From Cristatella mucedo (Eukaryota > Bryozoa > Phylactolaemata > Cristatellidae): 64,000 nt of DNA. The translations under genes were made by a program, and so were the position numbers. The stretch is from the NCBI GenBank assembly GCA_009760855.2, contig WPIO01000188.1:186001-250000 (forward strand). Direction: 5' to 3'. Positions 1-64,000 of this stretch are shown in pieces (the first letter of the stretch is position 1; the number at the start of each line of letters is the position of its first letter). Under the pieces are notes generated by a model. The model saw nothing but the letters and a program-made list of their open reading frames with translations, was not told the origin of the DNA and ran no database searches.

Positions 1-1889
1 CACTATTACTATTGTTGTTTATATAGATTCAACAGCAGCTATGCTTGCACAGCCAATCGCGAGTTTTAAGTTCTGCAGTTTCTGAAACAATATTTGGTTC
101 GCCCATTACTTTTTATTTGGTTGTAATGTCATTGGATTTCACAATTGTTTGCTGCCTACAATATAGGCGTGCCATTAATAAATGGGGAAAAAGAGTACAA
201 GAATTAGATGTGATTACGGGCTGGTATAGATCATAGTATGTGTAGAACTTAGTGTCATATGCAATTCAGTAAAAGCATAGGTTTTAATTATCAGATCGGC
301 ATGAGTGATAATATAGGCCATTAAATATACCAAACGAAGTATAGAGTTCTGACTTACATCACACTTAGTTGATTATTTGGAGGATCTGCTGCCTGTTAAC
401 AGCAAGGCATTTGAATAGGACCTGCAGTATTGCAACGCAGCACACGTGATGCTTCGAAGATGTGTGAAGGAAGCTCTAAATAATGACTTGGTGATGGATA
501 GTATTGAAATGAGCTTTAAGGGCTGCCACAATTTTCAACGGAACTCTACAATGTCTTCCCTACGAAGAAAGTCAGTATACAGGAGCACCAAACCTAACTT
601 TGCAATTTAATTAGCTATAAAATCCTATTAGAACCTACCAGCTGCCTTTAAAGTTTTAAAATAAGAGTTCAGCTGGCCTCCAAATACTCGTTCCCTCGTT
701 TTCTTATAAGTACGGTAAAAGGCGGCCCGGGCGGAAGTTATTCATGTTCCCTGTTCTCCTGAGGCTTTCTATAGTAGTGGCATGACTACAGCTTTCCGAA
801 AAGTGCTGGGGCCTGACCGAGCCTGATGCCATAATTGCAATGTTATTTTAAGGCTGAACAGCAGGGATTTATGTATCCTATGACTAGGACAGTCGGAAAC
901 GGTCTAGAGAAGTAGTTGTCTTCTTTGATTGGGATACGAACTTCTGGAGGACTATGGCAGCCTCCTTAAATGTACACTAAGATGCGCTGTATAGAACTGA
1001 GTGGCAATATTCCAAGGATAATGCTGCTACCCTTCGGGTGGACTCTGAGCTTTTCTATCTTGTTGGCAAATGAGAATATAAGCGAATAAGTAATCAGCTA
1101 GATCGTTGTAAAGGTCAATAGCTAAAAAGCTAACCTTGGAGCTAGTAAGGAGTTTTTTTAACGAAGTCTTCAGCATCATTCGAATTTGGCACCCGGTATT
1201 CAAACATGCTTTCATAGAAGCTAGACTTGGCCTCAGCAAGGCTGTATCAATATGACCAATAGTTGATCTTTTTCTGATAAGCTAAGATGAGTGAATCGGA
1301 AGATTCTGTCGACTGGACTACCGATGGCTTGAGATTGAAGGAACAGATTAGGATACTGGTTACTCTACTAAGAGTTTCGATACATACAGGGCTATGAAAG
1401 CAGAAGTTTAAGTTCAATTATCAGTGGATGGGCTTTAGTCGACTTCAGTGTGTATCGGTTAAGGTTTTGGGATTTTCCTCTGTGCATGTCACCTTTAACC
1501 ATGTCGTGCTTGTTTCCATCGACCATGCAACGACTAACAGTTCAATCAACTTATAGAAATGTTTTACCGTTATAATTCAATCATTCTTGAGATCATTAAA
1601 AAGGGAGTTTAGATGAAAAAAATGGATCATACCAGAAACTACCAAGCGAGCCAGACCTCTGATCCCAGCCCCTGTCTCTAGTGTTAATGCACAATTAATG
1701 AACCTTAGCATTAACCAGATCATGAACGACTGGCCATCAACAGGCAATTAAGCACAATAATAATACAGATAACGTTTTAAACATATTAGTATATCGCAAT
1801 TAGTAAACTTATTCTTCATCTAGGCAATATGCTGGTGCTGTAAAGGAAGCTTGGTCATATGGTTATTAACAACACACACAACGATAACA
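1..1889. other. Intergenic, no gene recognised
   Basis: AT-rich sequence with stops in all frames and no supportable gene. A short stretch near 1480-1530 resembles the 3' untranslated part of family A in plus orientation (ctgtgcatgtcacc followed by taaccatg). Around 1030-1240 the minus strand may keep an old endonuclease-RT linker of such an element, but this is too weak to call. Confidence 0.5.
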
Positions 1890-2350
1890 AGAAAAGATCG
1901 TTAGGGTGACACGCTAAAACGTGCGTGTGGTTAGTAGTAGCAAGCACAGTATCAACACCTGTAACCACACAAAAGAAAAAAGACCAGCCAAATAGTGTGC
2001 AGCAGGTGGGTTTTGCGCTTAGCTTTAAATTTCATCTGATGAAGGGGTTATACTGACGACAGTCAGGAGTACGCTCCTGGCTTTAGGAGCATGAAAATTA
2101 AAGGTACGGTTTGCGAAGGAAGTGCGAATAATTTTAGGTTCATGTATACGATTCAATCTATAAAAACGCTTGGCGGCATGATTAGCCTGGCTGGGCGTAT
2201 ATTTGATAGGAATTGTACAGCCTTATAATCAGGGCACCTAAAAGTGAGAGTACAAATTCTTTGAATTGCAGCATAGCTTAATGGGGAGCAAGATCAGGTC
2301 GGCAAGTGCAAGTCTGGCTGCAGTGATATTATGTGGCAACTGGGATATTT
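1890..2350 (-). mobile_element. Family A CR1/L2-like retrotransposon, old 3' relic
   Basis: Read on the minus strand, this keeps the order of landmarks seen in the better family A copies: the 3' UTR block with tgacacgc/tggttagtag, the C-terminal coding block (gactttaggagcatg type), and the block ending in the ccggcgag-like region. Substitutions and indels are heavy and no frame is open. It is recognisable only by alignment to the copy at 17455-19012. Confidence 0.5.
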
Positions 2351-5300
2351 AAAAAAAAGACAAGCCTAGTTTGAGGATGCTGTATCAACTTATAGATCCG
2401 ATTACAAGTGACAGCAGACCACCAAACAGTGTGCTTGAAAAGTATAAATGGAATGTTACAAGTGAATGGAAAAAGTTTGATGTAACATCTCAGTCTATGC
2501 TACACAAAAATTTAGGGGTTTAATATGTTGAAATGAAGGCACAGCTTATGCTGTTGTAGATTTGTTTCTACTGGAAATTGCTACTTTGGAAAATTATGGT
2601 TACAATTTCATGCAGATGAAAGTGACAGACGCTAGCACAGCTATATTTTAATTTTGCTATGGAAATCAAATCAGCAAGCCTCTCTCTGTCATCTGCATGA
2701 AATATATGAACTATATGATGCAATTAAAGTGTCGCGTAAAGAAATGGAAAACTATAGCAGTAAAACCAGTAAAACCAAAGTTGAATATCGGCATAGAAAT
2801 CAGGCAATGATGTAAGCATATACCCTCAATCAGTCACAAGCTAAACTTGGTCGTGCTATACACCCTATCCGTCATCTGCAGCTCCTAAATTGCAACGAGT
2901 GGGAAAAAATTATGCGATAATCCTACGCAAAGTCGGTGCAAATATCGATTCGATGAAATAGGCAGGGATTTAGTTGCTTTCCGGTATTTGCCTAATAATT
3001 CCAGATGATTTTAGCTCTAATTAAGATCAATTGATAAGCATTATTGTTGCTTTTGAAGGTCCGCGAGGCTCTATAGCTGTTATTGTACAGTTGTGCTAAC
3101 TCTACCTCGGTAACTCCAACGGCTGCACTTGTCAAACATGCTTGTATCGATTTCGCACCGCCAAAGTCAGTAGCAATTATATAAGTTTTAAATGCCATCG
3201 ATATTTTTTTGTTTTTGTATGAGGCTAGCACTCTTAGGCGTGTTGCATGTCAAGCCAAGTTAGCACGCCAAGTGTTGGTAATTACTAAGTACATTTAACT
3301 GTCCTACAAAATGAAATCCATGCTTGTATATATATATTGTCAAAAATAAATCCAAAGCAATGGATTAGTCTAGTTACTGACTGGAAGTAAAAGCCGAATT
3401 CAGTATGAAGCACTTAAATGTGGAATCGGCAACTGGTACTAAGTATGTTTAAAACCTACTGAAACAAAGAACCTGACACAATTATAACACCTCCTATGAA
3501 TAGCCATGTACATATTAGTTATATTAGAGCTAGTTTTGTTATCAAGCATGGTAAATTCAGAATAATCCCTGTTTACATGGACTTGGCACTAGTGGCAGAG
3601 CTGCAGTTAGCATGAGTTATGCGTGATAGTAAAATAAACATAAAGGCAAAAATTGAATGAGTTGTCACTAAAATACCTGAACTATTGATCATAGTTATTT
3701 CATTCGGCCTGAAGTTTATTTTCACCAAATGTTGTGCTTTTAAGTTATTGTGATTCTAATAGACTAATTTAGATGCATGGACTATGTTTTTTATTTTTTA
3801 TGAACTGCTTCAATGGAAATAATGCTATACATGTTGCAAAGGTGTGGGCCACATTTTAAACTTAGTTTTTTTACTCAGGGAAGCCTAATATATGGCGTAA
3901 CAAATCTGAGACAGCGATTTCAAATGACAGCATGTAGAATGCTTTGGATTGTGAGAACAACTCCTGTAATTTAGAAATTTCTATCGATTTGAGGAGAAAG
4001 CGATAGTCCTCACCTGATTATTTGTCTCAGCAGTTAACAACAGCAGAATATGGGAGAATTGGGGTGTCTTTTCAAGCAGTTTTGTCGAGTCATTAAACTA
4101 GTATTGAGAAACTTTAAAATAATAAAATTGGTCCTTAAAAACGTTTTAGTCGTCCTAATATACCAAGTTTAATATTTTAATGTTATCAAGACATGACAAT
4201 CAATTTTAAATAGTACTTAGGGTCTTCGTCACAATTTTGCATCCTAATCAAAGAACCAAATAGTCAATGTTAGCCCTACCCTGAAAATTCGCGTTTGACT
4301 GACTGAGTTTGAAATTCTTGAAATTCTTATGGCACGAAAGTTAAGCTTAGAATCGTCATCCATGTTTGCAATATATAAATTTGCGTCTTCAAAAGCAATG
4401 CAATCATAGTACAAATAGTAAGACACTAGCTTATTATTTAGTTTGAGAAAATTTGCTCACTTATCTCCACAGTCAGCCAGCAAGGCTGATGATGAATTAA
4501 CCATGTTGGGTCAATCCTTAGGTGAATCGATATCAAGAATGAATAGTTTTGCAGGTAGCTTCATTAAAAAATATACCTATTCAGATACAATAAAAGGCTA
4601 TAGCAGTAACCATCAACTTTGGGATGAGTGGCAAATAAGGCATACGTATTCCTAAGCAAGTTTATGATAAAGCAGCCTACTCAGTATTCCTGCCATAATG
4701 TTACCTTCCCAATCAGATACCTGTGATAATTAGGCTATATCCTTGGCTGGGAAAATCCATTGCATCTTTCAAAGTTAATTAGGTAGAGCACATTAGTAAA
4801 CAAGTACCAGATTAATTCAAGGCAGTGATAGTTGAGGTGAAGAGATGTAGAGATTTAGGCTGCGACATAAATGACCGAATGCCAAATCAGTCGTTTAATT
4901 TTAATTGAGTCCCAGAAAACTGGTGCACACGATTTAAATGATCTTTAAAGATAACATGTAAAGTATTTTACCTCAAAGCTATAGGACTAGATTATATACA
5001 TTGAGGTGCGACAGACATCTTGCTATACACGAAAGAGGATTAAATATTGCAGATCGTTAAAGGATTGACTGGGGGTTTCAAAACTACTTTTCTTTACTTG
5101 ATCTAGTGAATAGATTCCTTATTAAGGTATTTATAAAATCTCATGATACAGCTGGGGATAGTTGAGTTAGTTTATGGATTGCGAAGCCGAGATATGGAAA
5201 TCTCTAGTGCCCTTTCTTAGGTGCAAAACATTTATAATCTTTAGAAATTAGTTTCATCTCTTTAAATACAGCTAGCTATGGGAAAGAGGTACAAGGATAA

Positions 5301-5684
5301 AGAATGTCCGTCAAAAAAAATAGCTAGATGTGTTCACATATCGTGTGCTGCAATACTCTAAAGGCTGGCCCATGTTCGAATGCTTCTCGGAGCTCGTTTT
5401 TAAAGTGGTTAGGTACCAGTGTTTAAATACCGAAAGTACTCAATGGCGATCTAACGAATCCATTCCCAAATGATTACTGTATGGGCTTGCATCCCAGGAT
5501 CTTTAACAAAAAAACGTCACTAGTAAAGTACCTTTTCTCACCAGCACCCGATGCTCACACACTTGTGGCCATAGATCGCTTCTGCAGCCGCCAAACCGTC
5601 TCCACCGTCACGTCTGCCAACTTGCAGTGGCTTGACATGGCTAAAGTTTAGGCGTGCTAAGACAAGAAAAAATAATACATTAAT
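2351..5684. other. Intergenic, no gene recognised
   Basis: No supportable gene. It contains a 14-bp perfect inverted repeat at 2606-2619 and 2689-2702. A 70-codon frame at 4443-4655 follows a pyrimidine-AG stretch, but it has no homology that I recognise. Confidence 0.5.
2606..2702. repeat. Short inverted repeat, 14-bp arms
   Basis: TTTCATGCAGATGA at 2606-2619 is the exact reverse complement of 2689-2702. The 69-nt spacer also has partly complementary ACAGA/TCTGT next to the arms. It could be a small foldback (MITE-like) element or a hairpin RNA. There is no second copy in the window. Confidence 0.5.
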
Positions 5685-5835
5685 TGGTCCATTAATTTGT
5701 GACATACCCTCTACGCTGCTGTAACTCACTGCTTGCTGGGCTACTGGTGTGTGCAATATGGCTTGTACAAGTAGTGACCAAACTCTACAGCTTGGCTCGT
5801 CTGTCGGGAGCTTTGATATTGCCCCATAGCACAAC
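5685..5835 (+). mobile_element. Family A relic, C-terminal coding part
   Basis: The blocks ctgtaactcactgcttgctg and, further on, ctacagcttggctcgtctgtcg match the family A region encoding the conserved NSLL-x-GLP...AARLV segment of CR1/L2 elements. It is degenerate. The 111-codon minus-strand frame across it is an antisense shadow. Confidence 0.5.
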
Positions 5836-5974
5836 TTCACACTGACATGCACGGGCATTAAGTCTAGAAACACATCAAACTTTAGGTTATATCACTGAAT
5901 TTTAGGTCCCTTCATTCTATACTGCAGTCAACTGACAAAATCTACTCCCCAACCGGCTATCCATCGTACCTATA

Positions 5975-6070
5975 ATAACAATAATAATATTGCACTTGAT
6001 AAAGCGCCCTCAGAGAACTTAATCTCTTTCTAGGCACTTTACATTTGCTGCAAAGTTGTTCTAACCGCTT
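5975..6070 (-). mobile_element. Solitary family A 3' tail
   Basis: An (AAT)n run at about 5976-5990, then the reverse complement of the family A 3' stem-loop (gataaagcgccctcagagaa ... ctaggcac), and nothing of the coding region. On the minus strand this is the 3' terminus plus microsatellite tail of a severely 5'-truncated copy. Confidence 0.75.
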
Positions 6071-6114
6071 ACCTAATCCTGGTAGGAACGTCTAATCGTT
6101 TGGTTACCAGGCTT

Positions 6115-6420
6115 TTTTTTCGTATACACCCAAACCATGAACTCCCTTTCGACTGGCGTCACGACATCATTGACTTGAGAAAATCCAAAAAGAAGCCAAG
6201 AGGCATCTATCTATCAAAGCATTTGATGGGTCTATGCGATTCTTTCTTTTCGAAGTTACGGGCCCAGCCACTGCACATGCTGCCAATAACAATACTAAAA
6301 CGCTGACCATGTGCATCTCCCATTAACCATGTTATGCTTGTTGTCGGTGTGCATGCTGCCACTAGCCATTCGATCTTGCAGTTTTTGCAGCTAATGTAAG
6401 GTGCATCGAAGGACATAACG
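6115..6420 (+). mobile_element. Family A 3' fragment
   Basis: The sense strand shows the end of the coding region (aactccctttcgactggcgt, matching the WNSLP block), the block ending gggtctatgcgattc, and the 3' UTR with gctgaccatgtgcat and catgctgccactagcc. It lacks the terminal stem-loop. It lies next to an oppositely oriented tail at 5975-6070. Confidence 0.6.
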
Positions 6421-6949
6421 TTCTCGGGGTCGGTATAACGAATGCAATCTTATTGTTAGTATTTTATTATTTTTTTATCTAGGTTTTTACATATTTTTGT
6501 TATTAAAATGATTCCAAATTTGTAATCATATATCATGGATAAGCTAGTCTTAAATTCACGATTTCCAGCGAATGAAAACGCTCTTTTAAATCCGCATTTG
6601 TTGATGCAAGTAAGTTCCGAGCATTATCAAAATGTATTGAGTATAACTATTTAGCCCTTAATTAAATATGTCCATCAGAAATTGATTGCTACATAGACTG
6701 AAAACAAACTTTAAACTAGCTGATGTTGAGAGGCTTTATAACCATAGTGCTGCTTATATGAGTCTCGGCTAAATCCTCAGGTTTTGAAGCACTGCAAACG
6801 GTCTTTGCCGCTCTGTGGAGTTTCAGATGGAGATATGTTAAGTTGCACAGAATGGTCTTAATTTTAGGACTTTTTTCATTTGTTTAACCTATTGAAATGA
6901 GTACGGATGAATTCGCATATTTTATATTTCTGAGAGAGAATTTTCAGCT
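6421..6949. other. Intergenic, nothing recognised
   Basis: AT-rich sequence between two family A copies. No open frame, RNA gene or repeat could be supported. Confidence 0.5.
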
Positions 6950-8195
6950 TATTAATCATAATAATGCACTTCCTAAAGCGCCCTCAGATCACTCAATCTC
7001 TCTCTAGGCGCTTTACATTGGCTAGAAAAAGAAAATGCAATTTAATGGTGAGTAATATCATGCTTAATAAAAAACAAAAATGAATAACCTGGTTATGGGT
7101 GACATGCACAGGATCACCATGAAAATGTGGTTAGTGGCAGTATGCACAGTGTCAGGACTCATAAGCACATGAAGGACGAATCACAGGGACCCACTAAATG
7201 TTGTCCTAAATAGGTGTGTGTTTTAAGTTCTTTCAAAATTTGGTCAGGTCAGGGGATGACCTGATGAAGGTCTGGATGGAGTTCCAGACTTTGGGAGCAT
7301 ACCAACTAAATGCACGGTCTCCAAAGGGTATGAGGTTTGTCGGAGGTATTGATAGACTGTTGGATTCCGAAAAGCCGGTGGTACGATGCTTGGCCTGGTA
7401 AGGTAGTATATCTGAGAGATAAGATGGAGCCAAAGAATGAAGTGACCTAAAAGTGAGCAACAAAACCTCGAATTCAATCCGTTACTTGACTGGTAGCCAG
7501 TGCAGGTAAGCGAGAAGTGGTGTAACGTGACAACTGCAATGCTTACGACAGACGAGCCTAGCTGCAGAGTTTTGCACCAGCTGCAATCGCCTGAACGCAT
7601 ATGCTGGTAGGCCAGTAAGCAGTGATTTGCAGAAGTCAAGACGTGATGTCTAAAATTCACGAACCATCTTGGACGTGGTATCATTATCTAAAAAAGCCCG
7701 AATTTCAGAAATGTAATGAAGCTGAAAATAGGCAGATTTGACTGTGGAGCGGATATAGTCGTCTAACGAGAGGTCGCTTTAGAATATGGCACTTAGATTT
7801 CGAGCTGATTTCTCAGGAGATATGCTGGTAGAGCCAATTTTGATTGTCAGCCTTTACAATTTCGGAATCACATTGGGTTTGTCCATAACTAGTAAGTTAG
7901 TTTTACCATCGTTTAGTTTTAGAAAATGTCCTGCAATCATATGAGGATGTCATCAATACATGCAGCAAGTGATTTGTGAGAGTTTGTGATGCTTGAAGGC
8001 TGGGAGGGATCAAAGCAAAGGTACAACTGAGTGTCATCCGCATTAAAGTGAAAGCCTTAATTGTTTTTGAAAATCACATCAGCAAGAGGGAGAGTATAAA
8101 CGGCGAAAAGAACCGGACCTAGCACGGAGCCCTGAGGTACCCCATATTTCAGAGGTACCTTGGATGACCTTTGTCCATTCACTTCGTCTAATTGC
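6950..8195 (-). mobile_element. Family A CR1/L2-like retrotransposon, 5'-truncated
   Basis: On the minus strand this runs from within the RT palm (the PQGSVLGP region near 8110-8150) through the YADD region and the C-terminal conserved blocks (NSLP, RTSPDL) into the 3' UTR. It ends with the stem-loop and ATT-type tail near 6950-7010. Several frameshifts and stops break the frame into pieces (for example 7244-7684 and 7233-7463). It has no endonuclease. The 5' end stops abruptly near 8195, as expected of incomplete target-primed reverse transcription. Confidence 0.85.
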
Positions 8196-9804
8196 TTTGC
8201 ATCTGATTGAATGCTAAGTAGTCAACATGATCGAATACCAGAATCCGATCTTTATCGAGAATCAACCTAAATGTAAGAGATGAGGTTCATAAAGCAACTT
8301 GTACGTCTATTTCAAGACAGTACTGCAAAAGTTGGTTTACAAATCAAATGTTTATGTAAGGTATTTTATAAAAGACCAAATCTATGAGACAAAACTACCG
8401 ACAGTTTAAAAAAAACTCTCAGCTAACTTTAATATCATCACGCAAATCCTGACCAACCTGAAAGTTTACTAGGATAAAACGTTGTGCTGATTTAACTGCC
8501 TTATGTTTATAGCAGCGAATGAGCTTTAAAGGCCACCACCAAGGCAAGTCAGCGATTGAGGGTCCTTAGAGCTGTGCTCAAACCATGGACCTTGGTAGTG
8601 AATACAGAGCTCATGATCCCTAAGCCTGAGACCAAGGAGTGAGGTTTTAGCCGTTTGTAAATGATGAGGGTAAATATCTTTAGAATTTATATTAACCGGC
8701 TGAATACAAGCTACCCTCAGAAAGATAAACATAACTTACCTCAATTGTTAGCTGGAAATCCACGATACTGCAACGGCCGAATAAAATGGAAGCAAAACCT
8801 GCCAGTGCACGTTCTCAAATAGATATCTTACATATTCTGAGTTAATATGGAACTAGAATTTGACCCAAATTATAGCTGTCATTAACTCCAAAGTGACCTA
8901 TGAAATTGCATCTGCTTTTTAATTTTTTAAAGAACATGATACTTCACATTGCATAGTCACGGAACTAATCTAATGTTTTGATGTTCTTGTGGCTAGTATC
9001 TACCATCGTAAAACGAGCAGAGTTCCATTATTGACCTCTGACCATATGCGTATCAAAGAACCTGCTGGAATCTGCTAGTCACCAGTGACTTGGAAAATGC
9101 AGCGTCGGAGTGTGGTCATGCTCTTGCTTCCCTCTCTAATTCTTTTAAATGGTCGTATAAAGCTAGACATTTTTGTTGCATTCCCACATCAATTTGAGAA
9201 TTCAAATCAAGCTCCAGGTGCTTGAAAAGGCAATGATTGTCATCCGGTAGCAAATCTTACCAGGTGCCTTGTTCAGATCTCTCCAGAGACTTACTGATTG
9301 CTGTACCATAAATATTGACATATCTCTGTGTATATGTAAAGTACCATACCTATAAGAGGCATCTTGGACAGCTAGCCCACAAAACGACTGAATCCTGGCC
9401 AAGTAATCAAGTTGAAGCTTCACAACCACTTCACATGCAGTCGCATACAGGCTGCACATATTCAATAACATGTTCATATTGGAGCCATTTAAACCCATTC
9501 ACTAATCTTCATTAGAATTCTCGGTCGTGGAGTACCATTACCCAGTTTAGATCCCATCATTGCCCGTCTTACGATCTAGCCAGTGTGAGAAGTTCTTTGG
9601 ACATATTTGAGTAAAAGAGAAATCATTCGCCATCTCCCTCACTTATTTTGAGGAATTAGTTATGCAGGCTAGTACATGACCAAATGTTTTCCTTGGTTAT
9701 CGGATCAAGCCATTTCTAGATAGTTATCAAAGATGTTTGAGCTTGGATTGCTTTTAATCTTCACTACCTAATCACCAGAATGATAGGAGTGCTGGTGATC
9801 TGTG
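8196..9804. other. Intergenic, nothing firm
   Basis: No supportable gene. Around 9080-9150 the plus strand could encode a short stretch resembling a retroelement endonuclease-RT linker, but it is too short to assign. Confidence 0.45.
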
Positions 9805-9985
9805 CCTTACTATGTAGCTCCGTCTGTAACCCCACAAAGTCACAAAGACTGTGTGGGTGTTATCCAGGAGAGTTCAGCGGCTTCCGTTATGCATTCGGTA
9901 GTCAACAGACTTCGTCTCACACAACAAAGAGAAAGTGGGAAGCATAAAAGAGTCAGTAGAGCTAACTTTATATTCCATTGTGGCT
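9805..9985 (-). mobile_element. Family B retrotransposon 3' fragment
   Basis: Contains the reverse complement of the family B 3' end: ctccgtctgtaaccccacaa, aaagactgtgtgggtgtt, gcattcggtagtcaacagac, and the end of the coding frame (acaaagagaaagtgggaag). The same series recurs at 36495, 44780, 47158, 48955 and 60815. It is severely 5'-truncated. Confidence 0.7.
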
Positions 9986-10914
9986 CCAGCTGAAGTGCCA
10001 GGTGATGCTTAGAGTAGTGGTAGCGACTTCGAGATTGTCATAGAAACGAGCTTTTACAAGTAATAGTTAATAAACTACAGTACTAAATTAGACCAACGAA
10101 GTCAAAAGCTTAGGTTGACATGCTACTCTCGTCATGTTACCACGTAAATAGCCAGAGCTCTAGATCACTTCACCATAGATTTAATCTCTTTATGAGAGTT
10201 CAGCAAATGCATCACGTAATTTTAGATAAACACAAATTACGTTATAGTCAATACCTTGATATTTCCAATGACTTGTCACAATGCAAAGTTAGTTGACCGT
10301 CTAAAAGGATGGCCAAATAGGCCATCTATTTTTAGAAGGTCAACTAACAGGTGAACTTGCTAGCAGGATGTGAAAACATTAGTGGCTTCCCAGTGCTCAT
10401 TCCCATTGGGCAGACTCATTGACTACAACTGCCCTAGAATCTATTTCTGCTGCAACGGAAAGTATATATACCGTCAATATGTAATAAGTTTACTTAGCCT
10501 AGGTAGTGATGTGCTAGCTCTTTACGCAGTAGGTCCTTTGTTCAGGTCCTTCAGTAATCGATCTTTTATTGTCCACTGCAACCTGTGATGATAACAGTTC
10601 AACTTCGTCTACCAATATACAAAAGAGGCTGGCGATTCAGCTAACCTAAATATGTACATAAATCAACTCTAGTTTACGTTTATAACCGGCGTGAGAATCG
10701 AAAGAACTTGTATCCATGAGATTAGAGGCGATTGTTGCGTCCAGGAGATGGAAAATTGAACTTTTGTCGTCATAAGACTGTCAGGTAATAAGAATATAAA
10801 CAAATTTTTTTCCGGCATAAATATTTCGTCTCAACTCAAGTGTTAAATATATTCATAAACTTGTAGAAAAAAAATATGTATACTAGTTAACACCAATCGA
10901 CATATATGCAAACC
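9986..10914. other. Intergenic with one strong hairpin
   Basis: No protein gene could be supported. The hairpin at 10288-10348 is described separately. Confidence 0.5.
10288..10348. ncRNA. 61-nt near-perfect hairpin (pre-miRNA-like or foldback)
   Basis: GTTAGTTGACC at 10288-10298 pairs with GGTCAACTAAC at 10338-10348. Inside it TCTAAAA pairs with TTTTAGA, and GATGGCC pairs with GGCCATC, closing an AAATA loop. Only one mismatch and a small asymmetric bulge interrupt about 25 base pairs. The length and loop fit an animal pre-miRNA, but there is no direct evidence of transcription. A tiny foldback transposon remnant is the alternative. Strand is undetermined because either transcript would fold. 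Confidence 0.4.
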
Positions 10915-11355
10915 TAGTGGTGGGAACCCGGGTCCCCAAAAGTACCCGGGTCTCGCAAAAAACTCAATTACGCCGTGCCAAATAGTCACACATCCCTCGT
11001 TATTGTCTCAATACTCCTCTTTCGGTCAATATAGCTACACAGAGATCCGAGATTAATTTTTATTTTCTTCTTGTAAGCGAAGAAAGACCGAAGTGAGGTA
11101 CGGCCAGGTTTTAGAGCAGGAAGCGTTCTTCGTCTTTGGCGTTTCGAAACCAACAGCAAGTTTTGTTTTTTAGAACTCCGTGCATGGCACCGTGAGCAGA
11201 TGTGCAAACTGTAGTGGCGTTTTCTGTTTTAACCGCGACATGTACAACTGAACGTGATGTTTTCATACGATTTTGACAATTTCCTGGAGAATAATCAATC
11301 GATGGAATTTATTTTTAGCATGGGGCTTTTGCGGGTACCCGGGTTTCCACCAATG
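10915..11355. mobile_element. hAT-like non-autonomous foldback element (MITE)
   Basis: The ends are imperfect inverted repeats. TGGTGGGAACCCGGGTCCCC at 10918 faces a 3' end whose reverse complement is TGGTGGAAACCCGGGTACCC (11352 back to 11333), and the match continues through CAAAAG. ACCCGGGT is itself palindromic and also occurs a second time inside the left end. The outer TAGTGG start fits hAT-type termini. I see no clean 8-bp target duplication and no transposase; a 73-codon basic minus-strand frame inside lacks an ATG start and is not recognisable. Confidence 0.5.
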
Positions 11356-13419
11356 CGTTTATACTTCAAGTAAAAAAATTCAAACCCATAAAGAGAATCG
11401 ACTGGTTGTCTCAGAAAATGGGAAATACATTTGGGATTTTTCTTTCTATAATCTGACACCGTAAGCATATGACTTTATGCAAGTTATTATTCCTAATCAC
11501 GAAAAAGATTAGCCCAATCGTTTAATAAAATCCAAAAAAATTGCAATATACTAATTCAATCTATAACTCCTAAATGATGTTAAGCGAAAATATATCTTAA
11601 ATCAGCTAAAACCTAATCCGAGGCTCGGATAAGAGTTAGATCTAGAGAGCGATAGCCACAAAATTATCAAGTAGGCTAGGCAAGAATCACCAGTTTCTTT
11701 TCGGGCGGGGAGCAGATAAGAGCGTACAGAAAATTGTGGAGTACCCACAATCGCTGTCATTTTTATCAGACCGCAAATTTTTTTGAGGGTGAGTTCGGAG
11801 ATTTTTTATGATTGAAAACAGTCGCGACCGTTAGCATAGGGTTCCGTCCAAATTGCAGTTTAACCAATGGTCGTGAAACATACCGAGCCCCTTTGCTCGT
11901 TCAAATCCATTTATGTATTTTTAGGTCAAAGCCTTTTAAATCAACATTAAAGTATTTCAAAGAGAGGCTATTTCGAAATATTGCATGTTATACCTGAGTC
12001 GCGAAAAATTGGCTTTCTTCGTTTGTAACTGTTATACCAATCAGCTTAACTCTTGACTAGGCCACAAAATAAAGCTATGGAACTGGAAAAACTACTCAAT
12101 AGAGTATTTGAGAAGTAATAAATGATAATTACAGTTTCTTTATTTGAAACTTTATTTGTAAAACGGATTTACCTCAATGACAAGTGTTGAATAAAACAGT
12201 GTAATCTATAGCATTGGCATGCATGTCTGTTGCCTTAATATGCCGCGAATGGCGAATACTCTGGCATTAGCATATACCAGTTCGTGTCTCCCATAAGTCG
12301 TAGGTCAGTTGAAATAATAAAATCAACGTAAGTTGATAATTTAAAACAGCTTGTGCTAACGCTGCTTTACAGCCTTCTTTGGTGTATATTAAAACTCAGT
12401 CCATAGTCTGACTCCTTTGGAAAGCTGGATGTTTATCTTCCTTGGCATTTCTCCGAAAGGCTAATATTTAGTTGTGCAAATCTCAAAGGTATGCTAGAGT
12501 GATCCAACTAAAGTGAAATGAGAAGTTGCAGCTCCCTGCTATATGCTTGAGATTCCAAGATGTTTACCTAGCAACTCGGATTTCTTCTTTATTCACGGCA
12601 TTCATGAGCATCTTTAATTTTACTGTAATAATGCTTGCTCCGAGCTCGCCATAGAACGTGATACCAATAATATTACAGCCAATTCTTATCTAATGCACTT
12701 GATATTTTAACTTTATTTCTGGCTTAAATGTAAATAAACATCGAATATTTCATGATTGTTGAAAGGAATAGGTTATGTACTGCGACTGTGCACGTCCTAA
12801 CAAGTCCTTCAACTTGACATTACTAATGCATTACCATTTTGACGTGTCACATGCATGTTTTCCTTTTTTGAAACTCAAACAATTATTTCACAAAGGTGTA
12901 GTATCAATTGTGGAGTTTGGCATATTTTTACAGTTCATAGTATAAAACTGAGGTCGTCAAACACCGGCCTTTAGGTTATATTCGGCCTAGCCAGTGCTCC
13001 AGTCTAGCCTGGTGGCCCCTTAGCTATTTATTGATGAATCTGGACTAATTGTGTTTTTGTAGCTTTCTTCCCCTCCCTATTGAGGTACTTTTACTTACGA
13101 GTATCCCAGCTAACAAGATTTCGAGGCACGAGCCGTCTCTCGGCCGTTATTTGATTTAGTTTGATAGCTAGCTTTTATTGTAGTTGAATTAGCTTCGCAC
13201 GCTTCGAAGTGTGATTTTGGAACTGCGACTTTGCTCTGCTTACAGCTAGTTGTGGCAGCCCTAAGCCGCGACAGAGTTGCGACAGGTAATGTTAACGCAA
13301 AGGTCAGCAAGATCGGAAAATAATGTGATATAGGCTTTAGCTAGCACTACAGTCTGAGCCTAACGCCACGATAGTTACTTATAGTTGGATCTGGTCTAAT
13401 CAATCATTATAGTGATATT
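11356..13419. other. Intergenic, nothing recognised
   Basis: AT-rich, with scattered stops. No gene, RNA or repeat could be supported. A 66-codon minus-strand frame at 13110-13310 has no ATG and was not accepted. Confidence 0.5.
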
Positions 13420-13525
13420 AATAAATTTGATATAACACCCTGGAGATAACTTAATCGCTTTCTAGGCACTTTACATTTGCGCGCAAAAGAAGCATGATTG
13501 AATTTTAGTAATTGAATTGTCACAG
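13420..13525 (-). mobile_element. Solitary family A 3' tail, degenerate
   Basis: Reverse complement of the family A stem-loop (aacttaatcgctttctaggc, then actttacatttgc) and the following gcatgattgaatt block. No coding region follows. Confidence 0.55.
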
Positions 13526-13540
13526 TTTTGTTCCCCTTAA

Positions 13541-13999
13541 TTAGAACTGGTTGCAGTTTAACTGTTTCCCGTGTTTATTTTTCGAAATGATGTCAGACGC
13601 CTGTACGAACAGAAGCGCTCTGCCGGGTTTGGTATGATGCGTGTCTACCCCTTTAATTACGTGCGTGTCTGTGGGGCAGTTACTTGTTTTCGTTTGTTCG
13701 TTCGTCTGCCAACGTCCACTCCGGCGGGCCAGCGGAGTGGACGTGGTTGCTTCTGGCCCAGTATGCCTTCTTGACCTCACAAAATGGCCGATTAGTCTAA
13801 GCCTTTTGCCAACCTCTGGTATAGAATAAGATCCCTTTATATTATAAATTTTCGGAATCTGTTTCAATATACCTTGTAAAACCAAAAATTCTTTGGAGAC
13901 CCTGACTTTAGTTAGCGTGCTCCCGAAGCATGTAAATTGCTCCCGCCTTTCGTCACATCTTTTGATTTTTCTATATTTTAAAATCAACAAAAAGATCAC
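13541..13999 (-). pseudogene. Possible RTE-like reverse transcriptase C-terminus relic
   Basis: This 152-codon minus-strand frame is the longest in the window outside the CR1/L2-like copies. Residues about 64-75 read GKRLRLIGHFVR, and an arginine-rich stretch follows. The R-x-R-L-x-GH-x-x-R pattern is typical of the C-terminal tail of RTE-type and related LINE proteins, just after the RT thumb. No RT catalytic motif lies in or near it, and the remainder does not match anything I recognise. The plus strand opposite is also open for 62-67 codons, so chance cannot be excluded. A perfect 12-bp hairpin (13712-13744) lies within it. Confidence 0.25.
13712..13744. repeat. Perfect 12-bp hairpin
   Basis: ACGTCCACTCCG (13712-13723) and CGGAGTGGACGT (13733-13744) are exact reverse complements around a 9-nt GC-rich loop. 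It sits inside the GC-richer island at 13600-13780. Confidence 0.6.
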
Positions 14000-14019
14000 T
14001 TATGAATAATAGTATTTAT

Positions 14020-14245
14020 TAGGTCCCTGCGATTCGTCCTTTATTTGCTGATGTGTGCTGACACTGTTGCATGATGCCTCTAACGAAACTTGCATGATAA
14101 CCCTGTGAGTGGCATCCCAAACCATGTTACTCTTTTTTTATTGAAGATGCTACCACTAACCATTAGATCGCTCTTCCTTTGGAAAATTTTAAAGCGCCAA
14201 GAAAGAGATTGAGTTCTCTTAGAGTGCTTCATGAAATGTATTATT
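14020..14245 (+). mobile_element. Family A 3' UTR and tail
   Basis: Shows aggtccctgcgattcgtcct, gtgctgacactgttgcatga and ccaaaccatgtta, followed by the stem-loop (aaagcgccaagaaagagatt ... gagtgcttcatgaaatg) and an ATT-rich end. Severely 5'-truncated. Confidence 0.75.
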
Positions 14246-14499
14246 TTTATTGAGATAGGTTCATTTTGTAAGAAGTAATTTATATTTAGTAGTTATGAAA
14301 ACATGACATTGACCCCATTAGGTCATCAATATATACTAGCTGTATTAACAGACGTTTACTCTTTCAACAAGGAAGCAAGAACTGTAATGGAAATTTGCAT
14401 TAATTTCACACTTAAAATTACATAGGTCGTAGTGAAATGATTGGTGGTGAATGAATTAATCAATATAATCAGAGCATTGGTAGAATAATTCAGGCTTTT

Positions 14500-15235
14500 T
14501 AGCTATTGATATCAAGTCTGAGTTGGTCAATGCATATGTGACATTTCGTCTTACTTACTGTAACTCACTGCTTAAGCTCTTACCAGTATGTACAATTAGG
14601 AGCTTAAAGCTGGTGCAAAATTGCACAGCTAGGCTTGTCCATCCTGAGCCTTACAGATGACACATTACGCCACTTCGCGCCTACTTTCATTGACAACCAG
14701 CCAAGCAACGGATCTATTTTAAGGTTTAGGCGCTAAAACTTAAATTTCTTAGTTATTTGGCTCCAGTATACTTATCAGACATACTCCTCCACCAGATCAA
14801 GCTTCGTACCACTTGCTTTTCGGAGTCTAAATTTTCACCTACACCTCGCACAAACCACAAATCATTTAGAAACAATGCATTCATTTCTTATGCTTCCGAA
14901 GCCTGGAACTCATCCACAAGACTCTCGTCACCACATCCCTGACTTGACCACCTTCCAAAAGAATAAAAAACTCACCTTTGTATGACATTCAGTGCCATTC
15001 AGCATTCAGTGTGTCCCTGAAATTCTTTCTTTTTGTGCGTATGTGCTGACACTGTTGAATTCTGCCACTACCCACACTTGCATGCTGACTCGGCGAATGT
15101 CACCTATAACCTTGTTATTTAGGTTGCCCATCAAGCATTATACCACTTACTATTACATAGTGATTCCTTAGCAGCAAATGTAAAACACCTATATGGAGAT
15201 TGTTTTCTATAAAAGAGCTTTATCAAGTGAGTGAT
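14500..15235 (+). mobile_element. Family A retrotransposon, 3' third
   Basis: Starts near the coding block for SRLDFCNSLL (cgtcttacttactgtaactc), passes through the HITPLLADLHWLPV-like block and the APVYLSDILLHQ segment (a 61-codon frame at 14757-14942), and ends with the 3' UTR and the degenerate stem-loop at about 15185-15225. Stops and frameshifts are present. Confidence 0.8.
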
Positions 15236-17454
15236 TACTATTGTTGCTAATGTATAAATGAAAATTTCGTTGGAAGCTCAATTACAGAACAAACTATGCA
15301 TACGGATGAATTGAAACGCTCTAGTGGTATTCGATGACTTATGGTGATGGACAAGCACTGCTACACGTTCCCCGCTGCAGGTACCGGAATAAAAGCTTCA
15401 TACTAAGACATTTGTAAAACAGCCTCACTTCAGAATGCACTTGATATTTAGGTTTACCTATGACCAGTGAAATGCACCCAATGAGGGACAGACTATTAGG
15501 TAAAGCTCGTTGCGACAAAATAATCAGATTGGTGGCACGAAAATGAGTGATTGGACCAGATGTGATCAGCTGAAAATAAAATGATCAAGGTCAAAAGAGG
15601 TATTTACCGTATCTGAAATTAAGTTCCAGGCTGTAGGTCCATATAAACGGAACGTTCGCAACTTTAATACTTTAATGAGTTGTAAGGAAAAACGTGATAT
15701 CATCTATCTGTTCATAGCCAAGTAGGGTTAATAGTCTCAGGTGAGTATGGTTCCAAAATGTTGCTGACGACTAAGGAACGAATGAATATGTTTGTATTTT
15801 AAATCACTTTGCAGGGTATTTATTTAAGCTGCAGAGTCGGTGAAGCTGAAAAGGGCAATTTATGGATAATAAAGCAAAAAATACAAAACAACCTAGAACC
15901 TTTACAGTTAGAAGCATTTTTACTAATAGGGCTGGGAAATTTTTCGATGCTTGAACCATCCTTCTACTGTGGCGTTAGAATGCACATATAAAGGAATTAA
16001 GTGTCCAATGAAGTTCTACTGTATGCTCAAGTTGATTTGGACACCAAAGCACATGCTGGTTTGCTTCAAATAATATTGGCAATTCATTTACATATGTCGT
16101 GAGGTACAAGAAATTCAATATTGAAAAGCTTTCCCATCCTGTAAACGAAACAGACCAACCATGGAAACCTTTGGGGCAGGTATCAGATTCTCTTAGAAAC
16201 AAGAAGTTAACACACGTTAATTGCGTTTCTAAGAAACACATGCATATCTATCAGTGGCCTAACTAGACTGCATAAATAATGACTAATTTAGAACTTTACA
16301 AGACAAAATGCCTGGCTATGGACAGTAAATTAGCTATGACATAGTGTTGATGCCTATGTGCAGATATCTTACGTTGTGTGATACGGGAAAGGTTTACTAT
16401 TTGTCAGACCATTTGGTAACATAAATACTTCTAAGAATCCTCTAATCACCATACAGTTAATTGACCATCATGCCAGACCTGTATACAGCTCTGGCCTCTA
16501 CCTCTATATTTTGCAAAATATTTGTGTATTACTATACACCAGTCTCGTTCCCACTTTGAGGTTAATGATAAATTAATCTCCACGAATACTGAAAGGCAAC
16601 GAGTGTAGCCGCTTAGCGAGGTCCACAAGGTGCCTCTCACAAGAGATTGCACCGCCTGCAGTACTCGGCAATTTCATGTGTAGCTTTTGCTCTATACATG
16701 TACACCTGTATTCAATGAATTAAAAATCACTGCAGAACGTAAAGTATTTAATGATAACCAAGGGACCTAGAAAGCTATGCTACTGTGCCATGGTCATCGC
16801 CTTTGAGGTCTCCCTAAGATTTATTTCATTTTTCAAGATGAAGTGAAATCACGGCCGACGTGTGGCGACCTACCTCGGTTGTTTAGAAATCGGAATATGG
16901 ACTGAAGAGCTCTAACCAAGCCTGGCAATACCTTGGATTTTTTCTGCGGGAATTCCATGATTATTGTTGGATTTGGCAAAAGGATTATGTCGGCAATTCA
17001 AGATCGGTTAAAACTGTAAAGTCTCCGGTTGCAGTGCGCCATCCATAGGCACTAACCTATTCGAATTCCTCCCAATATTTTCAAGCTTTACGTTGTGAGC
17101 TTTCTAGATAGGTATTAATGTCAGTTTAACAGGTTTTTATTAAAGTAAAGTAGTTAGTACTGTACAGATTATTTCGACCAATATTTGGCGTTCCTAATAT
17201 CGAGAAACTCAGTAACCAGAGAAAAATTCAGAAAGGATAAAAATTGTGACTTGCACTATTAGTTCATCTTATAAATCAAGAAATTTAGAATGAGAGTTTT
17301 GAAGCCTCAAACTGTACTGCATATATATATATATATTTATTTATTTATTTATTTGCTTATATTTCTTTATATATATATATGTATGCACCCGTGAAGCTTT
17401 GGTGCAAAGTAATCTTAGGACAATATAAGATAAGCCTTGCCTGCTGCTGATATA
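15236..17454. other. Intergenic with possible old retroelement relic
   Basis: No gene supported. The minus strand at about 15560-15700 (aagttccaggctgtaggtcc and cggaacgttcgcaac) resembles the WNSLP-type C-terminal block of CR1-like elements, but too weakly for a family. Short AT/ATTT microsatellites lie at 17320-17380. Confidence 0.4.
17318..17382. repeat. (AT)n/(ATTT)n microsatellite
   Basis: An (AT) run, then about five ATTT units, then a second (AT) run. Confidence 0.9.
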
Positions 17455-19012
17455 ATAATAATAATTATTATTATAATTCACTTGATAAAGCACCCTCAGA
17501 GAACTTACTCTTTCTCTTAAGGCGCTTTACATTTGCTGTAAAATGAAACGCAATTGAATGGTAAGTAAAATCATGCTTGAAAAACAAACCAAATTAATCA
17601 TATGGTTAGGGGTGACATGCACAGGGTCAGCATGCAAATGTGGTTAGTGGCAGCATGCACAGTGTCAGCACCCATAAGCACATCAAGGACGAATCACAGG
17701 GACCCACTATTTGCTGTCCTAGGTAGGTGTGTTTTTAGGTTCCTTTTAAATGTGGTCAGGTCAGGGGATGTTCTGACGCAGGTCGGGAAGGAGTTCCAGG
17801 CTTTGGGAGCATATGAACTAAATGCACGGTCCCCAAAGGATTTAAGGTTTGTACGAGGTATTTATAGACTTTTGGATTCCGAAAAGCGGGTGGTACGATG
17901 CTTGGCCTAAAGGGGTAGTATATCTGACAGATAGGCGGGAGCCATAGAATTAAGGGACCCAAAAGTGAGCGACGAAATCTTGAAGTCAATCCGTTGCTTG
18001 ACTGGTAGCCAGTGTAGGTCGGCGAGAAGTTGAGTAATGTGGCAGCTGCGACGCTCACGGCCGACGAGTCTAGCTGCCGAGTTTTGCTCCAGCTGCAATC
18101 GCCTGATCGCACATGCTGGTAGGCCAGTAAGCAGTGAGTTGCAGAAGTCGAGACGCGATGTCACGAATGCATGGACCAACTTGGATGTGGTATCTTTATC
18201 TAAACAAGCCCGAATTTTAGCAATGTTATGAAGCTGAAAATAGGCCGTTTTGACTGTGGAGCTGATATGGTCGTCTAACGAGAGGTCGCTTTGGAATTTG
18301 ACACCTAGATTTCGAGCTGATTCAACTGGAGATATGTTGGCAGAGCCAATTTTGAGAGTCAACCTGTCCAATCTCTCGATCACACTGGGTTGGCCCATAA
18401 CTAGTAAGTTAGTTTTGTCATCGTTTAGTTTTAGAAAATTTGCTGCCATCCATGTGCGGATGTCATCAATGCATGCAGCCAGTGAGTTTAGAGAATTCCT
18501 GGTGCTCGAAGGGTGGGAGGGATCAAAGCAAAGGTACAACTGAGTGTCATCCACATAGAAATGAAAGCCTAAATTGTGCTTGGCAATCATATCAGAAAGA
18601 GGGAGAGTATAAACCGTGACAAGAACCGGACCTAGCACGGAGCCCTGAGGTACTCCATATTTCTGAGGTACTTCAGATGACCTTTGTTCATTCACGTTAA
18701 TACTCTGGAGTCTCCCACTGAGCTATGACCTGAACCACTGCAGAGCAGTGCCAGTGATGCCCAGGCGAGATGAGAGGCGCTCTAGAAGAACTTTGTGATC
18801 GATGGTATCAAAAGCTGCCGAAAGATCAAGCAAAAAAAGCAGAGACACTCTACCCATGTCTGCATTCCTAAGTTGTTCGTTGCATACCCGAAGCAACGCT
18901 GACTCTGTGGAGTGATTTGCTCTAAAGCCAGACTGGAACTTACTAGCAAGGTGTGAGGTTTCGATTCACGAGTTCAGCTGGTCCGCCACGACCCGAAACA
19001 AACTGGTCCTGT
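17455..19012 (-). mobile_element. Family A CR1/L2-like retrotransposon, longest copy
   Basis: On the minus strand, from 5' to 3': the segment before RT (VVADQLNS near 18985), the RT fingers and palm (DLSAAFDTIDH near 18800; [19 protein letters not shown]), the thumb, the C-terminal conserved blocks, the 3' UTR, and the stem-loop with an ATT-type tail at about 17455-17540. There is no endonuclease domain, so it is 5'-truncated at about 19012. An in-frame stop near 18968, another upstream of 18695, and a break near 17907 inactivate it. This copy best shows the order of family A landmarks. Confidence 0.9.
17907..18695 (-). pseudogene. Family A reverse transcriptase fragment
   Basis: 262 codons encode the RT palm and C-terminal part of a CR1/L2-type ORF2. 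The PQGSVLGP motif (residues about 15-22) is followed by FYVDDTQLYL (about 46-55), where the usual A of YADD is V; the catalytic Asp pair is retained. Then come the NDDKTNLLV block and the conserved C-terminal region (SRLDFCNSLL, HITQLLADLHWLPV, APAYLSDILP). The protein would act in target-primed reverse transcription of its own RNA. The frame is closed on both sides by mutations, so this is a remnant. Confidence 0.9.
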
Positions 19013-19054
19013 GTTGACGTTTTGTTCCCAGGATCACCTGGTGCAAGTCTCTGC

Positions 19055-19188
19055 GGTTATCATGCGGGTTATGCTTCTAGGAAAAGCTGTGGAAACTTTT
19101 CAGAAAATCCTGGTGTACAAGCACGTATGCAAATGAGCTGCAAGCCATGTTTGAAGCAGAGCCATGCTGTTGGCCGATGTGGCAAGCG
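19055..19188 (+). pseudogene. Unidentified coding remnant, copy 1
   Basis: Matches 35669-35815 at protein level: both have a G-Y-x-A-G start and, after a gap, TYA-x-EL-x-A-x-FEAEP followed by C and MWQ. In this copy the first half lies in one frame and the TYANELQAMFEAEP half in another, so a frameshift separates them. A strong splice donor (GTAAGTGAG) follows immediately at 19189, and a pyrimidine-CAG precedes the second half near 19103. It abuts the 5' end of the family A copy at 17455-19012. I do not recognise the family; it may be part of another mobile element or an old gene duplicate. Confidence 0.35.
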
Positions 19189-19192
19189 GTAA

Positions 19193-20454
19193 GTGAGTAT
19201 GTATTTGAACTTTCTTTGCCTCCACTTCCTGCATCCATGGTATCTTAACCCCTGGTCGAAGCAGTTAAAAGCACTGAAAAACATCAGTGTCATTATAAAG
19301 ATTCCTACGTATTTCATATTTTTTTCCTCTGTTATCGTTGATTATATGGCCATGAACCCTAACCAACCTTTCGGATTCACTAAATACCTGACTGCAGCCT
19401 CTGCTTAAGCCAGGTACCATTAATCGGTTTTGGTTCCACCCATCAGCATCCTACTGATCCGACCTGTATACGGCTCCTTAGTCCTCTTTCACTACTTGAT
19501 ATGAAGCTCAACGATTTTTCTCTCGCTCTATCATACAGTTCATTGAAATTTGTTTACGCTAATGAACCACTCACTTCGTATCCATTGTAGATTGGACATC
19601 AATTTATGCTAGTTTTAGCATACGCTTTGACCTTGGTCACTTTAATCTCAGCCAATCACATCGTTTCTGATATATTTTCTCTGCCTCTTAATAATCTGGG
19701 GTATTTTTTAAATATGCTGTACCTACTTACCTGTGCTAGCTGGGCTGCCCCTAGAACAGTTCTACCCGGTGGATACGGGCGTCTAGCTGTAGGCAATTGC
19801 ACCAATGTCTTCTTATGATGTTTTAAACCTTCATCGCGGTTACGGAATCGTAGTACCATACTTGTGTCTCTACGTAAATTATTCACTTCAGCCAGAGTGG
19901 TGTAATACGTCTTCTATACACTTCGCAATTAGTTGGATTTCTCACTAATAGAAGTTCCTTCATAATATTATTGTATGAAGGAATCGTAAAACTATGGTCA
20001 AAGTTTCCCTAGCTGTACTTCTTGCATGTGTAGCTCCCTGGGAGATTTTTTGGAAACTACACAAAAAGCCTATTGCATATTCAGGTAGCTCTAGCTTTAC
20101 TAACAGCATACACATCTTGAAGATTCAGACTTCTTTCGGGCAGAATTAACTGTAATTCTGATCTGAATCTTCTAGTCATTCGGTTTCAAGAAGTGCATTA
20201 GCTGGTCCTCATTCGCGAATGTGCACAATTACGAGATGTTGTATTAAATAGTCCTAATAATGAGTCTCGATTGAGGCTGTGAGAGTTAAGTTATAACTTA
20301 CTCGCATCTGGTTTCATGTTTAGATAACATTTAACTAGAAAGTTTGGTGTGTAAAGTAGACTGGAAGGCCTGTTCCTGACAGATAGGATTTATTATTATT
20401 ATTGTCTATTAAGCAGGCTACTACAAGCCAGTCAATCGTGCTTTCTTTATAAAA
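19193..20454. other. Intergenic, nothing firm
   Basis: A 70-codon frame at 19606-19818 starts with a hydrophobic, signal-like stretch, but it has no TATA box, no donor and no recognisable body. Otherwise empty. Confidence 0.45.
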
Positions 20455-20515
20455 AAATTAAATACCGAGAAAGAGATTGAGTTTTCTGAGGGCACTCTAT
20501 AAAGTGTGTTATATA
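20455..20515 (+). mobile_element. Solitary family A tail
   Basis: taccgagaaagagattgagt followed by tctgagggcact, then an AT-rich end: the family A 3' stem-loop with nothing else. Confidence 0.65.
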
Positions 20516-20964
20516 TAATACTATTGTAAGGCACGGCAGTTTACTATGTTTTCCCGAAAATGGAGAGGGTGGACTTGCAAAAGAGTTGCAACCCAAAGGC
20601 AGAGAACTGCTTTAACACAATCTTTTTTTTCAAATTGTATCCCGGAATAATGAAACAGGTATGACTATTATTAGCAGTACCTTAGTACAAGCCTTTTTTT
20701 AAACTGTGCGTTTTGATTAAATAGTCTAGCAAATATTAGATGAGATCAGATTCAATATTCTGTACCTGTTACGGTTGCCAAGTAAACAACAAGCTATAGT
20801 TTTTGCTTTCGGCATTAGACTCTTTGAGGCTACATAAAACCAATCGACACAGTTAGTCTTGGAATATAATATAATACCTCCCATTCATCAGTTCAGCTAC
20901 TACTATGTAGAGTTTAATTACGTTCGGCAGTCACTTATTTCCTATTTTTAGTTTTTTTAAATAA

Positions 20965-21260
20965 TATTCATGCACTTGATAAAGCATCCCCGGATAACTC
21001 AAGCTCTTTCTAGGTGCTTTACATTTGCTGCAAATGGAAGCGCGATTGAATGATGAGCAATATCGTGCTTTAATTAATAATAATATTAATAAGAATGCAC
21101 TTGATAAACTGCACTAGGAGAACTCAATCTCTTTCTCGGCGCTTTACATTTGCTGTAAAGGGAAATGCAATTAAATGGTGAGTAATATCATGCTTGATAA
21201 ACAGACAACATAAACATGAATAACATGGTTAGGGGTGACATGCACAGGGTCAGCTTGCAA
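20965..21260 (-). mobile_element. Two tandem family A 3' ends
   Basis: Two successive copies of the reverse-complement stem-loop: 20965-21055 and, after an (AAT)n run, about 21092-21258. The second also keeps the 3' UTR (ggttaggggtgacatgcaca). Both are 5'-truncated to the 3' end and lie in the same orientation. Confidence 0.8.
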
Positions 21261-24200
21261 TTATTTTATTATTACTTGACAAAAAGTTGTTTACTTGAGA
21301 GAATATATTTCCTTAGAAACCATCAATTAACACAGTTATTTGAGCTCAAATCTAATATAAAATAACTTGATAATTTAAACTTAGCCCAATTTAATAAAAG
21401 AAAAACTAAAATGACAACTTACGATGGTTGGAAAATGGGTACATTTTGTATATATTGCAAAATTATTGCCGACAAGGTTATCGATCTATAGGCATTTCCT
21501 TTTATTTTTAAATTTACTTTAGTTGTTGACAATGCCCAAAAGACGTGACAAAAATAATATATGGCAATGATTCCATGAGTCCGATCTAATATTCGAATTT
21601 AGATGCAAATTAAGGATGACGAGGATGTTTAGCCATGTATTGATTACCTGATGAGGCGTACCCTGACAACTGGAATATTTTTGTTAATGTGAAAGGTGTT
21701 TAGTCAGTGTTACTCATAAGTAGATTATTGAATATTTTTGGCCACTATAGGACATAGAAAATGAAATCACATCAGGCCCAATGGCGAGCTCATCTGCCTA
21801 GCCCCAGCGGCCGATGCATGTGTCCTTTGTCCTTTGACAAAAGTAAAATCCTGAGTGAGCTATGCTATCGCCATGAGGGGTGAAACGTGATTGGTATTCC
21901 ATAAATTGTCATTAGCTTGTGTCGTTGACCTATTGATGTCGTGTTTTATTCAGCAGGCCATAGCCCGCATTAGTCACGACAGCATTGCAGCTCTGCCACT
22001 TTGAGTATGAGGTAGGCTGGCAGATTGCCAGCTAATAATTATGGTCGAACTAACAGAAGGCAGGTCAATTCGGCTTCATGATTTGGGTACTAATGCAAAA
22101 ATATTATTAAGTTGCAGTAATTGACTTGTTAATTAGATACTTACGAGAGCCACATTTTAAATAAGTAAGTCAGCATCAGGTGCGTCGGTTATGGTTAGTT
22201 CATACTGATATCTCGGCCGCGGCTGGCTGTAGCAAATCAAACTCTAACCACGACATACGTTTTAGCTTGTATAAAACTGAAAACTAAATAGTGAGCAGAG
22301 TTCAATGGGCAAATTTTAGTCTACCTCACAAGAATCCCGAGCTCCGGCTGAAGCATCGTTGGACAAAGATGCCAAGTGTTAGCAGATTGACTGACCATAG
22401 TAAGTCTTGGTAGTACTGCAAATAATAGTAAAAAATCTTATGTGATGGGATGTGTAACAAATATGGCAGCAATCAGACTGCATGTAGACAGTGGTAGTGG
22501 TATCATTTAGTGACTATTTTATGTTGGAGGTAATTCCACCTTTTGAACCATCTACTTTGTTAATTCGGAAAGCGTGCAAATCATCAGCTCATTTGCTGGA
22601 ACGCTTGTACATTAATAAAATAATTAAATGAATATTGATTATTCACTCCGCCACTATAGAAGTGAGTAAGGGAATTCTGATATGACCGAATGGCAGCCTT
22701 AGCACAGCACATTCAGGCAAAGATGGAAGAGAAAAACTCTTTTGTCTGCCAACCGATGACAGGTGTAGTTTTTTGAGAATCTACCCTCGAAAAGGATTAA
22801 CCACGCAGCTGGAACGCAACTGTGGAACTAGCGGTTGGTAAAATGTCACCTTTTAGATGGAGAGAATGTGAGGCTTAGATTAGCTGCTGTTCTCTATTGG
22901 AAACTGTGTCGGCAGTAGCCGTTTCCGTTTTCGATCGTACACCTATGTGTCCTGTGTGTCCTACCACCGGAGAAACTATAAAAATACCTAAAAATTCCAT
23001 GTATTCTCATTCGGAACAATGTTATTATTAATCCTAAAACTTTCCATCTAATGTAATGCCCCAATCCATCTGGAAATCCATATATAATTAAAGGGTGTAG
23101 TTTTTTAAATGAATAGAGTGAGCCACCTAATGTAGGAGATTGGCACTTTTAACTTCCGTAAAGCTGCATGACTATGGTGTTCCACGGTTAATCACGGCAG
23201 CATGAGTGCTTTTGAATCAAGTTAAAAACGATTCCCGTAGCCTCAATGGCAATAAAACAGTATTTCCCGAGTACGTCTTACCCCACCAAACGCTAAAACA
23301 GTTTCATTAAACTAGCCCAGATCTGATTCAATTTTACTTTGATATAACAATTTATTCAAATTAAGCATAAATACCAGAAGGTCTGCATAGTAATCTGTAA
23401 GACAAAGATGTGAAACCTTGATCGGCATTTCTTGTAAAGCTAATTTTGTCTGGTATCTCATTCCTTCGTCAAATTAGAATATGCAAACCAAAACGACCCT
23501 CACTGTTTAGCTGGTACCTCTCTAGATACGATGTCTGACTATTCTCAGCAGGCGTGTGAGCTAAGATCTCAGGGCAGTGTTTTACTTGTGCAATTTATGA
23601 AGTCACACTTGAATCACTGATTTTAGGATACAGCATGCACGCTAAACTTGAGGATTGTTGTCATGCGGAATCAGCAATTCCTCAAGCAACACATCGATCA
23701 TGCCAAAGATGTTGGCAAGCTTAAATCACGAGCCTTATCTTCGCACTTAACTAGTATTAAAATTCATGAAAACCATAAATTAAATACTTGTTTAACGTAA
23801 ATCGTCATAGCCTGATACCAAATTGTATCAACAGATATTCCCACAACCTTCTAATGTTTCATAGCTTTTCTCGTAATTATGATTCGGATCGTGGAAGTAT
23901 TTTTCTTTTTAAACAAATACGCCCTAGTATGCCCTGTGGCCATGATTTCTTTAAAGACCATTAAACTGACTATTTTTATTGTAATATTTTTTAGTTATTA
24001 AGCAGACCATTTTTTATAATGGGTCTGCTATTCTCGAGCACTCAGATTACTGCAAGTAAATCTAACGGAGTAACTCTGAAGAGTCTCACTTCGTGAGACT
24101 GCTACCTAAAGTGTCGCATTAGGCACCAGTACGTCGCTCTGGAATTATTTGAAAATCTTGCTCGTATTAAGCAATTACAGATGCAAGTAATGAGACACGG

Positions 24201-26335
24201 CTAGCTATAAAAAATACTTACCACTTCAATGAGCCTTTCAGAGGAAGCCAAGACTTTGAAAAATCATTAGGCTAGCCATATCTTTCTAAGTTTTTCAAAA
24301 TTTTATATATGTTTTTGACATAATAGGTAAGGGACCAAGAAAACAATTAGCACATAAGGTAAGAGTGAAATCATTTGTCTTTTGCAATGACTTTAAAAGT
24401 AATTCCAGTCGTTCTGGGCATAGATTTTTTAAATTGCAAAGTGAAACTGCCAATATTATATTAATTTTGTCACATTTACAATTGCAGTGATGAACCGATG
24501 ATTCAATTATCATAGAATAATTAGAATTGCCTTGGTGAATCAGCTGAACCTGGATATTGATGGCCGACATCATGAAATTCACAGGTAGAAATGTGGCTAT
24601 TCCGTTTTGTCAATTCATCGAAATGTTTATTTTGGCCATCAGCTATCATTGCAATCACAGTTACCTCAGTACCTTAAATAACGATCCCCCTGTTGATCAA
24701 GCAGATTACCGTTCACCACATTCACCAAATGCAGATTCACCCATCCAGATATATCAGATAAGGGAATTAACTCATCTTGTAACATTTCCTTTGGCCTGCT
24801 TTGCTGAATTAGTATTCTTCAAGGATACTGATCCCTTAGTTTCTTGAATCGTCGCACTGTAGTCATTCTAACCCGCCGCTTGTAAATTAATATTTAAGTG
24901 TTGTTCCCACTCTAAAAGGCTCTAGTCAATAGTCACAGCATTTACCTACTAAGATTCTTCTAATACCCAAGCCCCCCCACGTTACATAACGGCTAAATAA
25001 CTATTGCACTTACACTGTTCTAACTTACACTGCTCTATGTACGTCCGTCAAACTTTGAAAACTGCCTATGAGATTCAATAACGACGTTAGGTAGCATTTT
25101 GTTGAAGAGTTTAGAGTAAAGAACGCCTCATAATCAGACAGTTTTCACAAATAACAACCTTCAACTCATTGTATTTGTTATAGACGTTTGCTCTCATTGC
25201 CTATGAGTGATGATCAAGCCAATAGACGAATGGTGCACTGATTATTTGTGACGAACAGGCACTTGATTTGGGTTATTTTTCAGAAACATTAGCCTATACC
25301 TGTTTCACCAAGCCACTGAACATAGTCAGATCTACGACCGATCCTTTAGTGAGCTATTTTATCGAGCCTGTACAACATAATAAGCAGCAGCATAATAAAG
25401 CAACAGTTTGCTAATCGGACAAATAATTAAAATATTGGCTACAAATAAAATAAATTAATTAAACAAGAAGAATTGTGTGCACGCTTTTAATAATTTTTTG
25501 TTCCAGAGAATCCAAGATTTTCATTTTTCACTTCAAGTTTCGTAGAATCAGTTTGCAGCCGAGTCCATGAGTAGGCTTTGTGCTACAGACCAACCTGAAA
25601 TTGGACACAATAAACTCATTGTCAGATGAGATATTTCATGAAAATTTGATCGGCTCTTTGTCAAAAGGACATGGCATTTATTGCTAGCAGGCACAGTAAG
25701 AGCTTTCTGTCATTTACTTAGTTAAACTGTTGCACTTTGCCGCATATAAATTTCACTAAAATCCAGTTAATGTATTTGAATATCAATCGGATGGATTATA
25801 CCGCGACCCAATTTAAGGGTTGACGGTTTGCAGTAAGCGTTACTTTGCTCTTTCTTAGCAGCTCTGGTAAAACCAGTTGATGCTTTTCTGCCATCAATGT
25901 TTTGTGACTGGTTGGTCAAATAACATCCAATTGAAAACACGTGAGCTGGGCCGTGAATGTTTCTATGCAGTTTGGACTACATTAGCTAATTTTGACTAGT
26001 GACAGTGCCTCTCTTTCTTACAGTATGTCACACTGTAGTTGCAGCTCATTCAGAGGTTCTGAGAATACTTGATATAATTAAAGTAGCGGGATTGATTCTT
26101 GCTAAACGACATTGCTACTTTTGAATTGTCATAGCCCAAAGAAATTGTGATTAAGATATGACTAAGTACAAAAGTTTCAGCTGTTGTCCTATATCCTTCC
26201 CCATTTTACTTAAAAGAACTGGTTCATAATCAGATCGACTACTTAAAAGAATGAGCCAATAATATTGTGTACTATTTTATCGTCTTCTATTATTAGCATG
26301 TATTGTACAGTGTGAACGAATGAATTGATCATACC
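21261..26335. other. 5 kb without recognisable gene or repeat
   Basis: AT-rich unique DNA. Two small hairpins lie close together (24001-24029 and 24082-24100). Frames at 24295-24582 (-) and 24557-24847 (+) have no recognisable domain or signal. Noncoding regions downstream of the peptide gene may lie at the right edge. Confidence 0.5.
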
Positions 26336-26839
26336 TTATTTACCATTGATGACAAACTTTTGGTAGCAGCATGACCAGATTGTTGGGCAGCTGAAAGCGC
26401 GAGTCCATCCACTTGGGAAATGACACTTGTTAAATAGCTTGTGCTTGCATTGGCCTCCAACGGATTCGCAACTTGCTCTACCTGCATCCCAAAAGTTAGA
26501 AAATAAACCTCGATATATACTAAAAAAAATAGATCTTACTTAGTAGAACTCTGAAAATGTGTTATTACATCGTTCTGAAAATGTAAAGCATTTCCATGGA
26601 GAATAGAACAAAACAAGCTGCATTTTTCTGGCAAAGATGCAGTCAGACTGATAAGGTAACTTACGCTTCTCCATTCCTTGGCCAACTTCTTCGCTGGAGG
26701 TCTGAAACTCTTCACCTGCGAGGTTTGGGTTATCGCTCAAGAATTCATTATCATCAGTTTCGACATTGGTCTGCTCCCCAGCTAGAGCTGCTGGAGAAGC
26801 CAAAACCAGGAAAACGCACACAAACCACACTTTATTCAT
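26336..26839 (-). CDS. Secreted cysteine-rich, beta-defensin-like peptide precursor (two exons)
   Basis: Exon 1 is 26665-26839. It starts at ATG 26839 and encodes a hydrophobic signal peptide of about 20 residues (likely cleaved after ALA), then a propiece with 11 acidic and no basic residues before a Lys-Arg. The Arg codon is split by a phase-1 intron, 26482-26664 (183 nt), with donor GTAAGT, branch-like TTCTAAC and acceptor GCAG. Exon 2, 26336-26481, encodes a cationic peptide of 47 residues with six cysteines spaced C-x6-C-x7-C-x11-C-x5-CC, ending Gly-Lys-stop. Beta-defensins and the crotamine-type fold share the C-x6-C start and C-x5/6-CC end, so a three-disulfide defensin-like fold is likely. 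The plan (signal, acidic propiece, dibasic site, cationic knot) fits a secreted antimicrobial or venom-type peptide processed by a furin/PC protease. Which of these it is cannot be told. The Gly-Lys end suggests amidation. The exon join is inferred; the paralogue at 52141-53894 supports it. Confidence 0.75.
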
Positions 26840-26886
26840 TCTGCTATGACCCACAGAAAGTGTATGGCTGGCCGTGCGGCTGCTGC

Positions 26887-26893
26887 TTTTATA
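26887..26893 (-). promoter_or_regulatory. TATA box of the cysteine-rich peptide gene
   Basis: TATAAAA on the minus strand, whose first T lies 54 nt before the ATG at 26839. Transcription would begin about 30 nt downstream, giving a leader of roughly 20-25 nt. The paralogous locus has TATAAATA 50 nt before its ATG. A family A element begins 88 bp upstream of this box. Confidence 0.65.
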
Positions 26894-26980
26894 TTGATCT
26901 AATGATAGCACAGTCAAAGCCCAAGCTAACTATAGAGTTCTCGTCAAGTACCAGCATAGCTGGCTACTTCCTCGAAGTTA

Positions 26981-27650
26981 CTGGCCTACCAGCATGTGCG
27001 ATCAGGCGATTGCAGCTGGTGCAAAACTCTGCAGCTAGGCTTGTCTGTCATGAGCGTCGCAGTTGCCACATTACTCCACTTCTCGCCGACCTGCACTGGT
27101 TACCAGTCAAGCAACGGATTGACTTCAAGGTTTTGTCGCTCACTTTTCGGTCTCTTCATTCTATGGCTCCAGCCTATCTTTCAGATATACTACCCCATCA
27201 GGCAAATCATCGTACCACTCGCTTTTCGGAATCCAACAGTCTAGAAATACCTCGTACAAACCTTAAATCCTTTGGAGACCGTGCATTTAGCTCGTATGCT
27301 CCCACAGCCTGGAACTCCCTCCCGACCTGCATCAGAACATCCCCTGACCTGACCACATTTAAAAGAAACTTAAAAACATACCTATTTAGGACAGCATTTA
27401 GTTGGTCCTTGTGATTCGTCCTCGATGTGCTTATGCGTGCTGACACTGTTCATGCTGCCACTAACCACATTTGCATGCTGACCCAGTGCATGTAACCCCT
27501 AACCATTTTATTCATTTCGTTTGTTTTTCAAGCATGATTTTACTTACTATTCAATTGCATTTCACTTTGCAGCAAATGTAAAGCGCCTAGAAAGAGATTA
27601 AGTTCTCTGAGGGCGCTTTATCAAGTGCAATATTATTATTATTATTATAA
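26981..27650 (+). mobile_element. Family A retrotransposon, well-preserved 3' end
   Basis: Begins at ctggcctaccagcatgtgcg and keeps one open frame to 27414 with the ORF2 C-terminal blocks ([68 protein letters not shown]), followed by the 3' UTR, the stem-loop (27582-27622) and (ATT)n. It is one of the youngest-looking copies. It is head-to-head with the peptide gene and starts 88 bp from that gene's TATA box, so it could supply or disrupt upstream regulatory sequence. Confidence 0.9.
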
Positions 27651-28764
27651 AGTAGCATGTCTCCTTGTGGCTACTGACTCACACAGTCCATGAAAGGTGC
27701 AAGACTTAGCATGGAGCCCATGTCAAATGAATGTCTTGGCAGCATCTACTTGGCTATAGTCAGTTAGATTGAATGAATGACAAAATTGAATAACTGATAC
27801 AATTACCAGTGAGCCTCTCATCGTTTGACCGGATGGTTTTAATTGTTTGGAAACCTTTATGGGACAGAAATTACCAATTTTACTAGCAATCAGATGACTT
27901 CAATTCATTCTTAGCATGTGACTCGTGATCTTCGTCATAGTTAACACATGTCAATATTATTAGAACGAACACATATATAGCTTGTAGCTGGATATTAGCA
28001 ATTAAATCTAAAAATAAACACGCTTGGGATAAAACCATATAAGAGACTCTAAATTCATGAATTCAAACAACAATGCGAAGAATCATCAGGGTAGTACGAT
28101 TTAGGGGGTTTTCATTTTGTAAAACCTGTTGTACAAGTTAGTGTAGTATTTAGTTTTTCGAAAAGCGATATAATAGGTCATACTAAACTTGTGTTTGTGC
28201 AAAACTAAATTACAATATTAACGTGAAGCATCGATTGGCCTCATAAGCCAAAAGCAAATGCATGACTTGTGCGAACATCTCCCCTCACAGTTTCTTTCGG
28301 GTTCACGGGACTAGTGATGCTATCACTTTGCTTTTGTTTACTGAACAATTTGTAAGAATTTCGTGAAGTACAAGCCTGAGCACCAAAATTCTGGTCGGCT
28401 TTGGAAAAAATTGGAGGGCGACCGCATTCGGTCGTTTAAGACCCGCCCCTACTACTTCTTCAGGCACCATATGAGACTATGTTGACGATTTTTTTCGGGT
28501 GACGGTGTTGTGACATCTTCATTCCAGGTCGCTCGCTGTAAATTGTTAGTGCGATCTGTCGAGTCATATGTTTGTGCTTACTCCGAAACATGTATACACA
28601 ATTTATTCGCAAGTGCCTATGTGCATGTGCAGGTAAGTAAGCAAGCAGGATTAATGGACTCGGTGATAATTTGGATGATCAAATTGGCCATCAAACTACG
28701 TTAACCAGCATGAACAAATGTTAACAACATGAACAAATGTATATATGTGTGTTGTTTTTTGTAT
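27651..28764. other. Intergenic, nothing recognised
   Basis: No supportable gene, RNA or repeat. Confidence 0.5.
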
Positions 28765-29060
28765 TTTGTATAGAACCCTCAGAGAACTTAAGCTGTTTCC
28801 ATCCACTTTAAGTATGCTGTACCGGAATCGTGACAGAATGGTGTGCAGTATCATGTTCAAGGAAAATAAGCACAGTAATGTTAGATCTGGGATGCACTGG
28901 ATCAACGGCCAAATATGGCAGTCTTGGATTGCACAGTATCAGCATGTATCACTCCAAAAAGGTGACTAACAAGAACCCACTCAAAGCTGATATAAACAGG
29001 TGTGTTTTTAGCTGCTGGTAAACGTGGTCAGCTCAGGAGATAACATATTAGTTGAGAGTC
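28765..29060 (-). mobile_element. Family A 3' end, degenerate
   Basis: agaaccctcagagaacttaa is the reverse-complement stem-loop. The end of the coding region reappears at aaacaggtgtgtttttagct and gtggtcagctcaggag. The 3' UTR between them is heavily mutated. Frames across it are shadows. Confidence 0.6.
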
Positions 29061-29689
29061 ACTGCTATGCTTTGTGATTGTTAAGTATTTAATAGCAATT
29101 TCTGGGAGCACTTTAAGGGGATAAAGTTTTAAATATTTCACTTCTGAAACTTCAATTGTCATTATTGCTAACCAGGCCTACGGCTTTCTTAAGACAATAA
29201 ACTAGCCATAACGACAAATTAAGCCGTTGAAAAGCATATAAACGATCAGGACTGATAAGAAGATGGATAGCCGTTTTTGAGGCAATTATTTTACGGCTGG
29301 TTTCTAAAATCGGGAACATCTAGTCATTAAGCATTTGTGTTATGAGAAAATCACATGAAAGGCATTTCACCAATGAAATCCAAGACACAACAGCTGACCT
29401 TTTTAGAAAACATTCCCGTTAAATGATTGGAAAGTTTTATATTTCAGTATTCGGTGTGCCAAACCATTAGTACGACTAAAATTCTTCCGTGGAAATGAAG
29501 TCAAACTAGTTTTAAACCAACGAAAAATACGTTATTGTTGAATGGTTACCTCATACTAATAAAGAACAACAAAAGTTTATTTTATTTGGAATTTAAGTTT
29601 GGCGGCAAATGCTCATTTGCATGTCACTGCTACACACAAACTGCTCCAGCTAACATACCTACTACTAACGATGTAGCTTCCAAACAGAA

Positions 29690-29762
29690 AATGTACACTA
29701 CCTAGATAGAGATTGAGTTCTCTGAGGGCGCTTTTCTCAAGCGTTTTATTATTATTATTACT
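29690..29762 (+). mobile_element. Solitary family A tail with (ATT)n
   Basis: ctagatagagattgagttct, then ctgagggcgcttttctcaag, then (ATT)n: the 3' stem-loop and tail only. Confidence 0.7.
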
Positions 29763-29924
29763 ACGTTAGACTTACGGAAAGAAAGTATGCAGAGGTTCAA
29801 CTATTCTTACCAAAGTGCTGTGGATTCTGCGAACAGGTACAATGATGTCCAGGTGTTTAAATAACTTTTTTTTAACCAAATTTTTGTATCACAGCTGCCG
29901 GTAACTGCACAAAGACATAAAGGG

Positions 29925-30175
29925 CGAATCGCCCTCTATTCCGCCGTACCAGGCAACTAATCAGAAGAGCTCCCCCAAAGATGATGGCATGGCAATTACT
30001 CAACGTAAAATTTTACGAAAACTCGCCTTTAGTTCATATTCTCACAGCCTTGAACTCATTATGGAATGACATGAAGGCATCCATGGACTTCGCCCCACAT
30101 ATAAAGACGATTTAAACTTACACGTTTCTACATTGTGCCCTGCATCCATTTAATAATTTGTGGTGTACCTATTCT
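29925..30175 (+). mobile_element. Old CR1/L2-like C-terminal relic
   Basis: cgcctttagttcatattctc and cacagccttgaactcattat correspond to the FSSYAPKAWNSLP block, followed by a remnant of the FKxxLKTYL block. Frame broken; no tail. Confidence 0.45.
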
Positions 30176-31484
30176 TTTTAATGCGTATTTTAGTATTCAA
30201 CATATTTTCATACACTACAGCTTACATTAAAGACTTTGAAATAGATTTGCTTCGTCTACCAAGAATAGAATGAAGGCCTTTTTTAACAAAATTGTTATTG
30301 AGCTATCGCCAATTAGGGTGCATACAAGACCTAATGGTACAGCCATGAAAGTTGTGAGGATAAGCCATACAGAAAATAATTCTATTTCATTATCAGCACT
30401 AATTTTTCCCTACAAGTTATAAACGGTTAAAACTTACAAGACAGTTATGTGCACTTTAAATCACTCTTGCTGCAACTCATCATAACTGCATTTCCATTAG
30501 AGTATCCGGTCACCCAGCCTCAGAGTCGAATAGCGAGTTCTTCTTCTGTCTAGACGGCTCGAAAAGCGAGCATAATTCGCCACACTCATGAGAATAGTGA
30601 TAAACAGCTGGATATTCCTATTTATAATCAGTTTCATTGCTTAGTATGACTTAATCAACTAAATTACCATAGTGACAAGTCATACAGTGGTTTCCATCAT
30701 TAAAGTGCTTATGCAAATCCGTGGCAGCCGCCGATAAAATTCGGACTCAATTTACTGAGAAATCCTTTATGTGCTTATTGAAATTATTAGCATACAGTCG
30801 ATGATTTAAGCTGTATGCCTATCATCTGAAGTAAGCATATTGAAAAAAGTATCGAACGCTTTGCCGAGCAACCTTCATTAGCATACAGTGAGAATTCATT
30901 ACGCAAGCATACGAATATAAAAGTAGTTAGTAACACAAGCCTTTTCAGAATAGAATGGGTGAACTGAACATCTTTACTGTGTGGTGGGCACAGATTTTTC
31001 CGCATTAAAACAGTCTCAATGGCTCTGGTTTACCTCAGATAAACGGGCTTTCCTATAACGATAAGCTTCGTAATCTCAATCCCTATTGTACATGTAAAGT
31101 GCATTGAATGAGATTTGTCTTTTTATGGGGTGACATAAATAAATTTTACCTATGAATCCATGAAATAGCCGACGTGAATGTGGGAATGGTAAGCCAATCT
31201 AGTGAAAAACAATTAAAGAAGAAGCGACCATAAGTTGTTTAAGATGTTGCAGGACATACGCTGCATTAACCAATTTTATGGTTTGGCTTTTGGGTTTTAG
31301 ACTGTAGCGGTGTTAGCCACTTACAAAGAAAAACTATTTTCATAGTGTTACGTGCTCCATAAAAACATCTTTTTTCCTATTCACACTTATCTAAAGATTA
31401 AAAAACTGCTATCGACGTGAAACCATCTACTTTTAAAATTAGTAGTGTTATTTTGGCAATCACCAGATGAGCTGTTTGCTATGT
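30176..31484. other. Intergenic, nothing recognised
   Basis: No supportable gene or repeat. Confidence 0.5.
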
Positions 31485-32135
31485 GCTGAAGTCTAACGAT
31501 TGCAGCTGGTGCAAAACTCTGCAGCTAGGCTTGTCTGTCGTGAGCGTCACAGTTGCCACATTACTTCACTTCTCTCCTATATGCACTGGCTACCAGTCAA
31601 GCAACGGATTGACTTCAAGGTTTTGTCGCTTACTTTTAGGTCCCTTCATTCTATGGCTTCAGCCTATCTCTCCGACATACTCCCCCATCAGGCCAAGCAT
31701 TTTACCACCCGCTTTTCGGAATCCAACAGTCTAGAAATACCTCGTACAAAGCTTAAATTCTTTGGAGACCGTGCATTTAGTTCGTATGCTCCCAAAGCCT
31801 GGAACTCCCTCCCGACCTGCGTCAGTACATCTACTGACCTTACCACATTTAAAAGGAACTTAAAAAACACCTATTTAGGACAGCATTTAGTGGGTCCCTG
31901 CGATTCGTCCTTCACGTGCTCATGCGTGCTAACACTGAGCATGCTGCCACTAACCACATTCACATGCTGACCCTGTGCATGTCACCCCTAACCATGGTAT
32001 TCATTTTGTTTGTTTTTCAAGCATGATTTTACTTACCATTCAATTGCATTTCCCTTTGCAGCAAATTTAAAGTACCTAGACAGAGATTAAGTTCTCTGAG
32101 GGTGCTTTATCAAGTGCATTCTTATTATTATTGTC
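31485..32135 (+). mobile_element. Family A retrotransposon, well-preserved 3' end
   Basis: Open frame 31500-31970 with the ORF2 C-terminal blocks ([16 protein letters not shown] in the consensus; LHWLPVKQRIDFKVL; YLSDILPHQAKH; AWNSLPTCV), then the 3' UTR, the stem-loop at about 32068-32115 and (TTA)n. An indel shifts the very end of the frame. The 5' truncation point is within 20 bp of that of the copy at 26981. Confidence 0.9.
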
Positions 32136-32149
32136 TACTTGGCTTGTAT

Positions 32150-32705
32150 GGCTTGTGCTCTAAAGGCGTGCATTGCTAGCTTACATAAGTCAAGACGACT
32201 TGGAACGTTCGGGTGGACCAATTTGTATTTCGACTCTTTGGCTAATTGAGATGTCCTGGAAGAGTCAACTTTTGGAGTAACGATTTTCAATATATAATCA
32301 GTGTTGGTTTCAACGTAGCAAGCAAGTTGATGGTATCATTTTTTGATTTGAGAAGGTCTGGTGCCATCGGTATGCAGATGTTAGCGATACTTGCAGCAAA
32401 TGATTAGATGGAATGTAAGGAGCTGGATGGCTGGAGGAATCGCAGCAAATCTGCAGTTGTGTTCCATCTGCATTGATGTGACCACCTAGACTGTGCTTGG
32501 CGATCATTTCTGCACTAAGGAATTCAAGAATTTGAACATAAGTGGACTAAGCACTGAGCCTCATTGTACCGTATACTTTAAATGGGCCTCAAATGATCTT
32601 CGCTGCCTCACAACAATACTTTCTAGTTTCCCACGACAATACCTCAGCCATTGCAGTGCAGCTGCAGTGATCCTCTTTCAAACTGTAGGCGCCCTAGAAA
32701 TACCT
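32150..32705 (-). mobile_element. Family A RT-region relic
   Basis: On the minus strand, the YADD region appears as MIAKHSLGGHINADGTQLQ (32510 downwards), where F-Y-A-D-D is changed to I-N-A-D-G. The flanking RT blocks are recognisable from 32150 to about 32705. It is truncated at both ends and inactive. Confidence 0.65.
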
Positions 32706-32779
32706 AATATAAATTAGCATTTAATAATTGAAGCCTCTTAAATATCAAGCCAGACGAGCTGATTGGCTTCACCTATATA

Positions 32780-32916
<137 letters not shown>

Positions 32917-33084
32917 CACCTAGCTCTTTCTTGCTATGATGATAGTCGATATACACTCCATGATATACAATCTCTTTAAAGGGTTTGGCTTTAAAAGTTG
33001 ACACAAACTTACAGGCTAGGTTTATAGGTACACAATTGCTATGTCTTGATATTCCTTTGTTTAAATAAGGATATCAAAGCTAAG

Positions 33085-33795
33085 TTGGGCATTGCACTTT
33101 TGACATCCCGTCTTGACTTCAGTAACTCAGCGCTTGCACGCCTACATGCATGTGCAGTCACGGGCTACGGCTGGTGCCAAACTCTGCAGCTAGCCTGGTG
33201 AGCTTCGCAGTTGCCACATCATATCACTTCTAGCCGACTTGCACTGGATACCAGTCAAGCAACGAATCGACTTCAAGATTTTGTCGCTCACTTTGAGGTG
33301 ACTTTATTGCTTTGCTTCAGCCTATCTCTAAAATGTACTCGCCCACCCGGCCCAGTATCGTACCACCCACTTTTCGGAATCCAACAGTTTACTAATACTT
33401 TTTGCTAACCTCAAATCCTTTTGAGGCAATGCATTTAGCTCGTACTCTCACAAAACCTGAAAACTACTCCCAATTTGCGTCACGACTTTCCCTGAGTTTG
33501 CCAAATTAAAAAAGAAATTAAATTAAAAACACAACTATTCAGGAAAGTATTTAGTTTTTTCCTTTGATTTTTCTTGTATATGCTTATGCGTGCTGACACT
33601 GTGCAAGCTGCCACTAACCGCACTTGCATGCTGACCCTGTGCATGTCAACCCTAACCATGTTATCCATGTCGTTCATCAAGCATGATATTACTCACCATT
33701 CAATGGCGTTTCCCTTGCAGCAAATGTAAAGTGCCTTGAAACAAATTGAGTTATCTGAGGGAGCTTTATAAGTTGCGTTTTTATTATCACTATAA
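33085..33795 (+). mobile_element. Family A retrotransposon, 3' third
   Basis: Starts at the block for TSRLDFSNSALA (acatcccgtcttgacttcag), continues through the LHWIPVKQRIDFKIL and WNSLP regions with several frameshifts, and ends with the 3' UTR (catgctgaccctgtgcatgt in consensus form), the stem-loop at about 33725-33775 and an ATT-type tail. Confidence 0.8.
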
Positions 33796-35589
33796 TTGTG
33801 ATGAGGGTTTAGCTGTTTGGGAGTCAGTTTTTTCTTCTTGACACGAGTTGTAAACTGTAGGTAGAACGGACTGTTTACGATTTTTCTTTTAGTGCGGTTT
33901 TATTTATGAAATACCAAGCTGCAGCCTTTTAGACAAGTTTTGAGATAAGAACTGAGGCTCTGAACATACTTATTACGTCAGGTCTGCTTGGCTGAAGGCG
34001 ACCTGGGTCAAAGTAGTATGAGCATAGGAATAAGGAGCAGTGGGTTAGCCATCTTGCTTGAATATAGAATGGCTTTTGTTATGATGTCGCTCTTTCAACC
34101 CTTGAATTCAAACGTTAAGATGCGGTAGGAATTGAGAAAGATAAAGATGAAGAATTAGAAAGAGACAGCGACGATATATGTGAGGGTATCGTAAAGGTTG
34201 TTAGTTCAGTATGGATGCTGCTATGTAAGTGATTGTTTGAGCGATCTACATAGAAACTTCACTATATTACAGAGGATCACTCGGCTAGATAGTCTCTTGA
34301 TTAGTGGGCTGGCCTTTTTATGGAGACAGTAAGCTTCCATTTGGAGCCGTCGGTTGAGCGATCAGCTGCAAGCAGGCTTTTCAAGAAAACTCCGAAATGC
34401 CACGCTCACTGCATGAATGAGGGTATCCAGGCTTTCGGCTTACTATGATTGTAGATAAAGAAAACCTGCATTGCATTCAGATTTCGAATATCTGTCTAAG
34501 TCATTTCTTTTAATGTTATGTCGCTAGACATACTCGACGTTACCTTGTACATAAAACGAAGCAGGAACAGCAAGCGAGACCGAACCACAACACCAGAGGA
34601 TCAGACTGCTCAAAACAACGTCAATGGGGTAGACATCTCAGTCACTTCAGCCATCACGAGACCTAGGATATATCCACCGATGTGAGTGGTAGCAATAAGT
34701 TAGTAGACCAAACCAAAGTTCAACAGACATTCATGAAATGAGCCAACATTGGTGCAGCTAGAGTTTTCAAAGCTAATATTGAAGCCTCTTGCAATCAGTA
34801 ACGGATGTCTCACACACATATTTTTGTGAGGAGCTCTGACCACTCCATTATAAATCATTTTAGACAGGCAGAAGAATGTTGGTATATCACAAACGTTAGA
34901 GGCACTGTCTCTGACGAGGACCTGACTGCAACTGATTCAAACGGTGGCCCATTCAAAATATTTCATATCTTGATGCCAAAAAGATTCACGAACAACAATT
35001 GCATCCCACCACAAACTTGGCAGAATACATCGCCTGAAACAATGAGATCCAGGGTGGTTGAGCTCAGATATACAGATACGTGAGCAGGGTAGTGATCTAT
35101 GTTTCGGTAGGCAGACATGCATCTAGCTTCTCTTGGACAGCCTGATCGCAGATAAGTAACTAGCCGTTTAGGGGGCCGGCGTTTAGCTGGTGGAATTTAA
35201 GAGGCTGTCAAGCAACTCATTGATGCCAATTTAGTGGCTTTTATTCAATTCAGCATGTATCCAGACCTTTATAAGTAGCTCCTTCGAATTTCAAAAGGAC
35301 CTTGGTACTGTGTTGCCGGTCGACGTTTCACAAGATACAAAGGCACGACGGCTGAGCTGTTTCAGCAATGAGGGTTAATTAGAGCTTCGGACTTATCGGT
35401 CCTAGGTTTGATAGCCGAGCTATTGAAGGGGTGAAGCAGGATGTGGTTGATTTTTATTCGTCCTTTTTATTACGAGCCAGTCGAAGGATTAATTTATTGC
35501 ATGGTGGGAATTTGGAAGTGTCGAAAGAGTTTGTGTACGTATATAGCCAGCAAAACACGTATGCAGATGTTATCTTAGGGAATTGACAG
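33796..35589. other. Intergenic, nothing firm
   Basis: No gene supported. A 92-codon plus-strand frame at 34805-35083 has no domain that I recognise. The ggatcactcggct at 34274 resembles the 5.8S rRNA start only by chance. Confidence 0.45.
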
Positions 35590-35815
35590 ATATGCACCGG
35601 GTGCTGCTGAGAAACATACTGAACTCGGGCTGACTCTTGGGGCTTTGGATCGTCTGAGGCATCCCGATGGCTATCTTGCGGGCTTTGATTCATGGAAATT
35701 CGGCGACTGCTTCTAAGTATTGAAATGCTGGTACCTCACCACATATGCAACTGAGCTACATGCGGCTTTCGAAGCTGAGCCAGCTTGTGGCCGGATGTGG
35801 CAATCAATAGAGTGA
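35590..35815 (+). pseudogene. Unidentified coding remnant, copy 2
   Basis: A frame from about 35602 contains ELGLTLGALDRLRHPDGYLA, then a TAA stop at 35714, then in the same frame TTYATELHAAFEAEPACGRM ending in WQ and stop at 35813. The second half is the counterpart of 19103-19188. Where copy 1 has the donor GTAAGTGAG this copy reads ATAGAGTGAG, so the donor is lost. The matched segments share amino acids more than bases, which suggests past coding constraint. The family is not recognised. Confidence 0.35.
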
Positions 35816-36494
35816 GCCTATAGTAGAAGTGTCTTCATCATGGACTTTCTGAATTTGTTGATCTCGTATCCCCCAGTTTGAATAGTTTTAATTAGCGAAA
35901 CAAATTCCTCGTGGTATCAGAAACTGGGTAGTACGTCGTAAAGTGTATAGGTTGCGGATGCATTCTGGGCTTTTCTATCCCCAGCCTTATATGTATCTAC
36001 AAAACCAATCATTCATCATCAATAAATATTTTTTTACCAATTAAAAAGCATTTCGGTGCTTTGCCTGTCCCTCACAAGTTAGTAAGTGCTGCCAAAGCAG
36101 TGCAATACATGTGTAAATTCTTGTAAGTTCTCTCAAGGCACTGTATACAATGCTAGTTATCTATATATCAATATATTGACAGTCTCTAGTGCATCATTAG
36201 CTTAGGTGCTTGGCTGTAACTCCAAAATATTTTGGTTGCTAACTACATTATAAGCTAATAATATTATATTCTGAAATTTTTGCAGTACTGAGAATGGATC
36301 CTACTTAAAGATGCAGAGTTCTCAATTTTAAAAATGGATAATGGATCTGAGCAGAATCTAGGAGAAATGCTGTATTTGGCAAATCTACTGCATGGCTGCG
36401 AAACATGAATCTACACGGATTAGCAATATATTGTGTTTTCGAACATATAACACAGCGTAATATAAAGTAAAATAATGTATGTCCGCCTGCAATA
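35816..36494. other. Intergenic, nothing recognised
   Basis: AT-rich. A possible degenerate family A tail lies near 36115-36150 (taagttctctcaaggcac). No gene. Confidence 0.45.
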
Positions 36495-36868
36495 TCACAA
36501 AGCCACAAGCACTATGCCGGCGTTAGGTAAGACAGCTTTGCATAGCCCAACCACAGCCTTAGCGGCTTTCGGTACGCATTCGGTAGCAAACAGAAATTGG
36601 GAAGCATAGCAGAATCGTGAGAGCAATTGAGGCAGTGAGTGGCATGGAAGTATCACCTTATGAGTGCTGGAAAGGATGAGCCATAGTCAACAGCAGTTGA
36701 GTGTGATCGCTGCTTAGGAATCTTGGAACTGAGTTCCACATTCTAGGACCTGCAGTGCGGAAATCTACCACTAGCGGTCTGTAGGTTGGGAATGGAGTAG
36801 AATAGCTATTTCATTCTCACATATGACCTTATATTGGACCTGAGGTCCAATATTTAATGTGAAATAGC
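36495..36868 (-). mobile_element. Family B 3' fragment ending in a hairpin
   Basis: Reverse-complement family B blocks: gcggctttcggtacgcattc, ctgagttccacattctagga, cctgcagtgcgg. Near the 5' truncation point lies a hairpin: ATATTGGACC / GGTCCAATAT around TGA (36831-36853), with outer arms GCTATTTCA / TGAAATAGC. Confidence 0.65.
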
Positions 36869-37289
36869 AAGAATTAGTTCAGAATTATATCGACGGTATA
36901 TCACGAAAGCAACAATGACAGCTCAAAATTGTTTGGAAGTGAAAGATGTTCTATTTTTCCCGTAGTGGTATTGCCCAAAATTATATTAAGGAAATTGCCA
37001 AAAACAATCCTTTTATTTTATTATCCTACTGCCCTTGTAGAAGATGCTGAATCGCTTGAACTATTATAGTTGAAGCCTTTTCATTGACTTTTCCAAAAGT
37101 TGATATCTCTCATTCGCTTTGCATTGCACGAAATGGATGACAGGAATAATTAGCCATAAAAATATTTTATGCCTAGATTGATCTCGAGAAGCGATATTGT
37201 TGGCGTGAATGTCCGCTGGTGAATATTAACGTGCAGTCAGGTTATTCACTTTTCAATTCGCCACCACGGGAGAAAGAAGAAATGGTTTC

Positions 37290-37975
37290 CTGGCTAGGTA
37301 TAACTGGCTCCTTAGTTCTGTCTCGGCTAGATTATTGTAATTCCCATTCGGCTGAGCTACCAAAGAAAGCTATTAGGCCACTGCGGCTGACCATGAATAT
37401 GGCTGCAAGGCTAGTATTCAAGTCCCAGAGGTTTGAGCACGTGTCCCCTTCGCTAAAAAAGCTTGAAATGATGCCGGTTGAGCAATGGATTCAGAGCAAA
37501 GTTCTAACGCTGACCCAAAATACCCTCCAAGGCTTGGCTCCTTCGTAACTAGCTGAACTGCTGCATTAATTTCAGCCTGTTCGCACCTTCAGGTAATGTG
37601 TGGGCAATAAATTTGCTGTTCAATTCCTCTGCTTACAGACCGTTGGCGACAGAAGCTTTAGCTCTGCCTGTCCTAGACTCTGGAACTGGCTTCTGCAATT
37701 CTTACGCAACGATAACTGCTCTCCTAATGCCTACTATGGCTCATCCTTTTCAGCGATTCCACGCAGATACTTCCATGCTACTCACTACCTTAACTTCTCT
37801 CCGGACTCGCTTTCTTCCCACTTTCTCCTTGTTGCGTGAGACGAAGGCTGTTAGCTACCGAATGCGTACCGAAAGCCGCTTAGGCTGTGAGTGAGCTCTA
37901 CAAAACTCTCCTGCCTAACACCCACATGGTCTTTATGACTTTTTGAAGTTACAGAGGGAGATACTTTACATTATT
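37290..37975 (+). mobile_element. Family B retrotransposon, C-terminal third
   Basis: Begins at the block for LVLSRLDYCNS (37311 onward), then the MNMAARLVFKSQRFEHVSP region, an in-frame stop near 37546, a frameshift into the blocks equivalent to SFSSAGPRLWNSLPQFL, and the 3' end (cccacatggtctttatgact). No stem-loop tail of the A type is present. Confidence 0.8.
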
Positions 37976-40254
37976 TGATATTAGGTTGTAAGGCCCAAGT
38001 GACTGGAGGCGCGTATTCTTTTGTCTTCCACTGCTAAACGGGTGTGGGCTTCCGCATGCCTGACCACGAGGGTGATAGACATCAGAGTAAGTGAGCAATC
38101 GGGTAGCCAAGGGTTGTTAAAGAACTGCCGGCCTTTTGGGTAAGTTCAAAAGTACCGCAAATCTACTCGACACTGAAAAAGAATTGAAAAGCATGCAATG
38201 AAATAAGGTAATGCAAACCGTTTCAATTTTTCAAAGTAGCACTTATGGTGGTTGCTGATTTTCCTGGTGGTTGAAAGCCAGCCCCCCCCCAAGACCAGTC
38301 GGTGGCATCTGCAGCAGTAGAATTGGACCTAAGCTGTGCTATCGGCTGGAGCAGTGAAGCCTCTCTACCTCTCAGGAAAACATCGTCAGTGTGTCACGGA
38401 TTGGCTTGAATTCTGATGTTATTCGTCCAGCTGTTTTCATGGAATATCTGCAGCTGAGCTAATTTTGGGCATGATCATGGATGACCGGATAGTGGCTGTG
38501 ATCTATGGTCGTTATAAGATATGGAAGATTAGTTCGGCATGATTTTGAGGGCATTTATAAAGAACCCATTTTGGATGGGAGTACAGGGCTAATAAAAAGG
38601 CAATAGATTGGAAGCAAATAATAAATTACTGAGACAGTCTCGAATGTCCATGGCGATGGCCAATTCCTAGAGTATCTGTGAAGTGACTAGCAGATTCAAT
38701 TCAAACTCAAACCGTTGTGTCAATATTATCTCGTCTCCCAGCAAAACTTAGTGAGTACTATCCAAAGGAAAAATACGAAGCTGCCTCACAAGCATAGTAG
38801 CTATTGCCGTGGCAAGCTTGTTGCAAAAACGGCAATGGTTAATATACTGGCTCGCTAGGGTGAGTCGGCTCATTGTCAATTAGAGTTCAAAATTCTTTGG
38901 GATTGAATGTATGACAAGTGCTTCTGTGAATACGCGGCATGTAAATCAGGGAAGCCTATTAGCAATGAATGACTCGCTGAGACTTGGTAGCCGTTTAGAG
39001 CCGTTGAACCACCTCCACGGTTACTTCTGTGGTTACTTCGGAGTAGGTGGAAATTGCCTGGGTTTAACACTTGCTGGCGTGAACGATTTTTAATGAATAA
39101 TAACCCATTACCATCTCGTTATCGACTGTTTATTCGCTTACCATAGACGGTAAATATCATGTCTGACTAGGCCGAAATACAGGATTGGGCTAGGGCTCTC
39201 TGCCCAAGCAGAAAAAGGGGAGTCTCTTTGCTTCTACCGCGACAAGATTGGTGCGAGCTTAGGCTTCTCTGACCTCGTGGGGGATTCACCTGACAGTTAG
39301 AAAGCAATTGGATAACGAGTACCTACTACAGTATCAACACTTTTGAAAGATTATCGGCCGCTTGCATAGACTTGTTGTTCTTCCCGGCCGGGAACTATGT
39401 CAACTGCTGCCACATGCTGTTTGATCGACTAATTTAGTGTCTTGTGTGCCCCTTCTATAGAAATCGATAAACTTTTATTGAAAACCAATTGATTGATTCT
39501 CATTAGAAAATACGCTTTTTTAAATTATAAAACCTATCTTCTATGGTCACCGTGCAGGCAACCGTCTAGCAATCTATATATAGTTTGGTGTTGTCCTCTT
39601 CGAAGACTAACGAGAGAGCCAGGCATTTGAGGAGTTGGGCGCTTTCTACTTCACCGAATCTATATTAGGCTCATTGCTTATTTGCATATTCAATGGTACC
39701 ATTGACTCAGGTTAAGATCACAAACAGTGCGTTTCTCCATGTTATCTTATGCCGTTGGATGCTGTAAGCCTTGGAGGCGTTTCCACTAATCCGATTCGCT
39801 TCTTCTTATATCTAAGAATATCTATTAGTTAAGCCTATCTCTTTATAGTGCAGTAGAGAAAGCTTGGATACAAACACTAAAGATCGATATATATAACCAG
39901 GGTAAAGTAAATTTAGCTTCATCTGATCAAATGAGTTTGATAAATAGGAAAATGTGTCTTCTAAACTGTTCTCCCTAATTTACTTTAAGCTCACCCCATA
40001 GGATGGCTCACTACTCCCAGGTGTGTAGGCTGGGAGCTAAGGTAGTTTATAATTGAGGTTATGGATAGAGATTAGCCGGATTTAGGCCAGCTATAACATG
40101 GTAAACTTTAGGTTGGTCTGCCATGCAGAGTCAGGTTCATTCTACTGAAGCAGATACAGAGGCCGTACAAGTGACTACAAATTGTGTGTTCCAGGACTTC
40201 AAAAGTGGTGCGGAAATGCATAGAAATGACTCCCTCTAATATGGCCAACAAATA
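37976..40254. other. Intergenic, nothing recognised
   Basis: No supportable gene or repeat. Frames at 38876-39093 on opposite strands overlap and have no recognisable features. Confidence 0.5.
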
Positions 40255-40745
40255 ATAAGAATAATAATAACACACTTTATTATGTGCCCTCAGAGAACTA
40301 AATCTCTGTATAGGTGTTTTAAGTTTGCTGCAAAGTAAATGCGAGAGCATAGATAGTAATAGCATGCTCAATAAACAAGCAGAAGAACACAGTTAGGGGT
40401 AACATGTACGGGGTCAGCATGCAAGATTGGTTAGTGGCAGGATGCACTGTGTCAGGACACGAAGCACACAAAGGACGCATCGCAGGAAACCAAATAATGC
40501 TGTGTTAAATAAGTGCATTTTAATATTTTTTTAAATGTCTTCTAGTCAAGGGACGTCTTGAGCCGAGTCGGAAGTGAGTTCAAGGCTTTAAAAGCATAAG
40601 AACTAAATTCACAATCTCCGAAGGAGTGAAGGTTTGTTGGAAGTATAGGTAAACAGTTAGATTCGGAAAAAGCGATTGGTACGATGCTCAGCCTAGTGGG
40701 GCAGTATTTCTGTTTTGATTGGTCGGCTGGAGCCAAGGAATGAAG
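40255..40745 (-). mobile_element. Family A retrotransposon, 3' end
   Basis: From the ATT-type tail and stem-loop (40258-40320) through the 3' UTR (gttaggggtaacatgtacgg) to the C-terminal coding blocks (SSYAFKALNSLPTRLKTSLD in reverse complement). It ends near the APADQ segment at about 40737. Degenerate. Confidence 0.75.
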
Positions 40746-41639
40746 GTCAATAGAAGATTTTACTACAGTATGCTCTTATTCGAATAGTTATCCTTTCCTG
40801 ATGCTGGTCGCATAGCCTATGGTGAGCAACGAGAAACGTGCACAGGTGTGGTTGAGCGGGAGCGCCTCGATAAGTGACCTTAACGTAACAGTATCCATAC
40901 GAATACGCTACCCAGCTCGCTCAGCTGAATCCTCTGCTAGCCTCCTCGCAGCATGGCCAGCACAAGCATGCAGTTTGATAGTCAAACATTCATGACTGTA
41001 GTCAATGGTGGCTGCACGGCCTCACCGATACCATAGGTGATGATTGGAAGACGTAATGTTAAGCTTCGTTCTGACGGCATTTCTGTGGCCTTTGAAATGC
41101 TGCTTTTAAAAAGCTACCTCGAGCAATTCTCTACTTTCCTTTTTATGGCAACGAGATGGGATCGTTCCTTCTATTACTTTTTGGGGAACAAATGAGTACT
41201 GAGCTTCCAGCACTTGGCCCTCAATAAATTGATAAAGTGAAAAGCGACATCGGCTACTCACTCGTGCCAAGTTTTTGCAGGTATCTCAGGTTAATAAGCT
41301 GTGAGGTGCATGAGAAGAGTAACAGGTATGAGATTAGCAGGAAGTGAGTGGGATAATCCGCCCGAAAATATTCGCAAGGCAAAGGGAATGAAGGCACCTC
41401 CAAGGATGCCTTGCTAAACTGGCAAAGGGGTTTAGTTAGATACAGAGTGATCTCAATACCTACACCACAAAGATTCAATTTCACTGTAAAAATGACAGAA
41501 AACTATACGGGGTTGGTGTAAACATCGATTAGTTTGATTGCACGTGGTGACTGTGAAATTTTAGCCAGACTGCCATTGTCTAAGGACAAACGTGGACACC
41601 CGGAACGCGAAGCTCTGCTTGAAGAATTGTTTAGGACTG
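40746..41639. other. Upstream of the family B copy; content unclear
   Basis: May contain mutated endonuclease sequence of the family B element that starts at or before 41640, but I cannot find endonuclease catalytic motifs. Frames at 41254-41484 and 41503-41763 on the minus strand look like shadows. Confidence 0.35.
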
Positions 41640-41649
41640 AGTAAGCGAA

Positions 41650-42078
41650 ATGCTGCAATCCGTTGCGAAATATATTTCCAGTAAAGAGCTGCCGCTCATT
41701 CTCTGGCGGGAGAATTTTGGTTTGGCTCAACACGTTAATCATAGCACCAACGTCAGTCGCCACATTCTAGATCTCGTGATCACTAACGATGTCCTCCCCA
41801 CTGACCTTGTGGTGTGCCCACTAACCCTCTCAGATCATTGTTTGGTCTCGTTTACTAATCCTGCTCCCTCGTTCGTAAAGGGCAATGTCAATTTGCAAAA
41901 CGACGTAACTTACAAAGCCTTGACATGGACAAGTTTTTTAAATCTGTTTGTAATGCAAGACAAGCATGACAAGTTTGACCAGCATGCTCCCGCTCGCTCT
42001 ATCCGTATTAATAGTCATGGAGATTCCTTTAAATTTGCAAAAAAGTCCTTAAGATGCTCCGAGTTAAGCGCAGGCTAG
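41650..42078 (+). pseudogene. Family B endonuclease C-terminal fragment
   Basis: 142 codons contain FGLAQHVNHSTNVSRHILDL (residues about 24-43) followed by VITNDV and PLTLSDHCLVSF (about 57-68). This is the S-D-H end of the APE-type endonuclease domain, the nicking enzyme of CR1/L2 retrotransposons. The N-terminal catalytic motifs are absent, and a TAG at 42076 separates it from the RT frame. Confidence 0.8.
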
Positions 42079-42539
42079 AACTTCGTTTCCAGAAATCACG
42101 GTCAAAGGCATATCGAGTAAATTTTAAAGACTTCCTTCGAGTGTACACCCATAAACTTAACAAACAATGGATTCTTTTTCATTAGAAAACTGAATTCCTG
42201 CCAGTCGGACACTAAACAGATTTATAAGACAGTAAACCACTTACTGACCAATGCTGTGAGGTTTGGCTCCCCAGATATTAAGGGCTCAGCCGAAAAGTTT
42301 CAGCCTTCTTTACTGAAAAAAGTGTGCACATTCGTGCCTCCATTAGGCCCCTCCGACCAAAGCAATCGCCATTCCTCAACCTGTGACCTTCCTTTAAAGG
42401 TTCTCCGACGTTTCTGCAAGCAATGTGACTGCCTTAATAAGGTCTAGCAAAAAGAGCTCGTCTCCTGAAGACCCCATGCCTTCATCTCTGTGGTCTTCAC
42501 TAGCAAACCAACTTAGCCCTACCATAACCAAGATTTGTA

Positions 42540-44084
42540 ATGCTTCTTTGGGAAGTGGAGTCGTCCCCATGTCCTTCAAATCGGCAATCGTTAGACCTTC
42601 TTAAAAAGCCTGCTTTAGACACAGAGGTCATAGCAAACTTTTGCCCAGTTTCCTATCTTTCGTTCTTATCAAAGATTCTTGAAAAAATTGTTGCCAAGCA
42701 GCTGGTTGAACATATTGAAAATATTGGGATCTCGGAAACATTGCAATCAGCGTTCAAGAGGCAGCACTCTACTGAAACTGCTCTCCTCCGTGTTAACAAT
42801 GACATTCTACGTGGCAACGACGAAGGGAATGTCACTGCCCTAGCTCTGCTAGATCTGTCTGCTGCCTTCAACACTATTGATCACGAGGTTATGCTTAAAC
42901 GATTGAGAACAACGATCGGTCTGGTAGACGAAGCACTGGCGTGGTTTAAATCCTACTTGTCTGATCGTGTTCAATCCGTGTCGTGTGGGGGTCAGGTCTC
43001 AGACATGAGAAGGGTCACCTGTGGAGTCCCTCAAGGGTCTGTACTTGGTGCCTTGCTGTTCTCCATTTATATGCAACCTCTGGGAAAAGTGATTAAGGTC
43101 CATGGAATAGGATATCATTTCTATGCTGACGATATTCAGTTGTACTTGTCATTTCAACCATCGGAATCTGCTGCAGCAACTGAGATACTGAATGCTCGTT
43201 TTGCTGATATTCGATCCTGGCTGTCGGAAAACTTCCTGAAATTAAATGACGATAAAACCGAACTGCTTCTCATAGGACACCCTAAGCGTGTGGCTGGATT
43301 AAAAGGCTTTGCTGTTCTAATAGGTGATGCTAGTGTGCGACCTTCACCACGTGCTCGTAATCTTGGTGTCGTGTTCGACAGCTGCCTCAATTTCAAAAGC
43401 TTCATTCAGAAGACTGCCTCTACAGCCGGCCACCACATCCGATCCCTGTCCAAGATTAGGAGCTGTCTCCCACAGTGTCTTGTACAACAGTTAACTAGCT
43501 CTTTAGTTCTGTCTAGGCTTGATTATTGTAATTCCCTTTTGGCCGGGCTGCCAAAGAAAGCTATTATGCAACTACAGTGGACATTGAATATGGCTGCAAG
43601 GCTGGTCTTCAAGTCCCAGCGGTTTGAGCACCTTTCACCTTTGCTGAAAGAGCTAGGATGGTTGCCGGTTGAGCAAAGTATACTGAGCAAAGTTCCTATG
43701 CTGACCCACAAGGCCCGCCACGGCTTGGCACCTTCGTACTTATCTGAGCTGCTGCATCAGTTTCAGCCTCTTCCACCCATCAGGTCTTGTGTGGACAATA
43801 AATTAGCAGTCCTATTTCCCCGCTTAAAGACAGTTGGCGACCAAAGCTTTAGCTCTGCAGGTCCTAGACTGTGGAACTCGCTTCCACAATTCTTAGGCAA
43901 CGATAACTACTCTCTTACTGCCGAGTATGGCACTTCCTTTTCAGCGGTCCTGAGCTGCTACTTCAATGCTACTCACTACCTCAACTGCTCTCCTGACTCT
44001 GCTATGCTTCCCACTTTCTCTTTGTTGCATGAGACGCAGTCTGTTGCCTACCGAATGGGTAGCGAAAGCTGGTTAAGATGTTAG
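42540..44084 (+). pseudogene. Family B reverse transcriptase, 514-codon frame
   Basis: The longest open frame in the window. It begins inside the linker (the first ATG is not a natural start) and contains RT motif A (LDLSAAFNTIDH, residues about 104-115), GVPQGSVLG (about 162-170) and the active-site FYADD (about 194-198), with all three aspartates present. The LNDDKTELLL block and the long C-terminal region follow, ending near WLRC. RT would copy the element's RNA at a nicked chromosomal site. Retention of 514 codons without a stop suggests that this is the youngest family B copy here. It is upstream-truncated and so is best called a fragment of ORF2. Confidence 0.9.
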
Positions 44085-44251
44085 TGCGCTATAAAAAACT
44101 CTCCTGCATAGCACACGCATGGTCTTTATGATTTCGTGGAGTTCCAGACGAAGATACATGAAGTCGTTGAATGTACATTGAAATGCAACAGCTTCCAGAG
44201 CTAGGTGATCGGTGGTTACTTAATGTGCACTAGACTAAATGTATAAATCTT

Positions 44252-44418
44252 AGCTGATTAAACAGCCTCTTTTTGTATAGCGACAGAAGAGCCTTTACTG
44301 CTATCACCACCGCTTGTAGTGGCGATAAAGAATCACCCACCACAGGAATCGAACCCACGATCTCGGGGCCGAGGTCGTGAAAGCAACCGCCTTACCTAGT
44401 GTGCCATCACGGCTCTCT
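44252..44418 (-). mobile_element. tRNA-headed SINE, copy 1
   Basis: On the minus strand: an A-box-like TGGCACACTAGG (44406-44395), a palindromic stretch (CGACCTCGG...CCGAGATCG) and a B box GGTTCGATTCC (44355-44345), then about 90 bp of non-tRNA body ending near AGGCTGTTTAATCAGCT. The same unit is found at 59938-60106. The RNA polymerase III boxes, the length of about 170 bp and the repetition mark a SINE; a working tRNA is excluded by the poor acceptor and T stems. Confidence 0.75.
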
Positions 44419-44429
44419 AATGAAACATT

Positions 44430-44495
44430 GCAATCATAAAGCACCCTAAGAGAACCAAATCTCAATAAAGGGCTTTATATATTCTGCAGGGGTCT
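44430..44495 (-). mobile_element. Solitary degenerate family A tail
   Basis: cataaagcaccctaagagaa then caaatctcaataaagggctt: reverse-complement stem-loop only. Confidence 0.55.
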
Positions 44496-44559
44496 AGCCC
44501 AAGGCTTCGGAGGCCAAATGAGATCAATTTGATTTTTTTCATCATCAGCGAGTAATAAA

Positions 44560-44755
44560 AAAGTAATAATAATAATGCACTTGATAAAGCGTCCTCAGAG
44601 AACTAAATCTCTTTCTCTAGGTGCTTTAAATTTGCTTTTTGGAATTTGGAAATGCAATTGAATGGTGAGTAATATCATGCTTGATGCACACAAAAAATGA
44701 ATAACATGGTTAGTGGTGACATGCACAGGGTCAGCATGCAAATGGCGATGCATTA
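44560..44755 (-). mobile_element. Family A 3' end
   Basis: (AAT)n, stem-loop (gataaagcgtcctcagagaa), and 3' UTR to gggtcagcatgcaaatg. The coding region is absent. Confidence 0.75.
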
Positions 44756-44779
44756 GGTGAGTGCCTTATCCTCAGGGCT

Positions 44780-45889
44780 GAATGAACATAAAGACCGTGT
44801 GGGTGTTCCCCAGAGAGTTTTGTATAGTGCACTTACAGCCTAAGCGGCTTTCGGTACGCATTCGGTAGCCAACAGACCTTGTCTCACGCAACAAAGAGAA
44901 AGTGGGAAGCATAGCAGAGTCGGGAGAGCAGTTGAGGTAGTGAGTAGCATAGAAGTAGCAGTTCAGGACTGCTGAAAAAGATGTGCCATCGTCAGCAGTA
45001 GGAGAAAAGTTATCGTCGTGTAATAATTGTGGAAGCGAGTTCCACAGTCTAGGACCTGCAGAGCTAAAGCTTCTGTCGCCAACTGTCTTTGAGCTGAGGA
45101 ATGGGACAGCTAATTTATTGTCCACACAAGACCTGAGGGCACGAACAGGCTGAAACTGATGCAGCAGCTTAGCTAGGTACGAAGGAGCCAAGCCGTGGCG
45201 GGCCTTTTGGGTCAGCGTAAGAACTTTGCTCTGTATCCTTTGCTCAACCGGCAACCATCCTAGATCTTTCAGCAAATGTGACACGTTCAAAAACCGCTGG
45301 GACTTGAAGACCAGCTTTGCAGCCATATTCATAGTCCACTGTAGGGGCCTAATAGCTTTCTTTGGCAGCGCGGCCAAAGGGAATTACAAAAATCAAGCCG
45401 AGACAGAACAAAAGAGCTAGTTAAATTTTTTACAAGCCACTGTGGCAGACAGCTCCTAATCTTGGATAGGGATCGGATGTGATGGCTAGCTGTAGAGGCA
45501 GTCTTCTGAATGAAGCTTTTGAAATTGAGGCAGCTGTCGAACACGACACGTAGATAACAAGCACGTGGTGAAGGTCGCACAATGGCATCACCTATTAGAA
45601 CAGCAAAGCCTTTTAATCCAGCCATGCTCGTAGGGTGTCCTACGAGCAGCAGTTCTGTTTTATCGTCATTTAAATTCAAGAAGTTTTCCGACATCCACGA
45701 TCAAATATCGGCAAGGCAAGCATTCAGTATCTCAGTTGCTGCAGCAGATTCCGACGGTTTAAATGACAAATACAACTGAATATTGTCAGCATAGAAGTGA
45801 TATCCTATTCCATGACCCTTAATCACTTTTCCCAGAGGTTGTTTATAAATGTAGAACAGCAAGAGACCGAGTACAGGCCCTTGAGGGAT
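44780..45889 (-). mobile_element. Family B retrotransposon, RT to 3' end
   Basis: On the minus strand: the GPVLGL remnant of GVPQGSVLG (near 45880), the YADN version of YADD (near 45785), SENFLNLNDDKTELLLVGHP (45694 on), the C-terminal blocks to 44800 and the 3' UTR. A frame of 121 codons (45329-45694) and one of 201 codons (44772-45377) are separated by a frameshift. The 5' truncation point at 45889 abuts a family A copy running the other way. Confidence 0.88.
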
Positions 45890-46474
45890 CAGGAGAACTT
45901 GAGCTACTACCGCCCAGTCTCCCTTCGTTCATTATCAAAAACACTCGAACGAGTCATGGCAGACCAGCAGAACTCATGTAATGAAACTTCAAACCTTCCT
46001 AATAAGTACCAGTGTGGCTTCAGAGTTAATTTCTTAACATAATCACCATTGCTTACGGTCTAAAACGACCTACTGAGGAAATCAGACATGGGTAGAGTAT
46101 GTCTGCTTGTTTTGCTCTATCTTTCAGAGGCTTTTGAGACTGTCGATCACCAGGTCCTTCGCAAGGCTCTCATTTTTCCTGGCCATCCCAGCTACTGTTC
46201 TGCAATCATGCAGGTCCTATCTGAGTGGGTGACTCCACAGTACTGGTGTGAAAGGACAACGGTCACCCAAGAAACCTCTGATATATAGGGTACCTCGGAG
46301 CTTAGTGCTTGGTCCAGTTCTTTTCCAGGTTTGTAACCTCCTCTTGTCAATGTGATTGCCAAGCAAAATCTAGGCATTTACATCTATGCGGATGACACTC
46401 AGTTGCACCTTCTCTTTAATCCATCCCAGCCTTCAAGCATTTCAAGTTCTCTCAACTCCCTTGCTGCATGAAAT

Positions 46475-46640
46475 AATAATAATAAAGTACTTGATAAAGC
46501 GCCCTCAGAGAACTTAATCTCTCTCTAGGCGCTTTACATTTGCTATAAAGTGAAATGCAATTGAATGGTAAGTAAAATCTAGCTTGAAAAGCAAACGAAA
46601 TGAATAATATGGTTAGGGGGGACATGCACAAGGTCAGCAT
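46475..46640 (-). mobile_element. Family A 3' end nested in another family A copy
   Basis: (AAT)n, stem-loop (gataaagcgccctcagagaa) and 3' UTR to acatgcacaaggtcagcat, inserted in opposite orientation between two parts of the RT frame of the surrounding copy. Confidence 0.8.
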
Positions 46641-47013
46641 TTTGATGCCATCCCCACGTGGATAGCAGCAAATTTTGCTAAATGTAATGATAGTAAAACT
46701 ATCTTACTAGTTATGGGCAAAACCAAATATGGTTCAGAAATTGGAAAGGCTAAAGTTGAATCTGCATGAAATCTAAATTTCGTGCGTTAAAGTGACCTTG
46801 CGTTAGGCGACCACATTAGCTCCACAATAAAGTCACCCTACTTTCACCTACATAACATTGCTCAAATTCGGGCTTGCTTAGATAGGGATACTACATGCCA
46901 GTTGGTCCATGCATCTGTGACATCCCGTCTTGACTTCTGTAACTCACCGCTTGCTAGCCTACTGGCTTGCTTAGTCAGGTGCTTACAGCCGGTGCTAAAC
47001 TCAGCGTACCAAA

Positions 47014-47108
47014 ACCCTCTTAGGCTGTAAGTGTGCAATACAAAACTCTCCTGCGTAACACCCACATGGTCTTTATGACTTTGTGGAGTTACTGACGGAG
47101 ATACGCAC
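47014..47108 (+). mobile_element. Family B 3' end nested in family A
   Basis: Contains ctcttaggctgtaagtgtgc, aaaactctcctgcgtaacac, ccacatggtctttatgactt and a 3' terminus at ggagatac. The flanks aactcagc and aactctgc look like a short, slightly diverged target duplication. Confidence 0.7.
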
Positions 47109-47157
47109 ACAACTCTGCAGCCAGGGTCTATCGTGAGCTTCGCAGTTGTAATGTAAT

Positions 47158-47276
47158 GCATCTCCGTCTGTAACTCCAAAGAGTCATAAAGACCATGTGG
47201 GTGTTACGCAGGAGAGTTTTGTATAGTGCACTCACAGCCTAAGCGGCTTTCGGTACGCATTTGGTAGCCAACAGAA
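47158..47276 (-). mobile_element. Second family B 3' end, opposite orientation
   Basis: Reverse complement of the same family B terminus (catctccgtctgtaactcca ... ggtagccaacaga), lying 50 bp from the first. It is flanked by gcagttg on the left and gcagttgc on the right, a likely target duplication. With 47014-47108 it makes an inverted repeat of about 95 bp. Confidence 0.7.
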
Positions 47277-47850
47277 GCAGTTGCTACATCACACCACTTT
47301 TTGCCGATCTGCACTGGCTACCAGCAAAGTGATGCATCGACTTAAAGGTTTTGTCGCTTACTCTCGGGTCCATCCATTCTTTGGCTCCCGCCTACCTATC
47401 AGTTTTACTCCCCCTCCAGGCCAAGCATCCTATCTTCAGCTTTTCTGATTCTAATTGCGTACCTATACCTTGTACAAACCTTAAATCCTTTGGAGACCCT
47501 GCATTTAGTTCGTATGCTTCCGAAGCCTATAACTCACTAACGAATTTCATCGTGATACCCCTTGTCTTGACCACCTTCAAAAAGAAATAAAAAACGCAAC
47601 TATTAATGACAGCCCTTAGTGGGTCCCTATGATTCGTCCTCTATGTGCTTATGCGAGCTGACACTGTTGCATGCTATCACTTACCACAGTTGCATGCCTA
47701 ACCTGTGCATGTCATCGCCAACCATGTGTTATGCTGATTATCAAGCATGATACCATACACCATTCGATCCTGTTTCTTTTGCAGCAAATGTAAAGCGCCT
47801 AGTGAGAAATTGAATTTTCTGAGAGCGCTTTATCAAGTGTATTATTATAA

Positions 47851-48954
47851 TTATCTTAAGTGAGTTGCTGCCACGGTATAGCCAAGGCATGATGGCCAGC
47901 ATTTAACGACGTGATTTTTGGAAACCTGAGAAATATTTGGCACCTGGAAAATACTAAAATGATAGTCACAGAGAAAATTTTATCTTGTGGTGCAAACGAA
48001 TGACCTACCAAGACTCTATAAAAGCTTTTGCATGTAATCCTGAGAATGATCCAAAATTCAAGAAAACTTGGATGACTAAACGCAATCAAATATCAGTTTA
48101 ATAGTTCAACTGGTGCAAAATAGTAATTTTATAATGTTGTTACTCTACAGTAGTGGTGTGTATCCATTATTCTCTTGTCTCATTATTAGTCTTCAGGTTA
48201 GTATGGCAAATAATTAGAAAACATTGGCGATACCTTTTATTGCTAATATAAAGCACGTGCTGGAAAAGGATTGCATGCAAAGAATCTGTTGCAATTCACA
48301 ATAGCTTGAAATCAGGTTAGGGAACACTTAGCCTCCCTCCCAGCATGACTAGCAGTTCCTCGCTGCTTGTTGCCACTTGCTTCCGTACCATTAAAAAGGC
48401 AGCTAGTGATCCAATCAAACCGGTCGGCTAAGCATGTGCAAAATCCTGGTATAAGAGGGTACTTCCGAACTATGTGATTATTCTGAGAAGATATAAAACC
48501 ATATCTAGACCTTCAGCCGATTTGACGTCAGTAAGGTGTAATGTATTAGTGTGGCGTGAGCGAAATTGAATTAATCTCACGGACATCATAAAGTTTACCT
48601 GAGTCGTCTCAATTAATGAAATGCTTTCGTGCATCGACATCGACATCGCAATAATCCACTTGTGCATAAAAACGTGAAAACGTCCCTTGATTTACATTTT
48701 AATCACGATTTCACCCCTCTTGCATTGCATGCGTTAGTGTAGCTCGTTTTGCCATCTGCCGATTAAAAAGAGCAACCGAGACATTTAATGACTCGAATTT
48801 GAGGTAAGCACACCCAGGTGATGCTAGCACGTACCACCATTTCTGTAAGTTGGTACGTCAGGTACTGACTTAGGCCACAATCAAAGTGGTGGCTGGAAGT
48901 AATGTTAATTATTATAATTATCATAAAACATTCGTAAAGTTCCCTTAAAGAGCT
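47851..48954. other. Intergenic, nothing recognised
   Basis: No supportable gene. A degenerate family A tail may lie at about 48905-48950 (cataaaacattcgtaaagtt), directly before the family B copy. Confidence 0.45.
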
Positions 48955-49620
48955 GAATGTGTATCTCAGTCCGTAACTCCACAAAGCCATAAGACTGTAT
49001 GGGTGTAAGGCAGGAAAATTTTGCATAGCCCACTCACAGCGTAAGCGGTTTTCGGTACGCATTTGGTAGCCAACAGACTTCGTCTCACGGAACAAGAAGA
49101 GAGTGGGAAACATAGCAGAGGCAGGAGAGCAGTTGAGGTAGTGATTAGCATAGAAGTAGCAGTTCAGGACCGCTGAAAAAGATGTGCCATAGTCGGCAGT
49201 TGGAGAGTAGTTTCCGTTGCCTAAGAATTGTGGAAGCGAGTTCCATAATCTAGGACCTGCAGCGATAATGCTTCTGTCTCCAACGGTCTTTAGCGGAGGA
49301 ACGGGACAGCTAATGTATTTTCCATACACGACCTTAAGGCGCGAACAGGCTGAAACTAGTTGCAGCCGTTCTGTTAGGTACGAAGGAGCCAAGCCGTGGC
49401 GGGCCTTGCGGGTCAGCGTAAGAACTTTACTCTGTATCCTTTGCTCAACCGGCATCCATCCTAGCTCTTTTAGAAAAGGATACACGTGCTCAAACCTCTG
49501 GGACTTGAAGACTAGCCTTGCAGCCATATTCATAGTCAGCTGCAGTGGCCTAATAGCTTTATTTGGTAGCCCAGCCAAAATTAATTACAATAATCAAGCC
49601 GAGACAAAACTAAGGAGCTA
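48955..49620 (-). mobile_element. Family B retrotransposon, C-terminal third
   Basis: On the minus strand, a frame from 49578 begins with AGLPNKAIRPLQLTMNMAAR and continues through FEHVYPFLKELGWMPVEQR and AAGPRLWNSLPQFLGN to the end of ORF2, then the 3' UTR. It is well preserved for its length, with one internal frameshift near the coding end. Confidence 0.88.
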
Positions 49621-50849
49621 ATACCTTTATATTCGGTTTACAGATGCTGTATAGAAAGCATAATCAATAAGTGGTAACCACCGGACGCAGCAGGTACAGT
49701 GAAAGTAGGTACATACCCACGAAGGACGACTAACAAAGACCTACCAAATGCTGTAACAAACATGTGGGTTTAAGCTTAATTTGGAATGCGTTATGTCAGG
49801 AGAACTAAAGAGAACTACAAAAGGGCAGTCGCGGATTTGCGCTGGATCTAACCTAAGACCAGGCGCGATGTTTGCGACCAATGCGGCACTGCCTTTCTTC
49901 CTCGAACGGTTGCACGGCAGCAAAATAATCTAAGGGAGAGCTAACTTCACGGTGCAAGCCAGCGTGAGCTCCAAGCAGTAAGCTGCATTGCAGTGCCACT
50001 ATTGTTTAGAATTTTCTTGCGGGGAATGGTGTGTCTCTTTCAAATTACAATGTTGCATTCCTCTCTGTCTTTCAGCGAGGTACGACAGCTTCTGCAACCA
50101 ATTGGAGAGACAGCAAATGAAGTTTCCAGCGACTAACTGCTTTCACCGGGTATATTTAGGAAACACTCTCCGACTGAGCACTAAGCAGTTAGTAATGTGC
50201 TCATGACTAGCGGAACGATTAAAACCACAGCTGTCGATCCAGCCTTGGCGTGCGCTTCACATGCCGACACAGTTCCTCCGTCTTTTTTTATTGCCGCCCT
50301 CGCCGATGACTGGGAATCGCTGTGGCCTGGGCCAGATGGTATGCCTGTGGCAAGGCCATCGGGCATCGGGCCATTGTGGCTACTAATTGTGCTCGCATGG
50401 TACTAGTTTATCCGTATTTTAGGCACCTTGACATTAGTTTTACCGCAAGTCAGAATAAGTTTAGTTATAATAGTACAGCCTTTGACGACATCCATATGAA
50501 ACTATATCATGTTCTAAGCACTTGGCTGGTGCTCTCTAACAAGCATGCTAAAAGATTACTGACAGCTCGTACACTGTGAGCACGGGGAATCATGCAAAAA
50601 CCGATGCAAAAGGACGAAAAAAAGATGGGATAAGCATGCGTGCTTTAGATTCTCTGACTGTAAGCTTAGGCTCTGCCATTAGATAATTTAATGGCAAGCA
50701 TCACGCTTAGAGAGTATTAGAACTGATGGCCTGGTCTTCCAAGAATTTGAGCTTACTTTAAGTGATAGGTAAATAAATTAAGCTGGAAGAGCCTATGGCC
50801 TAAAGCAAAGCCTAAGTATGAATGAGTTCACATAGATATGAAAGCACAA
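49621..50849. other. Intergenic, nothing firm
   Basis: A GC-richer patch at 50200-50400 is open in two plus-strand frames and one minus-strand frame, but none has a recognisable domain. A cysteine-rich frame at 49988-50206 follows a good pyrimidine-AG (50095) but lacks the spacing of the peptide family. Confidence 0.4.
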
Positions 50850-51640
50850 GAGTATTGATGGCCCTAAAAGTGAGCGACTGAACTTCGAAATATGTATGCT
50901 ACTCGATAGCTAGTGGGGTCGGTGGCACACGGTGCAGTGTCTCAATACCGAAAATGCCATCGGTAGAGTCTGGATGTGCTCTAGTTTAGCTGATCGGTAA
51001 GGCTATTTCCTAACCATACCAATGTCGTCGGCTCGAGCCCAGCTGCCTGTGTAAAGTACCTTGATGGAGATAGAGTTCATTTAGGCTACTAAAAAAATGA
51101 CTTATATTGTCAGGTGCACAGTCGGCATCTCACTGCATAGGCAGTAGGAACAGTGATATACCACACTCTGAACATGGATTTTAAAATGCATGGCCCAACT
51201 TAGCTGTGGTAATTTGCATGCCCGAGTTCTGGCATCGCCATGATACTGAATGAAAGCGGACTTACAAATGAAGCTGACATGGTCAACTAGGTAAAGGTAA
51301 TTTTGGAGGAGGTCCTATAGATTTATTGGAGAAGCTTCAGAATAAATGAAGTTCAAACCCTCTCACTCAGATAAGGCTTATCAGTATTAGAATGGTGATA
51401 GGTTGGCCGATAACTATAGTTTTTTCATCGTCGTTCGATTAAAAGCACCTGCTGTCATTCAAGATCAAAGGTTACCAAAATATGCTGCAAGGGATTTTAG
51501 AGTCGTAATTTAATCATCATTAAACAGGTATTTGAGCACATTCATCGATGAGAACTTGAAAATTTGCTAAATAATCGATAACATATTGGAATACGTAGCT
51601 TTCCAAGTAATGCTGCTACCAAATTTGGAAGTAGCAGGTT
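50850..51640 (-). mobile_element. Old family A-like RT and C-terminal relic
   Basis: Matches the order of the copy at 17455-19012 at reduced identity: ggccctaaaagtgagcgact, ctcgatagctagtggggtcg, gacatggtcaactaggtaaa and aggttggccgataactatag, then the tttttcatcgtcgttcgatt block before the RT palm. A possible tail fragment (gtaaagtaccttgatggaga) lies inside at about 51052. Entirely broken. Confidence 0.5.
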
Positions 51641-52090
51641 AAGGGTATTTGAATTGATGAAAGACTCACCCTGTGATCACTAAGTACACAATTTCCTTAT
51701 CGTTTAAGGTTGGCTGGAAGGTATATTTTCCCTCGTTAAGCTTACAACTTCTAATAAATGGAAATGGGCTTCTTGCTGTTCGCTGCATCGAGAGGCAGTT
51801 ATTTTAAAGGTTCCCCTACTTTAGGAAGCCTGACGCAGGTATGAGTTCTGCTGCAGGCTACTTTTCATCGTCCGGTTTCGGTTTGACAAAAAGCTAGTGA
51901 AGCTCTTCAGCTGCTGTGCAAATTAAGCTTTTGCAATGTCTGTAATTTTGCTTTAAAATGTTTTTGCCAAATCAATGCACAACCTATATGAGCCCTTGGT
52001 GAGCTTGCTCATAGCCACTGACCCCCGTGATAACATACTAACCGGTAAACCAAACTAGCGCCTTGCTTAAGATATCCACAGGACAGCTAG

Positions 52091-52098
52091 TATAAATA
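52091..52098 (+). promoter_or_regulatory. TATA box of the broken peptide paralogue
   Basis: TATAAATA lies 50 nt before the ATG at 52141, close to the 54-nt spacing at the intact locus. The leader would be about 20 nt. Confidence 0.55.
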
Positions 52099-52140
52099 CG
52101 AAGTCTCAGCTTGCGTGATTGTGGACTTCGACACGGCAAC

Positions 52141-53894
52141 ATGGGTTTGGCGGCGTTCTTGTGCATTGTCGGTTTCTTGATTGTGACTACCGCCATTGCA
52201 GCAAACAAAGCTGAAGTAAAAGCTGAAGCGGCAATGGCACAAGCCAACGACGAATTTACAGTCGATTATCAATAAAACGAGGAAGAAGAAAACCATCTAG
52301 ATAAAAGTAAGCCTAAGCATCGAGTAACCGATGCAAACTTTCAGTTCAACTCATGAGGAGCAGTTTTTTAGGGTTTTTGCTTGCAAGTGCTACCTCGGAC
52401 CACATGTGAGCATGGTCGTTGCGAAACGTCTTGCACGACGTTGAGGATATGCTAACGAAAACTTGGAAAGTGTCATGCCGCACATCGAGTACATTTTTAG
52501 GCGGAAGTATCCTGACCACTTCGGATATGAACTTCAATATCATATAACATCTTATCAGCCCAAACTGTAGCGGCTAATGCTCCGAAATGTTCACGCTTCT
52601 AAATCGTCTTCAATTTAGAGTAATGGCAAGACATTTCTGCTTGGATACAGGCAAAATGCTTCAACTTGCCGTACTACCTTGAGCCTGTCCAAATACAATA
52701 ACGCCTGCTCAAGCGATAAAAATTGGGATGCCAGCTAGAAAGCTAAACTGTGATCAAACTTCACAGCCTGTTTAAATTTTCAAGTTAATCAATCCTGCTG
52801 CTAAAACAATTTACGCTACAACAATTTGTCAAGAAAATATTTTAAATAATTATCGCACAACAAATTAGCCTACACGTTTAAAGAAACCAAGTAGCTCAAA
52901 TAGTATTGCTGTTAAAAAACAGCATCGCTGTTACACCAAGCGTCAAGCTCCTTGATTTAAAGCACCACCTGAAGATTTGAAAATCACCGTCAGCGAACGG
53001 TAAAAATTAACGTCAGTTTAAAAAAAAACGTTTTCTAAGTTAATATATCGTGTTGCATTTCACATTCGAGTAAACGAGCATCGTTAGACCTGATTTTAGA
53101 CAGAGATTAAAATGTTTTCTGGTAATGAATTCGTTCGTGGTTTTGAAGCTTGCATCGTTTGTAAAGTTCATGAATAAATAGAAAGATAGTAGGTCACTTA
53201 ATCCGTCAATCCTCATGCCCCAGGGCTCAAAACCTTAATCATTTATATTAAAGGCTAACATGTCTAAATTTAATTTAATTTTTTACTATCCGAATTAATT
53301 GTATGATGTACTTAGATGTGCAAATGTTTGCAAGAAAAATGTATGAAGACGAGCTGCTTAATAATTAACCCATTCATTGACTCCCACTTTATGGGGAAAC
53401 AAAGAAGCACCAACTATTCCCTGGCGTTGACCGGTTGACATTAGCAACTAGCATAGAACGTGCTTCTGTGGAAATGACAGTGAAACCTGCCTTCAGCGAT
53501 AACATTTTGCAGTTAACAGTTAAATGGCTATCGCCATGACATAGCAGAAACTAGAATGCAAAACCCGACAAATTATTCAGTTCTCGTAACGATTACTGTT
53601 GTCGCTTTAGGGAATTTCATACTCTGGAAATTGAAGCGACCGAAATGCAAATCCATTGGTAGTACCTGCAAGGCCAATTTTTTCCGGCGATGCAGATCCC
53701 CGTATTACCGATCGAAAAAGTATGCTTTAGGCCCGGCTTTCCAGTCATGCTGCATTCTACGTTTGCCTGTTGGCCCAGGAATCGTGTGGCCAAGGGTTTC
53801 AAATGAAACCGTGCCTTCTAATAGTACAGGAAAATATAATACTACGAAACACTTCCTGGCACTACTATCTTTATTAAAAATTCAGAACACCTAA
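52141..53894 (+). pseudogene. Decaying paralogue of the cysteine-rich peptide gene
   Basis: Exon 1 starts at ATG 52141 with a 20-residue hydrophobic signal peptide ending in A-I-A, then a propiece. A TAA at 52273-52275 (codon 45) interrupts it, but the same frame continues with a run of glutamates and reaches Asp-Lys and a phase-1 donor, A|GTAAGC, at 52306/52307, which is the same position and phase as in the intact gene. The acceptor TTTAG at 53610 opens exon 2 in the matching phase. That exon has KR just before the first cysteine and C-x6-C-x7-C, then CC; the fourth cysteine position is Gly (GGC at 53730), with one extra residue before it. No stop follows the CC pair for 46 codons. Intron of about 1.3 kb. 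The nonsense codon, lost cysteine and run-on end together indicate a pseudogene or a strongly altered member. The pairing of the two exons is inferred. Confidence 0.6.
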
Positions 53895-53966
53895 GGCTCA
53901 ATGAAAAGGTAACCCGATGAAAACCGGATCTTCTGAAATGAAATATCTTTAATAGGAAAGTCGAGA

Positions 53967-53972
53967 AATAAA
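53967..53972 (+). terminator. Possible polyadenylation signal AATAAA
   Basis: A canonical hexamer 73 nt after the stop of exon 2 of the paralogue. Such hexamers are common in AT-rich DNA, so this is suggestive only. Confidence 0.35.
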
Positions 53973-54919
53973 CGCCACAATATACTGGCATTCAGTAACA
54001 TGCTTAGACTTAAAGCTTTTAAATTGAGAATTATCCCATCACAGCCCAGAATAATATGATGCATGTGGAAATTCCTGGTGAAATCACGTGTTGCTGCTAA
54101 CGATGTATCAGCTAGCCGTCAGTTAAACTTAATAAGAACGAAGTTGAAGATTACGCAGGATCAGGACTGTCAGACACAGGGGAATGAATGAATGCGAGAA
54201 TTGAAGAATGACATTACCATGAGGATTACCATATATCTGGCCAATCTATCCATACAAAGGCAAAATATTTCCAAAATAAAATAGTTCGATTTACGTGGGC
54301 ACCACCTAAAAATGCTAATATCAAAAGTCGACCTGTCTTACACCACTCACATGATAGCACCTTCTCAATTAATTCCTGCGATGGTCTTGCACATCATTTA
54401 CCTAGCGTCTTTGTCAGAAAATAGATTGGATCTTAAGTTCCATCGCCAAGTTGACATTATTCCAGCATGATTTTTCCCACGGACTAATAACGCCAATAGA
54501 ATATTTCCCCAAATTCTCTTCAACACTTCAGTGACTGCATTCAGTATTGCTACTTGTGACCTCATCAATAAGTTTATCTCCCTAGTCTAAACTGACTACG
54601 AGCTCTGTAGTTTCTACAACCACCATTATATTTGCACCAAGCATTGAAATTTACGGCCATGCACAACTAACATAGTTAATTATTTCCTTTACTCGCGTTT
54701 TTTCCCCACACCTTTTGAAAAAGGCTGCAGCTAGGCTGGTAATTGAGAAAGAAAAACCTAGATAAGGAAAACGAGTAACTTCTGCTGCTCTCTCCTTAGT
54801 GGCGTCCCTATAAAATACAGTGATACAAGCAGCGGCAGACAAGCTAAAATTGTATACCTAAACTTGAAACATAAAATGGAAGTTTTGCCCTAACTGTAGA
54901 TATAGTTACTCTAAGGATG
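53973..54919. other. Intergenic, nothing recognised
   Basis: No supportable gene or repeat. Confidence 0.5.
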
Positions 54920-55090
54920 TATCATTGTTTCGGTTGCACGATGACCTTCTGAAAACGTCAGGCTTGAGTGGGCTTGCTTTGCATGATCTTAAGTTAGCGT
55001 TTGATACTACTGATCACCACCAAGTCCTTGTCGACTAACTGTCGTCTAATTCGGACCGCACTGGCATTTCACTTCATTGCTCGTGCTTTA
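54920..55090 (+). mobile_element. CR1/L2-like RT relic
   Basis: Translated from about 54930, the plus strand reads LFRLHDDLL ... GLALHDLKLAFDTTDHHQVL, the counterpart of the LLRVxND...LLDLSAAFDTIDHxVL motif A region. A stop follows. The 3' continuation is too mutated to trace. Confidence 0.55.
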
Positions 55091-56244
55091 GAGCCCTAGT
55101 CAAGTTAATCAATGCTTAAATCACCCGTAAGTAGGAATCGGGGCATTTGACGAAGTATGAGCACTATGGAGCCAAAGTCAATGCGGTCATGAATCTCCGA
55201 CGGTCAAATTTACTTATTCACTTACTTCCTTGGAAAGACTCACCAAACGTTTTCCTGATAAGTGCCCTTCGCTCGGCTACTTGACACTCACGTGAGCATC
55301 TTGCTTGATGTCCGCTTCCGTCGAGAAGTGGTTCTGCTTCCAGAAGCCCTCATCCAGTTCCTTCTGCAAGACTACCTTCCAATGATAACTCTGGCAAGGC
55401 AGAATAACTACTGGGGACTTTTTTAGTTAATACCTCTAGCTTGGAGTACCCATGAACCTGACACGCATTTGGACAGGAAGACCTTAATACTTCCGGGAAA
55501 CTCATGTGTAAATCGGCGGTTTGGTGTATCACTGCTATTTCTAGCTTTAGAGTGTCGACTAAGATACAAATTAAGGGACAGGTGTTTTAATAAGATTTTT
55601 GATAGGGCAAAGTCACAGGCCGTTTGAATGAACCCTAAGCTCAAGAAAAAAATTGTAGCCGACACTTCCTAATTTTAATTGACATATTTAAAAGATATTT
55701 ACTGATGTAGTGACAGCGGATTTAGCATGAATCAATTCACTGAGAAATATCTTACAACCAGATATATGTATACTCTATTAAGTATTGTAAGCCACATAAC
55801 TTCACAAATATTGCTGCAGATGTGCTAAGTTATACCTGTATCAAAACAGTGTGAGCAGTAAGCAAAACAATGTAACTAGAAAAAGTATCTAAGTAAACCT
55901 GTAAGGTCTTAGACAATCCGTAATGACGACCTAATCAATCTGCATTATGCTGTAGGTAGCTACGGCATATAGTTACGCTTCAGCTACGGAATTAGGAAAA
56001 ACAATCGGAATTACTTTTAAGTGTATAGCCAAAACTAGCGATGCAATGTCGCCAATATATACATTCAGGTATCACAGCTACTCCTAAGCTGTGTTTAGGC
56101 CTGAGGTACTAAAGTAGCAGTCACATAATGTTTAGTTTAACCTAGCTGCGGGTGACATATTTTGTTAAAAATATTTAAGGATAGAGAATGGCCTACACGT
56201 GTTTGTCACTCAGTGGGAACGGAGAAACTTTAATTTAATGCAAT
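55091..56244. other. Intergenic, nothing recognised
   Basis: No supportable gene or repeat. Confidence 0.5.
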
Positions 56245-58060
56245 TTTACAGTGTTTTGCAACTCCAAAAAGCCCCAAAGACTATTTGTACGTTAGCCAGA
56301 AGGGTCGTCTTTAGTTCACTCAAGGCCTGAGCTGCTTTTGATACGCACTCAGTAGCCAACAAAACTTATCTCAGGCACGAAAGAGAAAACCAGAAGCACG
56401 GAAGAGTCAGGAGGGACACTCAGGTAGTGAATATAGTGGAAGTACCAACTGAGAACAGTAGGAAAGATGTGCCGCACGTCAGCAGCAATAGAATGGATTT
56501 TGTTGGGTAGGAAATGTAAAAGCGAACTCCACATTCAATGACCAAGAGAGCACACCCTTGCGCAGCAAACTGTCTGCGTAAGAATGGGACAGCTTGTTTA
56601 TTGACTAACGAGTAACTGTCCGCACGAGGAAATTGATACGTTGCAGCAGTTCAGCTAGGTGCACATGAGCCAATCCTTGGCTGACCTTGTTGGTAACCCA
56701 ACTGGAGGAAAGGAGGTAAAGGTTGGAAATTCTCTCTGCAATCAGCAAATCAATCTATAAACATTACAGCTCCTACAGCAAAGTAACCGCTCAGCGAGCC
56801 TCTATAAAATTGTTAACTAACCTTGCTGCCATATTCACAATTTAATGACGAGGTTTGGTTGCACAGCCAAAATAGAATTTCCATAAACCAGCCTGTACCA
56901 TACCATAGAGGTACTTAACTTTTCGATAACCACCATTGCAGACAATCCTAATCGTGGAAAAGATCTGTGACGGCTAGCCGTAGAAGCAGATTTCTTATAG
57001 GAAACGAGAATGTAGGCAGTTCAATGACCACACTAACATTCCTGGCGCATGGTAAAGCTCAACCAACGGCATCATTCATTAAAAGAGCTTAACTTCTATT
57101 TCAGTCAAAAGATTGGTGTTCCTGATGAGTAGCATTTCGGCTGCATCATCGTTTATCTTCCACAAATTTATGGTCATGTAGAATTACATGACAGCAAGGC
57201 AATCCTTTATTCGTTCCCTTTATTCGTCGCTGAAGCAGACTCGAATGCATCAAACGAAAATTGCAGCTGTGTCGTCTGCATTGAAGTTATTGCTAACCTC
57301 GTCGGTCCCAATATTTTTTTCCCGGATGCTCGTTATAAACGAAACACGACAAAGGTCTGAGAACGGACCAGTGTGGGACCCAGTGAAGAACTTGTCAGCT
57401 GGACTACACTTGGCCACCACACGAAATGCCTAAATAGTGACCCGCTTGAAAGGATTTGAAATATGCTAGTACCGTGTCTGTACCAATATTTGCTCTCAGT
57501 TTTTCAAGTAGAATATTGTGAACAACAGTGTCGGAGACAGCTGATAGATCGGGCAGGACTATGGCAGCGACATTGCCATCGACGATGCTGCTAAGGTAGT
57601 CTATCCTACATGGAGGAGAGCTTTTTCAGTGGAGTCGCATCAGATCAGTCCCGAATGCTACTACTCTGATATTTTGCGCTTCTTTCAATGCGTGTTAAAA
57701 GCTCCTTAGCGAATATCCTGTCAATAATTCGTAATAAAAAGAATGGAAACTAAGCGGGAGTTACTTACCATTTCTAGATCTGAACCCGACCTCTTTAGTG
57801 TACGTCTAAAGGTGGCAATATGATAGACCTTGGAAGTATTCCGTTTCCCGGAGTAGCATTAAAATTTTCCATTACGGCTGGGATTAATTGTTCAGCAATT
57901 AAAGTTTACAGAAGGGATGGTGCCGGATCGTCAGGAGACGAGCTTTTTTTTACTAGGCTTTATTTAGGTAGCCACTTCGAAAGCAGAAACTTTAATAAAT
58001 ATCTGACCTGTTGCCACTCAATAATGTGTTTAGTTAGATGGGACTTTGTGGAGGCATAAA
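56245..58060 (-). mobile_element. Family B retrotransposon, old long copy
   Basis: Runs in reverse complement from the 3' UTR (caactccaaaaagccccaaa) through the C-terminal region (56330-56900), the YADD region (57150-57280) and the RT motif A region near 57530-57580 (reading LPDLSAVSDTVVH), to the linker (aggagacgagctttttttac, about 57935). It is heavily mutated with no long frame. It is the only other copy reaching into the linker. Confidence 0.75.
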
Positions 58061-58866
58061 TATGCGCAATAGTTTGAATGAGAGTGAAAACCTTTCGGCC
58101 AAGCCTTTACTGTGTGAACAGTTAAACCCCTCAGAGTTGTTAAGCAAATCGCTTTCTCTTTAGTGGATCCGTTCTTGGGTCCAACTGGTGGAGTTTTTAT
58201 TTCAAGCTGAGGCACGGCGAGTAAGCTACTATCACAGTAATTGCTGCAGACCACTATAAACGTATAATTATTAGGCTTGATAGCTGAGTGGTTGATGGGA
58301 CAAGTGCGAGATGCAAAGAGGTTCATACTGTCGCGCTGAAGAAGGCTTACCAATAGTTATTGGCTGATGGTGAAATCATACCTTCTACTAAGCAGGTCCT
58401 GTTTTGAGAAACATATCCGAGGATATCTTATAAGCAGTCATAATGAAGAGATCAGGGGAATGTCCAACAGTATTACGAAGAAGCTACGCAATGATCTACA
58501 TTGCACTCAGCATCACCAGAGGCCACTCTTTAACACGGAGGTGAATGTACTCCCCCCAAAAAGAAAGACATCTGGAATTTAATAAGATACCATTTTCTTC
58601 TCTAGTCCAATACTGAGCTACTCGCGTTTAGGAACAAGAAGAAGAGCTTCATGGATGAAAGTGCAAAACTAACAGATCAGAGCAGGCCTTGCTAAGTTTT
58701 CACAGTTCTGATCAGCACAATATGCTGTGGATCAGCAAATACATTCCATGCGATTTTGAGACGATCGGATTCAGCAGTAACCAGATTGAGTTCGGTATAT
58801 TCTTAGACATTGAATCCTAAAAAATCGTACAGTTTTATAAAGATAACAAGTAGCACTCTCCACCTC
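58061..58866. other. Intergenic, nothing firm
   Basis: A 107-codon minus-strand frame (58030-58353) has no recognisable domain. No gene called. Confidence 0.45.
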
Positions 58867-59040
58867 TATCTCTGTCTCTGTCTCTGTCTCTATCTCTCTG
58901 TTTCTCTGTTTCTCTGTCTCTCTCTCTGTCTCTCTGTCTCTCTGTCTCTCTGTCTCTCTGACTCTCTGTCTCTCTGTCTCTCTGTCTCTCTGTCTCTCTG
59001 TCTCTCTGTCTCTCTGACTCTCTGTCTCTCTGTCTCTCTG

Positions 59041-59099
<59 letters not shown>

Positions 59100-59375
59100 G
59101 TCTCTCTGTCTCTCTGTCTCTCTGTCTCTCTGTCTCTCTGTCTCTCTGTCTCTCTCTCTCTCTCTCTGTCTCTCTGTCTCTCTGTCTCTCTGTCTCTCTG
59201 TCTCTCTGTCTCTCTGTCTCTCCGTCTTTCTCTCTGTCTCTCTGTCTCTCTGTCTCTCTGTCTCTCTGTCTCTCTGTCTCTCTGTCTCTGTCTCTGTCTT
59301 TGTCTCTGACTCTCTCTGTTTCTCTCTGTCTCTGTCTCTGTCTTTGTCTCTGTCTCTCTCTGTTTCTCTCTCCCC
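58867..59375. repeat. Octamer (GTCTCTCT)n array with hexamer flanks
   Basis: About 500 bp of pyrimidines interrupted by regular G: mostly 8-bp GTCTCTCT units, with GTCTCT units at both edges and a pure CT run near 59051-59090. Two interrupted blocks with a GACTCTCT variant repeat about 70 bp apart. The Arg-Asp-Arg-Glu and Ser-Leu frames on each strand are products of the repeat, not genes. Confidence 0.95.
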
Positions 59376-59429
59376 GGAACTTTGTATGAACCACAAAGAC
59401 CTGTATGCCAGGGCCAAGCATGTTTCTGA

Positions 59430-59742
59430 GTGCCGTTGAGGTAAAAACATACCTATTTAGGACAGCATTTAGTGGTTCCCTGTAATTCTTCCTTCATGTG
59501 CTTATGCGTGCTGACACTGTGCATGCTGCCACTAACCACATTTGCATGCTGACGCTGTGCATGTCACCCCTAACCATGTTATTCATGTTGTTTGTTTATC
59601 AAGCATGGCATTACCCACCATTCAATTGCATTTCCCTTTGCAGCAAATGTAAAGCGCCTAAAAAGAGATTAAGTTCTCTGAGGGCGCTTTATCAAGTGCA
59701 TGCATTATTATTATTATTATCATTATTATTATTATTAGAGGG
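59430..59742 (+). mobile_element. Family A 3' end with long ATT tail
   Basis: Starts at aaaacatacctatttaggac (the last coding block), followed by a 3' UTR close to consensus, the stem-loop (59652-59698) and a long (ATT)n. It lies just beyond the octamer array. Confidence 0.85.
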
Positions 59743-59910
59743 ATAATGTTTTCGAAGGCATTATTAGCTATATGCTACCATTGTTTATTGGTCGCTAGAG
59801 CAGTTTTACAAAGGTTCATTGTTTTTTTCGCTTTTGGGCTAGCCATAACACCAAACCACTGCCCTGAAAAGAGACCGGCCACAGTGGCAGGGTTCACCCC
59901 AGGCAAGCAC

Positions 59911-59937
59911 GGCATAAATAAATAAATAAATAAATGC
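59911..59937. repeat. (AAAT)n microsatellite, SINE tail
   Basis: About five AAAT units directly at the 3' end (minus-strand sense) of the SINE at 59938-60106. It is probably that element's tail. Confidence 0.85.
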
Positions 59938-60106
59938 TAGCTGATTTAACAGCCTCTTTTGTATAGCGACAGAAGAGCCTTTCTGGCTATCACCACCGCT
60001 TGCAGTGGCGATAAAGGATCGCCCACTGCAGGATTCGAGCCCACGACCTCGGGGCCGAGGTCGTGAAAAGCAACCGCCTTACCTAGTGAGCCATTGCGGC
60101 TCACTA
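59938..60106 (-). mobile_element. tRNA-headed SINE, copy 2
   Basis: Near-identical to the unit at 44252-44418 over its length: an A-box-like TGGCTCACTAGG, the perfect 9-bp stem CGACCTCGG / CCGAGGTCG, a B-box-like GGCTCGAATCC, and a body ending in AGGCTGTTAAATCAGC with an ATTT-type tail. A 17-bp inverted copy of its first bases sits at its 5' end (60098-60114 against 60076-60092). Confidence 0.78.
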
Positions 60107-60295
60107 GGTAAGGCACAAGTGGGTCTCACTGGTCGCGATAAAAGCAGTTGATGCTGCCACTGCAATTCAAACAAGGCCTTACCAGGAAATCTGCCTTTTT
60201 CTATACAGTGATTTAGAAGATTTCCAATTCCTTCTAAGCTTTTTTCTCCGTGCTGTCGGACGCATAGGTCATCGAGTGTAATTTTTTAAGCTAAA
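60107..60295. other. Short intergenic, nothing recognised
   Basis: No supportable feature beyond the inverted SINE end at 60098-60114. Confidence 0.5.
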
Positions 60296-60303
60296 TATAA
60301 ATA
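60296..60303 (+). promoter_or_regulatory. Possible TATA box
   Basis: TATAAATA lies 37 nt upstream of an ATG (60333) that opens a small signal-peptide-like frame. The spacing is shorter than at the two peptide loci. Confidence 0.25.
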
Positions 60304-60332
60304 CGCTCTCGGAGTTTGACAAATTCAAGACG

Positions 60333-60509
60333 ATGCTGGTCATGATAGTGAAGCTGCTTTTGATGCTTTCATTACAGAGATTCCGGGTATTTCGGACAAG
60401 TCCCAAATCTAAACACTGCAATCGATTAGCTGGCTGTAGCTCACGTACAGAAAAAGGAAATAGTATGCTCTATAATGAATCACTGAGGTCAAAGCGATGT
60501 CGTAGTTAG
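60333..60509 (+). CDS. Small hypothetical secreted basic peptide
   Basis: A 58-codon frame starting with the hydrophobic stretch MLVMIVKLLLMLSL and continuing with a lysine/arginine-rich body holding three cysteines (residues 29, 35 and 56). A TATAAATA lies 37 nt upstream. No clear signal-peptidase site, dibasic cleavage site or donor of the peptide-family type is seen, and the cysteine spacing does not match that family. It may be a chance frame; it is listed because promoter-like and signal-like features coincide. Confidence 0.22.
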   Translation: MLVMIVKLLLMLSLQRFRVFRTSPKSKHCNRLAGCSSRTEKGNSMLYNESLRSKRCRS

Positions 60510-60814
60510 CTAGGTCATTAACTGAGCCCCAAACGAGCTAAATTTTCTTAATGTTCTTTTACTTGTGCTTTAAAGGACAAGAACTAATTATTTAACGACA
60601 AAGAGCACACTACAAGCAGTCGTAAGCAAAGAAACAAGAATATTAAGGACCCGAAGAATTCTTTAAGAAACGAGAATGTGCGTAGCTTTTTTTTACATGT
60701 CATCACATCAAAGCATGTCGTCCCATCAATGCGTTTAGCTTCTAGGCTATAAAGCATACGAAATAAAGGCTCGGTCACCAATTAATACCACTCGAATTTA
60801 ACTTAGTGTAATTT
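60510..60814. other. Intergenic, nothing recognised
   Basis: No supportable gene. A 65-codon minus-strand frame (60584-60781) has no recognisable features. Confidence 0.5.
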
Positions 60815-61720
60815 ATCTGTGTCTGTGACTCCATAAAGCCACAAAGACTTTGTGGTCGTTAGGAAGGAGAGCTGTGCATAGTGCACTGACAGCTTACGCG
60901 GCCTTTGGTACGCAATCGGTATCCAACTGACTTCATCTCACGAAACAAAGAGAAAGACCGAGGCTTATCAGAGTCGGAAGAGCAGATGGGATAGTGAATA
61001 CCCTGGAAGTATCCGCTCAGAACGGCTGGAATGATATGTCATAATCGACAGAGAAATGAGAAGTAAGAATCAAAGCAGTGTATTAGTCACTGCTTAATAA
61101 TCAGGGAAGCGAGTTCAACAGTTTAGGACCTGCAGAGCTAAAGGTTCTCTAGCCTAAGGTCTTTAAGCAGGAGAATAGAAAAGCTAATTAATTGTCCATA
61201 CAGGACCTGAGGGCACGAAGTGGCTGAAACTGGTCTAGCTGTTCAGCTTGGTATCTAAGGGCCAACATATGACGGGTCTTACGTGTCAGGGTAAGAACGT
61301 TTCTCCGTATGAGCTGATCAACCAGCAGCCATCCTAGCTCTATTAGCGAGGAAGACACATGGTCAAACCTCCTGAATTTGAAAACTAGTTTTGCAGCCAA
61401 ATTTATAGCCAGCTGCAGTGGCCTAGTGGCTTTTTCAGTAGCCCAGCCACAATGCATTTACAATAATCTCTCCGAAGCAAAACTAAAAAACTAGTTCAAC
61501 TTTTTACAAGCCACCGTGGAAGACAGTTCCTAATCTTAGATAAGGATCAAATTCGATGGCTAGCTGTGGAAGCAAAGTTGTTTTTTTTAAATTGGGTGGA
61601 TGTCGACGCTGACAGAAAAATGTAGACCAGGTGCTGATGGTCGCACTTCACCTATTACAATATCAAAGCCCGATTCTAAGCACGGCTAAAGGACTTGAGG
61701 AGGAAGAGCTGGTTCTCTTT
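60815..61720 (-). mobile_element. Family B retrotransposon, C-terminal region to 3' end
   Basis: Reverse-complement family B: 3' UTR (gtgactccataaagccacaa), end of ORF2 (60880-61000), WNSLP-equivalent blocks, and a frame of 89 codons (61188-61457) with ATRPLQLAINLAAKLVFK and LRALRSCMDN. RT-palm remnants reach about 61720. Degenerate. Confidence 0.8.
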
Positions 61721-61799
61721 TGTCGTATCTGATTGGGTGTAGCTCTTATTAAAGGTTGGAGCACTACAATGATGTAACCTCAAATGAGTCACACAACTT

Positions 61800-62090
61800 T
61801 TAATTAAGGTGCTGGCTGATTCGAATCCAGCATAGGTTGGAGATAAGTGTGACAACGTGGCTACTGCTATGGTGATGACAGAACCACCCAGCTGCTGAGT
61901 GTTGAGTTAAATCTGAGTGGCTAACTGCACAAGCTTGAACACCCGAAAGCAGTTAGTTACAGAAGTCAAGACAGGATGTACAAATACGTGAATAAACTTT
62001 GGTGACGTATCCTTGTATTGCGAGGCCATAATACTTGCAGTTTTTGCAACAGCATTCGATGCTGAGGATCGCCCAGTACTTTCTTAATCG
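61800..62090 (-). mobile_element. Family A-like relic
   Basis: gctggctgattcgaatccag, ggagataagtgtgacaacgt and agttacagaagtcaagacag match the family A C-terminal coding blocks in reverse complement. Heavily mutated. Confidence 0.5.
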
Positions 62091-62199
62091 CCTCTTATCT
62101 CTCCTGAAAATCAAATGCACCACACAGATATGATTCAGGTCGCACCACAGTAGACGCCTTCAGAACGTTGATTTAAATCGTCAGCAATCATCTAATTAA

Positions 62200-63145
62200 C
62201 CCCTATGTTTCAGATCACCTGAGAGCTCTCCACGCTTGAACCGCTGTTTTGGAAAATTATTCTCTTCACCCACCAAATCAATCGCCAAGCACTAGCTAAG
62301 TTTAACTTCTAAGCAGACGACCCAAAGCTACGATATGTTTTTGCCACTTTAAGACATCCTGCCTGTCCAGCTATTTAAACTTTGTTGCGGATTGTGTTTT
62401 TGCCGTCCATGCTCAACTGTAGTGGCTGCTCTCAAATTGAAATATAATAAAATGAACTCTTAATACATTGGCAAAACTGATGAGATTTACCCATTACGGA
62501 CCTTAGTGTTCCAAATTATTTTGCTCGTCGTGCACACATCATGTTTCCTCTGCACATAAATTCAGGTCAACTGTTTAAAATGTCCTTACAATAGATGACC
62601 TTGTCACCGGCATTATCAAGTTTGCCTACTTGTGGCTGAGTAACTTTACAAAAACCCGGGTCTGCCAAGACGGGTATACCAAATGCCGGTTTGCACTTCC
62701 ATAACATCCAGTCTCGACTGCTGTTACTCACTGCTTGCTTGAATAAAGGCAATCGGGCACCTACAGCTGGTGCCGAACTGTGCAGCTAGGCTTCTCCGTT
62801 CTTAGCGTCGCAGTTTCCGCCTAGCTGTACTCCTTGCTCGTCTGTTCTTCCCCCGTCATCCAGCCTAAGATCTCGTCGTTCACTTTTAGTTCCCTTCATT
62901 TTCCTGATCCTGCAAGACTTATCAGGACAACTACCTAATCAGGCAAGCAACTAGTAACGTCAGACCGTTTTTTCTGCATCAAATCTTCAAGCTGAACCTT
63001 GCACTAATATTAACAGTAACAAAGTTTATAAAGCGCCCTCAAAGAACTCAATCCCTTTCTATGCCATTTGCATTTTCTGGAAAGGAAGCATGATTGAATG
63101 GTTAGTGGACGCTAAATCCTTAGGAGACCCAGCTTTTATATTATT
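62200..63145 (+). mobile_element. Family A retrotransposon with nested tail
   Basis: The plus strand shows a decayed RT active-site region (cgccaagcactagctaagtt ... cagacgacccaaag, 62280-62330), the NSLL/AARLV region (62690-62800), the DILPHQ region (about 62930), a nested tail insertion at 63020-63105, and then the continuation taaatccttaggagacccag. Frames are broken throughout. Confidence 0.65.
63020..63105 (-). mobile_element. Nested solitary family A tail
   Basis: Reverse-complement stem-loop (tttataaagcgccctcaaag ... ccctttctatgcc) and the gcatgattgaatggttag block, splitting the plus-strand copy at 62200-63145. Confidence 0.7.
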
Positions 63146-63149
63146 AATA

Positions 63150-63515
63150 ATAATAATATTAGACTTGATAAAGCGCCCTCGGAGAACTCAATCTCTTTCT
63201 AGGCGCTTATATTATTTGCTGCAAAGAACACACGATCGAATGGTAAGTGGTATCATGCTTGCTACACAACATAAACAACGTCGTTAGGGGTGACATGCAC
63301 AGGGTCAGCATGCAAGTGTGCTTAGTGGCAGCATGCGCAGTGTCAGCAAGCATAAGCATATGAAGGACGAATCACTGGGACTCACTAAGTGTTGCGATAA
63401 ATAGGTGCGTTTTTTTAATTTCTTTTTAAATGTGGTAAGTCAAGGGATGTCGTGACGCTAGTCGGGGGTGATTTCCAGGCTTTGGGAGCATACGAACTAA
63501 AGGCCAATTTACATT
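63150..63515 (-). mobile_element. Family A 3' end
   Basis: (AAT)n, stem-loop (63165-63210), 3' UTR close to consensus (gttaggggtgacatgcacag) and the last coding blocks to about 63500. It begins within 30 bp of the preceding nested tail. Confidence 0.85.
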
Positions 63516-63539
63516 ACGTTGCATTACATACGATCATGC

Positions 63540-63915
63540 TTCCTTTACAGCTTACATAAAGTGCCTGGAAAGAGATTAAATTCTCGTAAGGTGCTATGCC
63601 AATGTATTATTGTTAGGAGGAGAAAAGGGAGAGATTAAGTTCTCTTAAGGTGCTACACAAATATATTTTTATAAGGAGAAAAAATAAACTCGTATTCCAA
63701 AATTATAATTATAATTTTCCTGTAAAATGAACATACAGTTCTTATCCAATTTATGAAATTTATTTGTCAGGGCCGGAGAGTGAATTAGCAATGAGTTGTG
63801 TTCACATAATGTACACACGTGCTGACCATCTTTAAATGTATATAAATTATAAAGCGCCTAGAAAGAGGTTGAGTTCTCTGAAAGCGCTGTATCAGGGCTT
63901 AATTAAGATTACTAT
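63540..63915 (+). mobile_element. Three solitary family A tails
   Basis: Stem-loop copies at 63555-63612 (aaagtgcctggaaagagatt), 63625-63675 (ggagagattaagttctctta) and 63850-63910 (aaagcgcctagaaagaggtt), all in plus orientation without coding sequence. The first two could be a local duplication. Confidence 0.65.
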
Positions 63916-64000
63916 TAATTTTTTTTAAATGCAGTAAGCCTCCATGAAGAATCGCGGACAGATTCTACATGTGTATGTCCATCGTATCTCTTATGCTTGA

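What the first reader, a model, noticed from the sequence alone, without database searches (positions are those of the whole stretch)
26336..26893. Intact-looking gene for a secreted six-cysteine, beta-defensin-like peptide hidden across two exons
Seen in the sequence: TATAAAA, a signal peptide, a propiece with 11 acidic residues, a Lys-Arg whose Arg codon is split by a phase-1 GTAAGT...GCAG intron, and an exon with cysteines spaced C-x6-C-x7-C-x11-C-x5-CC and net positive charge. Known: beta-defensins and crotamine-type peptides have nearly the same spacing, and acidic propieces with dibasic sites are common in antimicrobial and venom peptide precursors. Inferred: a three-disulfide secreted effector. 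The second cysteine loop (x7) is longer than in vertebrate beta-defensins, so it may be a new family.
Basis: partly seen in the sequence, partly recalled or inferred. Interest (0 to 1): 0.85.

Follow-up and report, generated by a model that had tools for sequence, protein, structure and literature searches.

The report
Defensin-like peptide gene with relatives
An apparently intact two-exon gene, probably from an animal, encodes a small secreted peptide that looks like a distant cousin of beta-defensins, with two related sequence stretches nearby, one of them decayed; it is plausibly an unrecorded germ-killing peptide, but neither its host nor its activity is known.

Summary
On the minus strand, 26893-26336 holds a TATA box, a signal-peptide exon with an acidic propiece, a 183-bp GTAAGT...GCAG phase-1 intron, and an exon with C-x6-C-x7-C-x11-C-x5-CC. 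The exact pattern occurs in none of 200 Markov windows. So this looks like a small, diverged, partly decayed gene family.

Best reading: an invertebrate beta-defensin-like secreted defence peptide. Spacing, a Gly-Gly-x-Cys motif, intron position and amidation signal fit. The second loop (7) lies outside the published beta-defensin motif (3-5). Pfam, PDB and homologue searches found no relative, and structure predictions failed (pLDDT 46 and 55). Membership is not established. The host, probably an animal, is unidentified. Function, disulfide pairing and expression are inferred. New variant of a known kind; more interesting if the host lies outside groups known to have such defensins.

The parts
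26887..26893 (-). TATA box (TATAAAA), its first base 54 bases upstream of the ATG
26665..26839 (-). Exon 1: signal peptide (about residues 1-20, ..SPAALA/GEQ), propiece with 11 acidic residues, Lys and first base of a split Arg codon
   Evidence: cleavage site by eye, no signal-peptide program available
26482..26664 (-). Phase-1 spliceosomal intron, 183 bp, GTAAGT..GCAG, branch-point-like CTAAC near the 3' end, T-rich
26336..26481 (-). Exon 2: rest of Arg, Arg, then mature peptide with C-x6-C-x7-C-x11-C-x5-CC and C-terminal Gly-Lys-stop (probable amidation signal)
53556..53894 (+). Open reading frame (112 aa) whose segment from 53637 resembles exon 2 (C-x6-C-x7-C....CC, five cysteines, fourth missing) after a Lys-Arg; coding status unknown
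   Evidence: score 73; 0 of 3000 cysteine-fixed shuffles. The tblastn did not list it
10388..10468 (+). Relic resembling the second half of exon 2 (C-x11-C-x5-CC); broken: stop codon upstream in frame, first two cysteines absent from that frame
   Evidence: score 66; 0 of 3000; tblastn E 5e-5, window alone as database

Best explanation
This is a working-looking gene for a beta-defensin-like secreted peptide, probably of an animal. Shown in the sequence: signal-type N-terminus, acidic propiece, Lys-Arg-Arg, a phase-1 intron just before the cysteine domain, six cysteines spaced 6-7-11-5-0, cationic domain, Gly-Lys at the end. Inferred: (1) the precursor enters the secretory pathway; (2) the acidic propiece masks the cationic domain; (3) a furin-type protease cuts after Lys-Arg-Arg; (4) the terminal Lys is trimmed and Gly is turned into an amide, leaving about 44 residues; (5) three disulfides form in the beta-defensin order C1-C5, C2-C4, C3-C6; (6) the positively charged peptide binds and disrupts microbial membranes as a host-defence effector. 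Two related stretches within 43 kb, one decayed and one lacking a cysteine, suggest old gene duplication and loss, as reported for big defensins in bivalves (PMC7203481 passages).
For: Gene anatomy. Pattern not expected by chance. Relatives in the window. Between exon 2 and the 53637 segment, differences by codon position are 10, 5, 11 over 19 codons, fewest at position 2, consistent with past coding in this frame. Panusin, a lobster beta-defensin-like peptide, has spacing 6-4-9-5-0, Gly-Gly-x-Cys at C2 and an amidated C-terminus (PMC10301333 passages). Its alignment to exon 2 scores 51, reached by 151 of 3000 and 137 of 3000 cysteine-fixed shuffles; panusin against turtle beta-defensin 1 does no better (427 of 3000). 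Beta-defensin and big defensin genes share a phase I intron at the 5' end of the cysteine region (PMC7203481 passages).
Against: No Pfam match at E up to 10, no meaningful PDB sequence match, and no candidate among 5.8 billion proteins sharing three 5-residue words with exon 2. Second loop of 7 is outside the published beta-defensin motif. AlphaFold2 pLDDT 46 and 55, with no usable fold match. Exon 2 against turtle beta-defensin 1 is not distinguishable from cysteine-fixed shuffles (387 of 3000). The relic's codon-position differences (10, 13, 12 over 27 codons) show no protein constraint. No expression data. A phase-1 intron before a secreted cysteine domain also occurs in other secreted peptide genes (recalled). 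The alternative frame of exon 2 is open too, though the matching frame of exon 1 holds no ATG.
Confidence: 0.55

Rival explanations
1. The peptide has the same general scaffold but acts as a venom or deterrent peptide on ion channels rather than on microbes. Processing is the same; the target differs.
For: Crotamine, as printed in PMC4078517 (passages), has spacing 6-6-11-5-0, the closest of those compared. The beta-defensin fold recurs in sea anemone toxin families (PMC10210398 passage; PMC11509556 passages).
Against: Sea anemone beta-defensin-type peptides in PMC11509556 carry a CXC-C-C-CC pattern, absent here. No relative was found by sequence. The host is unknown and nothing shows a venom tissue.
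Confidence: 0.17
2. The peptide is a cysteine-rich, amidated hormone or growth-regulating signal, cut at Lys-Arg-Arg and amidated at Gly-Lys.
For: Tribasic site and Gly-Lys-stop; such processing is typical of peptide hormones (recalled).
Against: The cysteine pattern with a final CC and Gly-Gly-x-Cys fits defensins better. The two relatives are divergent and one is broken, unlike a conserved hormone.
Confidence: 0.1
3. An unexpressed gene: a decaying copy that still reads open, or a dead locus with retrotransposon pieces next to its promoter.
For: The stretch at 10388 is broken and that at 53637 lacks a cysteine. A LINE fragment starts at 26978, 85 bases upstream of the TATA box. One search returned no relative at all, transcript-derived or other.
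Against: Both exons are open, splice sites are canonical, the split codon keeps the frame, and all six cysteines are intact.
Confidence: 0.13

Closest known systems
Panusin (spiny lobster beta-defensin-like peptide)
   Same: Six cysteines ending in CC, Gly-Gly-x-Cys at C2, loop of 5 before CC, Pro after the fourth cysteine, cationic, amidated C-terminus
   Different: Loops 6-4-9-5 against 6-7-11-5; similarity beyond cysteines weak (151 and 137 of 3000 shuffles reach it)
Vertebrate beta-defensins
   Same: Loops 1, 3 and 4 inside the published motif C-X4-8-C-X3-5-C-X9-13-C-X4-7-CC; phase I intron before the cysteine region
   Different: Loop 2 is 7 rather than 3-5; 38-residue acidic propiece with Lys-Arg-Arg; no Pfam match
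Big defensins
   Same: Signal, prodomain with dibasic site, phase I intron before the beta-defensin-like domain (PMC7203481 passages)
   Different: No hydrophobic N-terminal domain: exon 1 after the signal is acidic
Crotamine and crotamine-like peptides
   Same: Spacing 6-6-11-5-CC against 6-7-11-5-CC; Gly-Gly-x-Cys (printed in PMC4078517)
   Different: No sequence match in any search here; host not identified
Sea anemone beta-defensin-fold toxins
   Same: Three disulfides, CC near the end
   Different: They carry CXC-C-C-CC; here the first loop is six residues

Membership tests
Beta-defensin (published vertebrate motif) | C-X4-8-C-X3-5-C-X9-13-C-X4-7-CC | tested here: not met
   Loops 6, 7, 11, 5: second loop too long
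Beta-defensin (published vertebrate motif) | Pairing C1-C5, C2-C4, C3-C6 on a three-stranded sheet | tested here: inconclusive
   AlphaFold2 mean pLDDT 46 and 55; no usable PDB fold match
Trans-defensin superfamily (big defensin, beta-defensin) | Phase I intron at the 5' end of the cysteine-rich region | tested here: met
   Intron 26664-26482 after base 1 of the codon four before C1; criterion from PMC7203481 passages; not specific to this superfamily (recalled)
Trans-defensin superfamily (big defensin, beta-defensin) | Detectable sequence homology to known members | tested here: inconclusive
   Pfam none at E up to 10, PDB none meaningful; panusin alignment reached by 151 and 137 of 3000 cysteine-fixed shuffles, turtle beta-defensin 1 by 387 of 3000
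Big defensin | Hydrophobic globular N-terminal domain before the beta-defensin-like domain | tested here: not met
   Exon 1 encodes signal plus a 38-residue acidic propiece only
Invertebrate (CS-alpha-beta) defensin | C-X5-16-C-X3-C-X9-10-C-X4-7-C-X1-C | tested here: not met
   Ends in CC, not CxC; no x3 loop
Sea anemone beta-defensin-type toxins | CXC-C-C-CC cysteine pattern | tested here: not met
   First loop is six residues
Any antimicrobial peptide family | Kills or inhibits microbes | not testable with these tools
   No assay possible

The most novel reading that the evidence does not exclude
The host belongs to an animal lineage in which trans-defensins were unreported (the 2020 review PMC7203481 names Porifera, Cnidaria and Ctenophora, and finds no big defensins in Ambulacraria or tunicates). 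The gene would then be a true trans-defensin with the shared phase I intron and a longer second loop, moving the origin of beta-defensin-like immunity earlier or adding an independent invention. For Cnidaria this depends on definition, since others class sea anemone toxins as beta-defensins by fold (PMC11509556 passages).
Probability: 0.12. Interest if true: 0.75.

Novelty: new variant of a known kind. Interest (0 to 1): 0.45.

Why it matters
Where beta-defensin-like peptides began, and how often they were invented, is open: the review whose passages I saw calls it a key unanswered question whether big defensins, vertebrate beta-defensins and panusins are related or convergent, while leaning to a shared origin for the first two (PMC7203481). 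An intact gene with the same intron position, an unusual second loop and diverged copies nearby is a concrete test case, and could be a new antimicrobial scaffold. It matters far more once the host is known.

Tried and rejected
Sequence family searches of the exons: Pfam none for exon 1 or exon 2 or for the two related stretches; PDB phmmer and profile none meaningful; protein search with exon 2 inside its 67-residue reading frame, no candidate; viral and prokaryote contigs, none confirmed.

Host identification: among the best 120 rows listed by each search (of 228 hits and 5721), the rows that name an organism are fish at 43-53% identity, plus two records labelled as bacteria (Thiolapillus sp., a Plesiomonas shigelloides MAG). 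The closest rows are unnamed: 70% in an ENA contig and 87% over 65% of the query in a JGI contig. A scan for the latter in prokaryote and viral contigs found nothing. Host left open.

Flanking genes: six-frame Pfam scans of about 45 of 64 kb (1-15002 at E up to 0.05; 19001-34002 and 49001-64000 at E up to 0.1) gave one match, a reverse-transcriptase domain below its curated cut-off. The other 19 kb were not scanned in six frames. No tRNA, no Rfam match at gathering scores.

Exon-1 remnants or DNA similarity near 10388 and 53637: best DNA scores no higher than shuffles. Rejected: a chance cysteine cluster; the alternative open frame of exon 2 as the real product (no ATG in the matching exon-1 frame).

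Structure: both AlphaFold2 jobs low confidence; fold searches of the two models gave 0 and 5 matches, best E 4.1.

Full report
What is there. On the minus strand, a TATAAAA at 26893 is followed 54 bases later by an ATG (26839). Exon 1 (26839-26665) encodes MNKVWFVCVFLVLASPAALA, a typical signal sequence by eye, then a 38-residue propiece with 11 acidic residues and one lysine. The donor GTAAGT follows the first base of an Arg codon. The intron is 183 bp, T-rich, GC 0.32, with a CTAAC shortly before GATGCAG. Exon 2 (26481-26336) completes Arg, adds a second Arg, then reads ASCESVGGQCKHKLFNKCHFPSGWTRAFSCPTIWSCCYQKFVINGK and stops. The site is thus Lys-Arg-Arg, and Gly-Lys-stop is a probable amidation signal.

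Is it chance? The exact cysteine pattern appears once in six frames and in 0 of 200 first-order Markov windows. A loose beta-defensin-like pattern appears 5 times in those 200 windows (0.025 per window), so in a large scan the cysteines alone would not suffice. A signal-like exon ending in Lys/Arg at a phase-1 GTRAG donor appears once in the window and in 0 of 40 Markov windows; those criteria were set after seeing the gene. The two halves meet in frame, 183 bp apart.

Relatives in the window. A Smith-Waterman scan of exon 2 over six frames found two further stretches: 53637(+), score 73, and 10388(+), score 66; the best in each of 15 Markov windows was 40-50. With cysteines held fixed, 0 of 3000 shuffles reach either score. 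A tblastn within the window lists the 10388 stretch (E 5e-5) but not the 53637 one. The 53637 stretch lies in an open frame (53556-53894) with a hydrophobic start, Lys-Arg, then C-x6-C-x7-C and a final CC. It lacks the fourth cysteine and has a long tail; whether it is a gene is unknown. The 10388 stretch keeps C-x11-C-x5-CC but has a stop upstream in frame and lacks the first two cysteines in that frame: a relic. The two do not match each other (1905 of 3000 shuffles reach their score); they mostly keep different halves. DNA similarity between the three loci is not detectable above background, so the duplications would be old. Codon-position differences from exon 2 are 10, 5, 11 over 19 codons for 53637, fewest at position 2, and 10, 13, 12 over 27 codons for the relic. 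The first fits past protein constraint; the second shows none.

Comparison with known families. The published beta-defensin motif is C-X4-8-C-X3-5-C-X9-13-C-X4-7-CC (PMC515299, passages). Here loops 1, 3 and 4 fit and loop 2 (7) does not. Panusin has 6-4-9-5 with an amidated end (PMC10301333, passages). Crotamine as printed has 6-6-11-5 (PMC4078517, passages). Panusin, crotamine and turtle beta-defensin 1 each have Gly-Gly-x-Cys at the second cysteine, as here. Panusin against exon 2 scores 51, reached by 151 of 3000 and 137 of 3000 cysteine-fixed shuffles. Panusin against the relic: 48 of 3000; against the 53637 stretch: 233 of 3000. Turtle beta-defensin 1 against exon 2: 387 of 3000. Panusin against turtle beta-defensin 1, two accepted beta-defensin-type peptides: 427 of 3000. 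The test is therefore too weak to prove or exclude membership. Beta-defensin and big defensin genes share a phase I intron at the 5' end of the cysteine region (PMC7203481, passages); this gene has one there. That feature is not exclusive to the family (recalled). Big defensin is excluded by the missing hydrophobic domain, CS-alpha-beta defensin by the ending, and the sea anemone defensin-fold pattern by the missing CXC (PMC11509556, passages).

Searches that found nothing: Pfam, PDB by sequence (no meaningful match), a 5.8-billion-protein collection with exon 2, and viral and prokaryote contigs. The protein collection does hold animal proteins, so its silence suggests that no near relative is there; the three-word rule makes it blind to diverged short peptides. 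Exon 1 was not searched there. AlphaFold2 gave pLDDT 46 with three sequences and 55 alone; fold searches gave 0 matches and 5 poor ones. Structure remains open.

Host. The window is rich in LINE fragments of an animal type, and six-frame Pfam scans of about 45 of 64 kb found no conserved gene, only a weak reverse-transcriptase match. That the host is an animal is inferred from the LINEs and the spliceosomal intron. The retroelement matches that name an organism in the two lists of 120 are fish at 43-53% identity and two records labelled bacterial; the closest, at 70% and 87%, are unnamed contigs. The host could not be named, and the own-genome search was unreachable six times. A LINE fragment begins at 26978, 85 bases upstream of the TATA box; its best copies in the window are 91% identical.

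Mechanism. Most likely: secretion, masking by the acidic propiece, cleavage after Lys-Arg-Arg, C-terminal amidation, three disulfides in the beta-defensin order, and membrane attack on microbes. Only the encoded features are shown; every processing and activity step is inference. Rivals are an ion-channel peptide on the same scaffold, an amidated hormone, or a locus that is not expressed.

Novelty. A new variant of a known kind. The 2020 review states that no trans-defensin had been described in early-branching phyla such as Porifera, Cnidaria and Ctenophora, and that big defensins are apparently absent from Ambulacraria and tunicates (PMC7203481, passages). Against a simple reading of that, other papers describe sea anemone toxins with a beta-defensin fold (PMC10210398 passage; PMC11509556 passages). 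Eight paper searches were made; touched on early-branching animals, and apart from those anemone toxins I saw no such report in their listings or in the passages seen, but the library is partial and no paper was read whole. Interest depends on the host.

Changes made on checking this report: the identity range and labels of named retroelement matches, the LINE position (now measured), the tblastn miss of the 53637 stretch, two more panusin controls, and the anemone-toxin caveat.

Noticed in passing
53556-53894 (+): 112-residue open frame with a hydrophobic start, Lys-Arg, a five-cysteine defensin-like segment and a 46-residue tail; no Pfam match. It could be a diverged family member with its own role.
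   Followed up: partly
10340-10480 (+): Decayed relic of the family; a stretch resembling the first cysteine region lies just upstream in another frame.
   Followed up: partly
26978-27600 (+): LINE fragment that begins 85 bases upstream of the TATA box and may have changed the gene's regulation; copies in the window up to 91% identical.
   Followed up: partly
42528-44084 (+), 44772-45928 (-), 48763-49584 (-): A second LINE family; the closest outside copy is 87% identical over 65% of the query in an unnamed JGI contig, so DNA of this host or a relative may be present in that sample.
   Followed up: partly
32774-32913: (TA)70 repeat.
   Followed up: no
58864-59369: Long CTCTGTCT-type tandem array, open in several frames.
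   Followed up: no
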